Shown here in pieces: positions 1 to 64,000 of a stretch of 64,000 bases of DNA. This DNA comes from Candidatus Rifleibacterium amylolyticum. GTDB taxonomy: Bacteria > Muiribacteriota > Ozemobacteria > Ozemobacterales > Ozemobacteraceae. Location: contig JAACJG010000017.1 of NCBI GenBank assembly GCA_009917695.1, positions 62,001 through 126,000 of the forward strand, in the 5' to 3' direction. How positions within the stretch are numbered: position 1 is the stretch's first letter; each line of letters begins with the position of its first letter. The position numbers were made by a program, and so were the translations under genes. The notes below the pieces were generated by a model. That model ran no database searches, had not been told where the DNA came from, and was given only the letters and a program-made list of their open reading frames with translations.

Positions 1-183
1 ACGATCAGGCTCGAAAATCAGGTCGAAGAGACTGACCAGGGCCTCAATCCAGATAATCTGATCAAGCCTGAGAACCTCACTACGATCAATCAGAAAATTC
101 TCAAAGAGATTTTCGCTCAGATCAAGAACTTTCAGGTTCGACTCAGCTACGACTTTACCGGCACGACGGGAGTTAAAACCTGA
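1..183 (+). CDS. 3' end of DUF294-type nucleotidyltransferase/signalling protein (partial)
   Basis: An open frame runs from the window edge to a TGA at 181-183 and encodes about 60 residues. The tail reads GLNPDNLIKPENLTTINQ, then KEIFAQIKNFQ. This resembles the C-terminal helical domain (DUF294_C) of putative signal-transduction nucleotidyltransferases, which typically show NxI/PxxL, then LKxAF, then IxxxQ. Full-length members usually carry cNMP-binding, CBS and nucleotidyltransferase domains, none of which can be seen here. The stop overlaps the next ATG (TGATG), so the two genes are probably translationally coupled. The family call rests on a short tail. Confidence 0.55.
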   Translation, partial: TIRLENQVEETDQGLNPDNLIKPENLTTINQKILKEIFAQIKNFQVRLSYDFTGTTGVKT

Positions 184-908
184 TGATTCTAATTTCCGGC
201 GACGTTCACAGCCAATACCACGTAATCAACGAGCAGATACGACATGCCGAAACTGTTATGAATAGGGAACTCGATGCCGTAATTGTGCTTGGTGATTTTG
301 GAATTTACGAACAGCCCCTGCACCAGTTTTTCGACAAGGAAGGCGGCCATTTTCTGCGCAAACTATACTTTATCGACGGCAACCACGAAGAGTTCGCGCA
401 GTTCGATCATCTCATCGAGAAATACAGCCATTCTCTCAACCACCTGTCCCGCGGCAAGGTCACGCAGATATGCAATAGACGCTTTTTGTCACTCGGCGGA
501 GCACGCTACATGGATGCGCTGAACTCGCCCTCAGGTTCAGAGATAAGAGATTGCGATATCGCCCACTGTCTCGCGCACCGGGCTGACGAAGTAGACTTTA
601 TAATCACGCATGACTGCCCGGCCGGCATCGGCGTACCGAACGCACCAGGCATGGAGTTTTACGGCAAACCAGGTTTCGAGCGTGGCAGTGAACTGATCGA
701 GCATTTCAAGCCCAAAAAGTGGTTTTTCGCACATTATCACCGCTGGTTCAGCCGTAAGATTGGCGAATCAGAGTTCTTTGGCCTGCCCGAAAGCTGGAAA
801 GGTTTTGGCCTGCTCGATGAACAGGGCAACTATCAGGCTGTTGAACATGCCGTTGAAAAACGCGAAGACTGGCTGCAACGCTTTATTAAAAAGCTGTTCA
901 GCCTCTAA
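183..908 (+). CDS. Calcineurin-like metallophosphoesterase
   Basis: A 241-residue protein with the metallophosphoesterase signature. GDVHSQ near residue 6 gives D-x-H, VLGDFG near residue 36 gives G-D, and DGNHEE near residue 66 gives G-N-H-E. A histidine follows in ITHDCPAG, and FAHYHRW stands for the final GHxH motif. Such enzymes use two metals to hydrolyse phosphomono- or diesters. There is no signal peptide, so it should be cytoplasmic. The ATG overlaps the upstream TGA, pairing it with the DUF294-type protein. The substrate cannot be inferred; nucleotide or nucleic-acid phosphoesters are typical. Confidence 0.85.
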   Translation: MILISGDVHSQYHVINEQIRHAETVMNRELDAVIVLGDFGIYEQPLHQFFDKEGGHFLRKLYFIDGNHEEFAQFDHLIEKYSHSLNHLSRGKVTQICNRRFLSLGGARYMDALNSPSGSEIRDCDIAHCLAHRADEVDFIITHDCPAGIGVPNAPGMEFYGKPGFERGSELIEHFKPKKWFFAHYHRWFSRKIGESEFFGLPESWKGFGLLDEQGNYQAVEHAVEKREDWLQRFIKKLFSL

Positions 909-940
909 TCCTCTGTAAACATTGGCTATGGGTTTTATCA

Positions 941-1000
941 GTCGTTGCGAGGAGCCTGGCGACGAAGCGGTATGCCGCAGGCATAAGCCAGCTCTGAGCT
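941..1000. repeat. Dispersed CATTGCGAGGA-family repeat, copy 1
   Basis: This non-coding stretch contains GTCGTTGCGAGGAGCC, then GCGGTATGCCGCAGGCAT, then AAGCCAGCTCTGAGCT. Its reverse complement is found at 27577-27755: AGCTCAGAGCTGGCTT at about 27631 is an exact 16-base match, and a related GCAGTATGCCGCAGACAT lies on the opposite strand there. A shorter relative is at 21471-21506. It separates the phosphoesterase from the convergent molbindin gene and appears to be an interspersed repeat rather than a gene. Confidence 0.6.
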
Positions 1001-1039
1001 ATTCCTTCTGACAATGAGCAAGCCGCAGTGTTTTGGCAG

Positions 1040-1249
1040 TTAATCGGTGCCAATCATCACGCTCGAAGCTTTGACCACGGCATAGACTTCTTTGCCGACC
1101 TTGACACCGAGATTTTCGCAGGATTTTTTGGTAATGATCGAAGTGATTTCTTTGCCCGGAGCAACTTCTACAACTATTTCTGCGTTAACTGCGCCGATCT
1201 CGACTGATTTGACAACACCCTTCAAAGCATTTCTGGCACTGATCTTCAT
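1040..1249 (-). CDS. Molbindin (Mop/TOBE-domain molybdate-binding protein)
   Basis: A 69-residue protein made of a single Mop/TOBE domain: MKISARNALKGVVKSVE at the start, then AEIVVEV, EITSIITKKS, LGVKVGKEVYAVVKASSVMI. Stand-alone molbindins bind molybdate or tungstate oxyanions as oligomers and act as cytoplasmic stores or buffers. Length and layout match the Clostridium-type molbindin. The ATG is preceded by GGAGA at good spacing. No molybdate transporter or cofactor gene is next to it. Tungstate binding is equally possible. Confidence 0.88.
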   Translation of the reverse strand: MKISARNALKGVVKSVEIGAVNAEIVVEVAPGKEITSIITKKSCENLGVKVGKEVYAVVKASSVMIGTD

Positions 1250-1515
1250 CGCAAACTCTCCTTTATTCGAATAAAATAAGACCCAACCATCAGCGACACT
1301 GCTGAAGAAACGATCTCAGATCAGCGTGGCGATCTGGTGGAGACTTAAAATTCTAACACATAACTCCGTACAGAAAATACCCCATTGGAAGTTGCTCTGA
1401 CGGGCAGTATTTTCGTGTATTCTGCAACGCCTGGCGCCGGCTTGCAGAAATGAAACAGCCCAGGTTTCATATGGAACAAAAAGATAGCTGCAGTTATCGA
1501 CTGTGCTTACTGTGC

Positions 1516-2016
1516 TTAAAGACTGCCGATACCTATTACTTTTGGGGTTTTGATGGTCGGATGATTCTCGGGAACCATGATCGAAATCGGTGCCGGCATG
1601 CCATTAACGCCCTTCTTTTTGTCGATCCATATCTTGTAGACCCAGCCGGCAATTGCACTGTCACCGTAGCCATCGCCGTTGCTGTATCTCTTGTTTACGC
1701 GGGTAATCTTGAGCGGCAAAGCATAAAATTTGAAGTTGTTGTAATCCTTCTTCAGCGAAAACTGTGGAACATCGACACGCAAAGCATCGCTGTTCTCATT
1801 CACCAGGCCGCCACCAGCTATTGCAACAAATGCCTCGGCGCACTTTTCAAGGGTTTCAGACTTCAGAACCTCGGTGTATTCATAAAGCACATTGAGCACT
1901 CCCGTGGGTAGCTGATTGACAGGAATATCATCCCTTTTGCTCTGTGCCGATGCTTCAAAAGCTGTAAGTGCAGACATCAACACAAAAACAAGAACCGCGT
2001 AGAAAACCTTTTTCAT
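1516..2016 (-). CDS. Small secreted protein of unknown function
   Basis: I place the start at MKKVFYAVLVFVLMSAL because GGGAGG sits four bases upstream; a longer frame to 2061 lacks such a site. This gives 166 residues with a signal peptide ending around EASAQ-SK. The mature part has a short helical region (VLNVLYEYTEVLKSETLEKCAEAF) and then a mainly beta-rich region with FALPLKITRVNKRYS-like and WVYKIWIDKK segments. I recognise no family. A reverse-strand frame over the same bases has no ribosome binding site and is taken as a shadow. Base use matches the neighbours. Confidence 0.6.
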   Translation of the reverse strand: MKKVFYAVLVFVLMSALTAFEASAQSKRDDIPVNQLPTGVLNVLYEYTEVLKSETLEKCAEAFVAIAGGGLVNENSDALRVDVPQFSLKKDYNNFKFYALPLKITRVNKRYSNGDGYGDSAIAGWVYKIWIDKKKGVNGMPAPISIMVPENHPTIKTPKVIGIGSL

Positions 2017-2248
2017 TTTGCCTCCCGTAAACATTCGTATCAACCCGACGAACTCAAGCAAGTTTTATGTATAACAGTACATTATGATACTAACATATAC
2101 TCTCTGAAGCTAAAACCTCCGAAAGTCCTGATCTGTAATCTTTGCCCGGAACTGTTTCCTGGACTGACCTGACAGTCCTTGAGCGCAAATGCGATTCCAG
2201 AGATTCAGAATGCCATCCATCTGCGGAGACATCCAAATACAGGCCAGT

Positions 2249-2788
2249 TTACTTATCGACGGTGTCTTTCAGCCAGAGATATAGCTGTTCGCAGGCATCG
2301 TCGCCACAGCGCGTAATCTGAATTTTTCCGCCAACGATTTCGCTTCTTATCTTATGCGCAGTAACGACCTTGCCGGCTACTATTATTGCCACCGCCCGAT
2401 CGATATTGGCCGCGGTGAACTGCTGCAATTCTCTGGCGTTACCCTCGCCAAGAACCACGTTGAGCGTCGTTTTTCCATCGACCTTGTCGCCGACTTCGAG
2501 CTGTGCTTCAGGGCTAAAACCGACATCCGGCCGGTTCTTTACTCTGAAATGTCGAGCCGGCTGGTCGGTTACCCCCAGATGGTCAAGTGTATAGGTGACG
2601 ATAACTTCGTCGTCAGCCGGCTTTGCAAAGTTTGCTGGATCGCTTTGCTCGTCAAGAACAAGGTAAAAGCCATTTTGCAGGGAAACATTTTGCGCGGCTT
2701 TCTGCGCTTCCCCGGCTTCCTGAGTGTAACCAGCCGCAGCAATAAAAAGCAGCAGAAAACCGATCAAAGCGTGTATAAGTTTCTTCAT
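2249..2788 (-). CDS. Secreted protein with SecD P1-head-like domain
   Basis: The start is set at MKKLIHALIGFLLLF, where GGAGG lies just upstream; this gives 179 residues with a signal peptide cleaved near AAAGYTQ. The second half reads ARELQQFTAANIDRAVAIIV, then GKVVTAHKIRSEIVGGKIQI. This resembles the head subdomain of the SecDF P1 loop, whose pattern is AxxFxxxTxxxxGxxxAIVLDGxVxSAPxIxxxIxGGxxxI. Unlike SecD there are no transmembrane helices after the signal, so this is the head domain alone in the periplasm. Stand-alone head-domain proteins have no settled role. Family assignment is by pattern only. Confidence 0.62.
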   Translation of the reverse strand: MKKLIHALIGFLLLFIAAAGYTQEAGEAQKAAQNVSLQNGFYLVLDEQSDPANFAKPADDEVIVTYTLDHLGVTDQPARHFRVKNRPDVGFSPEAQLEVGDKVDGKTTLNVVLGEGNARELQQFTAANIDRAVAIIVAGKVVTAHKIRSEIVGGKIQITRCGDDACEQLYLWLKDTVDK

Positions 2789-2919
2789 GCCAACCTCCGT
2801 CAAGCAAAGCTTAGAGCTCAAATTCTAATTCACAAAGCCGCTCAAAACAAGACAAATGCTCACTCAAAATTTCTGCCACACCTGGGCAAAACGCTGAAAA
2901 TCGACAAGTCGCCTGTATC

Positions 2920-3765
2920 TCAACGAGCTGCAATCAATGCGGCCAGCACCGACAGGCCGGCTGCCAGCTGGGTGGCTACGATTTTTCTGTGTGGCATGCC
3001 GGGAGCATCAAACAGCTCACAGATGAAGACAAAGCCGTTTTGCTGGGCCACCGACCATGTACAGCTGGAAAACTCTTCACCAGCCTCTTCTTCGATTATA
3101 AAGAAGCCTTCGCCCATCTGTTTGTGGTTAAAAGAGGCGTCAATGGCAAAACCTGCCTGTCTGACAAGCCTGCGTATCTTTTCTGCGAGCCATTCGGGCT
3201 GCGGGTGTGAAACCGGAAAATAGACTGGCTTAAGTTCTTTGCAGTGAAATTCATCGTGCATCGGAAAAACAAACAAAGGCCGATACTGCTTCAGAACACC
3301 AAGCAACGCCGTAGTCTCGGGTCGTGGGTTATGAACCATCCAGTCGACCTCCTGAGCGGAGGTCTTCATGATCTTTTTCAGCGAATTGCCACCATCTGGT
3401 TGATCGTCAAAATTAAGACAGGGAATAAACAGCCAGGTAACATCAAGATTGTGCAGAGCAGATTCAGGATCAGAAAGAGCCTGCATTAATGCCAGAATTC
3501 CTGCGGCTCCAATCGCTTCGCCAGGATCGGGAAATCCGTAGAACAAAACGGAATGCCCGCCATTACCGATTTTGTAAAAATCAATTGCTGCGTTATTTTC
3601 GCTGTGACCGATAACTTCATGCGAGAAGCCTGAAATAAGGCGACAGCGACTTAGAATTTCGCGGGCAGGAAGAATCATGCTGATGCTTTCTGTCAGTTTC
3701 TCAACCAGTTTGATCAGTTTCTCGGCATCGTCAGGTGTGGACTCATGGAAACTATGGATTTTCAA
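2920..3765 (-). CDS. M14-like zinc carboxypeptidase/desuccinylase homologue
   Basis: A 281-residue protein with the layout of the M14 superfamily. FYGFPDPGEAIGAAG occupies the place of the usual HPxE metal site, followed by LFIPCLNFDDQPDG, FVFPMHDEFH (third ligand His) and FICELFDAPG (catalytic Glu region). The first ligand is Asp where the family normally has His, so either metal binding is altered or the family is divergent. No signal peptide is seen, so it should be cytoplasmic. The start is a TTG with GAGGA upstream; no in-frame ATG lies nearby. It is the last gene of the lysC-led run. An amidase or peptidase acting on a small amino-acid conjugate is plausible but unproven. Confidence 0.6.
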   Translation of the reverse strand: MKIHSFHESTPDDAEKLIKLVEKLTESISMILPAREILSRCRLISGFSHEVIGHSENNAAIDFYKIGNGGHSVLFYGFPDPGEAIGAAGILALMQALSDPESALHNLDVTWLFIPCLNFDDQPDGGNSLKKIMKTSAQEVDWMVHNPRPETTALLGVLKQYRPLFVFPMHDEFHCKELKPVYFPVSHPQPEWLAEKIRRLVRQAGFAIDASFNHKQMGEGFFIIEEEAGEEFSSCTWSVAQQNGFVFICELFDAPGMPHRKIVATQLAAGLSVLAALIAAR

Positions 3766-3816
3766 GTGACTCTTGTCCTCGCTATTTCTCTGGAATTGTC
3801 TTAAGAGACCGATAAT

Positions 3817-4386
3817 TCAGATCCTGATGTCTTTCCACATCCAGATGTCGGGTTTGCGCTGTCCGTTGGCATTTGGAATGATGCCGACGATCATGTAGCC
3901 GCACTTTTTGTAGAATTCAAAGGGGTGGCGGTTCAAGTTTCTGATGTTCGCGATTTCTTTGAAGATATTTTCGGCATCGATATCAACCCTGGAAAGGCTT
4001 GTCTGATCGTTTTCATCATCAGTGCCGAGAGCGATACCGATGATGCCACGCTCTCTGGCTCTTTTTTCGAGTTCTGCGACCAGCAGACCACCAATGCCAC
4101 CCCTCTGGCAATGAGGGGCGACGACCAGCGGATGCAATTCCCAGGTTTTTTCATACATCGGTCGCAGGCCGACCCAGCCCAGCAATTCGCTGTCATCACA
4201 AAGCCCGATGCAGATATTCGGAGCCGCGATACATTCTTCGACTTCTTTCAGAGCGCTTTCAAGATCGGGCCAATGGCAGTTGCCAAGAGTCGTGAAAGTC
4301 TCGGTAAGAACCCGCGCGGCTTTCAGCATCAGTTCCGGCGAGCTGCCAATGTCACTAAACCTGCGTATCATATCAGCTCTGCTCAC
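3817..4386 (-). CDS. GNAT acetyltransferase, AAC(6')-Ii-like
   Basis: A 189-residue GNAT-fold protein. The acetyl-CoA loop is [20 protein letters not shown] (R/Q-xx-G-x-G/A). The C-terminal part, [12 protein letters not shown], then [18 protein letters not shown], then [16 protein letters not shown], closely follows the pattern of the Enterococcus AAC(6')-Ii aminoglycoside acetyltransferases (HPYEFYEKLGY, PNANGxxKPDIWMAK, as I recall them). The start is GTG, overlapping the sdaA stop as GTGA, so expression is coupled to the amino-acid operon. Whether it acetylates aminoglycosides or a cellular amine cannot be told from sequence; many chromosomal AAC(6')-I relatives have other native substrates. 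Confidence 0.75.
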
Positions 4387-5606
4387 TTCATCTGATGGTA
4401 ATCTCTGGCGAGGCCGCCTTCGCCGGTTTCTTTATAGAGTGAGGGCAGGTCGTGACCGGTCTCTTTCATGACCTCGACGACCCTGTCAAAAGAGACGCGA
4501 TGCGTGCCGTCGGAGAAGGTTGCGAAAATATTGGCGTCGAGTGCCCTGGCGGCGGCAAAAGCGTTGCGCTCGATACAGGGTATCTGAACCAGGCCGCAGA
4601 CCGGGTCGCAGGTCATGCCGAGATGGTGTTCGAGCGCCATTTCAGCTGCGTATTCGATCTGTGCCGGGCTGCCGCCGAAAAGCTGGTTGGCTGCGCCGGC
4701 TGCCATTGCGCAGGCTACGCCGACTTCGCCCTGACAGCCGACTTCGGCACCCGAAATAGAAGCGTTGTGTTTGACGATATTGCCGATCAGGCCGGCGGTG
4801 GCTAGAGCGCGCAGAATACGGGCATTGCTGAATTCCCTGGTCGTCTGCAGATGATAAAGCACCGCCGGAACCACCCCACTCGACCCGCAGGTTGGCGCGG
4901 TGACTATTTTTCCGCCGGAAGCGTTTTCTTCGCTGACCGCAAGAGCATAAGAAAAAACCAGTCCGCGCGACTTGAGAGTCTGCGTGTAACCGCTGGCACG
5001 GACATGATAAGAAACCGCTTTTTTTCTGAGGTTAAGCGGCCCCGGCAGCGAGCCTTCTTCTTCAAGTCCTCTTTGCACTGCCGCTTTCATGGTCAGCCAG
5101 ACTTCTTCGAGATAATCCCAGATGTTGCTGTCTTCGCTTTCCTGAACGTATTCCCAGTAGCTTTTGCCCTTTTCTTCACACCAGGCAAGCAGTTCTGTCA
5201 TAGTGTTCATCTGATAAATCTCAACGCCTTCGCCTTCTTCGACTCCGACCGGATTGCCGCTTTCATCAGAGAGTGCTCCGCCACCGATGCTGAATACTGT
5301 CCAGCTTTCCAGCTCTTTGCCGTCATAAGCAAAGGCTTTAAAATTCATACCGTTCGGGTGACGTGGAAGAACGATCTTTGGCTGCCAGATGATTTCGGTT
5401 TTCGCTTTTGGTCTGAGAACCGAGAGAATGGCGGTGTCGGTCAGATGCCCCCTGCCGGTTGCGGCGAGGCTGCCGTAAAGTGTGACCACAAAGGAAGCCG
5501 CCGAGGTATGGCGTTCGAGAAAAATTTCGGCGGCTTTGCGAGGGCCCATGGTATGGCTGCTTGAAGGGCCGTTACCGATTCTAAAGATCTCTCTTAATGA
5601 TTTCAT
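4383..5606 (-). CDS. sdaA: L-serine ammonia-lyase (iron-sulfur L-serine dehydratase)
   Basis: A 407-residue single-chain enzyme. It opens with [20 protein letters not shown], the serine-binding alpha/beta start, and contains [14 protein letters not shown] and [19 protein letters not shown]. It ends with [18 protein letters not shown], whose cysteines fit the catalytic [4Fe-4S] cluster. It deaminates L-serine to pyruvate and ammonia in the cytoplasm. The order differs from the common two-domain form, but the motifs are all present. It lies 21 bases after dapL and overlaps the acetyltransferase start. No clear Shine-Dalgarno precedes its ATG, consistent with translational coupling. Placing serine breakdown in a lysine operon suggests shared control of pyruvate supply for DAP synthesis (inference). 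Confidence 0.9.
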
Positions 5607-5627
5607 AAACGGATAAATGAGCCTGAA

Positions 5628-6836
5628 TCAGAGCACTGCGAGGCGTTTTACCGCTTCACTGAAGTCTTCGCGGTGGCCGAAGGCCGAGAATCTGATAAAG
5701 CCTTCACCAGCGGGACCAAATCCTGAGCCCGGCGTCGTGACGATCTGGCATTTTTCGAGAATCTCGCTGAAGACATCCCAGGATTTGCGGCCGGGAAAAT
5801 GCGCCCAGACATATGGCGCGTTGATGCCACCGCAGGTCTTGAGCCCTTTTGCGTCGAGCGCCTTTTTAATGATAGCGGCGTTTTCCATGTAATAGGAAAC
5901 CAGACATCTCATCTCGGCCAGCCCCTCTTCTTCGAGAGCAGCCATGCCGCCATACTGGGCAATATTTGAGGCGCCGTTGAACAGGGTGGTCATGATGCGG
6001 TTCCAGTCGTTGCGAACCGGGGTGCCGTCTTCGAATTTGAGCTGATCGGGCACTACTGTCCAGCCCAGGCGCACGCCAGTAAAGCCTGATGGTTTCGAGA
6101 ACGAGCTGACTTCGATCGCCACTTCTCGCGCGCCTTCGATTTCGAAAATCGTTTTCGGCAACGACTTGTCGCTGATGTATTCGCTGTAAGCCGCGTCGAA
6201 GATAATTATCGAGCGGTTTCTGCGGGCAAAATCGACGAGCTTTTTGAGCTGCTCGCGGCTGGCAACAGCTCCGGTCGGATTGTTCGGCGAACAAAAATAG
6301 ATCAGATCGGTACGCGGCTGGTTGTCGAGATCAGGAAAAAAATCATTCTCGAGGCAGCATTTCATGTAAACGATCTTGTCGAACTGACTGCGCGACTGAT
6401 CGTAAGGGCCGGTGACTCCGGCGATCACCGAACCATCGACGTAAACCGGGTATGAAGGGTCCTGCACTGCAATAGTCACTTCGCTGCCGAACATGGTCTG
6501 CAAGCGCGCGATATCACACTTGGCGCCATCAGAAATAAAAACCTCATCACCTTTGACAAGGTCGCCGTACAGCTTCGCGGCCAGCTGCGCACGAAATTCT
6601 GTTATGCCCTGCTCATCGCCGTAACCACTGTAACCTTCACGGGTACTGAGGCGATCGACTTCCTTATGCAGACCACTGACCACATGAGGAGTCAGCGGTT
6701 CAGTAGTGTTGCCGATGCCGAGACTGATAATCTTTGCATCGGGGTTTTTCTGCAGATATTCGCGCTTGCGCCGGTTGATTTCGGGAAAGAGATAGCCGGC
6801 GGTAAGTTTTGCCATGTTTGGATTGCGTTTAACCAT
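5628..6836 (-). CDS. dapL: LL-diaminopimelate aminotransferase
   Basis: A 402-residue class I/II PLP aminotransferase. The start region [18 protein letters not shown], the [13 protein letters not shown] segment, [14 protein letters not shown] and the pattern [14 protein letters not shown] are hallmarks of DapL. The PLP lysine lies in [16 protein letters not shown]. It converts tetrahydrodipicolinate directly to LL-diaminopimelate using glutamate, bypassing the acylated intermediates of the DapD/DapC/DapE route. It begins two bases after the lysA stop; an internal ATG seven codons in is possible, but the first ATG has the better upstream sequence. No dapF epimerase, dapA or dapB lies in the window. 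Confidence 0.95.
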
Positions 6837-6838
6837 GT

Positions 6839-8101
6839 TTAAGCCTTGAACCCTTCGAGTTTTTCAAAGTCGAGTGTCGCAAAATAATCATCAAGCGTTT
6901 CGGCACGCCTGATCTGTTCGACCTCGCCGTTTTCGCGTAACAGCAGCTCAGCTGACCTGAGCTGGCCGTTGTAGTTGAACCCCATGGCATGACCATGAGC
7001 GCCGGTGCAGTGTAGCACGATAACATCGCCGATTTCCAGTTCGGGCAGCATGCGCTCGACCGCGAATTTGTCGTTGTTCTCACAAAGTGGGCCGGTAACG
7101 TCGTATTTATGATCGTGCGGCAGCTTCTCTTTGCCAAGAACGGTTATGTGGTGATACGAGCCATACATGCCCGGGCGCATAAGATTGGCCATACTGGCGT
7201 CGAGTCCGGCATAGCGTCGATAGATGTTTTTAATATGACGAACCCGGCTGACAAGCCAGCCAAAGGGGCCGGTTACCATACGGCCATTTTCCATGACGAT
7301 TTCGAGTGGTGCCAGACCATTGCCGACAATGAGTTCATCATAGTCTTTTTTAATCAGCCGCGAGACCATTTCGAGGTCGACTTCTTTGTCGCCCGGGTGA
7401 TACGGAATCCCGTAACCACCGCCGAGATCGATCATTTCGATGCGAATGCCCGTGGCGCGGCTGATTTCGACGACAAGTTCGAACAGCATGCGTGCGGTGC
7501 CGACATGATAGTCTTCTGCCAGCTCATTTGAAGCAACCATGGTGTGCAGCCCGAATCGCTTGACACCCCGGTCTCTCGCAATGCTGTAGGCTTCGATGAT
7601 CTGATCGCGAGTCAGTCCGTATTTGGCTTCTTCGGGCTTGCCAATAATGACGTTGCCCTCCTTGAGCCGACCCGGATTATAGCGAAAGCTCAGCATTTCC
7701 GGCACGCCGACAGCTTTATCGAGAAATTCGATATGGGTTATGTCATCGAGATTGATTATGGCGCCATGCTTTCTGGCAAGAGCAAATTCTTCTGCCGGTG
7801 TGTCATTTGAAGTGAACATGATGTTTTCACCGGTAATCCCCGATTTTGCGGCTAGAACCAGTTCCGCAAGCGAGCTGCAATCTGCCCCCATGCCTTCTTC
7901 TTTTAGGATCTTCATGATAAAGGGATTGGGAAGAGCTTTGACGGCAAAGTAATTTTTGAAGCCGGGCATCCATTCGAAAGCCTTTTTAAGCCGTCGGGCA
8001 TTGGCGCGAATCTGCTTTTCATCATAAAGGTGAAAAGGTGATGGGTATTTTTCAAAAAGTGAGATTGTTTGCGCTTTGGTTAACGGGTACTGTCTGAGCA
8101 T
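6839..8101 (-). CDS. lysA: Diaminopimelate decarboxylase
   Basis: A 420-residue fold-type III PLP decarboxylase. Key points are FAVKALPNP (PLP lysine), [24 protein letters not shown] (phosphate-binding glycines), ENGRMVTGP and the C-terminal [15 protein letters not shown]. The last has Cys and Tyr in the places of active-site residues supplied across the dimer. It removes CO2 from meso-DAP to give lysine. An open frame extends to 8215, but those extra codons lie inside asd. I therefore use the ATG at 8101-8099, which overlaps the asd TGA by one base (TGATG). It is co-transcribed with asd and dapL. Confidence 0.93.
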
Positions 8102-9186
8102 CAGTCGAAGTATCCTTTGGCTTTGAGTAGTTCGGCGTTGAGTATACCACCGCCAGCGGCGCCGCGCACAGTGTTGTGCGACAGGCCGACGAATCTGATG
8201 TCGAAAACATTGCATTTGCGCAGGCGCCCGACGCTTACCGCCATACCTTTGTCGGCATCGCGGTCTTTGCGCGGCTGCGGCCGATTGGCTTCTTCGCGGT
8301 AGATAATCGGCTGCACCGGTGCAAAAGACAGCTTCAGCTGTTGAGGCAGCGACTTGAAGTCATGCCAGATGCGTTTGATTTCTTCGAGCGACGGCTTATT
8401 GTCGCCAAATTCGAGACTGACGCAGGCGGTATGGCCATCGATGACCGGAACCCGGTTACAGTGAGCCGAAATTTTGATCGAATCATCGCTAACAATACGG
8501 CCATCGACGATGCGGCCGAGAATCTTATGCGGTTCGACTTCAGACTTTTCTTCTTCGCCGCCGATGAATGGCACGATGTTATCGACCATATCGAGTGAAG
8601 GAACACCAGGATACCCAGCTCCAGAAACCGCCTGCATGGTGGTTATGATCATTTTTCTGATTTCGTAACCAGCCTGCAGCAGGGCAAAAACCGGTGTCAT
8701 ATAGCTTTGCAGTGAGCAGTTCGGCTTGACCGCGATAAAACCCTTTTGCCAGCCGCGTTTGCTGCGTTGCGCGGCAATAACATTGATATGTTCGTGGTTG
8801 ATTTCTGGAATCAGCATCGGCACGTCATCGGTGCCGCGATGCGCCGAAGCATTGCTGACCACCGGGATGTCACGCGTTGCATATGCGTCTTCGAGTTCGC
8901 GCGCTGCCTGTTTGTCCATGTCAAGCGCCGAGAAGACAAAAACGCAGTGATTATCGGCCAGAGCCGGGTTGTTGGCATCCTGCACGACCAGTCCGGCAAC
9001 GCCGGGCGGCACATCTTGGACCATCTGCCAACGCCCGGCTACAGCGTCGCGGTAGGTTTTGCCGGCACTTGCCGGTGATGCGGCGACATAAGCAACTTCG
9101 AACCAGGGGTGCTGCGCGAGCAGGCTGATATACTGCTGGCCGACCATACCGGTCGCCCCAAGAACTCCAACTTTTATCTTATTCAT
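8101..9186 (-). CDS. asd: Aspartate-semialdehyde dehydrogenase, archaeal/fungal type
   Basis: A 361-residue enzyme beginning IKVGVLGATGMVGQQYI (NADP-binding GxTGxVG). Further motifs are VFSALDMDKQ, PVVSNASAHR, the active-site cysteine in VKPNCSLQSYM, and NRVPVIDGHTACV with the catalytic His. It reduces aspartyl-phosphate to aspartate semialdehyde. The AVSGAGYPGVPSLDM and PFIGGEEEKSE stretches match the archaeal/fungal group rather than the enterobacterial one. An exact one-base overlap with lysA indicates coupling. A hairpin repeat separates it from the upstream lysC. Confidence 0.93.
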   Translation of the reverse strand: MNKIKVGVLGATGMVGQQYISLLAQHPWFEVAYVAASPASAGKTYRDAVAGRWQMVQDVPPGVAGLVVQDANNPALADNHCVFVFSALDMDKQAARELEDAYATRDIPVVSNASAHRGTDDVPMLIPEINHEHINVIAAQRSKRGWQKGFIAVKPNCSLQSYMTPVFALLQAGYEIRKMIITTMQAVSGAGYPGVPSLDMVDNIVPFIGGEEEKSEVEPHKILGRIVDGRIVSDDSIKISAHCNRVPVIDGHTACVSLEFGDNKPSLEEIKRIWHDFKSLPQQLKLSFAPVQPIIYREEANRPQPRKDRDADKGMAVSVGRLRKCNVFDIRFVGLSHNTVRGAAGGGILNAELLKAKGYFD

Positions 9187-9230
9187 ACTACCTCGAAGGG
9201 CACAAAGTTAAGTCGAAAATTTCTGCAAAT

Positions 9231-9331
9231 CGTGCTCGTGATCGTCATTCGTAATCGTAATCGATACGGTTGCTGATTTTTCGATTACGATTACCGCTTT
9301 GCTGATTACGAGCACCGCTGCGCTGAGCACG
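9231..9331. repeat. Dispersed GATTACG hairpin repeat, copy 1
   Basis: Intergenic element between lysC and asd. It holds a perfect 13-base inverted repeat, GTAATCGTAATCG / CGATTACGATTAC, around 9252-9297. It also has outer CGTGCTCGTGATC and GAGCACG arms, giving a long imperfect hairpin. Its reverse complement shares CGTGCTCAGCG, AGCGGTGCTCGTAATC and ATCGATTACGATTACG with elements at 21581-21646 and 49390-49460. Lying between two genes of one operon, it could be transcribed and affect mRNA processing. A small open frame through it is an artefact. Confidence 0.75.
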
Positions 9332-9349
9332 AATAATAAGTAACATGTG

Positions 9350-10681
9350 TCAGGCGGCCTCGAAGAAAGTGCGGTGCAGCTCTCTGATGCAGGTGTCGGC
9401 CTCGCTGTCATCGACAATGAAGCTGATATTGACCTTGGAAGCACCCTGCGAGATCATCTGCACGTTGATGCCACTGGCACTTAGCACCTCGAAGGTCCGC
9501 TCAAGAATCTCAGATGAACGTCTGACGTTGCCTACCATGGTGACAATGGTTTTACCCTTCTTGATGGTGACGTTGGCAATCTTGTCAAGTGCCGCCTCCA
9601 GGCCTTCCAGGCCGTTCTCCCGGTTGTCGAGCGTCAGCGAGATACTGACTTCGCTGGTTGCCAGCATATCAACCGAGACCTTGTGTTCGTCAAAGATCTG
9701 AAACACCTTGGCCAGAAATCCATATTGGCCAAGCATGCGGGTCGAGACGATATCAACGACTGTGACCTTCTTTTTGAAAGTCAACACGCGCAGCATCTCG
9801 TTCGAATCGTCGAGCATGCTCAAAATAAGAGTTCCCGGGTGGGTCGGATTGTAGGAATTCTTGACCCGCACCGGAATCTTTTTGCACATAGCCGGAATGA
9901 TCGAACGGGGGTGCAGCACCTTGGCGCCGAAATAGGCCAGTTCACTGGCTTCTTCGAACGAGATGTTGCTGACCGGTCGAGCCGTGCTGACAATGCGCGG
10001 GTCAGTGGTCAGAATGCCGTCGACATCCTTCCATACCTGTATTTCTCTGGCACGCAGAGCGGCGCCGAGCACCGAAGCAGTCAGATCACTGCCACCGCGG
10101 CCGAGAGTCGTGATATTGCCATTCTTGTTTTTGGCAATAAACCCGGTAATGATTGGAGTAAAAGCATAATGACTGTTGAGATGGCCAAGAGTTTCATCGA
10201 TTTTTGCGTAAGATTCTTCGAGAATTTCGCCGTTGTTATGATCGTTGTTACTGGTAAAACCGACGTCCCAGGCATCGAAAAACTTTGCTTCGACGCCGAT
10301 GCGATTAAGATAGCCGGCGATCAGGCGCACCGAAAGGCGCTCACCAAAAGACACCAGATAATCTCTGGTGCGCGGTGAGAATTCCTTGATCAACGCTATG
10401 CCGGAAAGCAGGTTCTTGAGCTCATCGAACAGGTCTTTGATGACGTCAGGATTGACTTCGAGCTCTTCAGCGGTTGCGAGGTGCAGCTTGCGGATGTCTT
10501 TGATGCAGACCTTGCCGGCAAGGGCACGATCGACTGCTTCGAGCAGGTTATCGGTCGTGTCCCCCATCGCAGAAGCTACAATCAAAGGCTTCTCGTCGAT
10601 GTGCATCTTTATGATATCGACAACATGCCTGATTCTTTCGGCATTTGCCAGAGAGCTGCCGCCAAACTTCATGATGATCAT
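9350..10681 (-). CDS. lysC: Aspartokinase (monofunctional)
   Basis: A 443-residue kinase. IIMKFGGSSLANAERI is the amino-acid kinase start, GFIAKNKNGNITTLGRGGSD the catalytic loop, and VWKDVDGILTTDPRI the nucleotide site. Two C-terminal ACT domains (VDMLATSEVSISLTLD and INVQMISQGASKVNISFIVD) carry feedback control. It phosphorylates aspartate, the first step to lysine, threonine and methionine. The start ATG has GGAG nine bases upstream and a candidate promoter at 10717-10745. As the first gene of the run, it probably sets flux for asd, lysA and dapL downstream. Which amino acid inhibits it cannot be read from sequence. Confidence 0.95.
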   Translation of the reverse strand: MIIMKFGGSSLANAERIRHVVDIIKMHIDEKPLIVASAMGDTTDNLLEAVDRALAGKVCIKDIRKLHLATAEELEVNPDVIKDLFDELKNLLSGIALIKEFSPRTRDYLVSFGERLSVRLIAGYLNRIGVEAKFFDAWDVGFTSNNDHNNGEILEESYAKIDETLGHLNSHYAFTPIITGFIAKNKNGNITTLGRGGSDLTASVLGAALRAREIQVWKDVDGILTTDPRIVSTARPVSNISFEEASELAYFGAKVLHPRSIIPAMCKKIPVRVKNSYNPTHPGTLILSMLDDSNEMLRVLTFKKKVTVVDIVSTRMLGQYGFLAKVFQIFDEHKVSVDMLATSEVSISLTLDNRENGLEGLEAALDKIANVTIKKGKTIVTMVGNVRRSSEILERTFEVLSASGINVQMISQGASKVNISFIVDDSEADTCIRELHRTFFEAA

Positions 10682-10716
10682 CTGCAGTTACTCCTCACCC
10701 CGGTTTTTAGCAGGCT

Positions 10717-10745
10717 ATGATACCCTTTTTAACCGTCAACCGCAA
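10717..10745 (-). promoter_or_regulatory. Candidate sigma-70 promoter for lysC operon
   Basis: On the minus strand TTGCGG (10745-10740) and TATCAT (10722-10717) are separated by 17 bases. TATCAT matches the -10 consensus at five of six positions, whereas TTGCGG is a weak -35. It lies 35 bases upstream of the lysC ATG, with GGAG between. Confidence 0.45.
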
Positions 10746-10781
10746 GTATCAACCATTATGAAGTGAAAGCGGCCGAGAGGT

Positions 10782-12695
10782 CTATTCGGTTTTCAGGATA
10801 TAGCCTTTGATCACGGCTTCTACATCGGTCAGATCGGCGTCATCGATACCGATGTGGCTTTCGAGCTTTTTCTGAACCGCGACCAGAGAAGCTTCGACAA
10901 ATGCTTCTGCCGGCAGGCGGTAGTTTTTGTTGAGGTCTTCTTCGATCTTTTTGATCTTTTCCTGATAGGCGGCAACACGGGTTTTCACTTCTTCGCTGAC
11001 CATAGAATCGACGATATCACGGCCGGCGGCTTTGAGCTCAAGCTTTACCCGTTCGCGAATCGATTCTTCAAGGCGGTCCTGGATAAGACCGGGGTTGTTG
11101 ATGATATTGTGTGCCTGCTGAAAGGTATCCCAGGCCTTTTTCAGCTCAGGTTGCGAGTCGATTACGCGCATCGCCTGCTCGAAACCGTGCTGCGCGATGA
11201 GATCGCGCATATTGCCGCTGCGCGCGGTGTTGATAAGATCGACGGCCTGCTCGACCTTGCGTCTGGTTTCGGGCGGCAGGCTCTCGATAACAGCTTCTTT
11301 AAGCAGTTCCTGGCGGTTGATCGATTCACCCTTGATCAGGCGCTGCACCAGCGGGTTGTTAAAAACTTTGTCAGGCAGCAGCTTTGAGGCAAGTCGCTCA
11401 GTCAGGCCTTTTCCGGTCGCTTCTTCGAACAGAAAATTCACCGCTTTATATGGATTGCTGCTGTTTTTGACGAGGTCGACGACTTTTTTGAACTTTTCGA
11501 ATTTTTCGACAACTTCATTCACACGGTCAAGTGTGTTGTTGATCCATTTTATCGCCTTGATAAAACCTGAATCTTCTTTGGGCAGTTCGGTCAGAAAATC
11601 GTGCATGAGAAACGTCTCGAGCTCGTTGCGGCGAGCTATGAGAGCTTCGAGTTTTTCGTCTTTGAGACCGACTTCTTCCTGCAGTTTGAGAATCTCGATG
11701 TGCTTGTCCTGCAGGCTCTGGCGCAGATTTTTGCGATTATCCCAGTCTTCTGAGGTGTATTTTTTAGTCATCTCGTCGATTTCAGCCTGGGTGTGGGCAA
11801 TGACTTCACGACAGGTTTTTATCGAAGGATTGCCAAGACGACCGCTATAGCGATGCTGCATGCTCTCATCGGCAAGCGCCGCGTTGATTCTGGCGATTTC
11901 ATTCTGATTGGTCTCGATCAGGCCTTTGAAATGGCCAGTGCTTGTCCAGTTAAAGGCCCGCGAGGTATAGGTGCCTTCTGCCATTCTTTTCGTCATGTCG
12001 GCAATCGACTTTTCCCAGCTTTCCGTTGCCTGCTCTGCGCTCTTTACGTTGTCAGCCGGCGCTTTGCCTTCAGCCACCAGCTTTTTAGTGTCTTCGACTC
12101 TCTTTATCTGCTCCTGCAGTGAATCTCTGGCAGCCTGCAGTTCTTTCGCATGCTCTTCAGTCAGCCGGGTCAGATCACTTTGAGCTTTCGCGATCTGCTC
12201 TTCATATTTTTTTATCTCGTTCGTAGCATACTCTCTGGTAGCAGCAATCTGATCTTCATAATCTTTGATATATCTGATTTTCGCATGTTTCTGCAAAAAA
12301 AAGCCCCATTTGTTTTCTTCCATCTGATACTCGATCAAGCGCTTTTCGGAATTGAGCCGGTCGAGCCTGTCGATCAGGGCGAGGCGCTGTTCAGCACTCA
12401 AGTCGGGTGCGTTTTCGCTTTGTATTTTTTCGATCGAGCTTTCGGTGAGAGTCAGCAGGTCGCGGGCCCAGCTCTTTTTCTGGTCAACCAGCTCTTTGAT
12501 TTCTGTCGAAAGCCGCTTGACTTCTTCTTCGTTACCGGCTTTGCGGGCGGCCTGCATTTTTTGCAAAGCCGTGCGTTCGGCGATATAGACCGAACTGATG
12601 ATGCCTTCCTGCGCGTATGCCGACGTAATCGACAACATCGCTACGACCATAACCAGGCGAACCAGCCATTTTGCTGCAATTATCTGTTTAAACAT
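10782..12695 (-). CDS. Secreted coiled-coil protein of unknown function
   Basis: The start is set at MFKQIIAAKWLVRLV because GGAGAG lies five bases upstream. This gives 637 residues, with a signal peptide ending near SAYAQ-EG. The rest is charged and rich in Glu, Lys and Gln. Long heptad-like segments, for example KRLSTEIKELVDQKKSWARD and KYEEQIAKAQSDLTRLTEEH, predict extended coiled coils to about residue 370. A more globular helical C-terminal part contains WINNTLDRVNEVVEKFEKFK. There are no enzyme motifs. A periplasmic or surface structural role is likely, but I do not recognise the family. It follows no other gene closely and seems to be its own unit. Confidence 0.7.
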   Translation of the reverse strand: MFKQIIAAKWLVRLVMVVAMLSITSAYAQEGIISSVYIAERTALQKMQAARKAGNEEEVKRLSTEIKELVDQKKSWARDLLTLTESSIEKIQSENAPDLSAEQRLALIDRLDRLNSEKRLIEYQMEENKWGFFLQKHAKIRYIKDYEDQIAATREYATNEIKKYEEQIAKAQSDLTRLTEEHAKELQAARDSLQEQIKRVEDTKKLVAEGKAPADNVKSAEQATESWEKSIADMTKRMAEGTYTSRAFNWTSTGHFKGLIETNQNEIARINAALADESMQHRYSGRLGNPSIKTCREVIAHTQAEIDEMTKKYTSEDWDNRKNLRQSLQDKHIEILKLQEEVGLKDEKLEALIARRNELETFLMHDFLTELPKEDSGFIKAIKWINNTLDRVNEVVEKFEKFKKVVDLVKNSSNPYKAVNFLFEEATGKGLTERLASKLLPDKVFNNPLVQRLIKGESINRQELLKEAVIESLPPETRRKVEQAVDLINTARSGNMRDLIAQHGFEQAMRVIDSQPELKKAWDTFQQAHNIINNPGLIQDRLEESIRERVKLELKAAGRDIVDSMVSEEVKTRVAAYQEKIKKIEEDLNKNYRLPAEAFVEASLVAVQKKLESHIGIDDADLTDVEAVIKGYILKTE

Positions 12696-12835
12696 TGCTC
12701 TCTCCATTGCTTTGTCAAGGTGGGTCTAATTTAAAGCCGTATTATATCAGGCAATCAAACTATTGCAACCTTCAATAAAAAAACCGGTGGAATGATGTAT
12801 AATTCAGGATGAGCTGGAGTTTTCTGGAGGGAGTT

Positions 12836-13360
12836 ATGAGGAAAGTTACATTGCTGGTAATATGCCTGTGGCTGGGCTGTGCTGCCATGCTGGCTGCACA
12901 GAGCGAGGCGACAACGACTGACATTCTGTTTGCGAGATACTATGTTAACTTGGCGGAAGGTCTTGATTTCAAAGGGATCACAGTTAACTCAGCCGGGCAG
13001 GTTCATCTGTTTGACTATGGATACAATGGGCGGATGCCGGAACTCGATCGCAATGCACTGACGTCAGATCAGCTCAAAACTCTTTATGAGCCGGGAAAGA
13101 AGCTGATTGCGAAGGTTGCACCCGATAAGCTGCAGCAGATGATCGCTCTCGTTCCTGCTGTCGCTGTTGCAAGTATTTCTGAACGCGTGCACGAAGCCTG
13201 CGATATGGGGGCTTATAAAAGCGTAGCATATCTGCTGGATGCTCAGACAACGCTTTACAAAGAGATAAATCTTAAAACGAAGGGCGACTGGAGTTCGTAC
13301 AATCTGGCGCCGGAAGCCGCTGAAATCGTCGAATGGCTGAACAGCCTCAAAGAAAATTAG
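12836..13360 (+). CDS. Small secreted protein, first gene of a three-gene envelope operon
   Basis: The start is at MRKVTLLVICLWLGC, where GGAGGGAG sits four bases upstream; an upstream in-frame start at 12809 lacks this. The protein has 174 residues, a signal peptide ending around AMLAAQ, and no clear lipobox although a Cys lies in the hydrophobic core. The mature part has ILFARYYVNLAEGLDFKGIT and later helices with ACDMGAYKSVAYLLDAQ. A TATAAT sequence at 12798-12803 may be its -10, without a convincing -35 at normal spacing. Function is unknown. The next gene starts 13 bases downstream. Confidence 0.65.
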   Translation: MRKVTLLVICLWLGCAAMLAAQSEATTTDILFARYYVNLAEGLDFKGITVNSAGQVHLFDYGYNGRMPELDRNALTSDQLKTLYEPGKKLIAKVAPDKLQQMIALVPAVAVASISERVHEACDMGAYKSVAYLLDAQTTLYKEINLKTKGDWSSYNLAPEAAEIVEWLNSLKEN

Positions 13361-13373
13361 GAAGACGCGGATT

Positions 13374-13880
13374 ATGCAAAGTTTTGTTGGCTTATACGGC
13401 AATCGTAACCGTCTGCAGGTATGGTTTTCGCTGATTGTCTTCACGCTCTGCGCCTGGTGGACCCTCAACCCCAGATCTTTTCATCTGCTCGACGGCACCA
13501 GCATAACTCTGACACTGATGTTTGGCGCTCTTTTCGACTTTCGCTTTCCGTTCAATGCAGCATCGGCATGGCCCGAAGCTGTTTTCCTGATGATTACAGT
13601 ATCCATACCATTTTTGCTGCATGTTCATTTTCTCAGAAACAGCCTGAAATACATGTCGGCGCTGAATCTTTTCTGGTTTGCCTATGCTGCGCAGAACTGC
13701 TTCAGACTGCTCGACGCCAAAATCTATCGCTGGCCGGCAACCTTGTTTTTTGTACTGAGCCTTACTCTGACTGTCGTTGCTTTGCTTAAATGCCTGCAAA
13801 ATTCAGAAACCAGATTCGAAGACGGCTTCAAAGACGAAATCGATGAGTTCGAACGTGGCGAAAACGAGGAAAGCTTATGA
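13374..13880 (+). CDS. Integral membrane protein of unknown function
   Basis: A 168-residue protein with about four hydrophobic segments: VWFSLIVFTLCAWWTL, LTLMFGALFDFRF, AVFLMITVSIPFLLHVHFL and TLFFVLSLTLTVVALLKCL. A short acidic cytoplasmic-looking tail (DEIDEFERGENEE) follows. The stop overlaps the next ATG as ATGA, so the two membrane proteins are translationally coupled and may form a complex. No family is recognised. Confidence 0.65.
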   Translation: MQSFVGLYGNRNRLQVWFSLIVFTLCAWWTLNPRSFHLLDGTSITLTLMFGALFDFRFPFNAASAWPEAVFLMITVSIPFLLHVHFLRNSLKYMSALNLFWFAYAAQNCFRLLDAKIYRWPATLFFVLSLTLTVVALLKCLQNSETRFEDGFKDEIDEFERGENEESL

Positions 13881-14404
13881 AATCAGCGCGATTCAGCCAT
13901 AAACAGCTATTGCGAAGTCTGCCACCGTTAACACTGCTGATGATAATGATTTTGCTGCCGGCCGGGTTATGGGCACTGATCGGGTTCGGCCCGGAATATG
14001 CAACTTTCAGAGTCATCGATGCCGTGCAGTATCAGCAGACCGGGCTGCTGTCTCTCGACATCGAGATCATAACGCCCGGCCCCGATCTGACTCCTCATAT
14101 CATGATGCCCGGCCGTCGCTTCAACCTCGAACTGGCAGCGCCGCAGCATCTCGAACTCAAAATCGGGCAAAAGCTGCGCGGCAGTTTTTCGGGTGCGATC
14201 AAAGATCTGCAAAATGGTCAGATAATGATGCACTTAGACCCGGCTTCACTCAAAATTATTGAAGAACCCGCCGACAGCGTCTCCATATCTTATTCATACT
14301 GGGAGCCAGTGTTCGAATATCTGCAGCATCTCAAAACAGCTTTCATCGTTTTCTGGTGGCTGATCGCCAGCCTTCTGATCTATCGTCATGGTGAACAGTC
14401 TTAG
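13877..14404 (+). CDS. Membrane-anchored protein of unknown function
   Basis: A 175-residue protein with an N-terminal hydrophobic segment (LTLLMIMILLPAGLWALIGF), a beta-rich middle of about 100 residues and a C-terminal hydrophobic segment (TAFIVFWWLIASLLIY). The middle part would therefore face the periplasm. It overlaps the preceding membrane protein. Its TAG stop is directly continuous with a degenerate copy of the TAGTCCTCTGTCACA element end, so the last codons may have been set by that insertion. No family is recognised. Confidence 0.65.
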   Translation: MKSARFSHKQLLRSLPPLTLLMIMILLPAGLWALIGFGPEYATFRVIDAVQYQQTGLLSLDIEIITPGPDLTPHIMMPGRRFNLELAAPQHLELKIGQKLRGSFSGAIKDLQNGQIMMHLDPASLKIIEEPADSVSISYSYWEPVFEYLQHLKTAFIVFWWLIASLLIYRHGEQS

Positions 14405-14561
14405 TTCTGTGACAAACTGATTGTATAGAATGTTTACATTTTACTGCTAACTCGGGCTCTCGGCAGAGTTAGGCAGCTCTTACGGCTTCAGCCGTAAGAG
14501 CTGCGGATCCCTTTAGGGACTCAACGCTACAACTCTCGCCAGACGAGAGCGATGGTGACTA
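14402..14561 (+). mobile_element. Partial copy (C) of the TA-flanked inverted-repeat element
   Basis: TAGTTCTGTGACA at 14402 resembles the element end TAGTCCTCTGTCACA with a two-base deletion and one change. From about 14447 the sequence follows element B at 63.6 kb in the same orientation: CGGGCTCTCGGC, GTTAGGCAGCTCTTACGGC, a TTACGGC-TTCA-GCCGTAA hairpin, then CGCTACAACTCTCGCC. It is cut off at 14561, where full element A begins in the opposite orientation, so A probably inserted into this older copy. Confidence 0.6.
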
Positions 14562-14951
14562 GTCCTCTGTCACATTTGAATTGTGGGGTCGGTTTTTATA
14601 CAAAAGCGCGTTGATTTTTGTTAAGCCAAAAGCTTCGGCCATCAGACGGGATGCTTTTTCTCCAGCGATTCGCTTCGCTCACAAGCTTACGAAAAAGCAA
14701 ACCCGTCTTCAGGCCTCGCGACAAGGTTCAATGCTCGTTTATATAAGAATTCACGCTTGGTAAAAAATCATACAAGGGCGCAGGCGTGCTTCTCATTAGC
14801 GAAATTTCGAGCCAGGCAATTTTGATGCAGAGCCATAGCTATCAATATAGACTCTCGACTGGCGAGAGTGGAGCGAATGAGATCACGCCGAGAGACCGGC
14901 ATAAGCGGAGACTCTAAGATTTAATTCTTAAACTCTTATGTGACAGAGGAC
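14562..14951 (-). mobile_element. MITE-like element A with terminal inverted repeats and TA flanks
   Basis: The 390-base element is bounded by GTCCTCTGTCACA and its exact inverse TGTGACAGAGGAC, with TA immediately outside each end. It aligns in reverse orientation with element B (63586-63880) over both ends, over GGGCGCAGGCG, and over GAGCCAGGCAA then GCAGAGCCATAGCTAT. It carries about 170 extra bases near the left (14590-14775) and lacks about 50 bases found in B. There is no transposase frame; a 60-codon frame inside has no ribosome site. A TA target duplication suggests mobilisation by an IS630/Tc1-mariner-type transposase (inference). The right end supplies the G of the TAG stop of the PhnD-like gene. 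Confidence 0.75.
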
Positions 14952-16030
14952 TAGTTCTGGGGTTTGAGGGATTCGATGTAGTGCATGACAGCCAGAACCG
15001 AGTCGAATTCTTCGTCGTAAGCCGGCAAAAAGGTCGGCGACCCTGGCAGAGCCTCGGGTTTAACCTTTAACAGAGCTTCGAGGAACTTTTCGCGCAGATT
15101 GATCGGGCAGTCCTGACGGCAGACGATGACATCCGAAGGTATTTCGTTAGTTTTGCCAAGAATGATTATGCGTTCGAGCTGGGCTTTGCTGAGCTTTTTC
15201 AGAGTTTCTTCGAGACAGACGCCCGAATCGACCTTGCCTTCGAACACAGCGCGCAGCACGTTGTCGTGGTTTTTCAAAAAATAGACTTTTGAATGCTTGT
15301 GTGGGTCAACGCCAATCTCTTTGAGCAGATAGAGGGGGTAGATGTAACCACTGGCCGACTCAGGGTCTACGAATGCAATCGAGCTGCCCTTGATGTCTTC
15401 GAGGCCCTGCACCTTGCCTTTGGCAGGCGCGATAAAAACACCGCGATAGGCGGTGGCCTCACCAAACTTGGCTTTAGCAACCGGCATCAGGTGATCCTGG
15501 TCGCGCCGGTTCAGATAGGCAGTCGGACCGACCCAGGCGAAGTCGATGTTACCACGGGCAAGCGCATCGAGAATGCTGGCGTAGCTGTTGCGGTTCGACA
15601 CCAGACGAACCTCTTTGGCGCCTGTCTCCTTTTGGAGAAAACGCAGCAGCGGCACGGCCTGCGTCATCATGTCGCGCATGCTCAGATAGGGGATGCGGCC
15701 GAAACGGATGCTTTTTTCTTCGAGTTTGATTGGCTCTCCAGCCGGCAGAGCGGGCGGACGCGGAGCGGCAGCAGGCTGCTGGTAGCTGTCGCCGGCGTCG
15801 GCGCTTTCCCCGCTGTCTGACTGGTAATCGTCGCCAGGGTAATCAGAAAAATCGTATTCAACGTCGTCTTCGTAGTAGCCACCGCGAAAAAAGTCCTGCT
15901 CTTCTTCGTAGTTGGGGTAATCATCGCTGTAAAAGTCGGAGGCGTCCTGAGCGACAACGGCTGAGAACGGCAACAACAGGCTCGCACACATAAAGACGAG
16001 AAGCAGGCTGATTCTGAAAGCAAATTTCAT
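14951..16030 (-). CDS. PhnD-like periplasmic phosphate/phosphonate-type binding protein
   Basis: The start is at MKFAFRISLLLVFMC (GGAG nine bases upstream; 359 residues), with a signal peptide cut near AVVAQ-DA. An unusual acidic tyrosine-rich linker (residues about 30-90: DFYSDDYPNYEEEQDFF and similar) precedes a substrate-binding domain. That domain contains GRIPYLSMRDMMTQAVPLLR, NIDFAWVGPTAYL, DPESASGYIYPLYLL, KVDSGVCLEETL and SDVIVCRQDCP, the PhnD/PtxB family layout. No permease or ATPase is adjacent, so it may serve as a sensor or act with a distant transporter. The stop codon is formed by the end of element A. Confidence 0.82.
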   Translation of the reverse strand: MKFAFRISLLLVFMCASLLLPFSAVVAQDASDFYSDDYPNYEEEQDFFRGGYYEDDVEYDFSDYPGDDYQSDSGESADAGDSYQQPAAAPRPPALPAGEPIKLEEKSIRFGRIPYLSMRDMMTQAVPLLRFLQKETGAKEVRLVSNRNSYASILDALARGNIDFAWVGPTAYLNRRDQDHLMPVAKAKFGEATAYRGVFIAPAKGKVQGLEDIKGSSIAFVDPESASGYIYPLYLLKEIGVDPHKHSKVYFLKNHDNVLRAVFEGKVDSGVCLEETLKKLSKAQLERIIILGKTNEIPSDVIVCRQDCPINLREKFLEALLKVKPEALPGSPTFLPAYDEEFDSVLAVMHYIESLKPQN

Positions 16031-16103
16031 AAGTATTGTCTCCTGGCAGATAAGCACGAAACTTATTCTGCGATTAATATCTATTTTTTTCGGCGCGGAC
16101 TGA

Positions 16104-16181
16104 ATTATAACTCATCTGCGCAAAATTTGCTGCATGGTCGTGCAGATTTTGCGAGCGCAGTCGCCGAGATTTGAGTATAAT
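16104..16181. promoter_or_regulatory. Divergent promoter region with central palindrome
   Basis: Between the divergent PhnD-like and PilT-like genes there is a minus-strand TATAAT (16109-16104) and a plus-strand TATAAT (16176-16181). Between them lies an imperfect inverted repeat, CGCAAAATTTGCTGCA (16119-16134) and TGCAGATTTTGCG (16141-16153). The position suggests an operator controlling both directions. Neither side shows a strong -35. Confidence 0.4.
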
Positions 16182-16219
16182 TCGTTCGATATCAGAAGAT
16201 TAAAAGGCGGGAAGATTTT

Positions 16220-18034
16220 ATGCGAGTACTCGAGCGCTCACCCGAGGTTCTCAGCGAGGCTTACAAAGCATTTGACACCAACCCATTTTTTGAGCCACTA
16301 AGCGATGCTCAACGCGACCTGGTTATTGAAAAGGCCGGCACCATCGAAGCTTACACTGATGGCGAATTCATTCTCAAAACCAGTGACCCGGCGGATTTTC
16401 TTTTTGTGATCATTTCCGGGCAGGTAGCGGTTGTAGTTGGCGAAGGTGAGGACCAGATGGAACTTACCTGCCTCGAGCGCTCTCAGATGGTTGGCGAAAT
16501 GGCAGTCATTCTCGAAGAAAAGCGCACGGCCTCATGCATTGCCCGCGGCGAAACGGTTATTCTAAAACTGGCGCGCGAGGTGTTTCGCAAGGTGCTGACA
16601 GCGGTGCCTGAGGCTGGTATGTCGATGATGCGCATGCTGGCCGAACGCCTAAAAAAGACATCGAGACCGCCGGTACATCGTGATTTCAAAGGCGACGCTG
16701 CGGTTCCGCCAGTTGAAGTGCTGCGCCTTATTCCCATCGGATTTATGCAGCGCCATCGCGTCGTGCCGGTGCGAAAGCAGGAAAACAAGCTGCTGCTCGG
16801 CTATTGCGACCGCATGGACGACAATCTGCTTGCCTCGGCTGCGCAACTCTTGCCAAGCATGAAAATAGAACCGGTAGCTATCGAAGCCGCCTATTTCGAA
16901 AAAATCATGCAGAGCTACGGCGGTGATGCCGCGGCCGAACCAGCGGCAATTGGCGGTTCCGGTGCACAGCATATCGACGATCTGCTCAAACGCCTGGTCG
17001 CAGAGGGCGGTTCGGATCTACATCTTTCTGCCGGACAGGTTCCGCGCTGGCGTATTGATGGCAGAATTCTACCCATCGCCGGTTTTCTCAAGCTGGCACC
17101 AAATGAGGTGTTTAAGCTGGTAGCGCCGATAATGCGTCCCGAGTCGGTAGAAAAATTCAACAAAAGCGGCGACGAAGACTTTGCTTACGCGATGGACAAG
17201 CACTCGCGCTTCCGCATCAATCTGCTACGCGATTCTAACGGTGTCAGCGCGGTTTTTCGTCATATTCCGAATACCATATTCACTCTTGAAGAACTTGGAA
17301 TGCCTGATGTTCTACGGCGCTGGGCCGAGTCGCCCAAAGGCCTCGTTCTGGTTACCGGCCCGACCGGCAGCGGCAAGAGCACTACTCTGGCTGCGATGGT
17401 CGATCATATCAACCGCACTCAGGAATGCCATATCCTGACCATCGAAGACCCGGTCGAATTCGTGCATCAAAGCCGAAAATCGCTGGTCAACCAACGCGAG
17501 GTCGGCGTACACACAGAATCGTTCTCGCGAGCCCTGCGGGCGGCATTGCGCGAAGATCCTGACGTAGTGCTGGTCGGTGAAATGCGTGATCTGGAAACCA
17601 TCTCGATGGCACTGGAAACAGCCAATACCGGACATCTGGTACTGGCCACTCTTCATACTTCTACAGCGATCAGCACAATAAGCCGCATTGTCGATCAGTT
17701 CCCGGCCGAGGCGCAGGAACAGATCAGAACCGGTCTGGCTGACAACCTGCTCGGCGTCTGCTGTCAGACGCTCTGTCGCAAGATCGGTGGCGGGCGCGTT
17801 CCGGCACTCGAAATTCTGGTAATGGATTACGCAATGGGCAACATGATCCGCGAAGGTCGCACTCACATGCTGCTTACCGCCATGACCACCGGCCAGAGTC
17901 GCGGCAACCGTCTGCTCAACGATGACCTCGCCAGACTTGTACAGTCAGGCAAGATTACCAAAGAAGAGGCACTCAGCAACGCCGTCGATCACGCCGACAT
18001 GGCGCGCCGGCTTGGCATGGGTAAAGCAAACTGA
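16220..18034 (+). CDS. PilT-like ATPase fused to cyclic-nucleotide-binding and MshEN-like domains
   Basis: A 604-residue protein with three parts. Residues about 20-145 form a cNMP/Crp-type sensor (DGEFILKTSDPADFLFVIIS, then GQVAVVVGEG and ERSQMVGEMAVI). Residues about 155-235 resemble the GspE/MshE N-terminal domain (IPIGFMQRHRVVPVRKQENK). The rest is a PilT-type secretion ATPase: GGSDLHLSAGQVPRWRIDG, Walker A GPTGSGKST near 380, EDPVEF Asp box, LVGEMRDLETI Walker B and LATLHTSTA. PilT proteins drive pilus retraction. Most PilT lack an N-terminal sensor, so nucleotide control of twitching or uptake is suggested (inference). The gene is divergent from the PhnD-like gene. Confidence 0.88.
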   Translation: MRVLERSPEVLSEAYKAFDTNPFFEPLSDAQRDLVIEKAGTIEAYTDGEFILKTSDPADFLFVIISGQVAVVVGEGEDQMELTCLERSQMVGEMAVILEEKRTASCIARGETVILKLAREVFRKVLTAVPEAGMSMMRMLAERLKKTSRPPVHRDFKGDAAVPPVEVLRLIPIGFMQRHRVVPVRKQENKLLLGYCDRMDDNLLASAAQLLPSMKIEPVAIEAAYFEKIMQSYGGDAAAEPAAIGGSGAQHIDDLLKRLVAEGGSDLHLSAGQVPRWRIDGRILPIAGFLKLAPNEVFKLVAPIMRPESVEKFNKSGDEDFAYAMDKHSRFRINLLRDSNGVSAVFRHIPNTIFTLEELGMPDVLRRWAESPKGLVLVTGPTGSGKSTTLAAMVDHINRTQECHILTIEDPVEFVHQSRKSLVNQREVGVHTESFSRALRAALREDPDVVLVGEMRDLETISMALETANTGHLVLATLHTSTAISTISRIVDQFPAEAQEQIRTGLADNLLGVCCQTLCRKIGGGRVPALEILVMDYAMGNMIREGRTHMLLTAMTTGQSRGNRLLNDDLARLVQSGKITKEEALSNAVDHADMARRLGMGKAN

Positions 18035-18063
18035 TTGTCGTCAATCGGCCAACGTGATAAAAT
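18035..18063 (+). promoter_or_regulatory. Candidate sigma-70 promoter
   Basis: TTGTCG (18035-18040) and TAAAAT (18058-18063) are separated by 17 bases, matching consensus at four and five positions. They lie just after the PilT-like stop and 35 bases before the ATG at 18098. Confidence 0.5.
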
Positions 18064-18097
18064 GTTTATATGAGCTTTAACGAAAGGGCGCTGATGT

Positions 18098-18895
18098 ATG
18101 AAACGTCTTAACGGAACTGTAATATTTCAAGCTCTTATGACGCTGGCGATTTTTTCGCTGGTTTTGCCGGCCGTGCTTTTTGCGGCTGAATACAAAGTTG
18201 GCCCTTATACTCTCGATGTCGATGTGCGTTCGAGCCTGATGCAGGTTATTCCGCACGCTTATGTCAGGTGCCGGCTGAGCGGTAATACCATAAAAATATC
18301 GGCCTCAGCACCCGGATATGTCGCACAGACAGATGAAATTACGGTCAAGCCGGGTCAGCTGATTTATCCGGTTATTATCAGGCTGCCCGACAAAAAAGTC
18401 AGTCTCGAGGTGATGACCTTTGATTACAAACCAATCGTGTCGGCCTATTTCGACCGCTATCAGGGCGGCACCCCGACCGACGATTACGCGATCAACCTTT
18501 ATCTGCCGATAAAGAGCTGGCCGCACCCCAAGCCTCAAAACGTAAAAGTGAACCAGCCCGGCTATGGCTGGCCGATTCAGAAGACCTGCGAAATCAGCGT
18601 TTTTGCTGATTTTTATAAGGTACGCATGCTGGTCGATCGTGCTGTTTTAGATGATCCCAAGAATGAGCTGCTGATTTACGTAAATACTTCGGAAGAAATA
18701 AGTGTTGCAGCAGCTGAGCAGTGGTTACTGACGCTGGCGAGGCTCGAAGCGAACGACCGACAGATGGCAGAACAGCTGGCCGGGATTCTGGCAGCGGTAA
18801 TGCCTGTCGCCGAATTCAGCGTTTCGCCGCTTCCCCGCTCGATTGCAGCAGCTGTCACCCTTAAACGGCGCTTCAAAGAGCTGCACCGCGACTAA
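18098..18895 (+). CDS. Secreted protein with PEGA/carboxypeptidase-regulatory-like beta domain
   Basis: A 265-residue protein with a signal peptide (LMTLAIFSLVLPAVLFAAEY). After it comes a short beta domain, GNTIKISASAPGYVAQTDEI then TVKPGQLIYPVIIRLPD. This resembles PEGA or carboxypeptidase-regulatory-like repeats, in which a GY motif precedes a conserved valine strand. The C-terminal half is helical and unrecognised. A candidate promoter precedes it and GAAAGG lies upstream of the ATG. A surface or periplasmic role is likely; no enzyme motif is seen. Confidence 0.55.
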   Translation: MKRLNGTVIFQALMTLAIFSLVLPAVLFAAEYKVGPYTLDVDVRSSLMQVIPHAYVRCRLSGNTIKISASAPGYVAQTDEITVKPGQLIYPVIIRLPDKKVSLEVMTFDYKPIVSAYFDRYQGGTPTDDYAINLYLPIKSWPHPKPQNVKVNQPGYGWPIQKTCEISVFADFYKVRMLVDRAVLDDPKNELLIYVNTSEEISVAAAEQWLLTLARLEANDRQMAEQLAGILAAVMPVAEFSVSPLPRSIAAAVTLKRRFKELHRD

Positions 18896-19047
18896 CCTGC
18901 GACAACCGCCTGAATATTGCAGGAAGCCGGGATATTGGCTGCCCGCAACTCAGCTTTACCATAATTCATCGCTACTGGCGATATCATATTGCGGAATCTT
19001 CCAATTGCATTATGATTATTAAATACGGTCGGTACAAAGAGGTAATT

Positions 19048-20544
19048 ATGAATAAACGACATGCAATTAAGGCTTTGCTGGTCGTTCTGCTGGCGGCGGC
19101 GGTGAACCCGGCGGTGGCCTGGGGACCGGTCAGTCATATTTCGTTGTCTTATGAAGCCGGAGTGAAGAACGGGTTTCCAGTGAGCGATGATCTGCTGGGA
19201 GCTTATCTGGCCGGCTCGACTGAGCCTGATGTCGGTCTCGACGATGGCAAGAGCGAAGACTATGGCGTCTACCACAGTGAAGACTTCGCCAAGGCCATGG
19301 AAACCGTTGCAATGAGCAAGGAAAGCCCCGACCGCGAGATTCTGCTTGCCCGTGCGGCCGGCATGCGCAGTCACATGGCCGGCGACTCAGCGGCACACGG
19401 CAAAACCGGTTATGCTGAAGCCAAGATCATGTTTCCTGATATTCAGAGCGGCCTGCCCAAACATACAACCAACGAGCTTATCGTCGACATGATCATGTAC
19501 GATCGCAATAAAGAGGCTCTTAAAAAACAGAGCCTCAACTTTATCGATGTCGATACGCTTATAGAGATCCGCAAAGAATACAGTCGCATGACCGGCAAAG
19601 AACTCAAAAACGACCGTGATGCGCTCAAAAAAGAACTGCTCAATCATCGCGCCATGGTACTTACAGAACTGAGCCTGGCCCATCATCTTTCGAGCTCTGA
19701 CCCAGCCAAACTAAGCCAGATGAAAGAAGAATATTCGGATCTCAATCTCGGCACCACTGACGGAAATGGCGCCGACAAGGCCGTTGCCAGAATTGCCGAA
19801 CAGGCGAAATCCAGCGAAAACCTCAGCAGCTTCAAAACCACCAATAAAGGCTTTAAAATCAAGGATTACCTCAACAATTCACTGCTGGCAAAAAGCATGC
19901 AGGCACTCGAACGCGGCGCACTCAAGCTGACTAAATCGTCGGCGATACGTGATTCGCTTCAGAGTTTCGCAGTCGGCAAGGTAGAAGCCGGCAGAAACAA
20001 GGCTTTCGTCAATTTCGGCGTCAATCTGCTCAATAAAGATCTCAGCTTCAAGCAGGCGGTCGTGCTCGCCGGCAAGGCTACCAGCGGGTATCCCGAAGAC
20101 CAGGCTCAGAAGCTGGCTTATCTGGAGATCGAGGCCGAAGCTCTCAAAGCCCAGCGCGACAAGGCGCAGGCAGACTACAACAACCGTCCCTGGTGGAAAT
20201 TCTGGCTCTATTTCACCAACTCCGACAAAGAGAAATACGAAAAGCTCGAAGCTCAATATCAGGCAAAACTGCGTGAAATCGACACTATCCGCGCTCAGAT
20301 TGCAGCCGATGCGAGTGTCACTTTGGTTTCTGATGCTGATTATGCTGCCGCCGTCAGTGAATGTGCCGAAAAAGCTGCCCAGAGTGATACAGCAGCCGGA
20401 CTCGCCGACCTGCAGGCCGCCGTCGATGCTGCCTACAAAAAATATGTAGCCGCCGCCGAAACTCAGAATCAAGCTGCTGCCAAGGCCGCCGAGCAGGAAC
20501 TGAATCAGGCCAGGGAAAATCTCAAAGCCGCCATGCAGCACTGA
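19048..20544 (+). CDS. Secreted zinc-dependent phospholipase C-like protein with helical C-terminal extension
   Basis: The start is at MNKRHAIKALLVVLLAAA, with GAGG upstream; 498 residues. The signal peptide ends at AVA-WGPVSH, leaving Trp as the mature N-terminus. This is characteristic of zinc-dependent phospholipases C, where that residue's amino group binds zinc. Further candidate ligands are in AYLAGSTEPDVG (Asp), YGVYHSEDF (His), MRSHMAGDSAAHG (H-xxx-D-xxx-H) and KHTTNELIVDM (H..E). After about residue 220 the chain is helical and Ala/Lys/Glu-rich, with WWKFWLYF near 385. The catalytic half probably hydrolyses phospholipids outside the cytoplasm. The long extension is unusual for the family. 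TATGAT at 19011-19016 may be the -10. Confidence 0.72.
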   Translation: MNKRHAIKALLVVLLAAAVNPAVAWGPVSHISLSYEAGVKNGFPVSDDLLGAYLAGSTEPDVGLDDGKSEDYGVYHSEDFAKAMETVAMSKESPDREILLARAAGMRSHMAGDSAAHGKTGYAEAKIMFPDIQSGLPKHTTNELIVDMIMYDRNKEALKKQSLNFIDVDTLIEIRKEYSRMTGKELKNDRDALKKELLNHRAMVLTELSLAHHLSSSDPAKLSQMKEEYSDLNLGTTDGNGADKAVARIAEQAKSSENLSSFKTTNKGFKIKDYLNNSLLAKSMQALERGALKLTKSSAIRDSLQSFAVGKVEAGRNKAFVNFGVNLLNKDLSFKQAVVLAGKATSGYPEDQAQKLAYLEIEAEALKAQRDKAQADYNNRPWWKFWLYFTNSDKEKYEKLEAQYQAKLREIDTIRAQIAADASVTLVSDADYAAAVSECAEKAAQSDTAAGLADLQAAVDAAYKKYVAAAETQNQAAAKAAEQELNQARENLKAAMQH

Positions 20545-20579
20545 TAAACTCTTGCCGGCGTCTGCGAGAACCCACCGTA

Positions 20580-20610
20580 ACTGTTAGGAGACAACGGTCT
20601 CCAAAACAGT
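20580..20610. other. Strong intergenic stem-loop
   Basis: ACTGTT then GGAGAC, an AACG loop, GTCTCC, then AACAGT: a 12-bp stem interrupted by a small asymmetric bulge. There is no T-run after it, so it is not a typical terminator. It sits between the phospholipase-like gene and the Mut7-C gene and may act in mRNA end protection or read-through control. Confidence 0.5.
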
Positions 20611-20672
20611 CTCATCGCTCGTGTGATCTTGCTTACGGTATGCATGCGCCGTAGTGAGCGGGTTTGTATGAA

Positions 20673-21416
20673 ATGATAAAAGTTTTTATACGATTCTATG
20701 AAGAGCTCAACGACTTTATCAGGGCTGACTGGCGCAAGCAGCAGATCGAGCGTCAGCTGAGGCACCACACAACAACCAAAGATCTCATCGAGTCTTTTGG
20801 GGTGCCACATACCGAGGTCGATCTGATACTGGTCAATGGGGTCTCGGTCAATTTTGCGCATCGCGTCGCTGACGGAGATCTGATCAGCGTTTACCCGGTT
20901 TTTGAGTCTTTCGACATTTCAGAGGTTACGCGCCTGCAGGAAAGACCGCTGCGTGATTTGCGCTTCATCGCTGACTGCCATCTCGGCAAGCTTGCCGGCA
21001 AAATGCGCCTGCTTGGCTTCGATGTCGAGTACCGCAAAGATATCGGCGACGATGAACTCGCCGCAGCTGTATTAAACGACAGGAGAGTGCTGCTCAGTCG
21101 TGACCGCCGTCTGTTGATGCGCAGAATTATCGACCGGGGCTACCTTGTTCGTTCGCAGAACCCTGATGAACAAATCGCCGAAGTGATAAAAAGATTCGAT
21201 CTCGGCAGACAACTAAAGCCATTCACGCGTTGTGCCCACTGCAACGGCATTCTTGAACGGGTCGAAAAGGCGGCGGTGCTGCATCTGCTCGAACCAAAGA
21301 CGAAGCTGTATTTCGAAGACTTTTTTCAGTGCCAGTCGTGCCGACAGGTTTACTGGCAGGGCTCACACCTCAACGCCATAAAAGAGTTTATAAAGAAATT
21401 CACCGATGGCACCTGA
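20673..21416 (+). CDS. Mut7-C RNase-domain protein with N-terminal ubiquitin/ThiS-like domain
   Basis: A 247-residue protein. Residues 1-80 form a beta-grasp ThiS/MoaD-like domain (KVFIRFYEELNDFI, then DLILVNGVSVNFAHRVADGD and ISVYPVFE). Residues about 90-245 are a Mut7-C PIN-like domain: RFIADCHLGKLAGKMRLLGFD, VLLSRDRRLL, and a zinc ribbon with CAHCNG and CQSCRQVYWQGSH. This two-domain order is common in bacteria and archaea and is predicted to be an RNase. I chose ATG at 20673; a TTG three codons earlier is possible, but the GAGCGGG upstream fits the ATG better. A hairpin lies upstream. Confidence 0.88.
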   Translation: MIKVFIRFYEELNDFIRADWRKQQIERQLRHHTTTKDLIESFGVPHTEVDLILVNGVSVNFAHRVADGDLISVYPVFESFDISEVTRLQERPLRDLRFIADCHLGKLAGKMRLLGFDVEYRKDIGDDELAAAVLNDRRVLLSRDRRLLMRRIIDRGYLVRSQNPDEQIAEVIKRFDLGRQLKPFTRCAHCNGILERVEKAAVLHLLEPKTKLYFEDFFQCQSCRQVYWQGSHLNAIKEFIKKFTDGT

Positions 21417-21735
21417 TATCGGCATCAGATCTAATCCTATTCAAGGCTCCCTGAAAATTACTCAAAACGATGAGATTGCTTCGTCGCTATGCTCCTCGCA
21501 ATGACAGGAACAAACGGAGTGTTCAACATCATTTTATATAGCAATTCAAGCTGAACCATCCCCGGGCAAATATTCATGCTCGTGCTCAGCGAAGCGGTGC
21601 TCGTTATCGAAAAACAAAATCGATTACGATTACGCGCACGAGCACGGGAGCTGTTCAGGCCTTTCGATCTTCAATGAGCAAGATTTTAATTTCGTGATCC
21701 CGGGTATGATCACTTTAAAGCGCCATTATTCTCTA
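21417..21735. repeat. Intergenic region with two dispersed repeats
   Basis: This 319-base stretch between convergent genes has no gene. Positions 21471-21506 hold a CATTGCGAGGA-family copy (TGAGATTGCTTCGTCGC then GCTCCTCGCAATGACA). Positions 21581-21646 hold a GATTACG hairpin copy (CGTGCTCAGCGAAGCGGTGC, then ATCGATTACGATTACG and ACGAGCACG). Elsewhere I see nothing supportable. Confidence 0.7.
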
Positions 21736-24732
21736 TCAATCGAATTCGAGCAGCACGATAGAGACGTCGTCGCCCCATGAGGTGGTGCCGGTCAGCTTTT
21801 CAAGTTTGTCGTACAACGCCTCAATGGGATTGTCATCGTTCTTAACCTTTTCTGCAGTCATTCTTGCGAATTCCTTGTAGCCGATCATCTCGCCATCAGG
21901 CAGTAGAGCCTCGACCCAGCCGTCTGTATAGAAAACAATCGCGCTCTTTCTGCCAATATTCTTCTGAACACCAGGAATTTTAAGGCTTTTGGTAGCACCC
22001 AACGGAAAAGCGTTCAGTTCGATGAAATCATGATCACCTTCTGGTTTGACATGTATCAACGCCGGGTGCCCGGCGCCGGCGAGAGCGAAATCACCGCTGC
22101 GCGAATCGATGCGCATCAGCATGATGGAACTCATGCGCAAACGCTTGAGAATCGGCAGCAGATGCTGGTTGATAGTGGTCAGCAATTCCTGCGGAGTCCG
22201 ATTTGCCTGCCTGACGACAAGCGGAATAGCACTCGAAATCATGGCAACAACCACAGCTGCAGCAAGGCCGTGCCCGGTAACATCACCAATGCAAACATAA
22301 ACATGGTTTTCGTCATGGGGATCGACAAAATAATCGTAGAAGTCGCCGCCAACCTGTTCCATCATTACTGAGCGACCGGTAACGCGAAGGCGACCGAGAC
22401 TCAGACTGTCGGTTGGAAAAAGACCTTCCTGAAGAGCATGTGCCAGGTTAAGCTGGTCAAGACCTTCTTTTACCTGTCCGAACAACAGAGTGAGCTCGAG
22501 CAGTTCACCAACTGCGTTGTTGATGACCGGCAACCGACGTCCTGCTTTGAACAGCGGTTCAACTGCTGTTTCAAGTTCGCCGACCGGTTGCAGTAGAAAA
22601 CGCCTGAGAATATAGATTCCCAGCATTATCCAGAGAGTGCCAGGCAGCATGGCAGCAGCCAGTGCAGCAGCAAGCTGTCTGCTGTCACTCTCTACGCTGG
22701 CGAGAGGCCTGGAACGAGCTATTACCAAGTGTTCCATCGCCTCGGAACACTTCAGCAGATAGAGATTTCTTGTCCCATCCTGGCTTTCGGCAATAAATCG
22801 ACAGCATTCACCAGGATTTTCGAGACCGTTGGCAATTGCTGTCATTGCTCTGGGAGCCGTTTTTGAAGCAAAATCAAGTCCCTCGACATCGCGGTTGAAA
22901 AAGTATGACGCACTGCCATCGTCATCGGCACGGGCCCTTTCTATCAATTTCAGAACAAGCGCAAAAGTGAAATGACCGGCGCGCCAGTGCAGCAGCAGAA
23001 AGTTCATCAGATCATTTTCCTGATCACTGAGTATAAAGGTGTAATTAACGATTTTTTCTGATCCTGACACCACACGGGTTAGTTTGCCAAGATCTGCCAT
23101 GGTTTCGTTAACGTAATCCTCTTCATCAACACCGGCCGCAGCGGCCATGACCGACATGGTTCTGCCCTGCTCGCTGATCGTCACCGCGGTAGAACGCTGT
23201 TCGATGATGCGACGGCACACGCTGGTCGCCAGTCCCGACAAAAGCTTGTCGATAACCGGGTCGTTCTTGTCGCCAACCCTGTAGCGATCAGGACCCAGCA
23301 AGTGGCTTAGAATCTGCTCTTCACTAATCAGGCCATTCTCGCCGCCCTTAAGCCGAAACAAACTCTGATACAGCTCTTCGATTTTGCCGCCACGATTGGT
23401 TACCCTCTGCAGAAACCACTTGCGCAGATGTTCAGGGCGTCTGGCAATATATGTATAAGTTGGTCTGAACTGAAACCAGGTCGGCGACAGCTTTTTGCCG
23501 TCCTGCGTAAAAACATAGAGATAACCGAGGTTCCATCTACCTGAATTAACCTGCTCACACCATTCAAGAACACTTTGCTGGCTGGAAAAAGGGCGCTGTG
23601 TCTGCAGATACTGCGTGATTTCGTGCTGTTTCGAGAATGTGTAGGTGCGGAATTCATTTTCAAGGCTCTCGATCTCGTGTGAAAGCTGCGAATATCTGCT
23701 GTTCAGGGCATTCGAACTGCCGGAATACATTTCAAGATACCCGATGAGCAACAGCCCCAGCAGCGGCAGTCCAATCGCCGGACCGAGAAACAGTAACAAC
23801 CCCGCCCGCAGAGATTGCGAATCGACCGGAAAATTTGTTCTTTCAATTCTCGCAAAACCCGCCAGCCATGAAATGCTTAGCAACACCAGAGCAAGGACAG
23901 AAAGAATCTCCCAAGCCAGCAGCGACAGCGAAAAAGGCGCGCGCAGAACCAGTAGATTCTCTTCAAGGCCAACCGTCTGATAGACATACCGATAGTCACT
24001 GCCAACCCCGGTTTCATCAGGGCTCAAATTCCAGTAAGCAAGATTATGCCGCCATTCAGCTGCAGATGACTCTGAAAGCATTTTCCACAAGCTTTTCGAG
24101 TCGTGTTGAACCTGCACAAAAAAATGACCCATGGCCTTCTGCCAGTCTACCGAATTCTGTTCAAAAAGCAGGATATACGAGTATTGACGCTCAGCAATCG
24201 TCTGCAGACCCTGACATACCCACCAGTCGTTTTCAGGTAACGGCAGACTGTAGATAAAATCACGGCGTGGCATTGTGTAGAGCAGGTGCCCAGGCAGGTC
24301 AATAAAATCTGTTTTGACCCTGATTTTTGTATCCATCATGGGAATAAGGCTGTCGGCAAACAGCATCTGCAACAGTGGTGCGAAATCGCCGGCCAGGCTG
24401 CCGCTTTTCTGGCCTTGAGCTGCGACAAAAAGACAGGGGTTTGTTACGCCCTGTTCGACAAGACTCGCGCTGACCAGTTTATGCCATGTGCTGATATTGT
24501 CAGCCGCGATCGCCTGTTTGCAGGCAGCCCGCCATATCACCGACAATCTTGCCGCCGTCGATTTGATTCTCAGCAGTTTTTCGGCATCAAAACGCAGGGT
24601 ATCAGATAATACTTCACGTTCATAGTTTCGCCTGATCGCCGAACTCTGCCAGATACCGACAGCCAGAAACAGCGCAAACGGCAGCCACAGAAGAATGCCG
24701 GCAAACACGCGAAACTTCTGGTGTCTGACCAT
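21736..24732 (-). CDS. Membrane-bound SpoIIE-family serine phosphatase (active-site complete)
   Basis: A 998-residue protein. It has an N-terminal hydrophobic segment (GILLWLPFALFLAVGIW) and an extracytoplasmic part to about residue 270. Two further membrane segments follow (SLLAWEILSVLALVLLSISW and AGLLLFLGPAIGLPLLGLLL), then a second large sensory part. One more segment lies near 705 (AALAAAMLPGTLWIMLGIYI). The C-terminal PP2C/SpoIIE domain has QVGGDFYDYF, IGDVTGHGLA near 815, AGAGHPAL, FYTDGWVEA and WGDDVSIVLL, so all metal-binding Asp residues are present. It should dephosphorylate a serine on an anti-anti-sigma-type partner. Its ATG overlaps the stop of the paralogue upstream (TAATG). 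Confidence 0.88.
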   Translation of the reverse strand: MVRHQKFRVFAGILLWLPFALFLAVGIWQSSAIRRNYEREVLSDTLRFDAEKLLRIKSTAARLSVIWRAACKQAIAADNISTWHKLVSASLVEQGVTNPCLFVAAQGQKSGSLAGDFAPLLQMLFADSLIPMMDTKIRVKTDFIDLPGHLLYTMPRRDFIYSLPLPENDWWVCQGLQTIAERQYSYILLFEQNSVDWQKAMGHFFVQVQHDSKSLWKMLSESSAAEWRHNLAYWNLSPDETGVGSDYRYVYQTVGLEENLLVLRAPFSLSLLAWEILSVLALVLLSISWLAGFARIERTNFPVDSQSLRAGLLLFLGPAIGLPLLGLLLIGYLEMYSGSSNALNSRYSQLSHEIESLENEFRTYTFSKQHEITQYLQTQRPFSSQQSVLEWCEQVNSGRWNLGYLYVFTQDGKKLSPTWFQFRPTYTYIARRPEHLRKWFLQRVTNRGGKIEELYQSLFRLKGGENGLISEEQILSHLLGPDRYRVGDKNDPVIDKLLSGLATSVCRRIIEQRSTAVTISEQGRTMSVMAAAAGVDEEDYVNETMADLGKLTRVVSGSEKIVNYTFILSDQENDLMNFLLLHWRAGHFTFALVLKLIERARADDDGSASYFFNRDVEGLDFASKTAPRAMTAIANGLENPGECCRFIAESQDGTRNLYLLKCSEAMEHLVIARSRPLASVESDSRQLAAALAAAMLPGTLWIMLGIYILRRFLLQPVGELETAVEPLFKAGRRLPVINNAVGELLELTLLFGQVKEGLDQLNLAHALQEGLFPTDSLSLGRLRVTGRSVMMEQVGGDFYDYFVDPHDENHVYVCIGDVTGHGLAAAVVVAMISSAIPLVVRQANRTPQELLTTINQHLLPILKRLRMSSIMLMRIDSRSGDFALAGAGHPALIHVKPEGDHDFIELNAFPLGATKSLKIPGVQKNIGRKSAIVFYTDGWVEALLPDGEMIGYKEFARMTAEKVKNDDNPIEALYDKLEKLTGTTSWGDDVSIVLLEFD

Positions 24733-27533
24733 TACGATGTTCTCCTGAGTATGACCAGTGAGCGGTCTTCATCGGCATCCCCGCCGCCAGTTTCGCTGTA
24801 TGTCAGACGCTGCCAGAGAGCATCGAGTTCAGGCGGAGTCGCCATACCGGGATTGGCAGCAATTTCAGCGGCCAGCCTGACACGACCGTCAGCAGCCGAC
24901 TCAGAGGCGAACAGCTTGAGTCCGCCCGATGTCGCAAAAAGCAGATATGAGCCGGCTGTAAGTGTTACCTTATGGCTGCAGATAGCCGGAGGTTGTATCT
25001 GGCCAAGCGGTTTCGAGTCGTCGTCAAGCGATGACACATCGGAGCCGGTAATGAGAAGAGGTGCATTATGGCCGGCATTGGCTATTTTCATGCTGCCATC
25101 GTCTTTTGCAATCAGGCACAAAAATCTGATCTGCTGGTCGTATTTTTTGTCGCGCATGAAAAAATCGTTGAGTGCCCGCAGAATATCTGCCGGATCAGCA
25201 TGATCAGGGCCGGCCATCGAGATGAACATCTTGATGCGGGCGCCCAGCAACGTAGCCGGAATCGGCTTGCCGGAAATTTCACCTATGCAGAACAGCAGGC
25301 GATTTTCTGAGAGAGGCAGAGCTTCGATGTAATCGCGGCCAAGAAACCTGCCGGGCAGAAAAAATGATTCAAGCTGAATGCTGCCGACGACTTCTTTTCC
25401 CTCGAATACCAGCTTCTTACGTAATGGTTGAGCATTGTAAATCTCGGCGAAAGTATGGGCAGCCTGCTTGAGCCCCGAGAAAATATGGCCTTCTGAGCTG
25501 GTTTCAGTTTTCAGAAGCCGGTCGAACTCGTGATTTTTAATGCCGGCCAGGGCTTTTGCCAGCCGTCTGACCGAAAACGCCAGATTACTCGCAATGAAAA
25601 TGGCCGACAGTGTGGCTATAGAAAATGAAAATGCCACAAACAGCATGATGAACGAAACAATACGATGATTGCTCTGTTCAATTGGTTTTAACGGCGTGGC
25701 TCCGAGCAGCACGACATCACCCATGTTGCGGGCATGAATGCCGGTAACCAGGCAGTTGCCCGTGCCCGGCAGGTTGATGACTCGATCGACAGTTCGTTTG
25801 AGGCGCCAGACTTCTTCGCTCAGCATCAGCAGATCAGCGTTCAGCAGCAGCTGGTCAGGCATGCTCGAACGTGGCCCCCCAGTGCTCATTTCTACAATTC
25901 CGAGGCGTATATCGCTTCGCTTTTGCGCCAGAACTGTCAGATAATTTCTGAATACCTGTTCTGGATCGAGAAACGCGACAAGAAATCTTGTGGTTTTCGG
26001 CTTATCATGGCCTCTTACGAAAGACAGATAGATGTTCCGCTGATATCCGACCCAGTTCAGCTCTACTATTCTGCCAAGATTCTTCAAAACGCTGTGCGAG
26101 AACGATCTGACATAACTCAGATTGAAAGTTGAGTCGGCTTTTTTCGGGGGAATATTGTTCAAATGGGCCACAACATTAGTTACCAGGAATCCGGCAATTT
26201 CGCGCAAAGTTCTTCTGCGTTCAGGAATCTCGGCGAATTTCTCGACAACCTCGCCGGCTTCGTTCATCAGATAAACGGCTTCAGCCATACCGCCAAGCTT
26301 CGCAATCAGCTTGTCATTCCTCTCAGCAGGCGCAGACGCATCGGCAAGATTTCTCTGCACCGAATTGAGAAGCCCGGCAAGACCTGCTCTATGTCTGATC
26401 AGCCCACGATCGATATCATCGAGCGCGCGCTCGATCGTCCGGTGCTGTTGTCTTACCGTATTCTGCGTCGAAGTCTGCAGATAATCGAAACACCATTGCG
26501 AAAACAGCGCCAGCACCGGTATCATCGCCAGCAGAATGGCAGCAGTCATGACTCGACGCAACGATATGTCGGCCCGTCTTACCACCAGCAGGTATCTGCC
26601 TATAAATGCAGCCAGCATAAGAAAACTGCATTGAACCAGCACTGTCAGCAGCTTCCAGCGGTCGAGTAAACTTTTGTAATAGCCTTCGACCTTGACGTTC
26701 CGGCGCAATTCTATACTCAGACCGTTTTTTATGAATGCCTTCTCTTCTATCCAACCGGTCTGAAAAGCCTTGGTGGGAAAGGGTCGGCGGTCGGCTGCTT
26801 CTTGAGAAGCTCTTTTCAGCGCCAGGCGATAATGCCCTGGTAGCGCCGATCGAACGCTGCGCATGACTTCCTGAATTAGATTACCTTCTGCCTGCGGTGA
26901 AGCTTTGACCAGCACCACAATATGCGCGATCTTACTGCTCAACGGAGCAGCCTTGTCAGCATTCGGGAAAAGCCGCCACCAGCCGGCATGCGAATATCTG
27001 CTGCAGCCCTTGAGTTCGATCAGGGTTTCCGGGCTACGGCTGATTGTCGCAAGGGCCTTGCGCTTGCCGATAAAGGCCCCCGAAAGAGCGTTGCTGCGAC
27101 TTTCGGTCATGCCTTCAGGGTGCAGGAGATAAGACATGACCTGCTCAGAAACAGCTGCCTTTTCAAGAAGAAAGCCTTCAACAGCGACTCTTTTGCCAGC
27201 TGGCGAGTAAAAGAGAAAACTCGCCTTTTCAGATAATGGCCGCAGCAGATCGAAGGCGTAAGCGTTTTCGTTTTTACGCAACATTTCGGCAGCCTGCCGC
27301 AGAATGAAAGGGTAATAGGTCTCTGAGGCGCTGAATCTGGCAACTTTCTGAACGATCAGTGCCATCTGGCCGCGTTCATGGGTTTCCCAGTCCTGCATCA
27401 CCTGGCGATACTTCTTTTCGAACCATTGCGAAATGACAAGGCTCGTGGCAAAAATGAGAACGGCGACGAACAAAAGCACTACACCCGGCTTTTTAAATAC
27501 TGCATCCGGAATTGTCGTCGAATTGGAAGACAT
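24732..27533 (-). CDS. Membrane-bound SpoIIE-family paralogue with altered metal ligands
   Basis: I start at MSSNSTTIPDAVFKKPG (933 residues), because the extra upstream codons to 27623 lie in a dispersed repeat. No good Shine-Dalgarno is visible. The layout mirrors the downstream paralogue: N-terminal membrane segment, sensory part, membrane pairs near 295-350 and 640, then a SpoIIE-like domain. Motifs are degenerate. GD-x-TGHG is GEISGKP near 751, the TDG motif is TSGGLKL near 868, and the end is DEDRSLVIL. Two metal-ligand Asp residues are therefore replaced by Glu and Ser. It may be a pseudo-phosphatase that regulates its coupled partner (inference). Confidence 0.82.
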   Translation of the reverse strand: MSSNSTTIPDAVFKKPGVVLLFVAVLIFATSLVISQWFEKKYRQVMQDWETHERGQMALIVQKVARFSASETYYPFILRQAAEMLRKNENAYAFDLLRPLSEKASFLFYSPAGKRVAVEGFLLEKAAVSEQVMSYLLHPEGMTESRSNALSGAFIGKRKALATISRSPETLIELKGCSRYSHAGWWRLFPNADKAAPLSSKIAHIVVLVKASPQAEGNLIQEVMRSVRSALPGHYRLALKRASQEAADRRPFPTKAFQTGWIEEKAFIKNGLSIELRRNVKVEGYYKSLLDRWKLLTVLVQCSFLMLAAFIGRYLLVVRRADISLRRVMTAAILLAMIPVLALFSQWCFDYLQTSTQNTVRQQHRTIERALDDIDRGLIRHRAGLAGLLNSVQRNLADASAPAERNDKLIAKLGGMAEAVYLMNEAGEVVEKFAEIPERRRTLREIAGFLVTNVVAHLNNIPPKKADSTFNLSYVRSFSHSVLKNLGRIVELNWVGYQRNIYLSFVRGHDKPKTTRFLVAFLDPEQVFRNYLTVLAQKRSDIRLGIVEMSTGGPRSSMPDQLLLNADLLMLSEEVWRLKRTVDRVINLPGTGNCLVTGIHARNMGDVVLLGATPLKPIEQSNHRIVSFIMLFVAFSFSIATLSAIFIASNLAFSVRRLAKALAGIKNHEFDRLLKTETSSEGHIFSGLKQAAHTFAEIYNAQPLRKKLVFEGKEVVGSIQLESFFLPGRFLGRDYIEALPLSENRLLFCIGEISGKPIPATLLGARIKMFISMAGPDHADPADILRALNDFFMRDKKYDQQIRFLCLIAKDDGSMKIANAGHNAPLLITGSDVSSLDDDSKPLGQIQPPAICSHKVTLTAGSYLLFATSGGLKLFASESAADGRVRLAAEIAANPGMATPPELDALWQRLTYSETGGGDADEDRSLVILRRTS

Positions 27534-27576
27534 ATATTGAATATACGCTATGAAAGTTGCCTGAGCAACTCTAACC

Positions 27577-27755
27577 GTCATTGCGAGGAGGGCGCAAGCC
27601 CGACGCGGCAATCTCACAGACAAAAGGATTAGCTCAGAGCTGGCTTTTTGGCCATGGATGGCCTAATACATTTGCGCCACAGGAATGGCGCTCTAATGTG
27701 ATGTCTGCGGCATACTGCTTCGGCCGCTACGATCCTCGCAATGAGGATTTTTAAA
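27577..27755. repeat. Dispersed CATTGCGAGGA-family repeat, copy 3 (composite)
   Basis: The region begins CGTCATTGCGAGGAGGGC and ends GATCCTCGCAATGAGGA, so the outer ends are inverted relative to each other. Inside are AGCTCAGAGCTGGCTT, the inverse of a segment at 985-1000, and ATGTCTGCGGCATACTGCTT, related to the inverse of 970-985. It is non-coding and lies upstream of the SpoIIE paralogue pair. The start of the longer reading frame there is translated repeat. Confidence 0.6.
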
Positions 27756-27779
27756 CACACATTCAACTTTGACAGACCA

Positions 27780-28700
27780 CTATTCGATAAGTTTAAACGA
27801 ATATTTGTATGGCGCCGGGCTGTTCAAAAGTGGTCTGAACACCATCAGACCACCGACCTGTTTGTTGTCGCGCAAATATTGTTCAAAGTCCTGATCGACT
27901 ATGCGATTTAGTTTAAGCGAAGCATGGCGCAGAAAGCGCTTGTTCTTCTTCTCGATAAAAAATCCCATATGGGTGACATCGAGACCTTCTTTGTCGGTTA
28001 CCAGCGCAACGACGTCGCCAGAAAACAATGGCGCCTTTTTCTCCAGTATTACCGTGCGCGGGAAATACCACATCAGTTGCGGCTTTTCGGCAATCATGAA
28101 GCGGTCTTCCACGTAAAAGGTGCGGTTGTCGCCTACCCGGTTCAGATAAAGCTCGCGACTCAATGCCAACGGATGGCTGCGTGCAATGTTGGTCAGATAA
28201 CCCTTCTGCTCGTTAATGTCGCCCCACAATGAGGTAAAATGGTTGCGATGATGATTCATCAGCGGCTGACCGCCGGCATCATACATGATGTCGATGAGCC
28301 GGCAGAGAAATTCTTCCTGATATGCCGGCTTTGTACTGGCGGCGAGAGCAAGCACATGTTCGACATAGGTCATACAGTCGAGAAAGGTCATGCTGGTTGG
28401 TAGAATATTTACCGGCAACGGTCTGGCATTGCTGGCTTCAACCTTTTTGACGGGCTTGCGCTGCTTCTTGATGCGCTTTTTGGTGGCCGGATGATAATGG
28501 CGCCCGATCAGGTATTTAGAGACGAATTCAATGCGGCGCTGTACCGGCAGTTTGTGAGCACTTGCGATCAGACGCTCGACTTCTGCAGCATCGCTCGATT
28601 TTCGCAGACCGACAACCGGCGCGGCCGCTTCCCCGGCAGCATGAAGTCCGCAAGTCAGCGCAATAAATCCAAGCATCAGCCAACCAGTAAATGATTTCAT
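27780..28700 (-). CDS. Secreted DUF1460 protein (NlpC/P60-like amidase fold)
   Basis: The start is at MKSFTGWLMLGFIALTCG, with CGGAGG upstream; 306 residues and a signal peptide. The DUF1460 pattern is clear: MTFLDCMTYVEHVLALA (candidate catalytic Cys), HFTSLWGDI, GDVVALVTDKEGLDVTHMGF (candidate His), FLRHASLKLNRIVDQDFEQY and GGLMVFRP. Members with known structures have an NlpC/P60-like fold and are thought to cleave N-acetylmuramoyl-L-alanine amide bonds in peptidoglycan fragments. Export fits a periplasmic cell-wall role. A basic insert, KKRIKKQRKPVKK, precedes the catalytic part and is atypical. Confidence 0.82.
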   Translation of the reverse strand: MKSFTGWLMLGFIALTCGLHAAGEAAAPVVGLRKSSDAAEVERLIASAHKLPVQRRIEFVSKYLIGRHYHPATKKRIKKQRKPVKKVEASNARPLPVNILPTSMTFLDCMTYVEHVLALAASTKPAYQEEFLCRLIDIMYDAGGQPLMNHHRNHFTSLWGDINEQKGYLTNIARSHPLALSRELYLNRVGDNRTFYVEDRFMIAEKPQLMWYFPRTVILEKKAPLFSGDVVALVTDKEGLDVTHMGFFIEKKNKRFLRHASLKLNRIVDQDFEQYLRDNKQVGGLMVFRPLLNSPAPYKYSFKLIE

Positions 28701-28807
28701 GATCTTTGTTTCCTCCGGAGTAATACAACTGGCTGTTTTCTCAGCAAAAGCCGTGGCGAACAGCACACACAAGCAAAATACCACAGCCCCGTAAAATTAC
28801 CAATGAA

Positions 28808-28836
28808 TTGACAGCCTGTCAGGCAGGAGCTAGCAT
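28808..28836 (+). promoter_or_regulatory. Candidate sigma-70 promoter with internal palindrome
   Basis: A perfect -35 TTGACA (28808-28813) is followed after 17 bases by TAGCAT (28831-28836), which matches the -10 at four positions. The spacer contains CCTGTCAGG, a small palindrome that could be an operator. It lies 34 bases before the lipoprotein ATG. Confidence 0.55.
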
Positions 28837-28869
28837 ACAAGCAACGCAAGATCATGTTGGAGGATCAAA

Positions 28870-29418
28870 ATGAAGAAATTTTTCGCTACGATTGCGGTTG
28901 CTCTCATTTTGTTACAGTTCGTCGGCTGCGGTGCTGAAAAGAAGCCTGAGCCGAAGCAGGAAGCGGCTGTGCTCAGGTCGAACGTCAAGATAACGGCTGA
29001 TGCCGCCAACGAGAAGCTCATTCTCGGCGCACTCTGGATATTGCAGGAGCGAACCCCTGATTTTTTCAGACTTGTTGATGAAAACGTGCTTGAGATACGT
29101 AAAAGCGACGGCAGTTTTACTACCGGCCCGGTTAAGACCATCGAAGGAACCGGCAGAATTGAGTTCAAGAACTTTGCCGGAGTGCATAGCGAATATAATA
29201 TCGCCGATTTTCTCGTGCATGAAGCGACTCATATAGTAGATCAGAAAAAAGGTTTGCGGCTCAGCAAGGCTGCCGAAATCAGAGCGCGGGAAGCTGAAAT
29301 CGAATTTTTCAAACAGCTCGAAACCGCTGAAAAAAGGAGCTTTGCGTCGATGATAAAATTTGTAGAAAACGAAATTGTCCAGATCAGAGCCGGCAAGCTT
29401 TATGCCGATCTCGACTGA
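28870..29418 (+). CDS. HExxH-motif lipoprotein, putative metallopeptidase
   Basis: A 182-residue lipoprotein. The signal peptide ends in FVGC, a lipobox with the acylated Cys near residue 20. The mature part contains NIADFLVHEATHIVDQKKGL, an HExxH zinc motif, followed by AAEIRAREAEIEFF, where a Glu could be the third ligand. GGAGG precedes the ATG and a strong promoter is upstream. It resembles in concept the larger HExxH lipoprotein at 58519-59475, although sequence similarity beyond the motif is slight. Short size and motif suggest a small surface or periplasmic peptidase; activity is inferred. Confidence 0.68.
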   Translation: MKKFFATIAVALILLQFVGCGAEKKPEPKQEAAVLRSNVKITADAANEKLILGALWILQERTPDFFRLVDENVLEIRKSDGSFTTGPVKTIEGTGRIEFKNFAGVHSEYNIADFLVHEATHIVDQKKGLRLSKAAEIRAREAEIEFFKQLETAEKRSFASMIKFVENEIVQIRAGKLYADLD

Positions 29419-29429
29419 CACACAGCAGC

Positions 29430-30365
29430 ATGACTGAAACCTCCGCCGGGCAGGAAACTGTATCAGCCGGTAGCAATTACGGTAAATCACTGGGGTTGAT
29501 GCTGGCTCTAGGTGTGCCGGTGTTTTTTGCGCTGCCGGCCGGGCAGACTTCGCGTTACTTCTTTTCGGCGCCCTACTATCTTTTGCCCTTCGCAGCTCTG
29601 GCGTTGCTCGCCCTGGCTGGCGAAAGAATGCAGAAGCAGTCGATTGCGCTGACCGCCTGGGCTTCTGCGGCCACATTCTTCTGTTACGGATGTTTCGAGG
29701 CACTTTATTCCTGGTTTCCCAGTGGAGCGGCGCTGGTTCCGGCTGATGCTCCGGCAGTCGTATTCTGGCGCGAACTGATAAACTACGCTGGCAACCGCAG
29801 CCTGCAGCTGATTCCAATCGCGCTGCTCGCGCTGATCATGGCGAAACAGCTCAAAGCAGGCTGGCGGCATCGCCTGAGAACTGGCGACCCATCGACAGAA
29901 ACAAGCATACTTGGCGAAAAGCAGCCTATGTCCTGGAGCAAGGTCGGCATTCGCATATTTTTTTACTTTATGCTGGTAACTGTCGGCTTTCTGCTTACCA
30001 AAGGCGTTGCCGGCTGGACAACCGGCCACAGTCTGAGCTACGGCGCCAAGCTGGCCGGCGGCGCTGCTAATTCACTCGTCGAAGAGCTGCTGTTCCGCGG
30101 GCTTCTACAGCCGGTGTTCGAGCTGGTTCTGCCGCCCGGCACCGCCAATGTTTTACAGGCGATTTTTTTCTCGGTGATCCACTACGGTTTTATTGAATCA
30201 TTCAGCCTCGCCGAGGTTTTGCCCGAACTGGTCAAACTGATCATCTACGTCGGCATCGGCCTCTTTCTCGGCCGCGCCGCCCGCGAAACCGACGGCCTGC
30301 TGATACCATGGCTGTTTCATTTCATCATCACCTCAGCCATCTGGCTGACCCTCGTCGCCCGCTGA
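29430..30365 (+). CDS. CPBP-family intramembrane metalloprotease
   Basis: A 311-residue membrane protein with about seven to eight hydrophobic segments. The CPBP (Abi) motifs are present in the last third: NSLVEELLFRGLLQPVFE (EExxxR), FFSVIHYGF (FxxxH) and the last His in WLFHFIITSAIW. These form the active site of Rce1-like intramembrane proteases. It starts 11 bases after the lipoprotein stop, so the two are probably co-transcribed. The natural substrate is unknown. Base use matches the flanking chromosome rather than the CRISPR locus that follows. Confidence 0.87.
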   Translation: MTETSAGQETVSAGSNYGKSLGLMLALGVPVFFALPAGQTSRYFFSAPYYLLPFAALALLALAGERMQKQSIALTAWASAATFFCYGCFEALYSWFPSGAALVPADAPAVVFWRELINYAGNRSLQLIPIALLALIMAKQLKAGWRHRLRTGDPSTETSILGEKQPMSWSKVGIRIFFYFMLVTVGFLLTKGVAGWTTGHSLSYGAKLAGGAANSLVEELLFRGLLQPVFELVLPPGTANVLQAIFFSVIHYGFIESFSLAEVLPELVKLIIYVGIGLFLGRAARETDGLLIPWLFHFIITSAIWLTLVAR

Positions 30366-30614
30366 ACAAAAGAGCAGTATCTGTTAAGCCTCTATCTTTT
30401 GAGATCATTCATGGTATTAGCCACAACAACAAGTCTATTTTGGCGCACAACGGAATAATGCGGGAAGAAATTTGCATGATCTGAAATTTGATCTTTTGCT
30501 GCCTCGATGTATAGTCGCATTCTGAGCTAAATCGAGCATCTTTACAAAATGGGGGGTTAACATTTCAAGTCGAATGTGTTAGGGTAGTCAAAAAATGACG
30601 TGAGAGGCGCTGCT

Positions 30615-32852
30615 ATGGCACAATTGATTGCCCATGTTAAGCAAAACAGTGAGGGGAAATGGGATTCTCCGCATGATTTGATTGCTCATCTCAATAATAC
30701 TGCCTGCCTTGCAGAAAAATTTGCCAGTGCATTCAAGTCAGAGAATTGGGCAAAGACCCTTGGTTTACTACATGATGCCGGCAAAAGCACAGAAAACTGG
30801 CAGGAATATCTTAAGGCCAAAAGCGGTTATGGCTACGATTCAGAAGCCCATCTTGAAGGCAAAGTTGGCAAACTGGATCATTCAAGCATCGGTGCCAGAC
30901 TTGCCGAAGAAAAGTTCAAGGCTTGCGGCCGTTTTCTGGCATATTGCATTGCCGGTCATCACGGCGGTCTGCCAGACTTCTTTTCAAGCGAAAATACCGG
31001 TTCCGGAGCTTTGCAGAACCGACTGGCCCGAACATCGATTGATGAAGTTGCCAAAGAGATATGTGCTCTGGCCGATTCTGCTGTTTTGTCGAGGCCACCA
31101 TTTGCATTTCCAGATGGACTCTCGGCTTCGCTGTGGATCAGAATGTTGTTTTCATGCCTTGTCGATGCAGATTTTCTTGACACAGAAGCATATATGGACC
31201 CTGATAAAGCGTCTTTAAGATGCAATTTCGCCAAAATAGAAGAGCTTCTCAAAACGTTTCGTGCCTATATGCAACAATTTGCTGTAAATGCAGAAAAGAC
31301 CCGAGTTAATGCCATTCGCCAGAAAATATTGCAGGACTGTATCGATGCTGCAAGCCAGGAGAAGGGAATTTTCTCTCTTACGGTTCCAACTGGTGGTGGC
31401 AAAACCCTTTCGAGTCTGGCATTTGCCTTGGAACATGCAAAAAAACATGGGCATAATAGAATCATTTACGTGATCCCTTACACCAGCATCATCGAGCAGA
31501 ATGCCGATGTTTTCAGGCGGGCTTTGGGGGCCGATAACGTAGTGGAGCACCACTCAAACCTTGATTCAGAAGATGCTACCCCGGAAATGAGATTGGCCTC
31601 GGAGAACTGGGATGCACCGGTTATTGTTACGACAACAGTGCAGTTTTATGAGTCTCTTTTTTCTGCGAAGCCTGGAAGATGCAGAAAACTTCATAACATT
31701 GCCAATTCTGTTGTCATTCTTGATGAAGCTCAGTTGATCCCACCTGATTATTTGAAACCGATACTGAAGTCGCTTCAGTTGCTGGTTGATTATTATTCGG
31801 TTTCTCTCGTTATCTCTACGGCAACTCAACCGGCACTGGAAAGCCGACAAGTCGGTCAGGAAAAGTTCGAAGGCCTCACTGCCGGTAAAATACGAGAGAT
31901 TATTACAGATGTAGATTCTTTGTATGAGGATTTGAAAAGAGTTGAGGTAAATCTGCCGGAAAGTTTTGACGAGGCACTGTCTTTGTCGGAAATAGCCGCG
32001 CGTTGTTCCCAGCACGACAGGGTGCTTTGTGTCGTTTCAGATCGAAAAAGCTGTCGCGAATTGCACAAGCTCATGCCGAAAGGCACGATACATCTTTCAG
32101 CCCTGATGTGTGGGCAGCATCGCTCAGACAGGATTACTCAGATCAAAGAAAAACTGAAGACTGATGAACCGGTAAGGGTTATCAGTACACAGCTCGTAGA
32201 AGCTGGCGTAGACTTGGATTTTCCTGTGGTTTATCGTGCAATCGCCGGCCTTGATTCAATAGCCCAGGCAGCTGGCCGATGTAACCGTGAAGGATTGCTG
32301 GAAAAGGGAGAGGTTTTTGTATTTGTGAGCGAGAAAAAATCGCCACCGGGAATATTGCGAAAAGCTTCTGAGACGACACAGAACATTCTTTATGGCAGAC
32401 GTGATGACCCTTTGACGCGAGAGAACTTTGACAGATTTTTCAAAGAACTCTATTGGAAAGCAAATTCTCTTGACACCAAAGATATCGTAAGCTTGTTGTC
32501 ACCAGATATAGACTGCTTTGGGATCCAGTTCAGAACAGCTTCTGATCGCTTCAAGTTGATCGATGACTCAATGCAGAAAGCAATAATTGTCAAATACGGA
32601 AAAGGTGAAAAATTGCTCGAAGATATCAGGCTAAATACCGGAAATCCTGCATGTCTCAAGCTGTTATTGCGTAAGTTGCAGCGTTACTCGGTAAACGTCT
32701 ATACCAACGATTTCAACCGGCTTTTGCAAAGAAGGTCTATCGTTGAGGTTGTTCCTGGAGTTTTTGCGCTGACAACTTCAATGGAATATTCAGACGATAC
32801 TGGTTTGCTGGTAGATGAAAATTCTGCAGACCCAGAATCTTTTGTAATGTAA
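30615..32852 (+). CDS. cas3: Type I-C CRISPR helicase-nuclease Cas3
   Basis: I prefer ATG at 30615 with AGAGG upstream; a GTG at 30600 is the alternative. 745 residues. The N-terminal HD nuclease has TLGLLHDAGKSTENWQEYL and AYCIAGHHGGLPD. The helicase part has VPTGGGKTLSS (Walker A), VILDEAQLIPPDY (DEAQ box), ISTATQPAL (motif III), and STQLVEAGVDLDFPVVYRA then AQAAGRCNREG (motifs V-VI). Cas3 is recruited by Cascade and unwinds and degrades target DNA. It is the first gene of the locus; about 250 bases upstream hold no gene and no strong promoter. Base use becomes visibly more AT-rich from here. Confidence 0.95.
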   Translation: MAQLIAHVKQNSEGKWDSPHDLIAHLNNTACLAEKFASAFKSENWAKTLGLLHDAGKSTENWQEYLKAKSGYGYDSEAHLEGKVGKLDHSSIGARLAEEKFKACGRFLAYCIAGHHGGLPDFFSSENTGSGALQNRLARTSIDEVAKEICALADSAVLSRPPFAFPDGLSASLWIRMLFSCLVDADFLDTEAYMDPDKASLRCNFAKIEELLKTFRAYMQQFAVNAEKTRVNAIRQKILQDCIDAASQEKGIFSLTVPTGGGKTLSSLAFALEHAKKHGHNRIIYVIPYTSIIEQNADVFRRALGADNVVEHHSNLDSEDATPEMRLASENWDAPVIVTTTVQFYESLFSAKPGRCRKLHNIANSVVILDEAQLIPPDYLKPILKSLQLLVDYYSVSLVISTATQPALESRQVGQEKFEGLTAGKIREIITDVDSLYEDLKRVEVNLPESFDEALSLSEIAARCSQHDRVLCVVSDRKSCRELHKLMPKGTIHLSALMCGQHRSDRITQIKEKLKTDEPVRVISTQLVEAGVDLDFPVVYRAIAGLDSIAQAAGRCNREGLLEKGEVFVFVSEKKSPPGILRKASETTQNILYGRRDDPLTRENFDRFFKELYWKANSLDTKDIVSLLSPDIDCFGIQFRTASDRFKLIDDSMQKAIIVKYGKGEKLLEDIRLNTGNPACLKLLLRKLQRYSVNVYTNDFNRLLQRRSIVEVVPGVFALTTSMEYSDDTGLLVDENSADPESFVM

Positions 32853-32863
32853 GAGGAGGAAGA

Positions 32864-33574
32864 ATGCATAACTGGTGTATTGAGGTCTGGGGCGACTATG
32901 CCTGTTTTACCCGCCCTGAAATGAAGGTTGAGCGGGTAAGCTATGACGTGATGACTCCATCGTCTGCCCGCGCTATTTTTGAGTCGATTCTCTGGAAACC
33001 GGCAATCAAATGGCACATAACAAAGATTGAAGTTCTGAACCCTATCAAATGGGTTTCTGTGCGACGCAATGAGGTTAAAAAAGTCGTTTCAAGAGGCGTT
33101 CCAGGTAAGACAAGTGGAATTTATATTGAAGATGAGCGTCAACAAAGAGCCGGACTTTTTTTACAAGATGTCAGATACAGAATTCACGGCTATTTTGAGT
33201 TTATTTCGCCTGAAAAGAGAATGCAGAAGCCTCCTGATGCACCAGAAAAGTGGGCAGACGATCAGGAAAAAAACACCGCTGCTGCCGCAGATGAAACAGA
33301 AGCTAAATACGCAGCGATGTTTGAGCGGAGGGCAAAAAAAGGCCAGTGCTTCAATCGACCATATCTTGGCTGCCGTGAGTTTTCATGCTACTTCAAGTTA
33401 GTTGATCCAGATAAACATGTGTCAAAACCTATTGAAGATACCAGAGAACTTGGCTGGATGCTCTACGATATGGATTTTTCAAATCCATTAGTGCCAATGC
33501 CGGCTTTTTTCAAGGCAACTATAAAAGGAGGCGTTATAAATACTGATCGTCGACAAATTGAGGTGCGTCAATGA
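32864..33574 (+). CDS. cas5: Type I-C Cascade subunit and crRNA endonuclease Cas5c
   Basis: A 236-residue RAMP protein: VWGDYACFTRPEMKVERVSY at the start, VMTPSSARAIFESILWKP, WHITKIEVLNPIKWVSVRRN, and a C-terminal DVRYRIHGYFEF then RPYLGCREFSCYFKLV with ELGWMLYDMDF. In type I-C the Cas5 (Csd5/Cas5d) protein itself cuts the repeat RNA and stays on the crRNA handle, because Cas6 is absent. GAGGAGG precedes the ATG. Its stop overlaps the cas8c ATG, so synthesis is coupled. Confidence 0.95.
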   Translation: MHNWCIEVWGDYACFTRPEMKVERVSYDVMTPSSARAIFESILWKPAIKWHITKIEVLNPIKWVSVRRNEVKKVVSRGVPGKTSGIYIEDERQQRAGLFLQDVRYRIHGYFEFISPEKRMQKPPDAPEKWADDQEKNTAAAADETEAKYAAMFERRAKKGQCFNRPYLGCREFSCYFKLVDPDKHVSKPIEDTRELGWMLYDMDFSNPLVPMPAFFKATIKGGVINTDRRQIEVRQ

Positions 33575-35364
33575 TTTTGCAGGCATTGAAAGAGTATTAT
33601 GATCGTAAGGTTGTCGATGGTTCGATTGCTCGTGATGGCTGGATTCGGGGCGGGTTAGATTTTTTGTTGGTTCTTGATTTGGACGGTAAATTGCTGAATA
33701 TCAATGATTTAAGGGAATCAAATGGCCGGAAGAAGGTTCCGCGTTTATTAAATTTACCAAACATTGGAAAGCAGGCATTAAAGCATACTAATAGCGGCAA
33801 AGATGCAAATTTACTGTGGGATAATGCGTCGTTTGTTTTTGGGCTTGGCGACAAAGGTCAATTACGATTACAAAGTATGATTTCAACAATTGATAACTGG
33901 TTCGGAGAACAGAGTGATCCCGGTATCAAAGCAGTACATGCCTTTCTGACCAAAGGACTTAAGGATCGCAACCATTTCAACCTTGCTTTGGAGCATCCAG
34001 AATATGGTGAGACGTTCATGGAAGGTAGCGTAAAAATCAGTTTTCGAGTGCTTGAGACAAATTACAATGTTGTTTTCGATTCGCCAGTGGTTGTTAAAAC
34101 ATTAGTTGGGGTAGGTAATTCTAGTAATACAGAAAAAGACGGGATTTGTTTAGTAACGGGAGAACAAAATGTTCCAATCGAAATGACTCATTCTGTAATT
34201 AAAGGTGTTTGGGGGGCGCAGTCTTCTGGTGCATGTATTGTAAGTTTCAATAATGATACTTTTAATTCATATGGGAAAACTCAGTGTCTAAATGCACCAG
34301 TTAGCAAAACTGCTGCATCTCAATACAGTAAAGCAGTTAATTTTTTACTCGATTCAACAAGTCAGCGAATGCAGGTCGGGAATACGTCTGTGGTTTTCTG
34401 GTCAGAAAGGCGATCATCGTTTGAATCAGACTTCTCATTCTTTTTTAATGAGCCGGAAAAGGACAATCCTGATTCTGGAACGCAAAAGATAAGAGTCCTG
34501 TTTGAATCAGTAAAGACAGGGGCATATATGGAGGATAACGGAGAACAAAGATTTTACGTTTTAGGATTAGCCCCGAATGCTGCACGAATTGCCATCCGTC
34601 TATGGAAAGTTGGAACTATTTCAGAATTTGCTGACAACATCAGGCGGCATTTTGAAGACTTAAGAATCATAAAACCAGATTATGAACCTGAATTTTACTC
34701 AATATGGAAATTGTTGGCTAACGTATCGTCACAAGATGATATTGGCAACCTTCCTCCAAAATTGGCTGGTGACTACATCCGAGCTATTTTGGAAGGTTTT
34801 CCATATCCAACCACTGTATTACAAGCTGTTTTGGGACGTATTCGCTGTGACGTAAAGGATATGAAAGGGAAGCCAAAAGATCGGATCAATTCTGTTAGAG
34901 CAGCAATAATCAAATCATACCTGAATCGTTATCAGCATTTTTATGACAAGAAACATAAGGAGTTAACTATGGCATTGGATATCAATCAACCTTCAGTTGG
35001 TTACCAGCTTGGCAGATTGTTTGCAACGCTGGCAAAAATTCAGGATGAGGCTCAACCGGGAATTAATGCCACCATTCGTGAAAGATTTTATGGAGCTGCT
35101 TGTGCTTCTCCGGTAACGGTTTTTGCCAATCTGCTGAAACTGATGAAGCACCATCTTGCCAAGCTGCCTAACAAAGGCAGAGCAATAACCTTCGATCGAC
35201 TCGTTGGCGAGATTATGAGCCATCTTTCAGATTTTCCGGCTCATCTGGATTTGCATGAGCAGGGCAGATTTGCGATTGGTTATTACCACCAGTGGCAGGA
35301 TTTTTTCCCTAAATCCAATGCGAAAGGCACTTCAGAAAAAACTTTAGAGGCAGGAGCAAACTAA
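33571..35364 (+). CDS. cas8c: Type I-C Cascade large subunit Cas8c (Csd1)
   Basis: A 597-residue protein, the usual Csd1 size. It opens with ILQALKEYYDRKVVDGSIAR and has the family-typical GICLVTGEQNVPIEMTHSVI, then GACIVSFNNDTFNSYGK, SQYSKAVNFLLD and VVFWSER, FYVLGLAPNAARIAIRLW, and a helical C-terminus. Cas8c recognises the PAM and helps recruit Cas3. The last quarter doubles as the small subunit from an internal start at 34969. The gene is AT-rich compared with the flanking chromosome, consistent with transfer of the locus. Confidence 0.95.
   Translation: MILQALKEYYDRKVVDGSIARDGWIRGGLDFLLVLDLDGKLLNINDLRESNGRKKVPRLLNLPNIGKQALKHTNSGKDANLLWDNASFVFGLGDKGQLRLQSMISTIDNWFGEQSDPGIKAVHAFLTKGLKDRNHFNLALEHPEYGETFMEGSVKISFRVLETNYNVVFDSPVVVKTLVGVGNSSNTEKDGICLVTGEQNVPIEMTHSVIKGVWGAQSSGACIVSFNNDTFNSYGKTQCLNAPVSKTAASQYSKAVNFLLDSTSQRMQVGNTSVVFWSERRSSFESDFSFFFNEPEKDNPDSGTQKIRVLFESVKTGAYMEDNGEQRFYVLGLAPNAARIAIRLWKVGTISEFADNIRRHFEDLRIIKPDYEPEFYSIWKLLANVSSQDDIGNLPPKLAGDYIRAILEGFPYPTTVLQAVLGRIRCDVKDMKGKPKDRINSVRAAIIKSYLNRYQHFYDKKHKELTMALDINQPSVGYQLGRLFATLAKIQDEAQPGINATIRERFYGAACASPVTVFANLLKLMKHHLAKLPNKGRAITFDRLVGEIMSHLSDFPAHLDLHEQGRFAIGYYHQWQDFFPKSNAKGTSEKTLEAGAN
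34969..35364 (+). CDS. cas11c: Internal small subunit Cas11c, translated within cas8c
   Basis: Inside cas8c, AAGGAG (34957-34962) lies six bases before an in-frame ATG at 34969. This would give a 131-residue helical protein, starting MALDINQPSVGYQLG and sharing the Cas8c stop. Independent translation of Cas11 from the 3' end of cas8c has been shown experimentally for type I-C systems. Here the ribosome site and frame are directly visible, and the codon position is right. The product would form the Cascade belly and stabilise the R-loop. Confidence 0.8.
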   Translation: MALDINQPSVGYQLGRLFATLAKIQDEAQPGINATIRERFYGAACASPVTVFANLLKLMKHHLAKLPNKGRAITFDRLVGEIMSHLSDFPAHLDLHEQGRFAIGYYHQWQDFFPKSNAKGTSEKTLEAGAN

Positions 35365-36483
35365 ATGACTACTATCAGCAAACGCTATGATTTCGTCCTC
35401 TTTTTCGATGTCCAGGATGGCAATCCAAATGGTGACCCTGATGCAGGGAATCTCCCCCGTGTCGATGCTGAAACGGGTCACGGCCTCGTTACCGATGTCT
35501 GCCTTAAGAGAAAGGTCAGAAACTTTGTTGGGTTGAGTAAGAGTGAGCAGGCACCTTATGATATTTATGTGAAAGAAAAGGCGGTGTTAGGAAGAGCGCA
35601 TGTTGAAGCATTTAAAGAATTGAAAATTGAATTAGGAGAAGGCGGCAAAAAAGAAATCTCCAACAAAATAGCAGAGGCTTTATCTGATCTAGCTCTGCCG
35701 GAAGGATTAAGTGTTTCAGAAGAAGAAAATGACAGTGGAGAGGTAAAAGCATTCTTGAATGTTGCTTTCGATTTCGACAAAAAACTTCTGGCTGAGTTTT
35801 GGAAAGAGAATAAAACATTTGCGACAAGCAATAAAGAGGCGAAATCATTGATTGACAACTTATCAAAGTCAGTTAAATCAAGAAAACCAAAGGCTGAGGA
35901 GACCGAACAAGGTCGAAAATTCATGTGTGAAAAATTCTTCGATATTCGAGCTTTTGGTGCAGTTCTATCCTTAAAATCGGCTCCCAATTGTGGCCAAGTT
36001 CGTGGACCAATTCAATTTACTTTTGGTCGATCTGTCGAACCGGTTATTGCCCTTGAGCACAGTATTACCCGGATGGCTGTTGCCACGGAAGCCGAAGCAG
36101 AAAAACAAGGTGGAGGCAATCGCACGATGGGCCGAAAATCCACTGTGCCCTATGGTCTCTACCGTGCTCATGGATTCATTTCAGCCCCATTAGCTGAACA
36201 AACCGGCTTTTGCGAAGAAGACCTTCACCTGTTTTGGGATGCTCTTAAGAACATGTTTGAACACGATCGCTCTGCCGCCCGTGGCATGATGGCAACGCGT
36301 GGACTTATTGTTTTCGAGCACAACTCAAAAATGGGCAATGCTCCAGCCCACGACCTGTTTGACAGAGTCTCAGTGAAGCGGGCTACCCCGGAAAATACTC
36401 CCGCTAGAAAATTCAGTGACTACCGCATTGAAATTAATGAGACTTCAATGCCAGAAGGCGTAAGAATAATCAGAATGGTATGA
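35365..36483 (+). CDS. cas7: Type I-C Cascade backbone Cas7c (Csd2), enlarged
   Basis: A 372-residue RAMP protein starting [20 protein letters not shown], then [15 protein letters not shown] and [13 protein letters not shown], then [19 protein letters not shown] and a C-terminal [20 protein letters not shown]. These are diagnostic of Csd2, the multi-copy subunit that lines the crRNA. Typical members are about 290 residues. Here roughly 80 extra residues (about 90-175, Lys/Glu/Ser-rich) sit between [12 protein letters not shown] and the CEKFFDIR motif. It begins immediately after the cas8c stop and overlaps cas4 by ATGA. Confidence 0.95.
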
Positions 36484-37196
36484 GTGCTTGCCTGCTGCCG
36501 GTCACCATGCCGGCAGCAGGAAGTTCATTATTAAGCATGTTTGACGAAGAAAATTGTATTCAAATTTCTGGCCTGCAACATCTGGCTTTCTGCAAACGCC
36601 AGTGGGGGCTGATTCACATCGACCAGGAATGGGAAGAGAATCAGCTGACTGCAGAAGGTCGAAACCTGCATGAGCGGGTTGACGAAGGCTATCAGGAATT
36701 CCGAAAAGGCCTCCGGCAATATTCTGGCTTATATGTTAAAAGCCTGAAGTTTGGCATTAACGGCAGAACTGATCTAATTGAAGCGATAAAATCTGATGAT
36801 GGCGCCTGTAACAAAATCCAGATGCTGGGGCTCGAAGGTCGCTGGAGCCTTTATCCAGTTGAATTCAAGCGCGGTAAACCGAAAAGTTATGATGCAGATT
36901 ATATTCAACTTTGTGCCCAGGCCCTGTGTCTGGAGGAAATGACCGGAACCGAAAAAAACTCTGGTGCCGTATTTTATTGGCAAATCCGCAAGCGAACCGA
37001 GGTTGAATTTGATACAAGGCTTCGCGAAAAGACCATATCTCTGATAATGCTGGCTCATGAACTTCTGGAAAAGGGCCTGGTACCTCCGCCAGAATATGCT
37101 CAACATTGCCGGTCGTGCTCATTATTGGAGGTCTGTATGCCAAAAAAGCTGAATCAGAGCAGGCTGATCAGCTACCGACAGGAGCTGTTAGGTTGA
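36480..37196 (+). CDS. cas4: CRISPR adaptation exonuclease Cas4
   Basis: A 238-residue RecB-fold iron-sulfur protein. Motifs are [20 protein letters not shown] (first cluster Cys, QW), GRTDLIEAI (motif II Asp), [11 protein letters not shown] (E-x-K), and [16 protein letters not shown] (three cluster Cys). Cas4 trims prespacers and sets PAM and orientation with Cas1-Cas2. The ATG at 36480 overlaps the cas7 stop. A later ATG at 36537 would give a start more typical of the family but has a poorly spaced ribosome site, so the first 19 residues are uncertain. Confidence 0.93.
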
Positions 37197-38227
37197 AACA
37201 GATTAGAAACACGCTATACGTGACAATCGAAGATTCGTGGGTTCATAAAGACGGCGAAACTATTACCATCCACAAGGATCACAAAAAGATCGGCCAGTTT
37301 CCGGTTCACATGATCGGCGAACTGGTCTGTTTCGGATACGGCATAAGCGTCTCACCTCAGCTTGTAGAGCATTGCGCCAAAGAAAAGGTTACCGTTTCCT
37401 ATCTTGACGGTATGGGCAAGTTTCTGGCCAGACTGCAGGGGCCGACACAGGGAAATGTTCTTCTTCGTCGGGCGCAATATCGACTGGCTGATGATCAGGC
37501 GAGTGCGGTAAACATTGCCAGATGTTGTGTTGCCGCTAAAATTCAGAATCAGAGATCGATTCTGTTGCGCCATCTGCGAAATCACGCTGGCTGCGAAGGC
37601 GAGTCGCAGATTCGTGATGCCTTGCAAAAGATGGAAATATCTCTGGATACTGCCAGAAAATGTAGTGATATGGTTTCTTTAAGGGGTATTGAAGGGGCCG
37701 CGGCTGAGGAATATTTCAGTGTTTTCGATTATCTTATTCTCGTTCCTGGCCCGGATTTTCGCTTTCATAAACGTAGTCGTCGGCCACCGATGGATCGAAT
37801 AAATGCACTGTTGTCCTACGCATATTCTATACTGGCCTTAGACATGAGATCAGCATTAGAAGCAGTTGGGCTCGATCCTTATGTCGGCTATCTTCACGTC
37901 GAACGTCCTGGCAGACCCGCTTTGGCTCTTGATCTGCAAGAGGAATTCCGGGCGCCGATAGCAGATCGGCTCGTGCTGAGTCTGGTTAATCTCAGACAGG
38001 TTAGCGCTTCAGGCTTTGCTGTTAAGCCCAATGGTGAAGTGGAAATGTCTGACGACACCAGAAAAACTTTTCTTACAGCCTGGCAAAAGAGGAAGCGCGA
38101 GGAAATCATGCATCCATTTTTTGATGAAAACATGGAAACCGGGCTGGTATATCTCGCTCAAGCCCGTTTGCTGGCAAAGCACATGCGTGGCGAACTCGAT
38201 TATTATCCGGCGTTTCTTTGGAGGTAA
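37193..38227 (+). CDS. cas1: CRISPR integrase Cas1 (subtype I-C)
   Basis: The start is TTG at 37193, which overlaps the cas4 stop as TTGA and has GGAG nine bases upstream. This gives 344 residues beginning [16 protein letters not shown], the usual Cas1 start; a longer frame to 37106 reads through cas4. The metal-binding residues are seen in LRGIEGAAAEEYF (Glu), GYLHVERPGRPALALDLQEE (His, Asp/Glu). Cas1 with Cas2 inserts new spacers at the leader end of the array. It is followed one base later by cas2. Confidence 0.95.
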   Translation: MKQIRNTLYVTIEDSWVHKDGETITIHKDHKKIGQFPVHMIGELVCFGYGISVSPQLVEHCAKEKVTVSYLDGMGKFLARLQGPTQGNVLLRRAQYRLADDQASAVNIARCCVAAKIQNQRSILLRHLRNHAGCEGESQIRDALQKMEISLDTARKCSDMVSLRGIEGAAAEEYFSVFDYLILVPGPDFRFHKRSRRPPMDRINALLSYAYSILALDMRSALEAVGLDPYVGYLHVERPGRPALALDLQEEFRAPIADRLVLSLVNLRQVSASGFAVKPNGEVEMSDDTRKTFLTAWQKRKREEIMHPFFDENMETGLVYLAQARLLAKHMRGELDYYPAFLWR

Positions 38228-38228
38228 T

Positions 38229-38519
38229 ATGCTGGTTTTAATTACCTATGATGTATCAACTGTTACTCCGGCAGGTCGCAAACGTTTGAACAAGGTTGCC
38301 AGGGCATGCAAAGACTATGGGCTTCGCGCACAAAAGTCGATTTTTGAATGCGAGATTGATCCGGCTCAATGGACTGCACTTAAAAACAAGCTTCTCGGCA
38401 TTATCAACGAAGAAGAAGATAGCTTGCGATTTTACTACCTCGGCTCTAACTGGGAAAGAAAAGTTGAGCACCATGGAGCTAACCAGCCACCTGATATGAA
38501 AGGTCTGCTGATGATATGA
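38229..38519 (+). CDS. cas2: CRISPR adaptation protein Cas2
   Basis: A 96-residue ferredoxin-fold protein, MLVLITYDVSTVTPAGRKRL, then CKDYGLRAQKSIFECEIDPA. The start ATG at 38229 is preceded by GGAGG; the same frame is open further upstream, but that part lies within cas1. Cas2 dimers bridge two Cas1 dimers in the integrase complex. It ends the cas operon. Confidence 0.95.
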   Translation: MLVLITYDVSTVTPAGRKRLNKVARACKDYGLRAQKSIFECEIDPAQWTALKNKLLGIINEEEDSLRFYYLGSNWERKVEHHGANQPPDMKGLLMI

Positions 38520-38562
38520 TTACAGAATCTCTCTCGCGTAGCCAGTTGGATACAAATGTGCT

Positions 38563-38682
38563 ATGATTGAAGTAAGGAAAACTGAAGTCTATCAGAAGTG
38601 GTTTGAAAGTTTGCAGGATACGAGAACGCTGGCTCGAATTCTGGTGCGAATTGAACGTTTGGCAGAAGGTCTGCATGAGTAA
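38563..38682 (+). pseudogene. Truncated HigB/RelE-type toxin (39-residue N-terminal remnant)
   Basis: ATG at 38563 opens a 39-residue frame, MIEVRKTEVYQKWFESLQD then RTLARILVRIERLAEGLHE, ending TAA at 38680-38682. It matches the first third of phage-type RelE/HigB addiction toxins, which start M-I-E-I-R-K-T and have a RARI-x-RI-x-RLA helix and normally run to about 100 residues. The part with the catalytic sheet is missing, and the antitoxin starts only three bases later, so a deletion rather than a frameshift is likely. It is probably inactive. Confidence 0.75.
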
Positions 38683-38685
38683 ACT

Positions 38686-38973
38686 ATGAAAAAAATTTTA
38701 TCAACAAAATATGATGTCGCTGAATATCTGCGCACTCCTGAAGAGATCGCTGCTTATCTTGAAGCAAGCCTTGAAGAAGGTGACGCTGCTTTTGTTACCA
38801 AAGCGCTGGGTGATATTGCCCGTGCGAAAGGAATGACAAAAGTCGCAAAGGCAGCCGGTCTTTCGCGTGAAAGTCTTTATAAGGCACTGTCTGGTGAAAG
38901 ATCACCAGGGCTTGATACCATTCTTAAGGTAATCAAAGCCCTTGGGATCAAACTTCATGCCGAGGCAGCCTGA
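38686..38973 (+). CDS. HigA-family addiction-module antitoxin (Xre type)
   Basis: A 95-residue protein. KYDVAEYLRTPEEIAAYLEA is the N-terminal toxin-binding segment, DAAFVTKALGDIARAKGMTK leads into a helix-turn-helix, VAKAAGLSRESLYKALSGER is the DNA-recognition helix pair, and ILKVIKALGIKLH closes it. This is the putative addiction antidote family that pairs with phage-type RelE/HigB toxins. Its partner toxin immediately upstream is truncated, leaving the antitoxin apparently intact and orphaned. It lies between cas2 and the array leader, so it could act as a local repressor (inference). Confidence 0.88.
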   Translation: MKKILSTKYDVAEYLRTPEEIAAYLEASLEEGDAAFVTKALGDIARAKGMTKVAKAAGLSRESLYKALSGERSPGLDTILKVIKALGIKLHAEAA

Positions 38974-39178
38974 AATGCTTGTAGTCAATCAAACTAATCG
39001 CTGACATGCAGCTCCATTTTTCTTTTCAGATGAGTTAGCGATTCGTCATTACGATAGTAATAGCGCTGTTTCCAACATTTACTTTTTCTTGAATGGAAAG
39101 ATTTATGCTATGCTTGGCAAAGTAATAGCGAAATCATAGCCTGGCGTAATTTTGTAGCCCGGCTTTGAGGTTATTGCA
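38974..39178 (+). promoter_or_regulatory. CRISPR leader region
   Basis: This 205-base AT-rich, gene-free stretch lies directly upstream of the first repeat. The array is taken to be read on the plus strand because repeats end in ATTGAAAC and because the last, decayed repeat is at the far end. The leader should hold the array promoter and integration signals. TTGAAT (39089-39094) with TATGCT (39109-39114) is a possible promoter but has only 14 bases between boxes. A TAATAGCG direct repeat occurs at about 39058 and 39122. Confidence 0.65.
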
Positions 39179-42100
39179 GTCGCGCCCCCCGCGGGCGCGT
39201 GGATTGAAACCTTGTCGATTATCTCGACCTTGTTTCCGTCGTGTCGCGCCCCCCGCGGGCGCGTGGATTGAAACACGCGAAGGCCTCGGCCCAGATTTGG
39301 CCGGTCGTCGCGCCCCCCGCGGGCGCGTGGATTGAAACGGGTATCTGCCAACGCGGCCCGTCAGGCCGTCGTCGCGCCCCCCGCGGGCGCGTGGATTGAA
39401 ACTGTTGCGTCTAGCAGAATTTGCCCGGAAGAAAGTCGCGCCCCCCGCGGGCGCGTGGATTGAAACAGTAACAAGATCCATGTCGAGCAACATGGCGCGT
39501 CGCGCCCCCCGCGGGCGCGTGGATTGAAACTTTGTAAAGCTCGCCATCTGCATTGCGCTCACGTCGCGCCCCCCGCGGGCGCGTGGATTGAAACATCGTT
39601 GCCGGCTTTGGGCTTCTCTTCGTCGTGTCGCGCCCCCCGCGGGCGCGTGGATTGAAACTTGAGAACGACGGTGTTTTTTTGATCAGCCTTGTCGCGCCCC
39701 CCGCGGGCGCGTGGATTGAAACTCGCGATAAACCAGCAGGCCGAATCTGACGCCGTCGCGCCCCCCGCGGGCGCGTGGATTGAAACCGGAGGCAATGGCT
39801 TATCAGGCGGAGTATAAGGTCGCGCCCCCCGCGGGCGCGTGGATTGAAACAAGTATTCCCGCGCCCATCGAAACGCGGTCTGGTCGCGCCCCCCGCGGGC
39901 GCGTGGATTGAAACTTATTCGCCTGCTTAATGGCTTCTTCGGCCTGGTCGCGCCCCCCGCGGGCGCGTGGATTGAAACATCATCTGGTGGTGTAATATAC
40001 TCATCATCAGGTCGCGCCCCCCGCGGGCGCGTGGATTGAAACTAAGATACCAGCGGTAGACCCATTCGGCAGAAGTCGCGCCCCCCGCGGGCGCGTGGAT
40101 TGAAACCAAGAAGCTTGGCAAATATCGTAATGACGAAAGTCGCGCCCCCCGCGGGCGCGTGGATTGAAACCATGTCTTGCGAAGATGTATCTGCATCAAG
40201 GAGTCGCGCCCCCCGCGGGCGCGTGGATTGAAACGTCGTAGCGATGGTATTATTGAATCTGTAAAGGTCGCGCCCCCCGCGGGCGCGTGGATTGAAACCG
40301 TCCGACATGATCGGCGTTACCCCCAGCGCGGTCGCGCCCCCCGCGGGCGCGTGGATTGAAACAAAAGCTAAGGCATAACCATGCTTAACTACAAGTCGCG
40401 CCCCCCGCGGGCGCGTGGATTGAAACGACGGCTCAGAGCCTTGGGCGAGAACTAGCCCGTCGCGCCCCCCGCGGGCGCGTGGATTGAAACAAGTAGCGGG
40501 TGGGTTTTGGGGATTGTGGGGTGTCGCGCCCCCCGCGGGCGCGTGGATTGAAACAGAATCTGGTTGCGGTCTCCGTAGTGGCGCAAGTCGCGCCCCCCGC
40601 GGGCGCGTGGATTGAAACTGCTGCCTTCAGAATCTGGTTGCGGTTTCCGTGTCGCGCCCCCCGCGGGCGCGTGGATTGAAACAAGTAGCCTTATGATGTC
40701 GGCGCAAAAACCAGGTCGCGCCCCCCGCGGGCGCGTGGATTGAAACGTCAGCGCGTTGCCGCAAACGGGGCAGATTAGGTCGCGCCCCCCGCGGGCGCGT
40801 GGATTGAAACGGGTTACGCGTGAAGGGTGAGTCAATGATAAAGTCGCGCCCCCCGCGGGCGCGTGGATTGAAACGCATTGACAGAGCAGCAAAAGCTGCT
40901 TTTTTGGTCGCGCCCCCCGCGGGCGCGTGGATTGAAACGAAAACCCGTGCAGCTGGCACCGCTGAAACTTGTCGCGCCCCCCGCGGGCGCGTGGATTGAA
41001 ACGGCACTCCGACTGCTTTTCATATTTTTGATGTGTCGCGCCCCCCGCGGGCGCGTGGATTGAAACGAGATGCAAAATGCCAGATTCACCGTCGGCAAGT
41101 CGCGCCCCCCGCGGGCGCGTGGATTGAAACAGGCGAGCTCCGGTATTTGGGCGTTGATTTTGGTCGCGCCCCCCGCGGGCGCGTGGATTGAAACCATTAT
41201 CATTAGCACCGATACCAGTTGTCGGGGTCGCGCCCCCCGCGGGCGCGTGGATTGAAACGGCCAGATAGACATATTTAGAGCCGCCGTTGAGTCGCGCCCC
41301 CCGCGGGCGCGTGGATTGAAACTTGAAAAAAGCCAAAGCAACGCCCTGACTAAGGTCGCGCCCCCCGCGGGCGCGTGGATTGAAACGATAAAACGAGAGT
41401 CAGAAATGTTACGGCCAGGTCGCGCCCCCCGCGGGCGCGTGGATTGAAACACAAATCCTTTTTCGGACGTGAAACGATATCCGTCGCGCCCCCCGCGGGC
41501 GCGTGGATTGAAACCGTAGCCGGTGGAACTAATCGTCTGTAACCATGTCGCGCCCCCCGCGGGCGCGTGGATTGAAACTGAAGTGTCGCCATGTGATAAT
41601 ATTCCAGATGGTCGCGCCCCCCGCGGGCGCGTGGATTGAAACGCAAGGTGAAATAGGGCCGCAAGGGCCGCAGGGGTCGCGCCCCCCGCGGGCGCGTGGA
41701 TTGAAACGAAGAAATTGAAGCAAGAGACGCCAGCGGCAGGTCGCGCCCCCCGCGGGCGCGTGGATTGAAACAACGCATCAGGCGAATATTATCGCGGTGC
41801 TGCGTCGCGCCCCCCGCGGGCGCGTGGATTGAAACACAGTATCTGGTTCTCGGGCGTGCAAGCGCAACGTCGCGCCCCCCGCGGGCGCGTGGATTGAAAC
41901 TACATATGGGCGCGTCTGAATAAGCAGGTCGCGTCGCGCCCCCCGCGGGCGCGTGGATTGAAACCAAATCGCACCACAAATCGGCGGTTGATCTGCGTCG
42001 CGCCCCCCGCGGGCGCGTGGATTGAAACATCATACCAATCGTCGCCTCCAATGTAAACTGGTCGCGCCCCCCGCGGGCGCGTGGATTGAAACCGGTAGAA

Positions 42101-42923
42101 TAATCGAATTGCGCGACGAAATAGGTCGCGCCCCCCGCGGGCGCGTGGATTGAAACCTTAAGATCGGTAAATATAATTCTCCTGAAATGTCGCGCCCCCC
42201 GCGGGCGCGTGGATTGAAACAACATGACTAAGATGATTACCGGCCGAGAAGCGTCGCGCCCCCCGCGGGCGCGTGGATTGAAACTTGTTAGTCTGCTTAG
42301 TCATGTTTAAATCTCCGTCGCGCCCCCCGCGGGCGCGTGGATTGAAACGGGGAGTTTAACTTCCCACGCGTCAACAGCTGGTCGCGCCCCCCGCGGGCGC
42401 GTGGATTGAAACATAGCAGTTTTTGGTACCTGCGTCACAAACTTGTCGCGCCCCCCGCGGGCGCGTGGATTGAAACTCTTTTCCAGATCAGCTATTCGAG
42501 CCTCAAGGGTCGCGCCCCCCGCGGGCGCGTGGATTGAAACTGGCAGCACCGCGATAATATTCGCCTGATGCGGTCGCGCCCCCCGCGGGCGCGTGGATTG
42601 AAACGGCCTGGTAAAAGACGCAGCCGGCCTGGCGTTGTCGCGCCCCCCGCGGGCGCGTGGATTGAAACTCTTTCATCAACAGCAGCAGTTCAGTGCCCGG
42701 GTCGCGCCCCCCGCGGGCGCGTGGATTGAAACAGAATCTCTAGCCGAAAAAGTCAACGCTGCTGGTCGCGCCCCCCGCGGGCGCGTGGATTGAAACACGG
42801 ATTTGATCGAGAACGAGATCGACGCCAGGTCGCGCCCCCCGCGGGCGCGTGGATTGAAACGGGCCAAAGATCTGCCAGCTTGTCGTATTGATGTCGCACC
42901 CCCCGCGGGCGCGTGAGATGAAC
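39179..42923 (+). CRISPR. Type I-C CRISPR array, 59 repeats and 58 spacers
   Basis: The 32-base repeat begins GTCGCGCCCCCC and ends GTGGATTGAAAC. Its CGCGCCC / GGGCGCG arms form a seven-base-pair stem. I located 59 repeat starts; spacing is 64 bases throughout, except two intervals of 65. Spacers are therefore 32 bases, with 33-base spacers at 41643-41675 and 41836-41868. All repeats I read appear identical except the last (42893-42923), which has GTCGCACC and a decayed GTGAGATGAAC end. This marks the leader-distal end. Reading frames across the array are artefacts of the repeat. Individual spacers of interest are given in the findings. Confidence 0.98.
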
Positions 42924-42932
42924 AGCAGACTA

Positions 42933-44972
42933 TCATGTCCGCATTTTGCGGCGGTATCTGCGGCGGGTCTTGTTTACCACCGGGGGCGCAACAACGACAG
43001 GTTTAGCTGGAGCTGCGTAATCATCAGCTGGCGGTGCTGGCAACGTTTTTTTGCTCTGATCAGCCTCTGTTACAGGCATACTGGCGGACTGCTCTGAACA
43101 GGTGAAAACAATTTTGCTCAGCGCGGCTGCCCTGATGATGGGAATATTATCGAAAAGACTTACCGAATCTGACATCTGGTAAGACTTGCCGTCCAGGGTT
43201 TTCATCTTAACAAAATACTGTTGAGATGGAAAATGCGTTTTGGTGCTCTTGCCGGCGACAGTAAGAAAAAACCATGAATGTCGCTTCCAGACCTCAAACT
43301 TGCTGATATCTGCGAACCGGCAGATGTCCTTCTCACGACTCCAGAAGAGGAGTCTCGACCTGAACAGCACAACGCGCCTGTTGACATCAAATATATAGTG
43401 TTCGTCGATAAGCCATAACCATGCGGCGAGCAGGGTCAGCAGAACCGAGGTCGAATCGAGCAGAAGCAGGTATATCAGGCGTGGGTTCTCCGCAATAAAC
43501 GATCCTTCGCTTTTCAGCAGCCAATGCGTGGAAATCATGAAGAAAAGCATGAGGAGGCAAAGAACCAGCTTTTCCTTCATCGTCGGCAGATCGACCTTTA
43601 TCAGCCCTGGTTCAACAGCCTCCAGAGAAACATTAGATAGTTTCGACTGCCACAAAACCTCTCGAAATTTTTCTGAACCTGGGTTATCGATTATAGCCTG
43701 CCGCACATCGCCAATCCATGAGAAGAAGCTCTGACCCACGCAAAAGAAGCCTGGCTGAAACTTGCAGTCGAGCAGGCGTGCAAGCTGCCGTGCCCGCACC
43801 GCGGCTTCTTCCTGGTGCAGAAAATATTTTCCCTTGCTTGTTTCAATTCTCGGTATCTTGAGCACAGTTCCATCGCGCAAAATGATGGCCACTGAAAAAT
43901 CAAGCCGACAACTGTGCCACAGTAATGGCCATTCAGAAAGCATGCCAACAGTCGTTACCATCGCTACTTCATTGAACTCGATACGTCGCTTACGGTAATA
44001 CAGCGGATTGGTAAATTCCTGGTGAATCGTTTTTCCGGCAATATCGATAAGATACTGACTTCTCACAAAAAAGCGTATTGCTGCGGAAACCACAAGACCA
44101 GTTATCAGGTCATTGCGCAGCCAGAGAGGGATCCCGCTCCGGTTCATGGTCATCAACACAACAAGACACGCAATGCCGATCAGCGCGGTCATTTTGCCAA
44201 GGACGCCAGGAATGTCGATAACGATAGTGTTGCCAGGCTTAGCCCACTCGGCAGGAACAGGCCAGCTTGTCGTTCTGTTGAATTCAGCTTCGCTTCCGGT
44301 CCGGGAAACATCAAGATGAAACTGCCCAGTTCTACGCTCAAAGCTTTCTTTCCAGTAGATAAATAACCACGCGAGAAGGATAATAATGGACCAGCACAGG
44401 ATGAACTTTTTGTAAAACCATTCGGGTTGCTGCCCGAGTTGGTCATCTATCAGGCTGATACCGATCAGGGGCAGGATAACCAGACCAAAGAATATATGCC
44501 AGCCACTCAGCATCATATGATCAAACCAGCTGGCATCGGGCAGGTCCTGCGACAAACTTGCACTGAAAAATTTTTGATCGGCGCTCTCATACGGAAACTC
44601 TTCAATTTCGAGCCATCTCAACAGACCAGACCAGACCAGCGAGAAGAAAAACAAACCCGAAATGAAATTAACTGCCTGCCCGAAAGGATTCAGGTCGAAA
44701 AGAGAGAAGAAAAAATCTGAGACCAGCAGAATCCCCGACATTAAGGCTAACGCTTTCAGGCATTTTTTTGCCAGCGCATATCCTGAAAAGGCGAGAACAA
44801 AGGACAGGGTGGAAAAAAATAGAATTGCTGCCATAAAAATGCCCGGAGCAGTACGAGGCAGCGAAACTAATGAGAAAGGATCTATGAGAAGAGAAAACAT
44901 GACGAACAATGCCGGCATGCCTGTTATCAGAAGAATTAGAAAGGCAGTAATCCAGAGACAACCGCGCTTCAT
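42933..44972 (-). CDS. Large multi-pass membrane protein of unknown function
   Basis: A 679-residue protein with AGGAAGG before the ATG. Four hydrophobic segments lie in the first 125 residues, two more near 165-215, a pair near 265-300 and another pair near 470-525. Soluble stretches between carry LYYRKRRIEFNEVAMVTTVG and LLFWSREKDICRFADISKFE, which look like repeated PH-like beta segments following each membrane pair (inference). The tail is proline- and arginine-rich (PPVVNKTRRRYRRKM). Its stop is only ten bases from the end of the convergent CRISPR array. No family is recognised. Confidence 0.72.
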   Translation of the reverse strand: MKRGCLWITAFLILLITGMPALFVMFSLLIDPFSLVSLPRTAPGIFMAAILFFSTLSFVLAFSGYALAKKCLKALALMSGILLVSDFFFSLFDLNPFGQAVNFISGLFFFSLVWSGLLRWLEIEEFPYESADQKFFSASLSQDLPDASWFDHMMLSGWHIFFGLVILPLIGISLIDDQLGQQPEWFYKKFILCWSIIILLAWLFIYWKESFERRTGQFHLDVSRTGSEAEFNRTTSWPVPAEWAKPGNTIVIDIPGVLGKMTALIGIACLVVLMTMNRSGIPLWLRNDLITGLVVSAAIRFFVRSQYLIDIAGKTIHQEFTNPLYYRKRRIEFNEVAMVTTVGMLSEWPLLWHSCRLDFSVAIILRDGTVLKIPRIETSKGKYFLHQEEAAVRARQLARLLDCKFQPGFFCVGQSFFSWIGDVRQAIIDNPGSEKFREVLWQSKLSNVSLEAVEPGLIKVDLPTMKEKLVLCLLMLFFMISTHWLLKSEGSFIAENPRLIYLLLLDSTSVLLTLLAAWLWLIDEHYIFDVNRRVVLFRSRLLFWSREKDICRFADISKFEVWKRHSWFFLTVAGKSTKTHFPSQQYFVKMKTLDGKSYQMSDSVSLFDNIPIIRAAALSKIVFTCSEQSASMPVTEADQSKKTLPAPPADDYAAPAKPVVVAPPVVNKTRRRYRRKMRT

Positions 44973-45167
44973 CTGTTACACCTTCCTGGGTCTCGTCCCC
45001 CTGCCACAATCTGCATTGGCTTTATAAAAATTCCACGCAGTGAACCCGTCAAGAAGCATCCGATTGTTCCATAAATGGCAGGAAAAAGCAAAGCAATTTA
45101 ACGACTGCAAAAAATGTCTGCGGCCGTTACCGGGCAAGCAGATCGAAATCATCGCATCGGCGAAGAA
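44973..45167. other. Intergenic region, nothing recognised
   Basis: These 195 bases separate two minus-strand genes. I see a TATAAA-like sequence near 45020 but no matching -35, no hairpin with a T-run and no repeat shared with the rest of the window. Confidence 0.4.
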
Positions 45168-45926
45168 TCAGCTCCAGCGGTCGAGGAATTTGGCGAGGGT
45201 GCCTTTGGTTTTGAGCTTTATCCGCTGCCAGAGGCTTTTGGGCGGTTCGTAAAGTTTGCTGACGGCGAAGTCTTTTTCGAACAGATCTTTGCGCACCTGT
45301 CTGACGAATTCGGGGTCTTTTGACGCGACGTTCGACTCGTAGTTGTGGCGCAGCGCCATGGTATCCATGTTACAGCTGCCGATCGAAGCGAATTTATCGT
45401 CAGCGATGAGGCCCTTCGCATGCACTTTGCCGAGGCCTTTTTCGCCCTCGTACATATAAATCTTGACGCCGGCCTTCTGCAGCTTATCGAAATACAGGCG
45501 GGTATTTGCGTCATTCAGCGGGTTTTCGGCCGAAGCCGGGTGAACCAGACGCACATCGACCCCGCGCTTTGCTGCAGCAGCTATGCGTTCGACCAGATCT
45601 TTGTTGGTGATATATGGATTGATGATGTAGAGATAGTCTTTTGCCGAGTCGATCTGCTGCTTGTAGTCATCATGAACATCATGCACGCCACGCGGAATAT
45701 TATAAGTCATGCGGGCGTTCGAGTTTCCCTTTTTGGCAGGCGCCGGGAAAAAGCGGTCGCGCACGGTTGCGGCATCTTTGCTGGCGAGCTTGCCACCGTT
45801 GTAGAGATAGCTGAGCAGAAGCCCGCTCTGCATCTGGCCGACGACAGAACCCTGGCAGCGCACCATCATGTCGTGTTTCTTTTCGCGTGATTCCTGCTGC
45901 AGCGTGTAGCCGCCGACATAGCCGAT
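45168..45926 (-). pseudogene. Phospholipase D-like protein, C-terminal half beyond an in-frame TAG
   Basis: The frame of the upstream half continues after the TAG at 45929-45927 with IGYVGGYTLQQESREKKHDM, and runs uninterrupted to a stop at 45168. The second catalytic motif is KVHAKGLIADDKFASIGSCN (HxKx4D with G-S-x-N). MDTMALRHNYESNV, typical of the PLD family, follows. Without read-through this half would need a restart, for example ATG at 45869, which has no visible ribosome site and would lack the first HKD motif. Both motifs are needed for one active site in PLDs, so function depends on suppression or on the TAG being a recent mutation. Confidence 0.8.
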
Positions 45927-46739
45927 CTAACCGTCGATGATGAATTTCTTGCGATGGTCGAAATGGAAGAAATCAAGTTTCTGACCTGCTGTAGTAGCCT
46001 TGCTGATGCGGTCATAAAAAACGACTTTGATACCGTTGGCTTTATAGAAATCAAAGAGTTTTTCTTCTTCGGTTTTCGACGTCAGATTCTTTAAACCGGC
46101 CATTCTGGCACCAGAACGGTCAGCTACCAGAATGACCTCGACGCCTTCTTTCGCTTTCTCTGCCAACAGCTTGGCGAATTCCCAGCCGGTTTTGTCGGCT
46201 TCCATGCCAAACATCTGAATGGTTATGCTCTTTTTTGCCGATTTGAGATCATTCGTCACCGACTGCCAGAATGTTTCGCCGGTCTGCAATTCGAGCGAGT
46301 TATCGTTGGTCTCTTTAAAAGAAATGTCGAGATCTTTTTCGACGACTTTCTCACCGCTGACTGCTTTTTGAATGGTGCGTTCGATGCCCTGCTGCGTGGT
46401 CAGAACCGATGCCGCCTTTTCGCGCACGTATGTCTGCGTAGTCGTGGCGGGGGCTTCGGTTTTGCCGGTGATCTGTGTCTTTACCTGTTCTGTGGTCTGG
46501 CTGGCCGTTTTTGAGAGTTTTTCATAGGCGGTTTTTGCGGCCATATAGGCATCGCGTTTAACCCTGACCAGGTTCTGATCGGCCTGCTGAGTTACCGCGT
46601 CGCGATATTCGCTCAGCGCCTGCTGCATCGTCTGATAAGCACGCTGAATATCACCAGCCACCGCCGGCGTCAAACCCGAAAACATCAACAGACCAGAAAT
46701 ACCAGCTACCAGCCCGAACCGGCCAACAGTTTTTCTCAT
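45927..46739 (-). pseudogene. Phospholipase D-like protein, N-terminal half ending at TAG
   Basis: The start is at MRKTVGRFGLVAGISGLL (GGAG upstream), with a signal peptide ending PAVA-GD. A helical segment (YQTMQQALSEYRDAVTQQ) and a Thr/Gln-rich linker follow. The PLD fold begins near GETFWQSVTNDLKSAKKSIT and contains EVILVADRSGARM. The first HKD motif, FHFDHRKKFIID, is followed by GGT and then TAG, where cardiolipin-synthase-like proteins usually have a charged residue before IGYVGG. The split is one base change in otherwise intact coding sequence of about 523 codons from 46739 to 45168. An exported nuclease or phospholipase is the likely original role. Confidence 0.82.
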
Positions 46740-46862
46740 AATACAACTCCTGACAGCAGACCTTTTACACACACGGCAAGGCGTGTACACCATGATAATT
46801 TTATAATTATACTGACCAGACCCGAAACCCGCAAATTTTGCCGTCAGCGGGTTAATTTAGAT

Positions 46863-46891
46863 CTGGCATGTTGTGGCGGGAATTGTATAAT
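46863..46891 (+). promoter_or_regulatory. Candidate sigma-70 promoter
   Basis: CTGGCA (46863-46868) and a perfect TATAAT (46886-46891) are separated by 17 bases and lie 33 bases before the chosen ATG at 46925. The divergent phospholipase D gene starts upstream at 46739. Confidence 0.55.
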
Positions 46892-46924
46892 GGTTGCAAC
46901 GATTGCATGGCAGGAGAGCATGGC

Positions 46925-49282
46925 ATGGAAGAAGCCTTTAAAATTACGCGCAGAGGATTTGCCGCGATAGTCATCAGCATACTGGTTTCAGCGGTGCTGT
47001 TTAAATTCAGATTTCCCGACATGATGCTGTTCAACGACTTTATCGAGCGTTTACTGACCGACAAACTAATGGTTCGCGTGATGGTATACGCAGTGCCGGT
47101 AATGCTGGCAGTCATGGTTTTTTTCATGCCATTTTCGGTATTTTTTCTCTACTGGTGCTCTACAGTCTATGCCGGCTACTACCTGCTGTCGGCGCCGGTT
47201 GAAGCGGTTGTATTACTGGTGTTGTTCGCCGTGCCGACACTGATGAACAGGTTTCAGGTCGTCAAATTTCCTGAAACCCAGACAATGCTTCCGGTAATCG
47301 GCGTATTGTACGTGCTGGTGGTAGTGCTTTCGATCATTTTTGGCAGTTTTGGCATCGAGAACCTGGCGGTAAAGATTCTGTTGCTGATGCCGGCGCTGCA
47401 CATACTTGCCATGCCGCCCGGAGACGATTCTCAGAGCCGCTTTCAGAGCGAAGCCGGACAGGTTACCAGCGGTTTGAGCTCTACTCAGAAAGCCCGCATG
47501 AAAAGTGCGATCAGAACGAACTGGTGGGAACTGCTAAGACCACACGTTGAATCAACGGCTCTCAATATCGCCGCTTTTTACGACAGGTTCAGCGCGATCA
47601 AAACCACATTCAGCCGGGAGACCCCGCACACGCATACGCGCGCACAGGACAACGCCCGCAATATGAATCTCGCCGCCCTCAAGAAGCGTGACCGCGATTT
47701 CAGCGAAAAGGCTTTTATCGAGCGCGTTGACGCAGTTTTTACGAATATTCAGGATGCCATTTACAGCCAGCAGATCGAAAAGATTCAGGCATTCGTTTCA
47801 GATGCGCTGTATGAGCAATTTCGCAGCCGCATCGAAGAGCAAAAAACGGCAGGAATACGTTATCAATACAGCGATCTGACACATGAGCCCTCGTCGATCG
47901 ATCATGTCTACTGCGACGGCAGCTTCGATGAAATACAGGTTCTCATCAAGGCTTCGCTCAAAGAATCGCTGATCGACAGCAAAACCGGCAAGGCGATCGG
48001 TGCCGGCAAAACCCGCAATTTTTACGAGTACTGGTCGTTCATTCGCCGGCCATCAGGAAAAACACTGAAGAAGCCCGGCCTGCTGGAAGGCAGCTGCCCG
48101 AACTGCGGTGCGCCGATTCAGATCGGGCAGGCCACCGTCTGCGGCGTCTGTAACTCATTTATACGTTCAGGCTATTATGACTGGGTTCTCGCCAAGATCA
48201 CCCAGGGCTGCGAATGGTCTTATTCTGATCCGACGCTGGTTCCGCTGTGGCGGCAACTCAAAACGGCCGACCCGGAATTCACCATTCATCAGATCGAAGA
48301 CCTTGCCGGCGTCATCTTCTGGAACCTGCGAATTGTCGAAATTACACGCCAGGTCGAACCTATTTTCAGGTTTGCCAACAGCGAATTTGCAACATATCTG
48401 ACCGAGGCCCTCAAAACTTCCGCCAGCACCGACCGCCACTGGTGGGAAAACATCGCACTCGCGACAGTCAGCCTGAAAGGCATTGTAATCGGCGATGGGC
48501 GCATCAGGCTCTATGTTCTCGTGGTCTGGAGCGGAATTCCCATTACGGCCAAGGCCGACGGCAGTATTGTCGAGCGCATCAGATATAATAAACCGATGCG
48601 CGACGTCATGGTTCTGAGCCGTGACAGCAAATGTAGAACCAATCAGAACAACACTCTGAGCAGCGCGCATTGTCACAGCTGCGGTGGCGCACTCAGCTCG
48701 AGCTTTGCCACCCAGTGCGCGTACTGCTCTTCCACCCTCAATGACGGCAGCGAGTGGCAGATCGAAAAGCTGCTGAAAGAGGACAGTCCAGAGTTTGCCG
48801 ATATTCTCGAGCGTAAGTCGGCAATCGTATCAGAGCGCTTTGCCGAGAACATGGCAGTCGAAGCCGCGAAAATAGCGGAACAGGTAAAGATCGAAGAAAC
48901 CAGATCGGGGCGTGACATCATAACCGTCATGGCGCAGGTGCTGCTGGCTGACGGAGTTATCGACGACGCCGAAATGAAGTTCGTCAGAGAAATGGCGAAG
49001 AAATACCACATGCCGCCAGAAGATCTCGAAGGCGTTCTCGAGGCGGTCAAGGCCCGCGAAATTCACTTTTTAAAGCCAAAAGTCGCCAAAGAGGCACTCG
49101 ATATTCTCAAGGGCGCGGTAAGCATGGCATTTGCCGACGGCGTGCTGGCGCCCGAAGAAGAGGCCGCGCTCGAAAGCGTCGCCAAAAAACTCGGCTATTC
49201 AGCAATAGATGTTAAACGCCTGGTCAAAGCCGAAGAGAAACTGCGCCGCCAGACCCGCCGGGCCCCGCTGAAGATAACATAA
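46925..49282 (+). CDS. Membrane-anchored protein with Tim44-like, zinc-ribbon and TerB-like domains
   Basis: The start is at ATG 46925 with AGGAG eight bases upstream; 785 residues. An N-terminal group of hydrophobic segments (about 10-165) is followed by a Tim44-like region (SEKAFIERVDAVFTNIQDAI, then SDALYEQFRSRIEEQ). Next comes a zinc ribbon, CPNCGAP with CGVCNSF, then a second Tim44-like region (DWVLAKITQGCEW onward) and a second ribbon, CHSCGGAL with CAYCSSTL. A TerB-like domain closes it (ITVMAQVLLADGVIDDAEMK and VSMAFADGVLAPEEEAALES). Paired Asp-Gly-x-[IL] segments are typical of TerB, a probable metal-binding fold. The role is unknown. TerB also appears in the nearby MoxR protein. Confidence 0.78.
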   Translation: MEEAFKITRRGFAAIVISILVSAVLFKFRFPDMMLFNDFIERLLTDKLMVRVMVYAVPVMLAVMVFFMPFSVFFLYWCSTVYAGYYLLSAPVEAVVLLVLFAVPTLMNRFQVVKFPETQTMLPVIGVLYVLVVVLSIIFGSFGIENLAVKILLLMPALHILAMPPGDDSQSRFQSEAGQVTSGLSSTQKARMKSAIRTNWWELLRPHVESTALNIAAFYDRFSAIKTTFSRETPHTHTRAQDNARNMNLAALKKRDRDFSEKAFIERVDAVFTNIQDAIYSQQIEKIQAFVSDALYEQFRSRIEEQKTAGIRYQYSDLTHEPSSIDHVYCDGSFDEIQVLIKASLKESLIDSKTGKAIGAGKTRNFYEYWSFIRRPSGKTLKKPGLLEGSCPNCGAPIQIGQATVCGVCNSFIRSGYYDWVLAKITQGCEWSYSDPTLVPLWRQLKTADPEFTIHQIEDLAGVIFWNLRIVEITRQVEPIFRFANSEFATYLTEALKTSASTDRHWWENIALATVSLKGIVIGDGRIRLYVLVVWSGIPITAKADGSIVERIRYNKPMRDVMVLSRDSKCRTNQNNTLSSAHCHSCGGALSSSFATQCAYCSSTLNDGSEWQIEKLLKEDSPEFADILERKSAIVSERFAENMAVEAAKIAEQVKIEETRSGRDIITVMAQVLLADGVIDDAEMKFVREMAKKYHMPPEDLEGVLEAVKAREIHFLKPKVAKEALDILKGAVSMAFADGVLAPEEEAALESVAKKLGYSAIDVKRLVKAEEKLRRQTRRAPLKIT

Positions 49283-49389
49283 TATGACCCGAATGCCACT
49301 AAGTTAACAAAAAGTCCAGTAAAGATTCAGTCTTAGGTGGGATTGCCTATCTTGCATAGATTTGCAGCAACAAAATATGACTGCTTACC

Positions 49390-49460
49390 CGTGCTCAGCA
49401 AAGCGGTGCTCGTAATCGAAAAATCAACAGCGCAAATCGATTACGATTACGACAACGATT
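49390..49460. repeat. Dispersed GATTACG hairpin repeat, copy 3
   Basis: CGTGCTCAGCAAAGCGGTGC then TCGTAATCGAAAAATC, and ATCGATTACGATTACG further on, give an imperfect hairpin. It matches the elements at 9231-9331 (inverse) and 21581-21646. It sits between the convergent TerB and transglutaminase genes. Confidence 0.72.
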
Positions 49461-49471
49461 AAGAGCAGATA

Positions 49472-51331
49472 TCAGCCAAGGCGGGTGAGGACGTGTTGCA
49501 GGAACTGCAGGAACTTTTTCGTGTCGTCGACGCCAGCTTTGTGCCCTCCGTATAGTTCAGCTTCGAAACAGCGGGCGGCGGCCTGGCCGTCGGCGGGTCT
49601 GAAATTGAGTTCGAGGCAGATGCGGTCGAAGTATTCGCCGGGCGTCTCGTGCTCGCTGCGCGGCAGCACGCCGCGGTCGGCCATGATCTCGGTAAAACTG
49701 TTGAACAACCTGATAACGTCTGAACCGGCCAGCACAAAATCACTCATTGTCAGCATTTTTTCGATATTCTGCCGGAATTCTTCCTGATTCTGCTGTTCTG
49801 TTTTTTCTTCGGCGGCGGCGCCGAAAAAGATTTTCTGCAGCCATTTCAGCAGTTGTTCAAACTTCTTTACTGCAAGCCAGCAGAATGCAATGATGCAGAA
49901 TAATGCCAGAACCGTTTTCACAGCAGCCTTTATCAGATAACCGTATTCGGCAGTCTGCTTTTTAAAAAGCTTTTCAGCCTCTTCGCGCTGATGTTTTTCG
50001 ACACGCGCCCTGTCTTTGACTACTGTTCCCGGGGTTTGCGCCTGGTCAAAGTTACCCGATGACACTTTAGTCTGTGTCATACGCGGCGGTTCATCTGATG
50101 CAAACGACTCATGCGTATCATCGGTATTGTCTGACCCGTTATTTTGAGAAGAATAACGCTGCGCGTTTTCCTGTTTCAGACGTTCTTTAATGGCATCGAG
50201 ACTGGCTTTCTGAGGCAGCGGCACACCTGGAGTGATTGCCGGCTCTGCTTCGCCACGCTGCGGTTGCACATCGACAATTTTCCAGCCGCCGGTGGTAAGG
50301 ATTTCGGCCCATGCATGCGCCATGCCGGAGGTTACGAAAAAACGGTTGTCGCGCTTTTTATCGGTGACGTAACCGCCGGCGACGCGGGCCGGAATACCAC
50401 GCATACGGCAGAGCAGAACCAGCGACGAGGCAAAATGCTGGCAATGACCGGTCATCGAGTTGAGCAGAAAATGCCTGACCGGGTGTTCGCCTCTGTTCAT
50501 CACATAATCAGCCTTATATTCGCCATGCGACCCGAGAAAATCAGCTATTGCAAGCACTGTTGGTGCGCCTGGCTGCGCATCCTGTGCTACCCGACCCGAA
50601 ATTTCAAGCAGTTCTGCTCCCATCAGCGGACTGGTCGAAAGATATGGGCTGTCGGCTGAAGCCTCAGCGATAACATCAGATGGAGCAAGAGTCAGTTGAG
50701 GCAGATATTCGATTTCGAACTCATCACCAACCGCTATGGTTTTTTCAAGTGCTATACTGCCATCTCGCATTGCGCAGAATTTAAGAGGCCCGGCAAGATT
50801 TTTAAGAACCGGCACATGTAGAAGCCTTTCCTCGTAGTTGCAGAAAAAGTTAATATCAGCGGTCTGTGACTGTTGCAAAGACGAAGTTTCAGTAAAAGCG
50901 AATTCCGGCCAGTTCTTATCTGGCACCCGGCCGAACCAGCTTTCCATACCGGTGTCGGTAAAGCGTTCAAAGGTGGCAGAGCGCAGGTAAACAAGGCCGG
51001 GCGACGACCCCGAACGAGGTTCGAAAGTACAGACCAGTTCTTTGATCAGTTCATCTTCAGAAGTTATTGGTGTTCGCTGCTGCGGCGAAAATTGCATACC
51101 GGCGAGGCCTTTTACCGGTATTCGCCGACTGGCGGCAGCGCCCTGCCCGGCTCCGGGAGACCTGCTATAATATCGCGTCAAGTCAGGGTCATCCATAAAA
51201 AGCAACAGAACCAGGTAAATCGGCAGGCTGATCAGCAGAGCTGCCAGCAGCAGCACCTTATCGGTCACTCCCGGCTTATCGTCGATATTTATGCCTTCTA
51301 CTACATGATCCTGTTGGTAATCTTCATTCAT
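49472..51331 (-). CDS. Membrane-anchored transglutaminase-like protein (TgpA-related)
   Basis: ATG at 51331 overlaps the DUF58 stop by eight bases; a GTG three codons earlier is also possible. 619 residues. One membrane segment lies near residue 30-50 (VLLLAALLISLPIYLVLLLF), followed by a periplasmic part with the transglutaminase triad: MTGHCQHFASSLVLLCRMRG (Cys), SGMAHAWAEIL (His) and KIVDVQPQRG (Asp). A second membrane segment follows near 465 (AAVKTVLALFCIIAFCWLAV), and the cytoplasmic tail ends in a DUF4129-like region. With DUF58 and MoxR it forms the widespread MoxR-DUF58-transglutaminase operon, whose function is poorly known but envelope-related. Confidence 0.88.
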   Translation of the reverse strand: MNEDYQQDHVVEGINIDDKPGVTDKVLLLAALLISLPIYLVLLLFMDDPDLTRYYSRSPGAGQGAAASRRIPVKGLAGMQFSPQQRTPITSEDELIKELVCTFEPRSGSSPGLVYLRSATFERFTDTGMESWFGRVPDKNWPEFAFTETSSLQQSQTADINFFCNYEERLLHVPVLKNLAGPLKFCAMRDGSIALEKTIAVGDEFEIEYLPQLTLAPSDVIAEASADSPYLSTSPLMGAELLEISGRVAQDAQPGAPTVLAIADFLGSHGEYKADYVMNRGEHPVRHFLLNSMTGHCQHFASSLVLLCRMRGIPARVAGGYVTDKKRDNRFFVTSGMAHAWAEILTTGGWKIVDVQPQRGEAEPAITPGVPLPQKASLDAIKERLKQENAQRYSSQNNGSDNTDDTHESFASDEPPRMTQTKVSSGNFDQAQTPGTVVKDRARVEKHQREEAEKLFKKQTAEYGYLIKAAVKTVLALFCIIAFCWLAVKKFEQLLKWLQKIFFGAAAEEKTEQQNQEEFRQNIEKMLTMSDFVLAGSDVIRLFNSFTEIMADRGVLPRSEHETPGEYFDRICLELNFRPADGQAAARCFEAELYGGHKAGVDDTKKFLQFLQHVLTRLG

Positions 51332-52658
51332 GCCTGTCACGTGCCTGTACTGTTTCGCTGCGCGATGGCAGCAACAGGAACTCGAGATTCATTTCGCTCA
51401 GTCGCTGTTTAAACTCGTCTTTGCTGACGGTAATGCCAGTGTCTTCAGAAAACCTTGCCTGATCGGTATCATCAATAGCCCACAGCGATACTCTGGCACC
51501 GCGGGCCTGCAGGGTCAGCAGACCGCCAAGAAGTTCATCTACCGGCAGATGAATCGTCTGGCTCAAAAAAATCACGATGGTGCCGGGGCCGGCTTTGTTG
51601 AGGGCAAGACTGAGCAACTGCTGAAGACCGCCATCTTCGGCAGGTTTAAGGTCGGCAAGTAACTCGGTCATGAAGCCATAAACCGGGGTAGAGCCGCCCA
51701 GTCTGATATGTTGCGCGACATCATCGATGCACAGACCCAGAGCGGCCGGCAGGCCACGCTGGCAGGTTTCCCCGATAATCGCGGCAGCGATGCGCAGAAG
51801 ACGTTTCATGGTGTTGCCGAACCCAAACCCGCGCAGTTGCCGGCGATCGGTGTGAACCAGCACGAGCACGTCGGGGCGGGTGTCGCGCTCAAATTGCTTG
51901 ATGACCGGGCGGCCGGTCTGAGCTGTTTTAAGCCAGCTCATCGCTCTGATATCATCTCCGGCGACGTATTCTTTGATGCCGTAAAAGTCCATGCCATGGC
52001 CGGCAAGGCTCGACCGGCTGTCGCCGATTGGCGTCAGCGCGTTGGCCTTGACCAGGTCGAGATCTTCGGGAACTGGTGGATTGAGCCAGACTTTGAGCGG
52101 GGTTTTGAGCTGAAAGACCCTTTTTTCTTCAAAAAAGTTGAAGGGGTCGCGCACGGTCAGAACGGCCGGGCCGATGTTGAAATTACCGTAGCCGCGGTTC
52201 AGGCGATGGCGATAAGTGATTATGGCACTGCCGTTGCCGGCGAAGTCTTCAGCCTTAAGCAGAATTTCCGGGCTGCTGAGCACATCGACAGCGGGAAAGT
52301 CATCCTGCAGAAAGGCATGTGGAAAGGGCAAAAGATTGTTGTAGTGAACAAGCAGATCGACTTTGATGTCTTCGTTCTCCAGGCAGATAGACGGCATTTC
52401 GCGGTTGACCAGCCGGAAACCGCGAACGGCGGCTTTAACATAAAGGCGCGACAGCAGGATAACCACCAGAGGGAAAATCACGAGAATCAGCGCTTTAAAA
52501 TTGAAGCCAGAACTGGTGTTGCCGGGCATGAAAGCGAGCAACCCGGCGACCATCATCAGCAGCAGCAGATTGCGAACCCGGTTGGTGGGATCGCTTAACA
52601 ATCTCAAAACGCCGCTGAAACCACCGGCCAGTGTATGGTGAACTCCCCACATCTGCAT
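51324..52658 (-). CDS. DUF58 family protein
   Basis: A 444-residue protein with two N-terminal membrane segments (NLLLLMMVAGLLAFMPG and ALILVIFPLVVILLSRLYV). A beta-rich part follows, then the DUF58 motif YGIKEYVAGDDIRAMSWLKT with RPVIKQFERDTRPDVLVLVH. The last part looks like a vWA-like fold (VLVLVHTDRRQL, then GTIVIFLSQTIHLP). DUF58 proteins are nearly always encoded next to MoxR ATPases and transglutaminases, as here. MoxR stops ten bases upstream and the transglutaminase overlaps its end. AAGG lies before the ATG. Confidence 0.9.
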   Translation of the reverse strand: MQMWGVHHTLAGGFSGVLRLLSDPTNRVRNLLLLMMVAGLLAFMPGNTSSGFNFKALILVIFPLVVILLSRLYVKAAVRGFRLVNREMPSICLENEDIKVDLLVHYNNLLPFPHAFLQDDFPAVDVLSSPEILLKAEDFAGNGSAIITYRHRLNRGYGNFNIGPAVLTVRDPFNFFEEKRVFQLKTPLKVWLNPPVPEDLDLVKANALTPIGDSRSSLAGHGMDFYGIKEYVAGDDIRAMSWLKTAQTGRPVIKQFERDTRPDVLVLVHTDRRQLRGFGFGNTMKRLLRIAAAIIGETCQRGLPAALGLCIDDVAQHIRLGGSTPVYGFMTELLADLKPAEDGGLQQLLSLALNKAGPGTIVIFLSQTIHLPVDELLGGLLTLQARGARVSLWAIDDTDQARFSEDTGITVSKDEFKQRLSEMNLEFLLLPSRSETVQARDRHE

Positions 52659-52667
52659 TCTTAGCCT

Positions 52668-54035
52668 TTACCTGCCGCTGTCTTTAACAACCGGAACCGG
52701 CACGCTTTTACTCACAGCAGAAACGATATCGTTGGCAGTGACTCGCTTGACCAGAGCATGCGGCTGCAGCACCAGGCGATGTGCAAAAACCGGGCCGACC
52801 AGCATTTTGATATCGTCAGGAATCACGTAATTTCTGCCACAGACACAGGCCCAGGCTCTTACCGCTCCCATCAATGCAATCGAGGCGCGCGGGCTTGGCC
52901 CGAGAACAAGTTCTGGGTGCTGACGCAATGCTTCGGCCAGCGCGAGAATGTAGTCGAGCAGTTCCTGCGATATGGCAACCTTTTCGCGAATGTACTGTTG
53001 AATCGATCTGAATTCGCGCCGACTGACAATGGGACGCAGAGCGGCCAGCGGGTTGCCGCTGCGGCGGGCGGTCAGCATGTCGCGCTCGTGGCTGCGATCT
53101 GGGTAGCCCATGCTGAGCTTGAGCAGAAAACGGTCGAGCTGAGCTTCCGGCAGCGGATAGGTGCCGTGCTGTTCGACCGGGTTCTGGGTGGCGAGCACGA
53201 AGAACACGTTGGGTATGGCGAAAGCAGCGCCATCGATCGAAACCTGGCGCTCTTCCATGACTTCGAGCAGGCTTGACTGCGTTCGCGGCGTAGCACGATT
53301 GATTTCATCTGCCAGAAAAATATTGGTAAATACCGGCCCACGCTTGAAAGAGAATGAAGAATCGGCAGGGTTATAGATCATTGTGCCGGTAACATCCATT
53401 GGCAGCAGATCTGGCGTAAACTGCACGCGTTTAAAATTGCAGTCGATGGTTGCAGCCAGCGCCCGCGCCAGCATGGTTTTGCCGGTGCCGGGCACGTCTT
53501 CGAGAAGAGCATGTGAGTTGGCGAGAGCCGCAGTGAGAACCTGTTTGATCACTTCGGTTTTGCCAACTATGACTTTTTCAATGTTGCCGATGATTTTGGC
53601 GATAAGTGGTGCCGGATCAAAGTTTGCGAGATCGCTGATATCGGCATTGTCATCGAGAATTTCGTCTTTGCTGGTATTGCACAGAATGGTGATTTCCTGC
53701 ATACGGCGACGATACCAGTCGTCTTCGATTTTAAGCACTTCTTTGAGCGCGAACAGGTGCTTTTTTTCGAGTTCGCTGAGAACGCCGTCAGCGCTGGCAT
53801 AGTCGCAGGCGCTCAAGAACAGAGCTTTGCCGTCGAAGTGTCGCGGGGCATCCTGCGCAGCATCGGCAGCGGCGATAGACTCGTGCAGCTGCTGTTCAAC
53901 CTTTGTCTTGCTTATCCCAAGAAGGTCAGCCAGTTTGATAATCTTCTGCTTGTCTGTCTCATCGAGACGCTTGTCGCGCAATGCCTCGATCAGCAAAAGT
54001 TTCATGGTGTCGGCAGCGCTCAGTTCCTTGTTCAT
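52668..54035 (-). CDS. MoxR-type AAA+ ATPase with N-terminal TerB-like domain
   Basis: A 455-residue protein. Residues about 1-115 are helical and TerB-like, with IEALRDKRLDETDKQKIIKL and LSACDYASADGVLSELEKKH (the acidic Asp-Gly-x-Leu segment). The rest is a MoxR ATPase: EDVPGTGKTMLARALA (Walker A), IFLADEINRATPRTQSSLLE (Walker B), VLATQNPVEQHGTYPLPEAQ and LGPSPRASIALMGAVRAWA (sensor 2 region). MoxR proteins act as chaperone-like remodelers of vWA partners. A TerB head on MoxR is unusual and hints at metal-responsive control (inference). GAGGGAG precedes the ATG, and a promoter lies at 54076-54104. Confidence 0.88.
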   Translation of the reverse strand: MNKELSAADTMKLLLIEALRDKRLDETDKQKIIKLADLLGISKTKVEQQLHESIAAADAAQDAPRHFDGKALFLSACDYASADGVLSELEKKHLFALKEVLKIEDDWYRRRMQEITILCNTSKDEILDDNADISDLANFDPAPLIAKIIGNIEKVIVGKTEVIKQVLTAALANSHALLEDVPGTGKTMLARALAATIDCNFKRVQFTPDLLPMDVTGTMIYNPADSSFSFKRGPVFTNIFLADEINRATPRTQSSLLEVMEERQVSIDGAAFAIPNVFFVLATQNPVEQHGTYPLPEAQLDRFLLKLSMGYPDRSHERDMLTARRSGNPLAALRPIVSRREFRSIQQYIREKVAISQELLDYILALAEALRQHPELVLGPSPRASIALMGAVRAWACVCGRNYVIPDDIKMLVGPVFAHRLVLQPHALVKRVTANDIVSAVSKSVPVPVVKDSGR

Positions 54036-54075
54036 GGGTTCAGACTCCCTCTGCGGTAATTCATTTTATTGCGGT

Positions 54076-54104
54076 ATTATAAAGCAAAAACTGCGCAATC
54101 TCAG
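54076..54104 (-). promoter_or_regulatory. Candidate sigma-70 promoter for moxR operon
   Basis: On the minus strand CTGAGA (54104-54099) and a perfect TATAAT (54081-54076) are 17 bases apart, 40 bases before the MoxR ATG. The -35 overlaps the stop of the upstream DUF364 gene, so the MoxR group can be transcribed separately from the preceding operon. Confidence 0.5.
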
Positions 54105-54865
54105 CTTTTCTTTCTGAATGCGACTTTCTGGCCGGTGGAAAACATTTTGCCGTTTTCGGCACCCCTGATCAGGCGGGCTGCCCGTTCGACATCCTTGACC
54201 ACAAAACCGGAAAGGTCGTGTGCGCCATATTCGAACAGCACCGGCGCCAGTGTTGTCGAAGGCCCGACAATGGTGATTTTCTGAGCGTTCTTTGACAAGG
54301 CCAGATAGCGCGGCAGAGTTTTGTCGATGAAACTCGAACTGCCAATAAATACGAAATCGCTTTCGGGCATCAGATAGTCGGCAGCAGAAACAGGGTAATC
54401 GTCATCCTGTGGCAGTTCACCAGAGATGATCTTCATATCACAGACCGGTGCCAGCAGCGTCATAATATGCGGAAAATGGCCGAGTACAGTGACTTTTTTA
54501 CCGCGCACCTCATTTTGCGACATGATGAATGGGTCATAAATACGGTCTTCGACGTGCATTGAATCACTGATCGGAATGCCGGCTGCCTTCGCCACGGCGA
54601 GATTGTTGTAATAGGCATTGATGGCAGCCAGGCCAAGCGAGGCTTCGTAAAAGTTCCAGGAGCGGATACATTCGGCGACTTCGCGCAGAGTTGCTCCTTC
54701 CATATTTTTTGTAAACATCGGCATACGGTAATCATAAGCCCTGATTTCGGCGATACCAATGCCGCCATTGCTTCTGACATAAGCAAAACCGCTGCCGCGC
54801 ACGATTTCTTCGGCTTTCCAGTCTTCTGGAATACCAGCTATAAGGCGGTCATACAGTTCCCACAT
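54101..54865 (-). CDS. DUF364 family protein (putative metal-chelation domain)
   Basis: A 254-residue protein. WELYDRLIAGIPEDWKAEEI resembles the N-terminal DUF4213 part. EASLGLAAINAYYNN and KVTVLGHFPHIMTLLAPVCD, with PESDFVFIGSSSFIDKTLPR and ITIVGPSTTLAPVLFEYGA, match DUF364, an enolase-N-like plus Rossmann-like fold described as a putative heavy-metal chelation domain. Its ATG overlaps the ABC ATPase stop (TAATG), with AGGAGAGG upstream. It ends the three-gene unit GTPase, ABC ATPase, DUF364. A role in metal or metal-cofactor handling is inferred from the partners. Confidence 0.82.
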   Translation of the reverse strand: MWELYDRLIAGIPEDWKAEEIVRGSGFAYVRSNGGIGIAEIRAYDYRMPMFTKNMEGATLREVAECIRSWNFYEASLGLAAINAYYNNLAVAKAAGIPISDSMHVEDRIYDPFIMSQNEVRGKKVTVLGHFPHIMTLLAPVCDMKIISGELPQDDDYPVSAADYLMPESDFVFIGSSSFIDKTLPRYLALSKNAQKITIVGPSTTLAPVLFEYGAHDLSGFVVKDVERAARLIRGAENGKMFSTGQKVAFRKKS

Positions 54866-55893
54866 TATTCCTCTCCTTTTAAGGTATTCATGCTGATTTC
54901 ATCGCCATGTCTGAGCCGTGTGCGCAGACGCAGCAAAGTTGCATCGAGCGTTTCGATGGCATCGAGACAGTTCTTTTCTTCTTCGGAAGTTTCGATAATG
55001 CGACTGATACAGCCATTTTTAATGACCAGGCGCTTATCGGCGCTTAGCGCCAGCAGCGGGTCGTGTGTCGAAATGAAAACTATTTTTTCTTTCTGCGCGA
55101 GCAGTTTGATAGCCTGGCGCCGGTCGATACCGGCATTTTCGATTTCATCGATAAGAACCACCGGAGATGAGCTCATACAGGCAGTGTCGGCGATCATCAG
55201 AGCGCGCGACTGCCCGCCACTAAGCTGAGTTACCTTGGTGTCGAGGGCAAATTTTTCGCCGGCAAGTTCATTTGCACACTCGAAACATCTGGCAATGGCG
55301 TGTTCGGCATCTCGCGTCATACGACTGCCGGCGTGCATTTCGAGAAACTCTTTGACGGTGAGATCCATGACAAAATTCATGTTTTGCGAAAGCTGCGCTA
55401 CCAGCTTGCCTTCCATATCGAAGCGCTGGCCTTCATCAACTTCACGACCATCGACATGAATGCGCCTACCGGTCGGAGTATCGCCGTCGGCGAGGCACTC
55501 AATATCAGCGAGCAATCGACTTTTGCCAGAACCGGTCGGCCCGACGATACTGATAATTTCGCCGACTGTGGCTGTCCACTGGGTTATTTCAGGTTCGCCC
55601 GACTTGCCATGACCGCCGATTATGGTCAGCGACCTTATGGCAGCCGCGTCGGCGGCAACACGGCTGAATGCTTCGAGAAAGAGGCTGAATTCGCGCAGAA
55701 TCATGCCGCGGTCAAGCCCGAATTCGCTGATTGCCTCCTGATCACTGTGATCTAGAGCCTGCATCAGTGGCAGGTTCCAGTCGAGATCTTGCAGGCGCAG
55801 GTTCATAAAAAAGTCGCGGCAGATCGGGTGCTCGGCCAGAATCTGGTTGAGAGGCACCGCTATCGCCATTTCAAGATACTTTTCGGCGCTCAC
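54865..55893 (-). CDS. Soluble ABC-type ATPase with DUF1858-like N-terminus
   Basis: A 342-residue protein. Residues 1-75 include VPLNQILAEHPICRDFFMNL, similar to the short DUF1858/ScdA-N helical domain. An ABC ATPase follows: SIVGPTGSGKSRLLADIE (Walker A), a Q-loop region in LVAQLSQNMNFVMDLTVKEF, TQLSGGQSRALMIADTA (signature), SPVVLIDEIENAGIDRR (Walker B) and FISTHDPLLAL (H-loop). There is no membrane part or permease gene beside it, so it is probably not a standard transporter. The start is GTG, overlapping the GTPase stop as GTGA. The predicted role is energising metal or cofactor transfer with its neighbours (inference). Confidence 0.83.
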   Translation of the reverse strand: MSAEKYLEMAIAVPLNQILAEHPICRDFFMNLRLQDLDWNLPLMQALDHSDQEAISEFGLDRGMILREFSLFLEAFSRVAADAAAIRSLTIIGGHGKSGEPEITQWTATVGEIISIVGPTGSGKSRLLADIECLADGDTPTGRRIHVDGREVDEGQRFDMEGKLVAQLSQNMNFVMDLTVKEFLEMHAGSRMTRDAEHAIARCFECANELAGEKFALDTKVTQLSGGQSRALMIADTACMSSSPVVLIDEIENAGIDRRQAIKLLAQKEKIVFISTHDPLLALSADKRLVIKNGCISRIIETSEEEKNCLDAIETLDATLLRLRTRLRHGDEISMNTLKGEE

Positions 55894-56582
55894 CCGGTTT
55901 TAAACTCCATTCTTTTCATGGTTCCCATCTGGTATTCAGCGCCAATGCGCATCTCCCCGGTACAATACGAACAGACGGCGGCGGGGGTGGTGAAACGCAG
56001 CTTCATGTCGCGCAGACTGCTTATATCGCGAGCACCCTGCAGATGTCTGGCGAGCAGTGAAGCGCCCTGCCCGGTGATACCATTGACAAAAATAATGCGG
56101 GCAGCAGTATTAACCTGTCTGATGTTAAAGGCAAACACCTCGCGTTCGGCCTGCGAAACGATGTCGCCCTTGGTTACCACTACGATGTCGGCCATCTTGA
56201 GCATTGGTCCGATCTTGCGTGGCGTGTTGACGCCAGAGAGGTTATCGATGACGCATACCGCGAGAATACCCTGAACATAAGGAGAACAGCGATTACACAG
56301 CCCGGCACTTTCGCTGATCAGAGTCTGGAAACCGCTTTTCAGACCCCATTCAACTGCAGCCTCGATATTACTGACAAAAAAATGATCGGGGCACAGCTTA
56401 CCCGAAAAACCGGTCTCGACCCGCACGCCCTTTTCCTCATAGCGCAGGTTGTCGAATGAAGTCAGGCAGTCGAACTTGACGACGCCGATCTGACTGACAT
56501 CGATGGCCATAGCTTCGATCAATTTGAGAATAACCGAGGTTTTGCCCGAGGAAGGCGGCCCGGCGAAGGTGATGAGCTTCAT
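55890..56582 (-). CDS. HypB/UreG/CobW-like metallochaperone GTPase
   Basis: A 230-residue G3E-type P-loop protein: LITFAGPPSSGKTSVILKLI (Walker A), IGVVKFDCLTSFDNL, TLISESAGLCNRCSPYVQG (switch/Walker B region with C-x2-C), DIVVVTKGDIVSQAERE (G4 motif KGD) and FVNGITGQG. The C-terminal CSYCTGEMRIG adds another C-x2-C. Four cysteines in two pairs suggest metal or iron-sulfur binding. Relatives HypB and UreG insert nickel into enzymes. It is the first gene of the unit with the ABC ATPase and the DUF364 protein. No hydrogenase, urease or CODH gene is nearby, so the client is unknown. Confidence 0.83.
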   Translation of the reverse strand: MKLITFAGPPSSGKTSVILKLIEAMAIDVSQIGVVKFDCLTSFDNLRYEEKGVRVETGFSGKLCPDHFFVSNIEAAVEWGLKSGFQTLISESAGLCNRCSPYVQGILAVCVIDNLSGVNTPRKIGPMLKMADIVVVTKGDIVSQAEREVFAFNIRQVNTAARIIFVNGITGQGASLLARHLQGARDISSLRDMKLRFTTPAAVCSYCTGEMRIGAEYQMGTMKRMEFKTG

Positions 56583-56699
56583 GAGAATTCCTGCCCGCGA
56601 CTGTTTTGCTGCTGAAACAGTATCAGTTATGCGCTACGCCTGTCAACGCAGGTAAAAATTATGCTTGGCTTATCCTGCAACTGGTGACACAATCTATTT

Positions 56700-57500
56700 A
56701 TGGTTAAGATTCACGGCAAATTCAATCGGCCCGGCGCATTCGATTTTATTTCGGGCGCTACTTATGTCGGCGACTCGCGCATGCTCGGAGTTGCCGTGTT
56801 TCTTGACCAGGCTGATCCGTCACAGGTTATTTTGCGCATTAAGGATCACCCGATCAGGAGGGTAGACTACCGCGAGTTTGCACGAGTCATCGACTATCTC
56901 GAAACTTTTGCGACTGGCGAAAACAACGCTTATTCGTCGCCAGACCCTGACCCGATAAAGGTTTCTATTGTTCTGCTCGAAAACAACCGAGTTCTGCTGC
57001 GGCTGGAAGAAACTTCGACAGTGCTGCTGCCGGTAGAGTTTTTTCAGGCTCTCAATGTGCTGGTGGCAATTCGAAAAAAACTCGAAATTACCGCACATAA
57101 ACAGATAGACCGTAAAGCACGCCTCGATGAAGCCAGTCTGATCGTTCAGATCAACAACTGGCGCGGGCTGATCGTTTTTGCGATTCTGGCGGCGGTAGAC
57201 TTCTCACTGCTGATCAGCATGTTTTTCAGACCTGAGCTTACATTGCACTGGCTGCTGCTGACGCTGTTTCTTGGCTTCTGGCTGCTTGTTCTCAGGCCAG
57301 CCTGGTCTTCACAGTTCATCGCCAAAATTCGTGCCTACGTTAACGAAGACCTGCTGAACGACCTTTCGTTTCTGCATTTTCCCAGGCGCAGCATCGAAAT
57401 TTTCCTGATCATACTGACACTGGTGATCTTCTATTTCGTTTTTGGCAGCGATATGGTGCATTTTATCATACGCTACTACCGCAAAACCAGGATGCCATGA
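56700..57500 (+). CDS. Membrane protein of unknown function
   Basis: A 266-residue protein. The first 150 residues are soluble and beta-rich (SGATYVGDSRMLGVAVFLDQ, then VSIVLLENNRVLLRLEETS). Three hydrophobic segments follow: LIVFAILAAVDFSLLISMFF, LTLHWLLLTLFLGFWLLVL and IEIFLIILTLVIFYFVFG. It is divergent from the GTPase operon and convergent with the next gene. No family or motif is recognised; the reading frame, composition and membrane layout support a real gene. Confidence 0.65.
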   Translation: MVKIHGKFNRPGAFDFISGATYVGDSRMLGVAVFLDQADPSQVILRIKDHPIRRVDYREFARVIDYLETFATGENNAYSSPDPDPIKVSIVLLENNRVLLRLEETSTVLLPVEFFQALNVLVAIRKKLEITAHKQIDRKARLDEASLIVQINNWRGLIVFAILAAVDFSLLISMFFRPELTLHWLLLTLFLGFWLLVLRPAWSSQFIAKIRAYVNEDLLNDLSFLHFPRRSIEIFLIILTLVIFYFVFGSDMVHFIIRYYRKTRMP

Positions 57501-57509
57501 GCGGCGGAA

Positions 57510-58046
57510 TCAGGCCGGCGTGGTCGGATCGACCAGGGCCAGCAGAATCGCGGCAACGTCTTCTTTGTGCTCAACCAGAAAAAGCTTAACCGCCTTTTCC
57601 GGCCCGAAAACAGCCTCACCCAGTTGTTTGGCATCGACAGAGAGCCGCAACGCCATGACACGCTCACCATGCTCGCGCAGAAGAGACTCTACCTTGCGGT
57701 AAAAACGCTCGACACCATCGCTGCTCATGACCAGCAGGCGCGAAATGCGTTGAACCCTCTTTTCACCAGTCTTTTTATCGACAAGAGCAAGTCCGTTCGC
57801 TTCGTTTTCGAGCAGACGCTCGATGCTCTCGATGCCACGGGTCAGGCGGTCTTTACCGCGGGCAGCACCCAATACAGTTCTGAGCCCTTCAGATAAATCC
57901 GAGGCCGGCACCAGCACACTGCTGCCCGACCACAGCTTTTCAGAGTTCTTTTTTAGAAAGATTTTAAGTTGTTCGTGTCTGGCATCTGCCTCAACCTGTT
58001 TCGGCAACAGCAGCTTTGTTTCAGTCGTAGTCGATTTCTTTTTCAT
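57510..58046 (-). CDS. Hypothetical cytoplasmic protein
   Basis: A 178-residue charged protein without a signal or membrane segment. It has ESIERLLENEANGLALVDKK, then GEKRVQRISRLLVMSSDGVE and RFYRKVESLLREHGERVMAL, which suggest an alpha/beta fold with a basic surface. The ATG overlaps the stop of the secreted protein upstream (TAATG). It is the last gene of a three-gene unit led by the HExxH lipoprotein. No family is recognised; a nucleic-acid-binding role cannot be excluded. Confidence 0.68.
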   Translation of the reverse strand: MKKKSTTTETKLLLPKQVEADARHEQLKIFLKKNSEKLWSGSSVLVPASDLSEGLRTVLGAARGKDRLTRGIESIERLLENEANGLALVDKKTGEKRVQRISRLLVMSSDGVERFYRKVESLLREHGERVMALRLSVDAKQLGEAVFGPEKAVKLFLVEHKEDVAAILLALVDPTTPA

Positions 58047-58504
58047 TACCTGGCCAGTTCTTCTTCAATCTGCTTGATCGAGTAGTTAAAGCCCATACCC
58101 AGCGTCTTGTCACTGCCGGACTCTACCGGCCAGAGACCCTGTACACCGTTAAGAATGCGCCAGCTGCCTTCTTCATTTTTCACCAGGAAAAGCACGACTC
58201 TTTCGCCTGGAATCGGGAATCTCGGCCGGTCGCGCACGACAAAGTCTTTGCTGCCCGGTGTATTGAACTGAAGAGGTTTGTCGGCTTCGATGGTGCCTTT
58301 GAGTATTTTTTCGATCTTAACGAACGTACTGGTTTCGGGTATTTTTGCATCGGCCGGCGAAACGACCTGTTGGGTATCGACGCTGGCAATAATTATCACT
58401 TCAGCCTTCTGCACCAGTTCCGGGAACGGCAGAGTTCTGATCATTGCAAAAGCGGGCATTCCAAAAAACAATACCATCAGTATCAAAAGGCTCGAGCGTG
58501 TCAT
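58046..58504 (-). CDS. Small secreted beta-rich protein
   Basis: The start is at MTRSSLLILMVLFFG, with GGAG seven bases upstream; 152 residues and a signal peptide cut near AFA-MI. The mature part, VQKAEVIIIASVDTQQVVSP, then FVKIEKILKGTIEADKPLQF and PGERVVLFLVKNEEGSWRIL, resembles small secreted beta-barrel proteins in which a KGT or G-x-x-V-x-F segment precedes a W-containing strand. No precise family is assigned. It lies 14 bases after the lipoprotein stop and overlaps the next gene. Confidence 0.68.
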   Translation of the reverse strand: MTRSSLLILMVLFFGMPAFAMIRTLPFPELVQKAEVIIIASVDTQQVVSPADAKIPETSTFVKIEKILKGTIEADKPLQFNTPGSKDFVVRDRPRFPIPGERVVLFLVKNEEGSWRILNGVQGLWPVESGSDKTLGMGFNYSIKQIEEELAR

Positions 58505-58518
58505 TTCCTGTCTCCTGA

Positions 58519-59475
58519 TCATTTCCAGATATTCTGTCTGATGAATTCGTAGCGTTCCGGGTCATGCTGACGCATTCTCTCAGGGTTTTTAAAATATGCT
58601 GCAACACATTCTGCCATGTCTTCGCCCGGATCGGTGTTACCGTAATCAGAAATCGACGGACGAACCAGACGATCATTTGGCCAGAACTTTGCAGCCCACT
58701 GCCTCATTGCATCTGCATTCTTCGCCTGAAACTGATGGGTCATTTCATGCACGACCAGATCTTCCATGCTGATCCAGCCGCCAGCACCAACAGCCTTGCT
58801 GCTGATCATGATGGGGTTACCACCAAGTCCGCTTGGCTCATTTCCATCGTTATCGCGAAGATCTTTCTGCATGACAAAGCCTTTGGTACAGCTTCTGAAG
58901 CCACTGGGCAGCTTTTCAAGAATTGCCGCAAACTGGGCAATCTGCTGGCTGGTCCACTTGTCGGCTGTAGCCGAGTTCCATTGATCGCGCCAGCTCTTGC
59001 CGTCAAGAACGGTTATGCCATATCTGTTCTTTACGGCAGCGGCTTCAGCCAGAGTGCTTTCAGTGCCGACCTGGTCGTATGGCGTCGAAATCTGAGCGCC
59101 TCTGATGATTTCTTCGACACTTGCGGTAGACTGAGTCTGGCCGGCATTGGCATTTTGCCCGGTATTGCCGGTTACATCTTCAGCGTTGGGATCGATGGTA
59201 ACGACATTAGCCTGCGCATTGGTATTGGCATCGGCGGTTTGCTGTGTATTGGTGTTATTGACTGCGGTATTGTTGTTATTGTTATTATTGTTATTATTGT
59301 TATTGCCAAAGATGTTGGAAAAAGTATTCACAACATTCTGGATTGCAGGCATAGCCTGCTGCACACCCTGGGCGACCTTGCTGATGACATCAAGAATCTG
59401 GGTCGCGTCACAACCAGTCATGAAAAGCGAGCTTACCAGCAATAAAATTACCGACAATCTTCTGAGCTTTTTCAT
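58519..59475 (-). CDS. HExxH lipoprotein, putative metallopeptidase with polyasparagine tract
   Basis: The start is at MKKLRRLSVILLLVSSLF (GAGGT upstream); 318 residues. The lipobox is FMTGC. After it comes a low-complexity linker of about 80 residues, with 12 consecutive Asn followed by Asn/Thr/Ala-rich sequence. The catalytic part has GWISMEDLVVHEMTHQFQAK (HExxH) and DPGEDMAECVAAYFKNPERM, where the downstream Glu is a likely third zinc ligand. This spacing fits M48/gluzincin-like or anthrax-lethal-factor-like peptidase folds. It leads the three-gene unit ending at 57510. It is probably a surface- or outer-membrane-anchored peptidase; substrate unknown. Confidence 0.75.
   Translation of the reverse strand: MKKLRRLSVILLLVSSLFMTGCDATQILDVISKVAQGVQQAMPAIQNVVNTFSNIFGNNNNNNNNNNNNTAVNNTNTQQTADANTNAQANVVTIDPNAEDVTGNTGQNANAGQTQSTASVEEIIRGAQISTPYDQVGTESTLAEAAAVKNRYGITVLDGKSWRDQWNSATADKWTSQQIAQFAAILEKLPSGFRSCTKGFVMQKDLRDNDGNEPSGLGGNPIMISSKAVGAGGWISMEDLVVHEMTHQFQAKNADAMRQWAAKFWPNDRLVRPSISDYGNTDPGEDMAECVAAYFKNPERMRQHDPERYEFIRQNIWK
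59269..59304 (-). repeat. Trinucleotide (AAT/AAC) tract encoding 12 Asn
   Basis: Twelve consecutive asparagine codons, a mix of AAT and AAC, lie inside the lipoprotein gene. In-frame triplet gain or loss would change linker length without a frameshift. Confidence 0.85.
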
Positions 59476-59805
59476 AAAACTTACCTCTGACCTCAAAAAT
59501 ATAGCAACAACTCTAATACGTTCACACACCCTGATAAAGTAACACATTTTTCGCGTTCCGGTTCAGGCAAAATTTCACCTGAATCAAGATAATAAGCAAA
59601 CCGGCAATGATTGAGAGCAGACGGTTATGTTTTCACATTGAAGCCCCTGATGTCAGGTATTGATAACAGCATGATGTTCTGCTAAGATAGCAGCAAAGTG
59701 AGTGGATATCATTGGTTCAAAACCATAATGCGGGGGATTTCCCATTTGCTGGTAGGCAGCCTTTGATATACCGGAATATATGCGAATTACAGAAAGGTCC
59801 TGAGC
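59476..59805. other. Divergent intergenic region
   Basis: These 330 bases separate the divergent lipoprotein and cNMP-ParA genes. They contain the candidate plus-strand promoter at 59660-59688. I see no tRNA, no shared repeat and no recognisable riboswitch. A GGTTCAAAACCATAATGCGGG segment near 59713 shows a short GGTT/AACC inverted repeat only. Confidence 0.5.
59660..59688 (+). promoter_or_regulatory. Candidate sigma-70 promoter
   Basis: TTGATA (59660-59665) and TAAGAT (59683-59688) with 17 bases between, matching consensus at five and four positions. It is about 120 bases upstream of the ATG at 59806, leaving a long untranslated leader. Confidence 0.4.
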
Positions 59806-61980
59806 ATGTTACCGAAAATATCTCTATTTGAGGATTTATCAGAAAACGAACTTGACGCCCTGGCGAACATAGCCGTAAGAGGCGAAATTCACCGGGGAGA
59901 AACAATATTTCACGAAGGCGATAAAAACTGGGATCTCTTTATAGTTGAAGCTGGCGAAATTGAAATCAGCGTCAATGACCTGACCGGCACCGAAAAAGTA
60001 ATTGCACGAGTTCGCGAAAAAGAGTTCTTCGGAGAAATGTCTCTTTATGACCGCACTTCGGCGCGTTCCACCACTGCCAGAGTAGTTCGCAGCGGACACA
60101 TGATCAGGCTGCCATCTGAAAAGCTCTGGCCGCTGATCGATGCCCCCACTCCCCTCAGCCGCAATTTGAGCGCCAAAATAATGCAGGCTCTGAGCCGCCG
60201 GCTGCGAGAGGTGACGCAGAAAGCCGCGGCCGTATTGAAGTGCGAAGAAAACGCCAGAGGAAAAGTCATCTCGGTAATCTCTTCAGGCAGCGGCTGCGGC
60301 AAGACTACCTTTGCCACGACAGTGGCCCAGTTACTTGCACGCGAGCACAAGCGCAAGGTTCTGTTTCTCGATCTCGACCTGCATTACGGCGATGGAACCT
60401 TTCTGCTTGGCGTTTACAGCCAGAACTCAATCGTCAATCTTGCCCGCGTAATTCATAACCCTGATGTAAATTCCGATCAGATCCAGAGCCATTTCACACA
60501 GGTGCATGAAAACCTGCACATTCTATGCGCGCCCAATAACATTATCGAAGCAGAACAATTGCACGTCGAAAGTCTGGCCAGCATCATCGGCTGCTGCCAG
60601 AAGCTGTTTGACTATGTGGTCATCGATACAAACGAAGGTATCAACCCCATTGTTCTGGCGGCTATCGAAGCTTCTGAGCGCATTTTTTTCATGCTCGATT
60701 CACAGGATATACTCAATGTAAAGAACTCGGTAAGATTTTTTCAGGTTCTCACAACCCTGAGGTTTCCTGAGAACAAGGTGACTGTTCTGGCAAACAAAGC
60801 TAAAGAAGACTTCAGACCCGAACACCTGCCCAAAACCCGTCTGCGCATCGCCGGCAGTCTGCCTGAATTTCAGGATTCATCAAGAAAAGACGGCAAAACG
60901 GTTTTTCAGGTCACCCCGCAAAACCGTTTCTGTTCAGCAGTTCGCGTCATCCTCAACGCAGCCATTAAAGAAGAGGCAAATGGCAAAAGTGCTGCAAACG
61001 GCAACGCACTTCTCGGCGCCAACGGCAATGGCAAATCAGCTCTATCTGCACATGACAATCACGACATGCTTTTTCCCAGAATTACTGGCGAAAACCTGAG
61101 CATTCTGATCAACGAACTCAAACTGCTGCTCGATGAGGGTATGCTGCCTGAGGCCGAAAGAGAGGCACGTGAACTGCTCAAGTTCTGTCATGACTCTTCG
61201 CTGCTATATCAGATATTTGGCGAAATTCTCATGTGCCGCGAGATTCCTGAAGAGGCTATCATAGTGCTGCGAAAGGCTATTGAGCTTGATGCCAGCAACC
61301 TTCTGGCGGCAGGCATGCTCGGACATGTTCTCGGCGACCGCGACCAGCTCAATCGTGCAATCCAGCAGATGAGCGAACGTTGCCAGAAATCTGCGCGTTT
61401 TGCTGACTGCTGGAATGATCTCGGCCGTCTGCACGGCCTGGCAAGCAACTTCGATGCTGCCCAGAAAGCTTTTCGCAAGGCGCTGGAAATCAACCAGGCA
61501 TTTCGTGATGCCAGAATCAACCTGGCAATTGCGCTGGGCGAATCCGGTCAGCCGGGCCAGGCGCTAAAGGAGCTCGATCAGCTCGACCACAAGGGCTTGC
61601 GCGGCCATTATTATGCCGGCTGCTTCCACCAGCTGCAGGGCTCGTTTGCTGAAGCCTATGCCGAGTTTCAGATGGCAACTGTGATTCGCCCAGAATATCA
61701 CGATCTGTCCAAGCGACTCGAGCACCTTGGCGTTTATTTTTCAAAAATTGAAGCGCTTGTGCAGATGCATCGCAACTATCTGTCACGACATCCGGCTTTT
61801 CCCGACCTTCACTACAAGCTGGCCGAACTCTACTTTCAGATGGCAAAAGAAGACGAGGCCGTAGCCGAACTCAACGAAGCCATTCGCCTAAACCCCAATT
61901 ACACTGAAGCCAGGCAAAGGCTTTCGCAGATAAATAACAAGTCGCAGCAGGCCGGAGCCGCCGGTGGCAAGAAGCATTGA
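59806..61980 (+). CDS. Fusion of cNMP-binding domain, ParA/CpaE-like ATPase and TPR repeats
   Basis: A 724-residue protein. Residues about 5-140 are a cNMP-binding domain (IHRGETIFHEGDKNWDLFIV, then EKEFFGEMSLYDRTSAR). Residues about 155-390 are a ParA/MinD/CpaE-type ATPase: VISSGSGCGKTTFATTVAQL (deviant Walker A), VLFLDLDLHYGDGTFLLGVY and DYVVIDTNEGINPIVLAAIE. A short Asn/Gly/Lys linker leads into TPR-like helices from about 430 to 715 (for example AQKAFRKALEINQAFRDARI and AVAELNEAIRLNPNYTEARQ). CpaE proteins place pilus assembly at the cell pole, so a nucleotide-gated localisation scaffold is a reasonable guess. AGAAAGG lies upstream; the next gene overlaps or follows within 41 bases. Confidence 0.87.
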   Translation: MLPKISLFEDLSENELDALANIAVRGEIHRGETIFHEGDKNWDLFIVEAGEIEISVNDLTGTEKVIARVREKEFFGEMSLYDRTSARSTTARVVRSGHMIRLPSEKLWPLIDAPTPLSRNLSAKIMQALSRRLREVTQKAAAVLKCEENARGKVISVISSGSGCGKTTFATTVAQLLAREHKRKVLFLDLDLHYGDGTFLLGVYSQNSIVNLARVIHNPDVNSDQIQSHFTQVHENLHILCAPNNIIEAEQLHVESLASIIGCCQKLFDYVVIDTNEGINPIVLAAIEASERIFFMLDSQDILNVKNSVRFFQVLTTLRFPENKVTVLANKAKEDFRPEHLPKTRLRIAGSLPEFQDSSRKDGKTVFQVTPQNRFCSAVRVILNAAIKEEANGKSAANGNALLGANGNGKSALSAHDNHDMLFPRITGENLSILINELKLLLDEGMLPEAEREARELLKFCHDSSLLYQIFGEILMCREIPEEAIIVLRKAIELDASNLLAAGMLGHVLGDRDQLNRAIQQMSERCQKSARFADCWNDLGRLHGLASNFDAAQKAFRKALEINQAFRDARINLAIALGESGQPGQALKELDQLDHKGLRGHYYAGCFHQLQGSFAEAYAEFQMATVIRPEYHDLSKRLEHLGVYFSKIEALVQMHRNYLSRHPAFPDLHYKLAELYFQMAKEDEAVAELNEAIRLNPNYTEARQRLSQINNKSQQAGAAGGKKH

Positions 61981-62021
61981 CCGCAAAAAAATTCTATACA
62001 ACTAAGCTGGGGCGCCTGGGC

Positions 62022-62702
62022 ATGGTTTTGCACCGCCGGCTGCTTCTGACTCTGTTTTTTTGTGTTTATTTTGCCATGCCAATATGTTGCCAGAACCTGG
62101 CAAGCAACGAAGCTGACTATACTCATGCTAACGAGTTGATCAAAACAGCCGGGCCAGTTCCTGATGCCGTTATCGAGCCACCAGATCAGGTCAGATACGA
62201 TCTCACCGTCAGCGAAAGACTTCGCAGACTCTGGCTCGAAAAAGTTATTGGCTTCAGAATAACTTATGCTTCGGCACGCGGCAAAGCCTGCCATGCCAAT
62301 CAGCGCGTGCTGGCCGGGGCAATAGAAATGTATAATGAGGATAAAGGCAAAACCATGAAAACGATCACGCATGCCGATGTTACCAGCGCTACCGGTACTT
62401 TGATCGTTGACAGATATTTGAAGTCACCGATAACACCTCCTGATTCAGCCTGTGAATACCGAAGCCATGGAGATCTTACCGGCTCTGGCATAATATACTG
62501 CACTCATCATGGCCCGATTCGAGAAATCCAGGACAGCATTCGCAAAGAATTGGGGTTAAAACCGATTACGGCAGCAGACTGGCAGATATTTGTCGTAATT
62601 GGTCTTTCGCTGCTCTTTCTGTTTTCAATAATCGTTCTTCTGGCACTGTTTTTTGGCAGACGCAAAAAATATAAAGACGCATCGATCACGACTGAAAGCT
62701 GA
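62022..62702 (+). CDS. Membrane protein with type II/IV pseudopilin-like C-terminal domain
   Basis: I use ATG 62022 (226 residues), which gives a clean signal segment, HRRLLLTLFFCVYFAMP. A TTG at 61977 overlapping the upstream stop is possible. The middle part contains GKACHANQRVLAGAIEMYNE, SATGTLIVDRYLKSPITPPD, CEYRSHGDLTGSGIIYCTHHG. This is the pattern of small pseudopilins (K-A-C-x-A-N-Q-R, E-M-Y-N, Y-L, C-P and a final C-x-x-H-G). A second membrane segment (WQIFVVIGLSLLFLFSIIVL) and a basic tail follow, unlike true pilins, which end after the globular domain. It probably works with the cNMP-ParA-TPR protein just upstream. Confidence 0.68.
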   Translation: MVLHRRLLLTLFFCVYFAMPICCQNLASNEADYTHANELIKTAGPVPDAVIEPPDQVRYDLTVSERLRRLWLEKVIGFRITYASARGKACHANQRVLAGAIEMYNEDKGKTMKTITHADVTSATGTLIVDRYLKSPITPPDSACEYRSHGDLTGSGIIYCTHHGPIREIQDSIRKELGLKPITAADWQIFVVIGLSLLFLFSIIVLLALFFGRRKKYKDASITTES

Positions 62703-62718
62703 ACGTTATTATCTGCGG

Positions 62719-63471
62719 TCAGCCGAGCCAGCCGGTAGAATACGCATATCTCGCCAGCATGGCGAGACACATGGTTACTACCAGCATGCGCAGATAGCGG
62801 GGATTTATACGCAGCAGGCAGTGTGAGCCACCGAACGCACCCAGAAACTGACCGGCCATCATGGTAAAACCATACAGCCAGACGACCTTGCCGGCGATCA
62901 GAAAGACCATCAGCGAAGCGATATTTGTTGAAAAATTCAAGGTTTTGGCAACCACTGTCGCATCGATCAGCCCTTGGCCACGCAGCGAAACACCGGCCAG
63001 CGCGAAAAACGAACCGGTGCCGGGGCCGAACATACCGTCATACCAGCCAATAATCGGCACCAGCAGCCTGCAATAAAGATTGTCTGAAAGCACGGGGTGA
63101 CGCTCGACCTCGCTTAATTGCGGCGAGAACAGAAAATAGAGCGCAATGATTACCAGAACTGACGGAACAACAAAACTCAACACCGCCGCATTGATAAATT
63201 GAACAGCAATTGTGCCCAGCAGTGAACCGATGAAGGCTGCCAACATGAGATTTTTTACATGCGGCCAGCTGACCCGCCCCTTTCTGAACATCATTAAAGT
63301 CGCAGTGCCAGAGCCGATAGAACTCTGCAACTTGTTGGTGCCGAGCGCCACATGCGGCGGAATTCCGGTCAGAATCAACGCAGGCACAGTTATCAGCCCA
63401 CCACCACCGGCTAGAGTATCAATAAAACCTGCAATTGAAGCCGCAAGAAAAAGAAACAGCAAAGATTCCAT
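62719..63471 (-). CDS. TauE/SafE family (TSUP) membrane exporter
   Basis: The start is at MESLLFLFLAASIAGF; 250 residues. A longer frame to 63534 has no better ribosome site. About eight hydrophobic segments are present. The family signature FIDTLAGGGGLITVPALI then PHVALGTNKLQSSIGSGTAT is followed by the second-half repeat GWYDGMFGPGTGSFFALAG. TSUP proteins move small organic or sulfur-containing anions (sulfite, sulfoacetate and similar) across the inner membrane. No neighbouring sulfur-metabolism gene suggests the substrate. It is convergent with the pseudopilin-like gene. Confidence 0.9.
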   Translation of the reverse strand: MESLLFLFLAASIAGFIDTLAGGGGLITVPALILTGIPPHVALGTNKLQSSIGSGTATLMMFRKGRVSWPHVKNLMLAAFIGSLLGTIAVQFINAAVLSFVVPSVLVIIALYFLFSPQLSEVERHPVLSDNLYCRLLVPIIGWYDGMFGPGTGSFFALAGVSLRGQGLIDATVVAKTLNFSTNIASLMVFLIAGKVVWLYGFTMMAGQFLGAFGGSHCLLRINPRYLRMLVVTMCLAMLARYAYSTGWLG

Positions 63472-63585
63472 AACAGTGCCTGCATACCGTGACCAGACTT
63501 TCAAACTGCCGTAATATAGCGCAAATATGCCCAAAAAGACACTGTATATAATTCTTACTTTCGTTCAGTTCTTTATCTCCAGCTG

Positions 63586-63880
63586 GTCCTCTGTCACACA
63601 TGAGTTCAAGAATTCAATCTGAGCGACTCCGTTTATGCCGGGCTCTCGGCGGAATTAGGCAGCTCTTACGGCTTCAGCCGTTAGAGATGCGGATGGCTTG
63701 CCCTCATTCGCTACAACTCTCACCAGGCGTGAGTATTGTTGTATAGCTATGGCTCTGCGTCAACGTTGCCTGGCTCGAAGTTTCCGCGCCTGAGAAACCC
63801 GCCTGCGCCCTTGTTTTGTCTGCTTAACTTGTTTCGCATTCAGCTCAACTTTACCCCACAATTCAAATGTGACAGAGGAC
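63586..63880 (+). mobile_element. MITE-like element B with terminal inverted repeats
   Basis: A 295-base element bounded by GGTCCTCTGTCACA and TGTGACAGAGGAC. TA follows the right end; TG precedes the left end instead of TA. It aligns in inverse orientation with element A (14562-14951) at both ends and through GAGCCAGGCAA and GCAGAGCCATAGCTAT. It shares the internal TTACGGC-TTCA-GCCGTTA hairpin with partial copy C. It encodes no protein. Its right TA plus G forms the TAG stop of the partial gene at the window end. Confidence 0.75.
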
Positions 63881-64000
63881 TATTGCTTTGGCTCGAGACT
63901 GTTGATCTCGAGGATTTCAATTTTGTCGAAATCAGCTGGTTCATGGTGATAAAGAAAAGCTTTTACCCGCACTCTGGTATCGACCATGTCTTCAATCCTG
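63880..64000 (-). CDS. 3' end of an unidentified gene (partial)
   Basis: The minus-strand frame enters from the window edge and encodes VDTRVRVKAFLYHHEPADFD then KIEILEINSLEPKQ, ending in TAG at 63882-63880. The frame is open without a start in view and the codon use looks coding. The stop TAG is shared with the end of element B. The fragment is too short to identify. Confidence 0.5.
   Translation of the reverse strand, partial: RIEDMVDTRVRVKAFLYHHEPADFDKIEILEINSLEPKQ

Follow-up and report, generated by a model that had tools for sequence, protein, structure and literature searches.

Overlapping genes for two SpoIIE-like membrane receptors, one with altered metal ligands, and the many related pairs in a family of Candidatus Riflebacteria

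We have analysed a window of 64,000 nucleotides (the whole stretch of DNA under study, which lies on a 154-kb contig) from an uncultured Candidatus Riflebacteria bacterium. At 21736-27533 it carries two open reading frames for SpoIIE-like proteins that overlap by TAATG, both located where the initial annotation had placed them. In the following, U denotes the upstream gene or its product and D the downstream one. The features of the locus are these:

24732..27533, reverse strand: U, upstream gene; 933-aa receptor with four predicted membrane segments (4-TM) and a predicted pseudo-phosphatase SpoIIE/PPM domain (GRDYIE, GEISGKP, TSG, EDRS)
21736..24732, reverse strand: D, downstream gene; 998-aa receptor with four predicted membrane segments (4-TM) and an intact SpoIIE/PPM domain (GGDFYD, GDVTGHG, TDG, GDD)
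24730..24734, reverse strand: stop-start overlap TAATG of U and D, read from the sequence
24735..25340, reverse strand: SpoIIE domain of U, C-terminal 202 codons, three of four metal ligands changed
21739..22347, reverse strand: SpoIIE domain of D, C-terminal 203 codons, intact
27540..27568, reverse strand: possible promoter of the pair (TTGCTC, 17 nt, TATATT), found by eye and weak

The list of open reading frames extends U to a TTG at 27623, while the other copies in the genus start close to the ATG at 27533, and therefore the end coordinate first given for U is right. An AGGAG, Shine-Dalgarno-like, lies inside U immediately ahead of the TAATG junction. The junction reads TGATG in genome G002, TAATATG (a 1-nt gap) in G001 and G005, and ATGA in a distant pair, G015:C102; that is, the two genes overlap or are 1 nt apart in all five copies read. 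The possible promoter ends 6 bases ahead of the start of U, and its 17-nt spacing is also found in G001, G002 and G005; a scan did not flag the stretch 27540-27568. The transcript of the pair may be leaderless. Upstream of the pair, at 27783-28784, lies a gene for a protein like the N-acetylmuramoyl-L-alanine amidase AmiA (PF07313), and in G001 and G005, as judged by eye, U appears to have this gene ahead of it as well. Elsewhere in the window we have noted Type I-C CRISPR-Cas genes (Cas3, Cas5c, Cas8c and Cas7c, at 30600-36483) and, from 39172 onward, a CRISPR array with a 64-nt period and 41 copies in the stretch searched.

Both proteins are built in the order N-terminal TM, sensor, two central TM, second sensor, fourth TM, helical linker and C-terminal SpoIIE/PPM domain; each has four membrane segments and two sensors, which are presumed to be extracytoplasmic. 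Profile comparison gives only 20% identity between U and D across 413 aligned columns, and the alignment is confined to the later part of the second sensor together with the linker and the SpoIIE domain. Structure predictions (AlphaFold) from 4 sequences for U and 5 for D reached mean pLDDT values of 39.6 and 47.7, and the models are too poor for use. A plasmid protein search with U returned 8 partial matches, all below 60% identity.

Against the Pfam SpoIIE model (PF07228, curated cut-off 25), U scores 69.7 bits and D 112.8 bits. The metal ligands of Bacillus subtilis SpoIIE are given as Asp610, Asp628, Asp746 and Asp795 (PMC3517971); Mn1 is described as bound by Asp628, Asp746 and Asp795, and a second site would be formed by Asp610, Asp628 and Gly629 (PMC3517971, PMC8080068). 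We placed these positions by alignment and by the chain positions of 3t91 and 5ucg. For D795 we took the leading Asp of the DD motif, which lies 167 residues past the GD Asp in 3t91 and 5ucg (equal to 795-628), a placement that assumes no gap near the alignment ends. All four Asp residues are present in D. In U, D628 has become Glu (GEISGKP), D746 Ser (TSG) and D795 Glu, and D610 is retained; the Gly preceding D610 is Arg, only in the window copy of U. The motifs quoted for both proteins in the initial annotation (GDVTGHG, TDG and GDD; GEISGKP and TSGG) are thus exact. Its statement that U has lost two metal-ligand Asp residues holds for the loss but not for the count, since three of the four SpoIIE ligands are altered. 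U would accordingly be unable to hold a normal metal centre, and we infer from the residues that D should be an active phosphatase and U an inactive one.

The search with U covered 24 genomes of the family. Of the five other genomes of the genus, three (G001, G002 and G005) carry U, at 53–56% identity, the G001 copy being split over two contig-end pieces. In G003 and G004, U was not found at E up to 1e-30 and D was not found at E up to 1e-60. Outside the genus, there are distant matches to U in five genomes, at 21–30% identity. When we followed up the earlier suggestion to check whether the Asp losses are conserved in orthologues, they appeared in 4/4 same-genus copies (window, G001, G002 and G005), with the motifs GEI[S/A]GKP, TSG and E/A-D-R-S; the D795 position is Glu in the window and G005 copies and Ala in the other two. 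D is intact, with its four motifs, in the window, in G001, in G002 and at L046, where the match ends where the match on G005:C12 ends.

We have further calculated dN/dS over the last 202 codons of U, its SpoIIE domain, and obtained 0.15 for G001-G002 and 0.24 for G005-G002, with 0.04 for the SpoIIE domain of D (G001-G002); these are simple Nei-Gojobori counts with dS near or above 1, so that the ratios are rough. Several window-G002 values were saturated at synonymous sites and were left out. Overall, the SpoIIE domain of U is under purifying selection, and it is constrained less than that of D. A strain-specific decay of U is rejected, given the same losses in all same-genus copies together with the purifying selection. 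The same two observations support the proposal that U is a pseudo-phosphatase, as far as sequences can indicate this.

Two other explanations can be weighed against these data. If the domain of U were decaying after loss of its function, the pairing would reflect the history of tandem duplication only. The SpoIIE domain of U is indeed less conserved than that of D (identity between window and G002 of 0.49 vs 0.70), but its frames are uninterrupted in the pieces read from four genomes, the two TGA codons in the G005 match fall outside its 926-aa open frame, and dN/dS stays at 0.15–0.24 with identical losses in all copies. This makes decay the least probable of the explanations considered here, and a very poor candidate. 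It is also conceivable that U has kept a phosphatase activity on a modified metal centre, in which Glu replaces Asp at two ligands beside the retained D610. The change of D628 to Glu is conservative, and Glu occupies the D795 position in the window and in G005. However, D746 is Ser in 4/4 copies, D795 is Ala in 2/4, GHG has become GKP in U, and dN/dS of the U domain is ~4 times that of D (0.15 vs 0.04), so that we judge a surviving activity of this kind to be improbable.

In a tree of 37 proteins taken from the subgroup of the window, one branch (value 99) separates the 19 U members from the 18 D members. The branching orders of U and D are nearly alike, with G011 placed differently. The distant pair G015:C102, from another genus, joins the window pair in the tree, with values of 97 on the U side and 100 on the D side. 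In its U, D746 is lost (TDG to SNG) and the other ligands are kept, while in the sister pairs G015:C84, G020:C1, G008 and G013 all four Asp are retained in U. The loss in U therefore looks stepwise, with D746 lost first and the others within the genus of the window, as read from few taxa with long branches.

The window pair belongs to a large set of similar genes. The window's genome has 48 SpoIIE matches, 46 of them over the cut-off, and 35 of their open reading frames are of at least 850 aa. We have taken a census of pairs in this genome and in G002, G010 and G020. The three comparison genomes gave 149 PF07228 rows; with two of them in a single open reading frame, this amounts to 148 entries, from which we left out 20 whose open frames do not exceed 634 aa. 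The census set holds 136 proteins, 135 of at least 850 aa and one shorter partner of a frameshifted gene, and resolves into 51 pairs and 34 unpaired genes, the latter group taking in two convergent couples (G000:C8 and G002:C43). After G020:C1:104457 and its partner were dropped, the frame being seemingly broken inside the SpoIIE domain, 50 usable tandem pairs remain across the four genomes, 15 of them in that of the window.

The long SpoIIE genes (≥850 aa) form 44 arrays of 2, 4 or 6 members and never of 3 or 5, where an array comprises genes on the same strand with a domain spacing below 3600 bases and shorter SpoIIE neighbours are left out. The labels U and D were assigned by position within the array. 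The gap to the first start lies between -25 and +20 in 40 of the 50 usable pairs and is -4 in 21 of those. In the 30 pair proteins encoded by the window's genome, a hydropathy scan places four main segments at similar positions, and some of the proteins have one or two additional weak peaks. HAMP domains work as dimers. At E up to 0.1, 27 of these 30 proteins show one, and the window pair shows none at E up to 1. Within this phylum, a profile built from the 30 proteins gives 7 to at least 22 matches at E up to 1e-60 in each of the 24 genomes of the family; in the other 15 phylum genomes it finds 0 to 5 weaker matches, with any match at all in 10 of the 15.

As a separate arrangement, we have observed two long SpoIIE receptor genes that converge as an inverted couple with overlapping 3' ends (L025, G000:C8:334640-337564 on the forward strand and 337539-340400 on the reverse strand). 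The domain spacing on G002:C43 equals that of this couple.

We have then compared the ligand positions across the census. A non-Asp residue at one or more ligands occurs in 17 of 100 pair members vs 0 of 34 unpaired long genes (Fisher p 0.0065, uncorrected for relatedness); at two or more ligands the numbers are 11/100 vs 0/34, which is not significant (p 0.065, likewise uncorrected). Since a non-Asp residue likewise stands at a ligand position in 9 of the 38 shorter SpoIIE genes, the contrast between paired and unpaired genes is valid for the long class only. On the tree, the losses require at the fewest 7 changes, or 6 under the stricter rule of two or more lost ligands. Both members are intact in 35 of the 50 pairs, one is altered in 13 and both in 2, the last being the C8 pair and its G002 copy. 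Alterations affect U in 10 pairs and D in 7, and in the window's genome an altered member is present in 4 of 15 pairs. One-sided loss of the active site thus seems, by sequence comparison, to have happened several times in the lineage.

Two altered forms may be described individually. In the pair at G000:C8:79175-85080 (L023), U is without all four ligands and D has one changed (Glu at D628), and the pair on G002:C43 is alike. In addition, a SpoIIE protein of 688–689 aa in which TDG reads TNG is encoded at G000:C8:318758-320824 (L024), G002:C43:354858 (L129) and G020:C7:326170 (L180); it is possibly a separate conserved inactive form.

The upstream and downstream members of the pairs fall into largely separate and largely mirrored clades. 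On the 136-protein tree, the U/D labels need 7 changes, and the division of U vs the rest needs 8, where shuffled labels average 41. In the window's genome, the distance matrices of U and D correlate at 0.86 over the full length (as high in 0/2000 permutations); by part, the correlation is 0.87 for the sensors and 0.46 for the SpoIIE domains (32/2000). The values in G002 are 0.87 for the full length, 0.84 for the sensors and 0.61 for the SpoIIE domains, and those in G020 are 0.64, 0.62 and 0.23 (108/2000 for the last). In G010, with five pairs, they are 0.13 for the full length (757/2000) and 0.09 for the SpoIIE domains (787/2000). A single ancestral split into U and D is rejected by the AU test (p 0.0012, with long branches present; 14 of the 15 pairs of the window's genome, the C8:81527/84499 pair left out). 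The two roles have therefore arisen more than once or been exchanged deep in the tree.

The even-sized arrays and the mirrored clades suggest that U and D of a pair act as a unit. As joint duplication of neighbouring genes could mirror the trees without any contact between the products, the mirroring is support for this and not proof. The same data bear on another explanation, in which U and D would be separate homodimeric receptors that share an operon, U serving as an inactive PPM adaptor like RssB. An inactive PPM adaptor of this type is known in Escherichia coli RssB, as described in PMC12143880; the low identity between U and D would allow each its own interface, and the fold of U is kept under selection. 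Against it, mirrored clades and arrays of only even size suggest joint working, and losses in either partner, with none among the 34 long unpaired genes, fit a shared complex better. We consider two separate homodimers to be unlikely.

As to the substrate, no anti-sigma kinase or anti-anti-sigma protein was said to be encoded next to the pair, and our search agrees: the 154-kb contig has zero STAS or HATPase_c_2 matches. In the whole genome, none of the 30 pair proteins has a STAS gene closer than 24.7 kb or a HATPase_c_2 gene closer than 14.7 kb. That is, no partner-switching module of the RsbU-RsbV-RsbW type, with STAS and kinase genes adjacent, was found at the pairs of this genome. Two SpoIIE genes outside the pairs sit 34 and 35 bp from a STAS gene; the pairs would therefore act on proteins in trans. 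There are 13 STAS matches over the curated cut-off. The SiaC family, considered as a possible substrate, has 0 matches in this genome and equally none in 14 control genomes.

It could also be imagined that the PPM domain of U is a trap or decoy that holds phosphorylated STAS proteins and limits the access of D to them. The family is reported to dock its substrate through surface loops (PMC11418112), so that docking could outlive the loss of ligands; yet every pair in this genome is more than 24 kb from the nearest STAS gene, and we hold a trap to be highly improbable.

Based on the above analyses, we regard as moderately probable that the pair forms a heteromeric membrane receptor in which U allosterically controls the phosphatase D. 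The closely joined, presumably coupled, translation would make U and D in the same place, and their PPM domains would pair through the switch helices into a heterodimer. Dimerisation by switch helices is described as controlling SpoIIE and RsbU, and RssB and SiaA are reported to make contacts of a similar kind (PMC12143880, PMC8080068). D would be the phosphatase, and U the allosteric half that sets the switch of D in response to signals of its own; a dead partner could still set the switch of a live one. The target would most likely be a phosphorylated STAS protein encoded elsewhere. The heteromer is favoured because the junctions are joined, the losses are conserved, U is constrained, the arrays are even, the clades are mirrored, the losses are one-sided, most pair proteins of this genome have a HAMP, and related PPM proteins dimerise through their switch helices. 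On the other hand, it is weakened because 35 of the 50 pairs are intact and two are altered in both members, shorter SpoIIE genes show losses as well, the SpoIIE domains correlate less than the sensors, and the window pair has no detected HAMP; it is weakened as well by the discordant placement of G011, by the rejection of a single origin of U, and by an excess of losses that is not significant under the stricter rule.

For the Riflebacteria family as a whole, we would propose only tentatively, as somewhat less than probable, a large receptor system of obligate heterodimeric phosphatases in which a pseudo-half arose repeatedly and on either side. If this were true, there would be ~15 heterodimeric pairs in this genome, with many receptors feeding fewer STAS proteins, and the pairs would parallel, in bacteria, those eukaryotic receptor pairs in which one partner is catalytically dead. 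With 46 SpoIIE vs 13 STAS matches, the lineage would have invested heavily in receptor phosphatases. The control of PPM phosphatases by dimerisation is described for single-protein dimers; here, natural mutation would have separated the regulating half from the catalysing half, which would make the switch-helix model directly testable. Among the open-access papers listed by our searches, titles and abstract openings gave no description of such phosphatase pairs.

Among known systems, SiaA of the Pseudomonas aeruginosa SiaABCD system resembles the pair proteins in joining a membrane sensor, HAMP and PPM in one chain; partial matches to the SiaA model at E up to 0.01 are seen for 28 of the 30 (best E 7.6e-20). 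SiaA and a kinase are reported to act on SiaC as a couple in which SiaA is the phosphatase; SiaA is drawn with two membrane spans, whereas the pair proteins have four, and its operon also holds siaB and siaC (PMC7647112). The pairs, in contrast, consist of two tandem receptors without a nearby STAS gene. Moreover, the first of the 30 proteins (not of the window pair) scores 48.7 bits, below the cut-off of 700 for SiaA equivalogs (NF038263), and a search of the window pair at E up to 1 found no HAMP of the kind that SiaA has between the last TM and PPM. The catalytic domain family of U and D is also that of Bacillus subtilis SpoIIE and RsbU, whose activity is described as controlled by dimerisation through the switch helix (PMC12143880, PMC8080068); SpoIIE and RsbU, however, are described as single-protein dimers, and here two receptors are encoded together, one with changed ligands. 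RssB of Escherichia coli is like U in having a PPM-derived pseudo-phosphatase domain that takes part in regulation. According to PMC12143880, RssB combines a C-terminally truncated PPM domain with a receiver domain and serves as adaptor in the degradation of RpoS. U, in contrast, carries its domain at full length, is predicted to sit in the membrane, and is encoded together with an intact relative.

Follow-up and report, generated by a model that had tools for sequence, protein, structure and literature searches.

Complementary, oppositely oriented spacers reportedly arise during adaptation by the type I-E CRISPR system of Escherichia coli, as Shmakov et al. are said to have found in 2014. Such pairs are reportedly spread over a population, and many are said to stem from two-way integration of one protospacer. 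In type I-F systems, which belong to another subtype and are without Cas4, spacers slightly shifted or wrongly oriented with respect to one PAM have been documented; flipping is rare there, affecting <0.5% of spacers, and is favored when the slip is at least 2 nt (PMC5059440). Primed adaptation in type I-F also yields spacers from both strands that are concentrated around the site targeted before (PMC4117759). The type I-C systems recognize a TTC-type PAM (PMC5071653, PMC7913775), at which the Cas4-Cas1-Cas2 proteins cleave precisely, a GAA on the 3' side being equivalent to a TTC on the 5' side (eLife 44248), and native type I-C priming draws spacers from both strands with the PAM GAA/TTC (PMC5071653). 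The type I-C array of Legionella pneumophila Toronto-2005 contains two natural spacer pairs with overlapping targets, and these have been read as primed re-acquisition (PMC5071653).

The window analysed here, a stretch of 64,000 nucleotides from Candidatus Rifleibacterium amylolyticum, contains a CRISPR array preceded by seven cas genes.

30600..32852, forward strand: cas3 (DEAD helicase, Cas3_HD; Pfam)
32864..33574, forward strand: cas5c (PF09704)
33571..35364, forward strand: cas8c/csd1, the type I-C marker (PF09709, E=1.2e-160; TIGR01863, 485.3 bits against a cut-off of 218.65)
35365..36483, forward strand: cas7c/csd2 (PF05107)
36480..37196, forward strand: cas4 (PF01930; TIGR00372)
37193..38227, forward strand: cas1c (TIGR03640, type I-C Cas1c, 467.9 bits against a cut-off of 385)
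38226..38519, forward strand: cas2 (PF09827; TIGR01573)
39179..42924, forward strand: CRISPR array of 58 intact 32-nt repeats GTCGCGCCCCCCGCGGGCGCGTGGATTGAAAC, a degenerate terminal repeat at 42893, and 58 spacers

The genes, called with Pfam or NCBIfam models, stand in the order cas3-cas5c-cas8c-cas7c-cas4-cas1c-cas2 at 30600-38519, upstream of the array (from 39179), and both Cas8c/Csd1 and Cas1c score above the curated cut-offs. The array is thus part of a complete type I-C cas locus. Its spacers are 32 nt long in 56 of 58 cases and 33 nt in the other two, and the terminal repeat carries six mismatches. Between cas2 and the array (38563-38973) lies an intact HI1420-type antidote gene (38686-38973), preceded by a 39-aa ORF that covers the HI1419 RelE/ParE toxin model (95 positions) only over positions 1-36; the HI1419-like toxin next to the array is apparently truncated, with its antidote kept.

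Two spacers in the distal part of this array form the pair of interest.

41772..41803, forward strand: spacer 41, AACGCATCAGGCGAATATTATCGCGGTGCTGC, 32 nt, of which 41774-41803 is the reverse complement of 42543-42572
42541..42572, forward strand: spacer 53, TGGCAGCACCGCGATAATATTCGCCTGATGCG, 32 nt, the leader-distal partner of spacer 41

The first-pass annotation had described 30 bases of these two spacers as exact reverse complements of each other, offset by two bases, and a repeat search bore out both the numbering and the coordinates: 41774-41803 and 42543-42572 form a 30-nt inverted repeat that is 100% complementary, with 739 nt between the arms. Each spacer starts directly 3' of an intact repeat. 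The first two bases of each, at the PAM-proximal 5' end, are not shared with the other, and merging the two spacers gives a 34-bp sequence, AACGCATCAGGCGAATATTATCGCGGTGCTGCCA. When the 58 spacers were shuffled 200 times, the longest word that two spacers had in common on opposite strands ranged from 8 to 14 nt, and the 30-nt complementarity is therefore not due to chance. The neighboring spacers 48 and 49 also have 12 nt in common on opposite strands before they diverge, and were set aside because agreement of 12-14 nt also arises in the shuffles. Across all 35 contigs (5.39 Mb) of the genome assembly, the sequence of spacers 41 and 53 has no third copy besides the two in the array. Eleven other spacers separate the two, which makes their captures separate events. 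Spacer 53 had been called leader-distal and older, and this holds: cas2 precedes the first repeat, and the gene order, the leader side at the 5' end and the degenerate last repeat together mark spacer 53 as the older of the two.

That the inverted copy was created by an assembly error or by recombination within the array is extremely improbable. The genome is indeed fragmented, its 35 contigs leaving some room for misassembly, but the repeats flanking both spacers keep their orientation, register and sequence, both copies stand in the regular repeat-spacer register, and the inversion of a spacer cannot create a two-base offset. An independently assembled relative, described below, moreover has a pair of the same kind.

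The reading that best accounts for the pair is that spacers 41 and 53 represent two captures, at different times, of one 34-bp site of one invader, each made from a PAM on its own strand; from the sequence, we give it a probability of about 0.8. Each 32-nt spacer would have been cut from its own PAM, and two inward-facing PAMs 34 bp apart would leave an overlap of 30 bases, each spacer extending two bases beyond it at the 5' end. The invader site would then read as TTC-like bases, the 34 bp and GAA-like bases, such that PAM-type bases are expected as TTC/CTY directly 5' of AACGCATC and as GAA/RAG directly 3' of GCTGCCA. Spacer 53 would have been acquired first, and the later capture of spacer 41 may have been helped by priming or by interference-driven acquisition near an already targeted site, as the literature on other systems leads one to expect. 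The first-pass annotation had found a two-base slip strange for a system directed by PAMs, save where there is a PAM on either side. The exception that it named covers the case: inward-facing PAMs 34 bp apart yield exactly such overhangs, so the slip is not anomalous and would be a measure of the distance between the two PAMs. The PAMs of this pair are not readable within the array because the flanking bases fall outside both spacers; two-sided PAM-like bases are, however, readable in pairs of the relative.

Set beside its precedents, the pair resembles that of E. coli type I-E in consisting of reverse-complement spacers that probably come from the same site, and differs in that both spacers occupy one natural array and in an offset of two bases, which fits two PAMs. 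Its likeness to the Legionella pairs lies in the type I-C subtype and in spacers of different times that would be directed against overlapping stretches of one mobile element (PMC5071653). In Legionella, however, the element has been identified as LME-1, which showed mismatches to the older spacer, in keeping with re-acquisition after escape (PMC5071653), whereas the spacers of the present pair are identical over their overlap, lie on opposite strands and are known from the array alone. Such a pair is an ordinary and expected outcome of repeated spacer capture by a CRISPR system of this type and no new phenomenon; it does provide, from a phylum that has received little study, an example of a type I-C system that would have recaptured one invader site from both strands.

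The earlier claim of two captures of one invader site, one from each strand, is thus supported as the best reading, but no invader was found in the collections searched. IMG/VR held no exact 27-mer match, three reading-frame wobble patterns were likewise without a credible target there, and a search of the same collection with three 17-mer cores gave loci matching at ≤25 of 34 bases at best, none of them a credible target. An exact 24-mer search of the GTDB genomes gave no match to the 34-bp site, blastn of the 34-mer against phages and plasmids gave no credible target, and 24 genomes of the family, its own included, held no protospacer for either spacer. A 28-nt match at 86% (E=1) to the major capsid gene of Tlsvirus phages was rejected as chance, since most of its differences alter the amino acid (QHRANMILI against QHRDNIRLM in the shared frame) and sit at codon positions 1 and 2. 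A 24-nt match in genome G023 spans the artificial junction of the doubled query and is irrelevant to the spacer.

Alternatively, the invader could hold two oppositely oriented copies of the site, as an inverted repeat or an invertible segment, with one spacer taken from each. The 34-mer is weakly hairpin-like, at -10.1 kcal/mol, and 4.5% of mononucleotide shuffles fold as well. This hairpin is, however, only the sixth most stable among the 58 spacers and thus not unusual, and a second copy is not needed to explain the pair, which renders this alternative very improbable. The hairpin was also considered as a structural reason for the choice of the site, and was dropped for its unremarkable stability.

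A PAM can be read even where the invader is not at hand: if the start of one spacer falls within another, the second spacer shows the bases that precede it. Overlapping spacers within one array can in this way reveal a PAM although the invader is not known. The window offers one such case.

40555..40586, forward strand: spacer 22, the first 22 bases of which lie inside spacer 23 with one mismatch, making the upstream TTC readable
40619..40650, forward strand: spacer 23, with CCTTC directly before the sequence in common with spacer 22

The TTC before spacer 22 is the only readable PAM-like case in the window. The same-strand, 22-base overlap of these neighboring spacers (40555-40650), with its single mismatch, suggests that they come from two variants of one invader.

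Further cases come from the closest named relative by Cas1 (81% identical), the Candidatus Riflebacteria MAG nDJH14bin3 (L075, JADFXM010000002.1), which has a type I-C array of 119 spacers at 13031-20644. Six opposite-strand overlapping pairs occur in it, one near-complete (spacers 28/106, 31 of 32 bases, offset by one) and five partial. The trinucleotide readable before the six spacers of three opposite-strand pairs is CTC or CTT (CTY) in all six, against a background of 2.4% for CTC and CTT together among the trinucleotides of the L075 spacers, and pair 28/106 has a C at -1 on both sides. Altogether, PAM-like bases precede all eight readable spacers of the opposite-strand pairs, on both sides in four pairs. 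Putative two-sided PAMs are thus directly readable in this lineage, in pairs other than 41/53. What the TTC of the window, the CTY of L075 and the TTC-type PAM of type I-C have in common is a richness in pyrimidines; they do not amount to one exact motif.

These two-sided bases bear on a further explanation of pair 41/53, namely that only one side of the site carries a PAM and that one spacer was inserted backwards, giving a crRNA without a usable PAM. Such flipping is documented: spacers in the opposite orientation are reported from the type I-E system of E. coli (Shmakov et al. 2014), and type I-F shows it at the low frequency given above (PMC5059440). Had one processed 32-bp prespacer been flipped, however, the two copies would overlap over 32 bases, and not over 30 with two-base 5' overhangs. 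Cas4, which aids in setting orientation, is encoded in the window, and the PAM-like bases found on both sides in the L075 pairs also argue against a single PAM. We consider flipped integration unlikely, and capture from two PAMs remains the preferred reading.

The two Riflebacteria arrays are alike in subtype, in a near-identical repeat and in opposite-strand spacer pairs, including one of 31 nt in L075; they differ in that the L075 pair is offset by one base and the window pair by two, and in the many same-strand re-captures of L075, which the window is without. Six of the latter are exact or shifted by one base (8/22, 11/30, 19/114, 45/93, 59/117 and 64/110), and pair 41/65 of L075 is a further one with a single mismatch. 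Some copies are 33 nt long where their counterparts have 32 nt, which suggests that they were acquired independently. Taken together, the re-captures and opposite-strand pairs of L075 are more striking than the single pair of the window. A comparison set of 14 type I-C arrays, which together hold 594 spacers but form a small and unrepresentative sample, contained near-complete opposite-strand pairs in two arrays, both from Riflebacteria (30 nt in the window, 31 nt in L075). Two alphaproteobacterial plasmid arrays (L092, L093) showed one same-strand re-capture each, and another array (L102) had two adjacent spacers differing at two positions. The L075 array suggests that this lineage often recaptures invader sites from both strands, with PAMs that can be read. 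Among the partial or near-complete overlaps of the window and L075, seven are on opposite strands and one, a partial overlap, is on the same strand, all small numbers. During primed adaptation in E. coli, an internal PAM of the same orientation is avoided (PMC6282206), and by analogy such avoidance may perhaps underlie the opposite-strand excess.

As had been proposed, the crRNAs of spacers 41 and 53 could physically form a 30-base duplex: its predicted energy is -60.4 kcal/mol, against -31.6 for the next pair, and in a predicted fold of the isolated 865-nt precursor stretch all 30 base pairs are in place. In cells, crRNAs are bound by Cas proteins. That the two would pair in the cell and cut each other's supply, such that recapture costs immunity or acts as a control, is a model we regard as highly doubtful. 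The pair provides a natural test case for interference between complementary crRNAs, and known biology is not overturned by it. Self-attack on the array would be unlikely because both self-matches are flanked by GCG from the repeat, which is not a PAM, and because their mismatches, one for crRNA 41 against the DNA of spacer 53 and two for crRNA 53 against that of spacer 41, lie at seed positions 1-2. Against the invader, the two spacers would act as mutual backup: with a common target, different PAMs and seeds at opposite ends, a mutation in a PAM or seed would mainly escape one crRNA.

Two other spacers of the array gave matches of their own. Spacer 39 (41643-41675) codes for collagen-like repeats; its 88% match (E=0.3) to the tail-fibre gene of a Mycobacterium phage is probably low-complexity similarity. 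Spacer 12 has a 26-nt match at 96% (E=2.7e-4) in another genome of the family (G003:C60:13556-13581, L046), where the target could be a host gene or a prophage.
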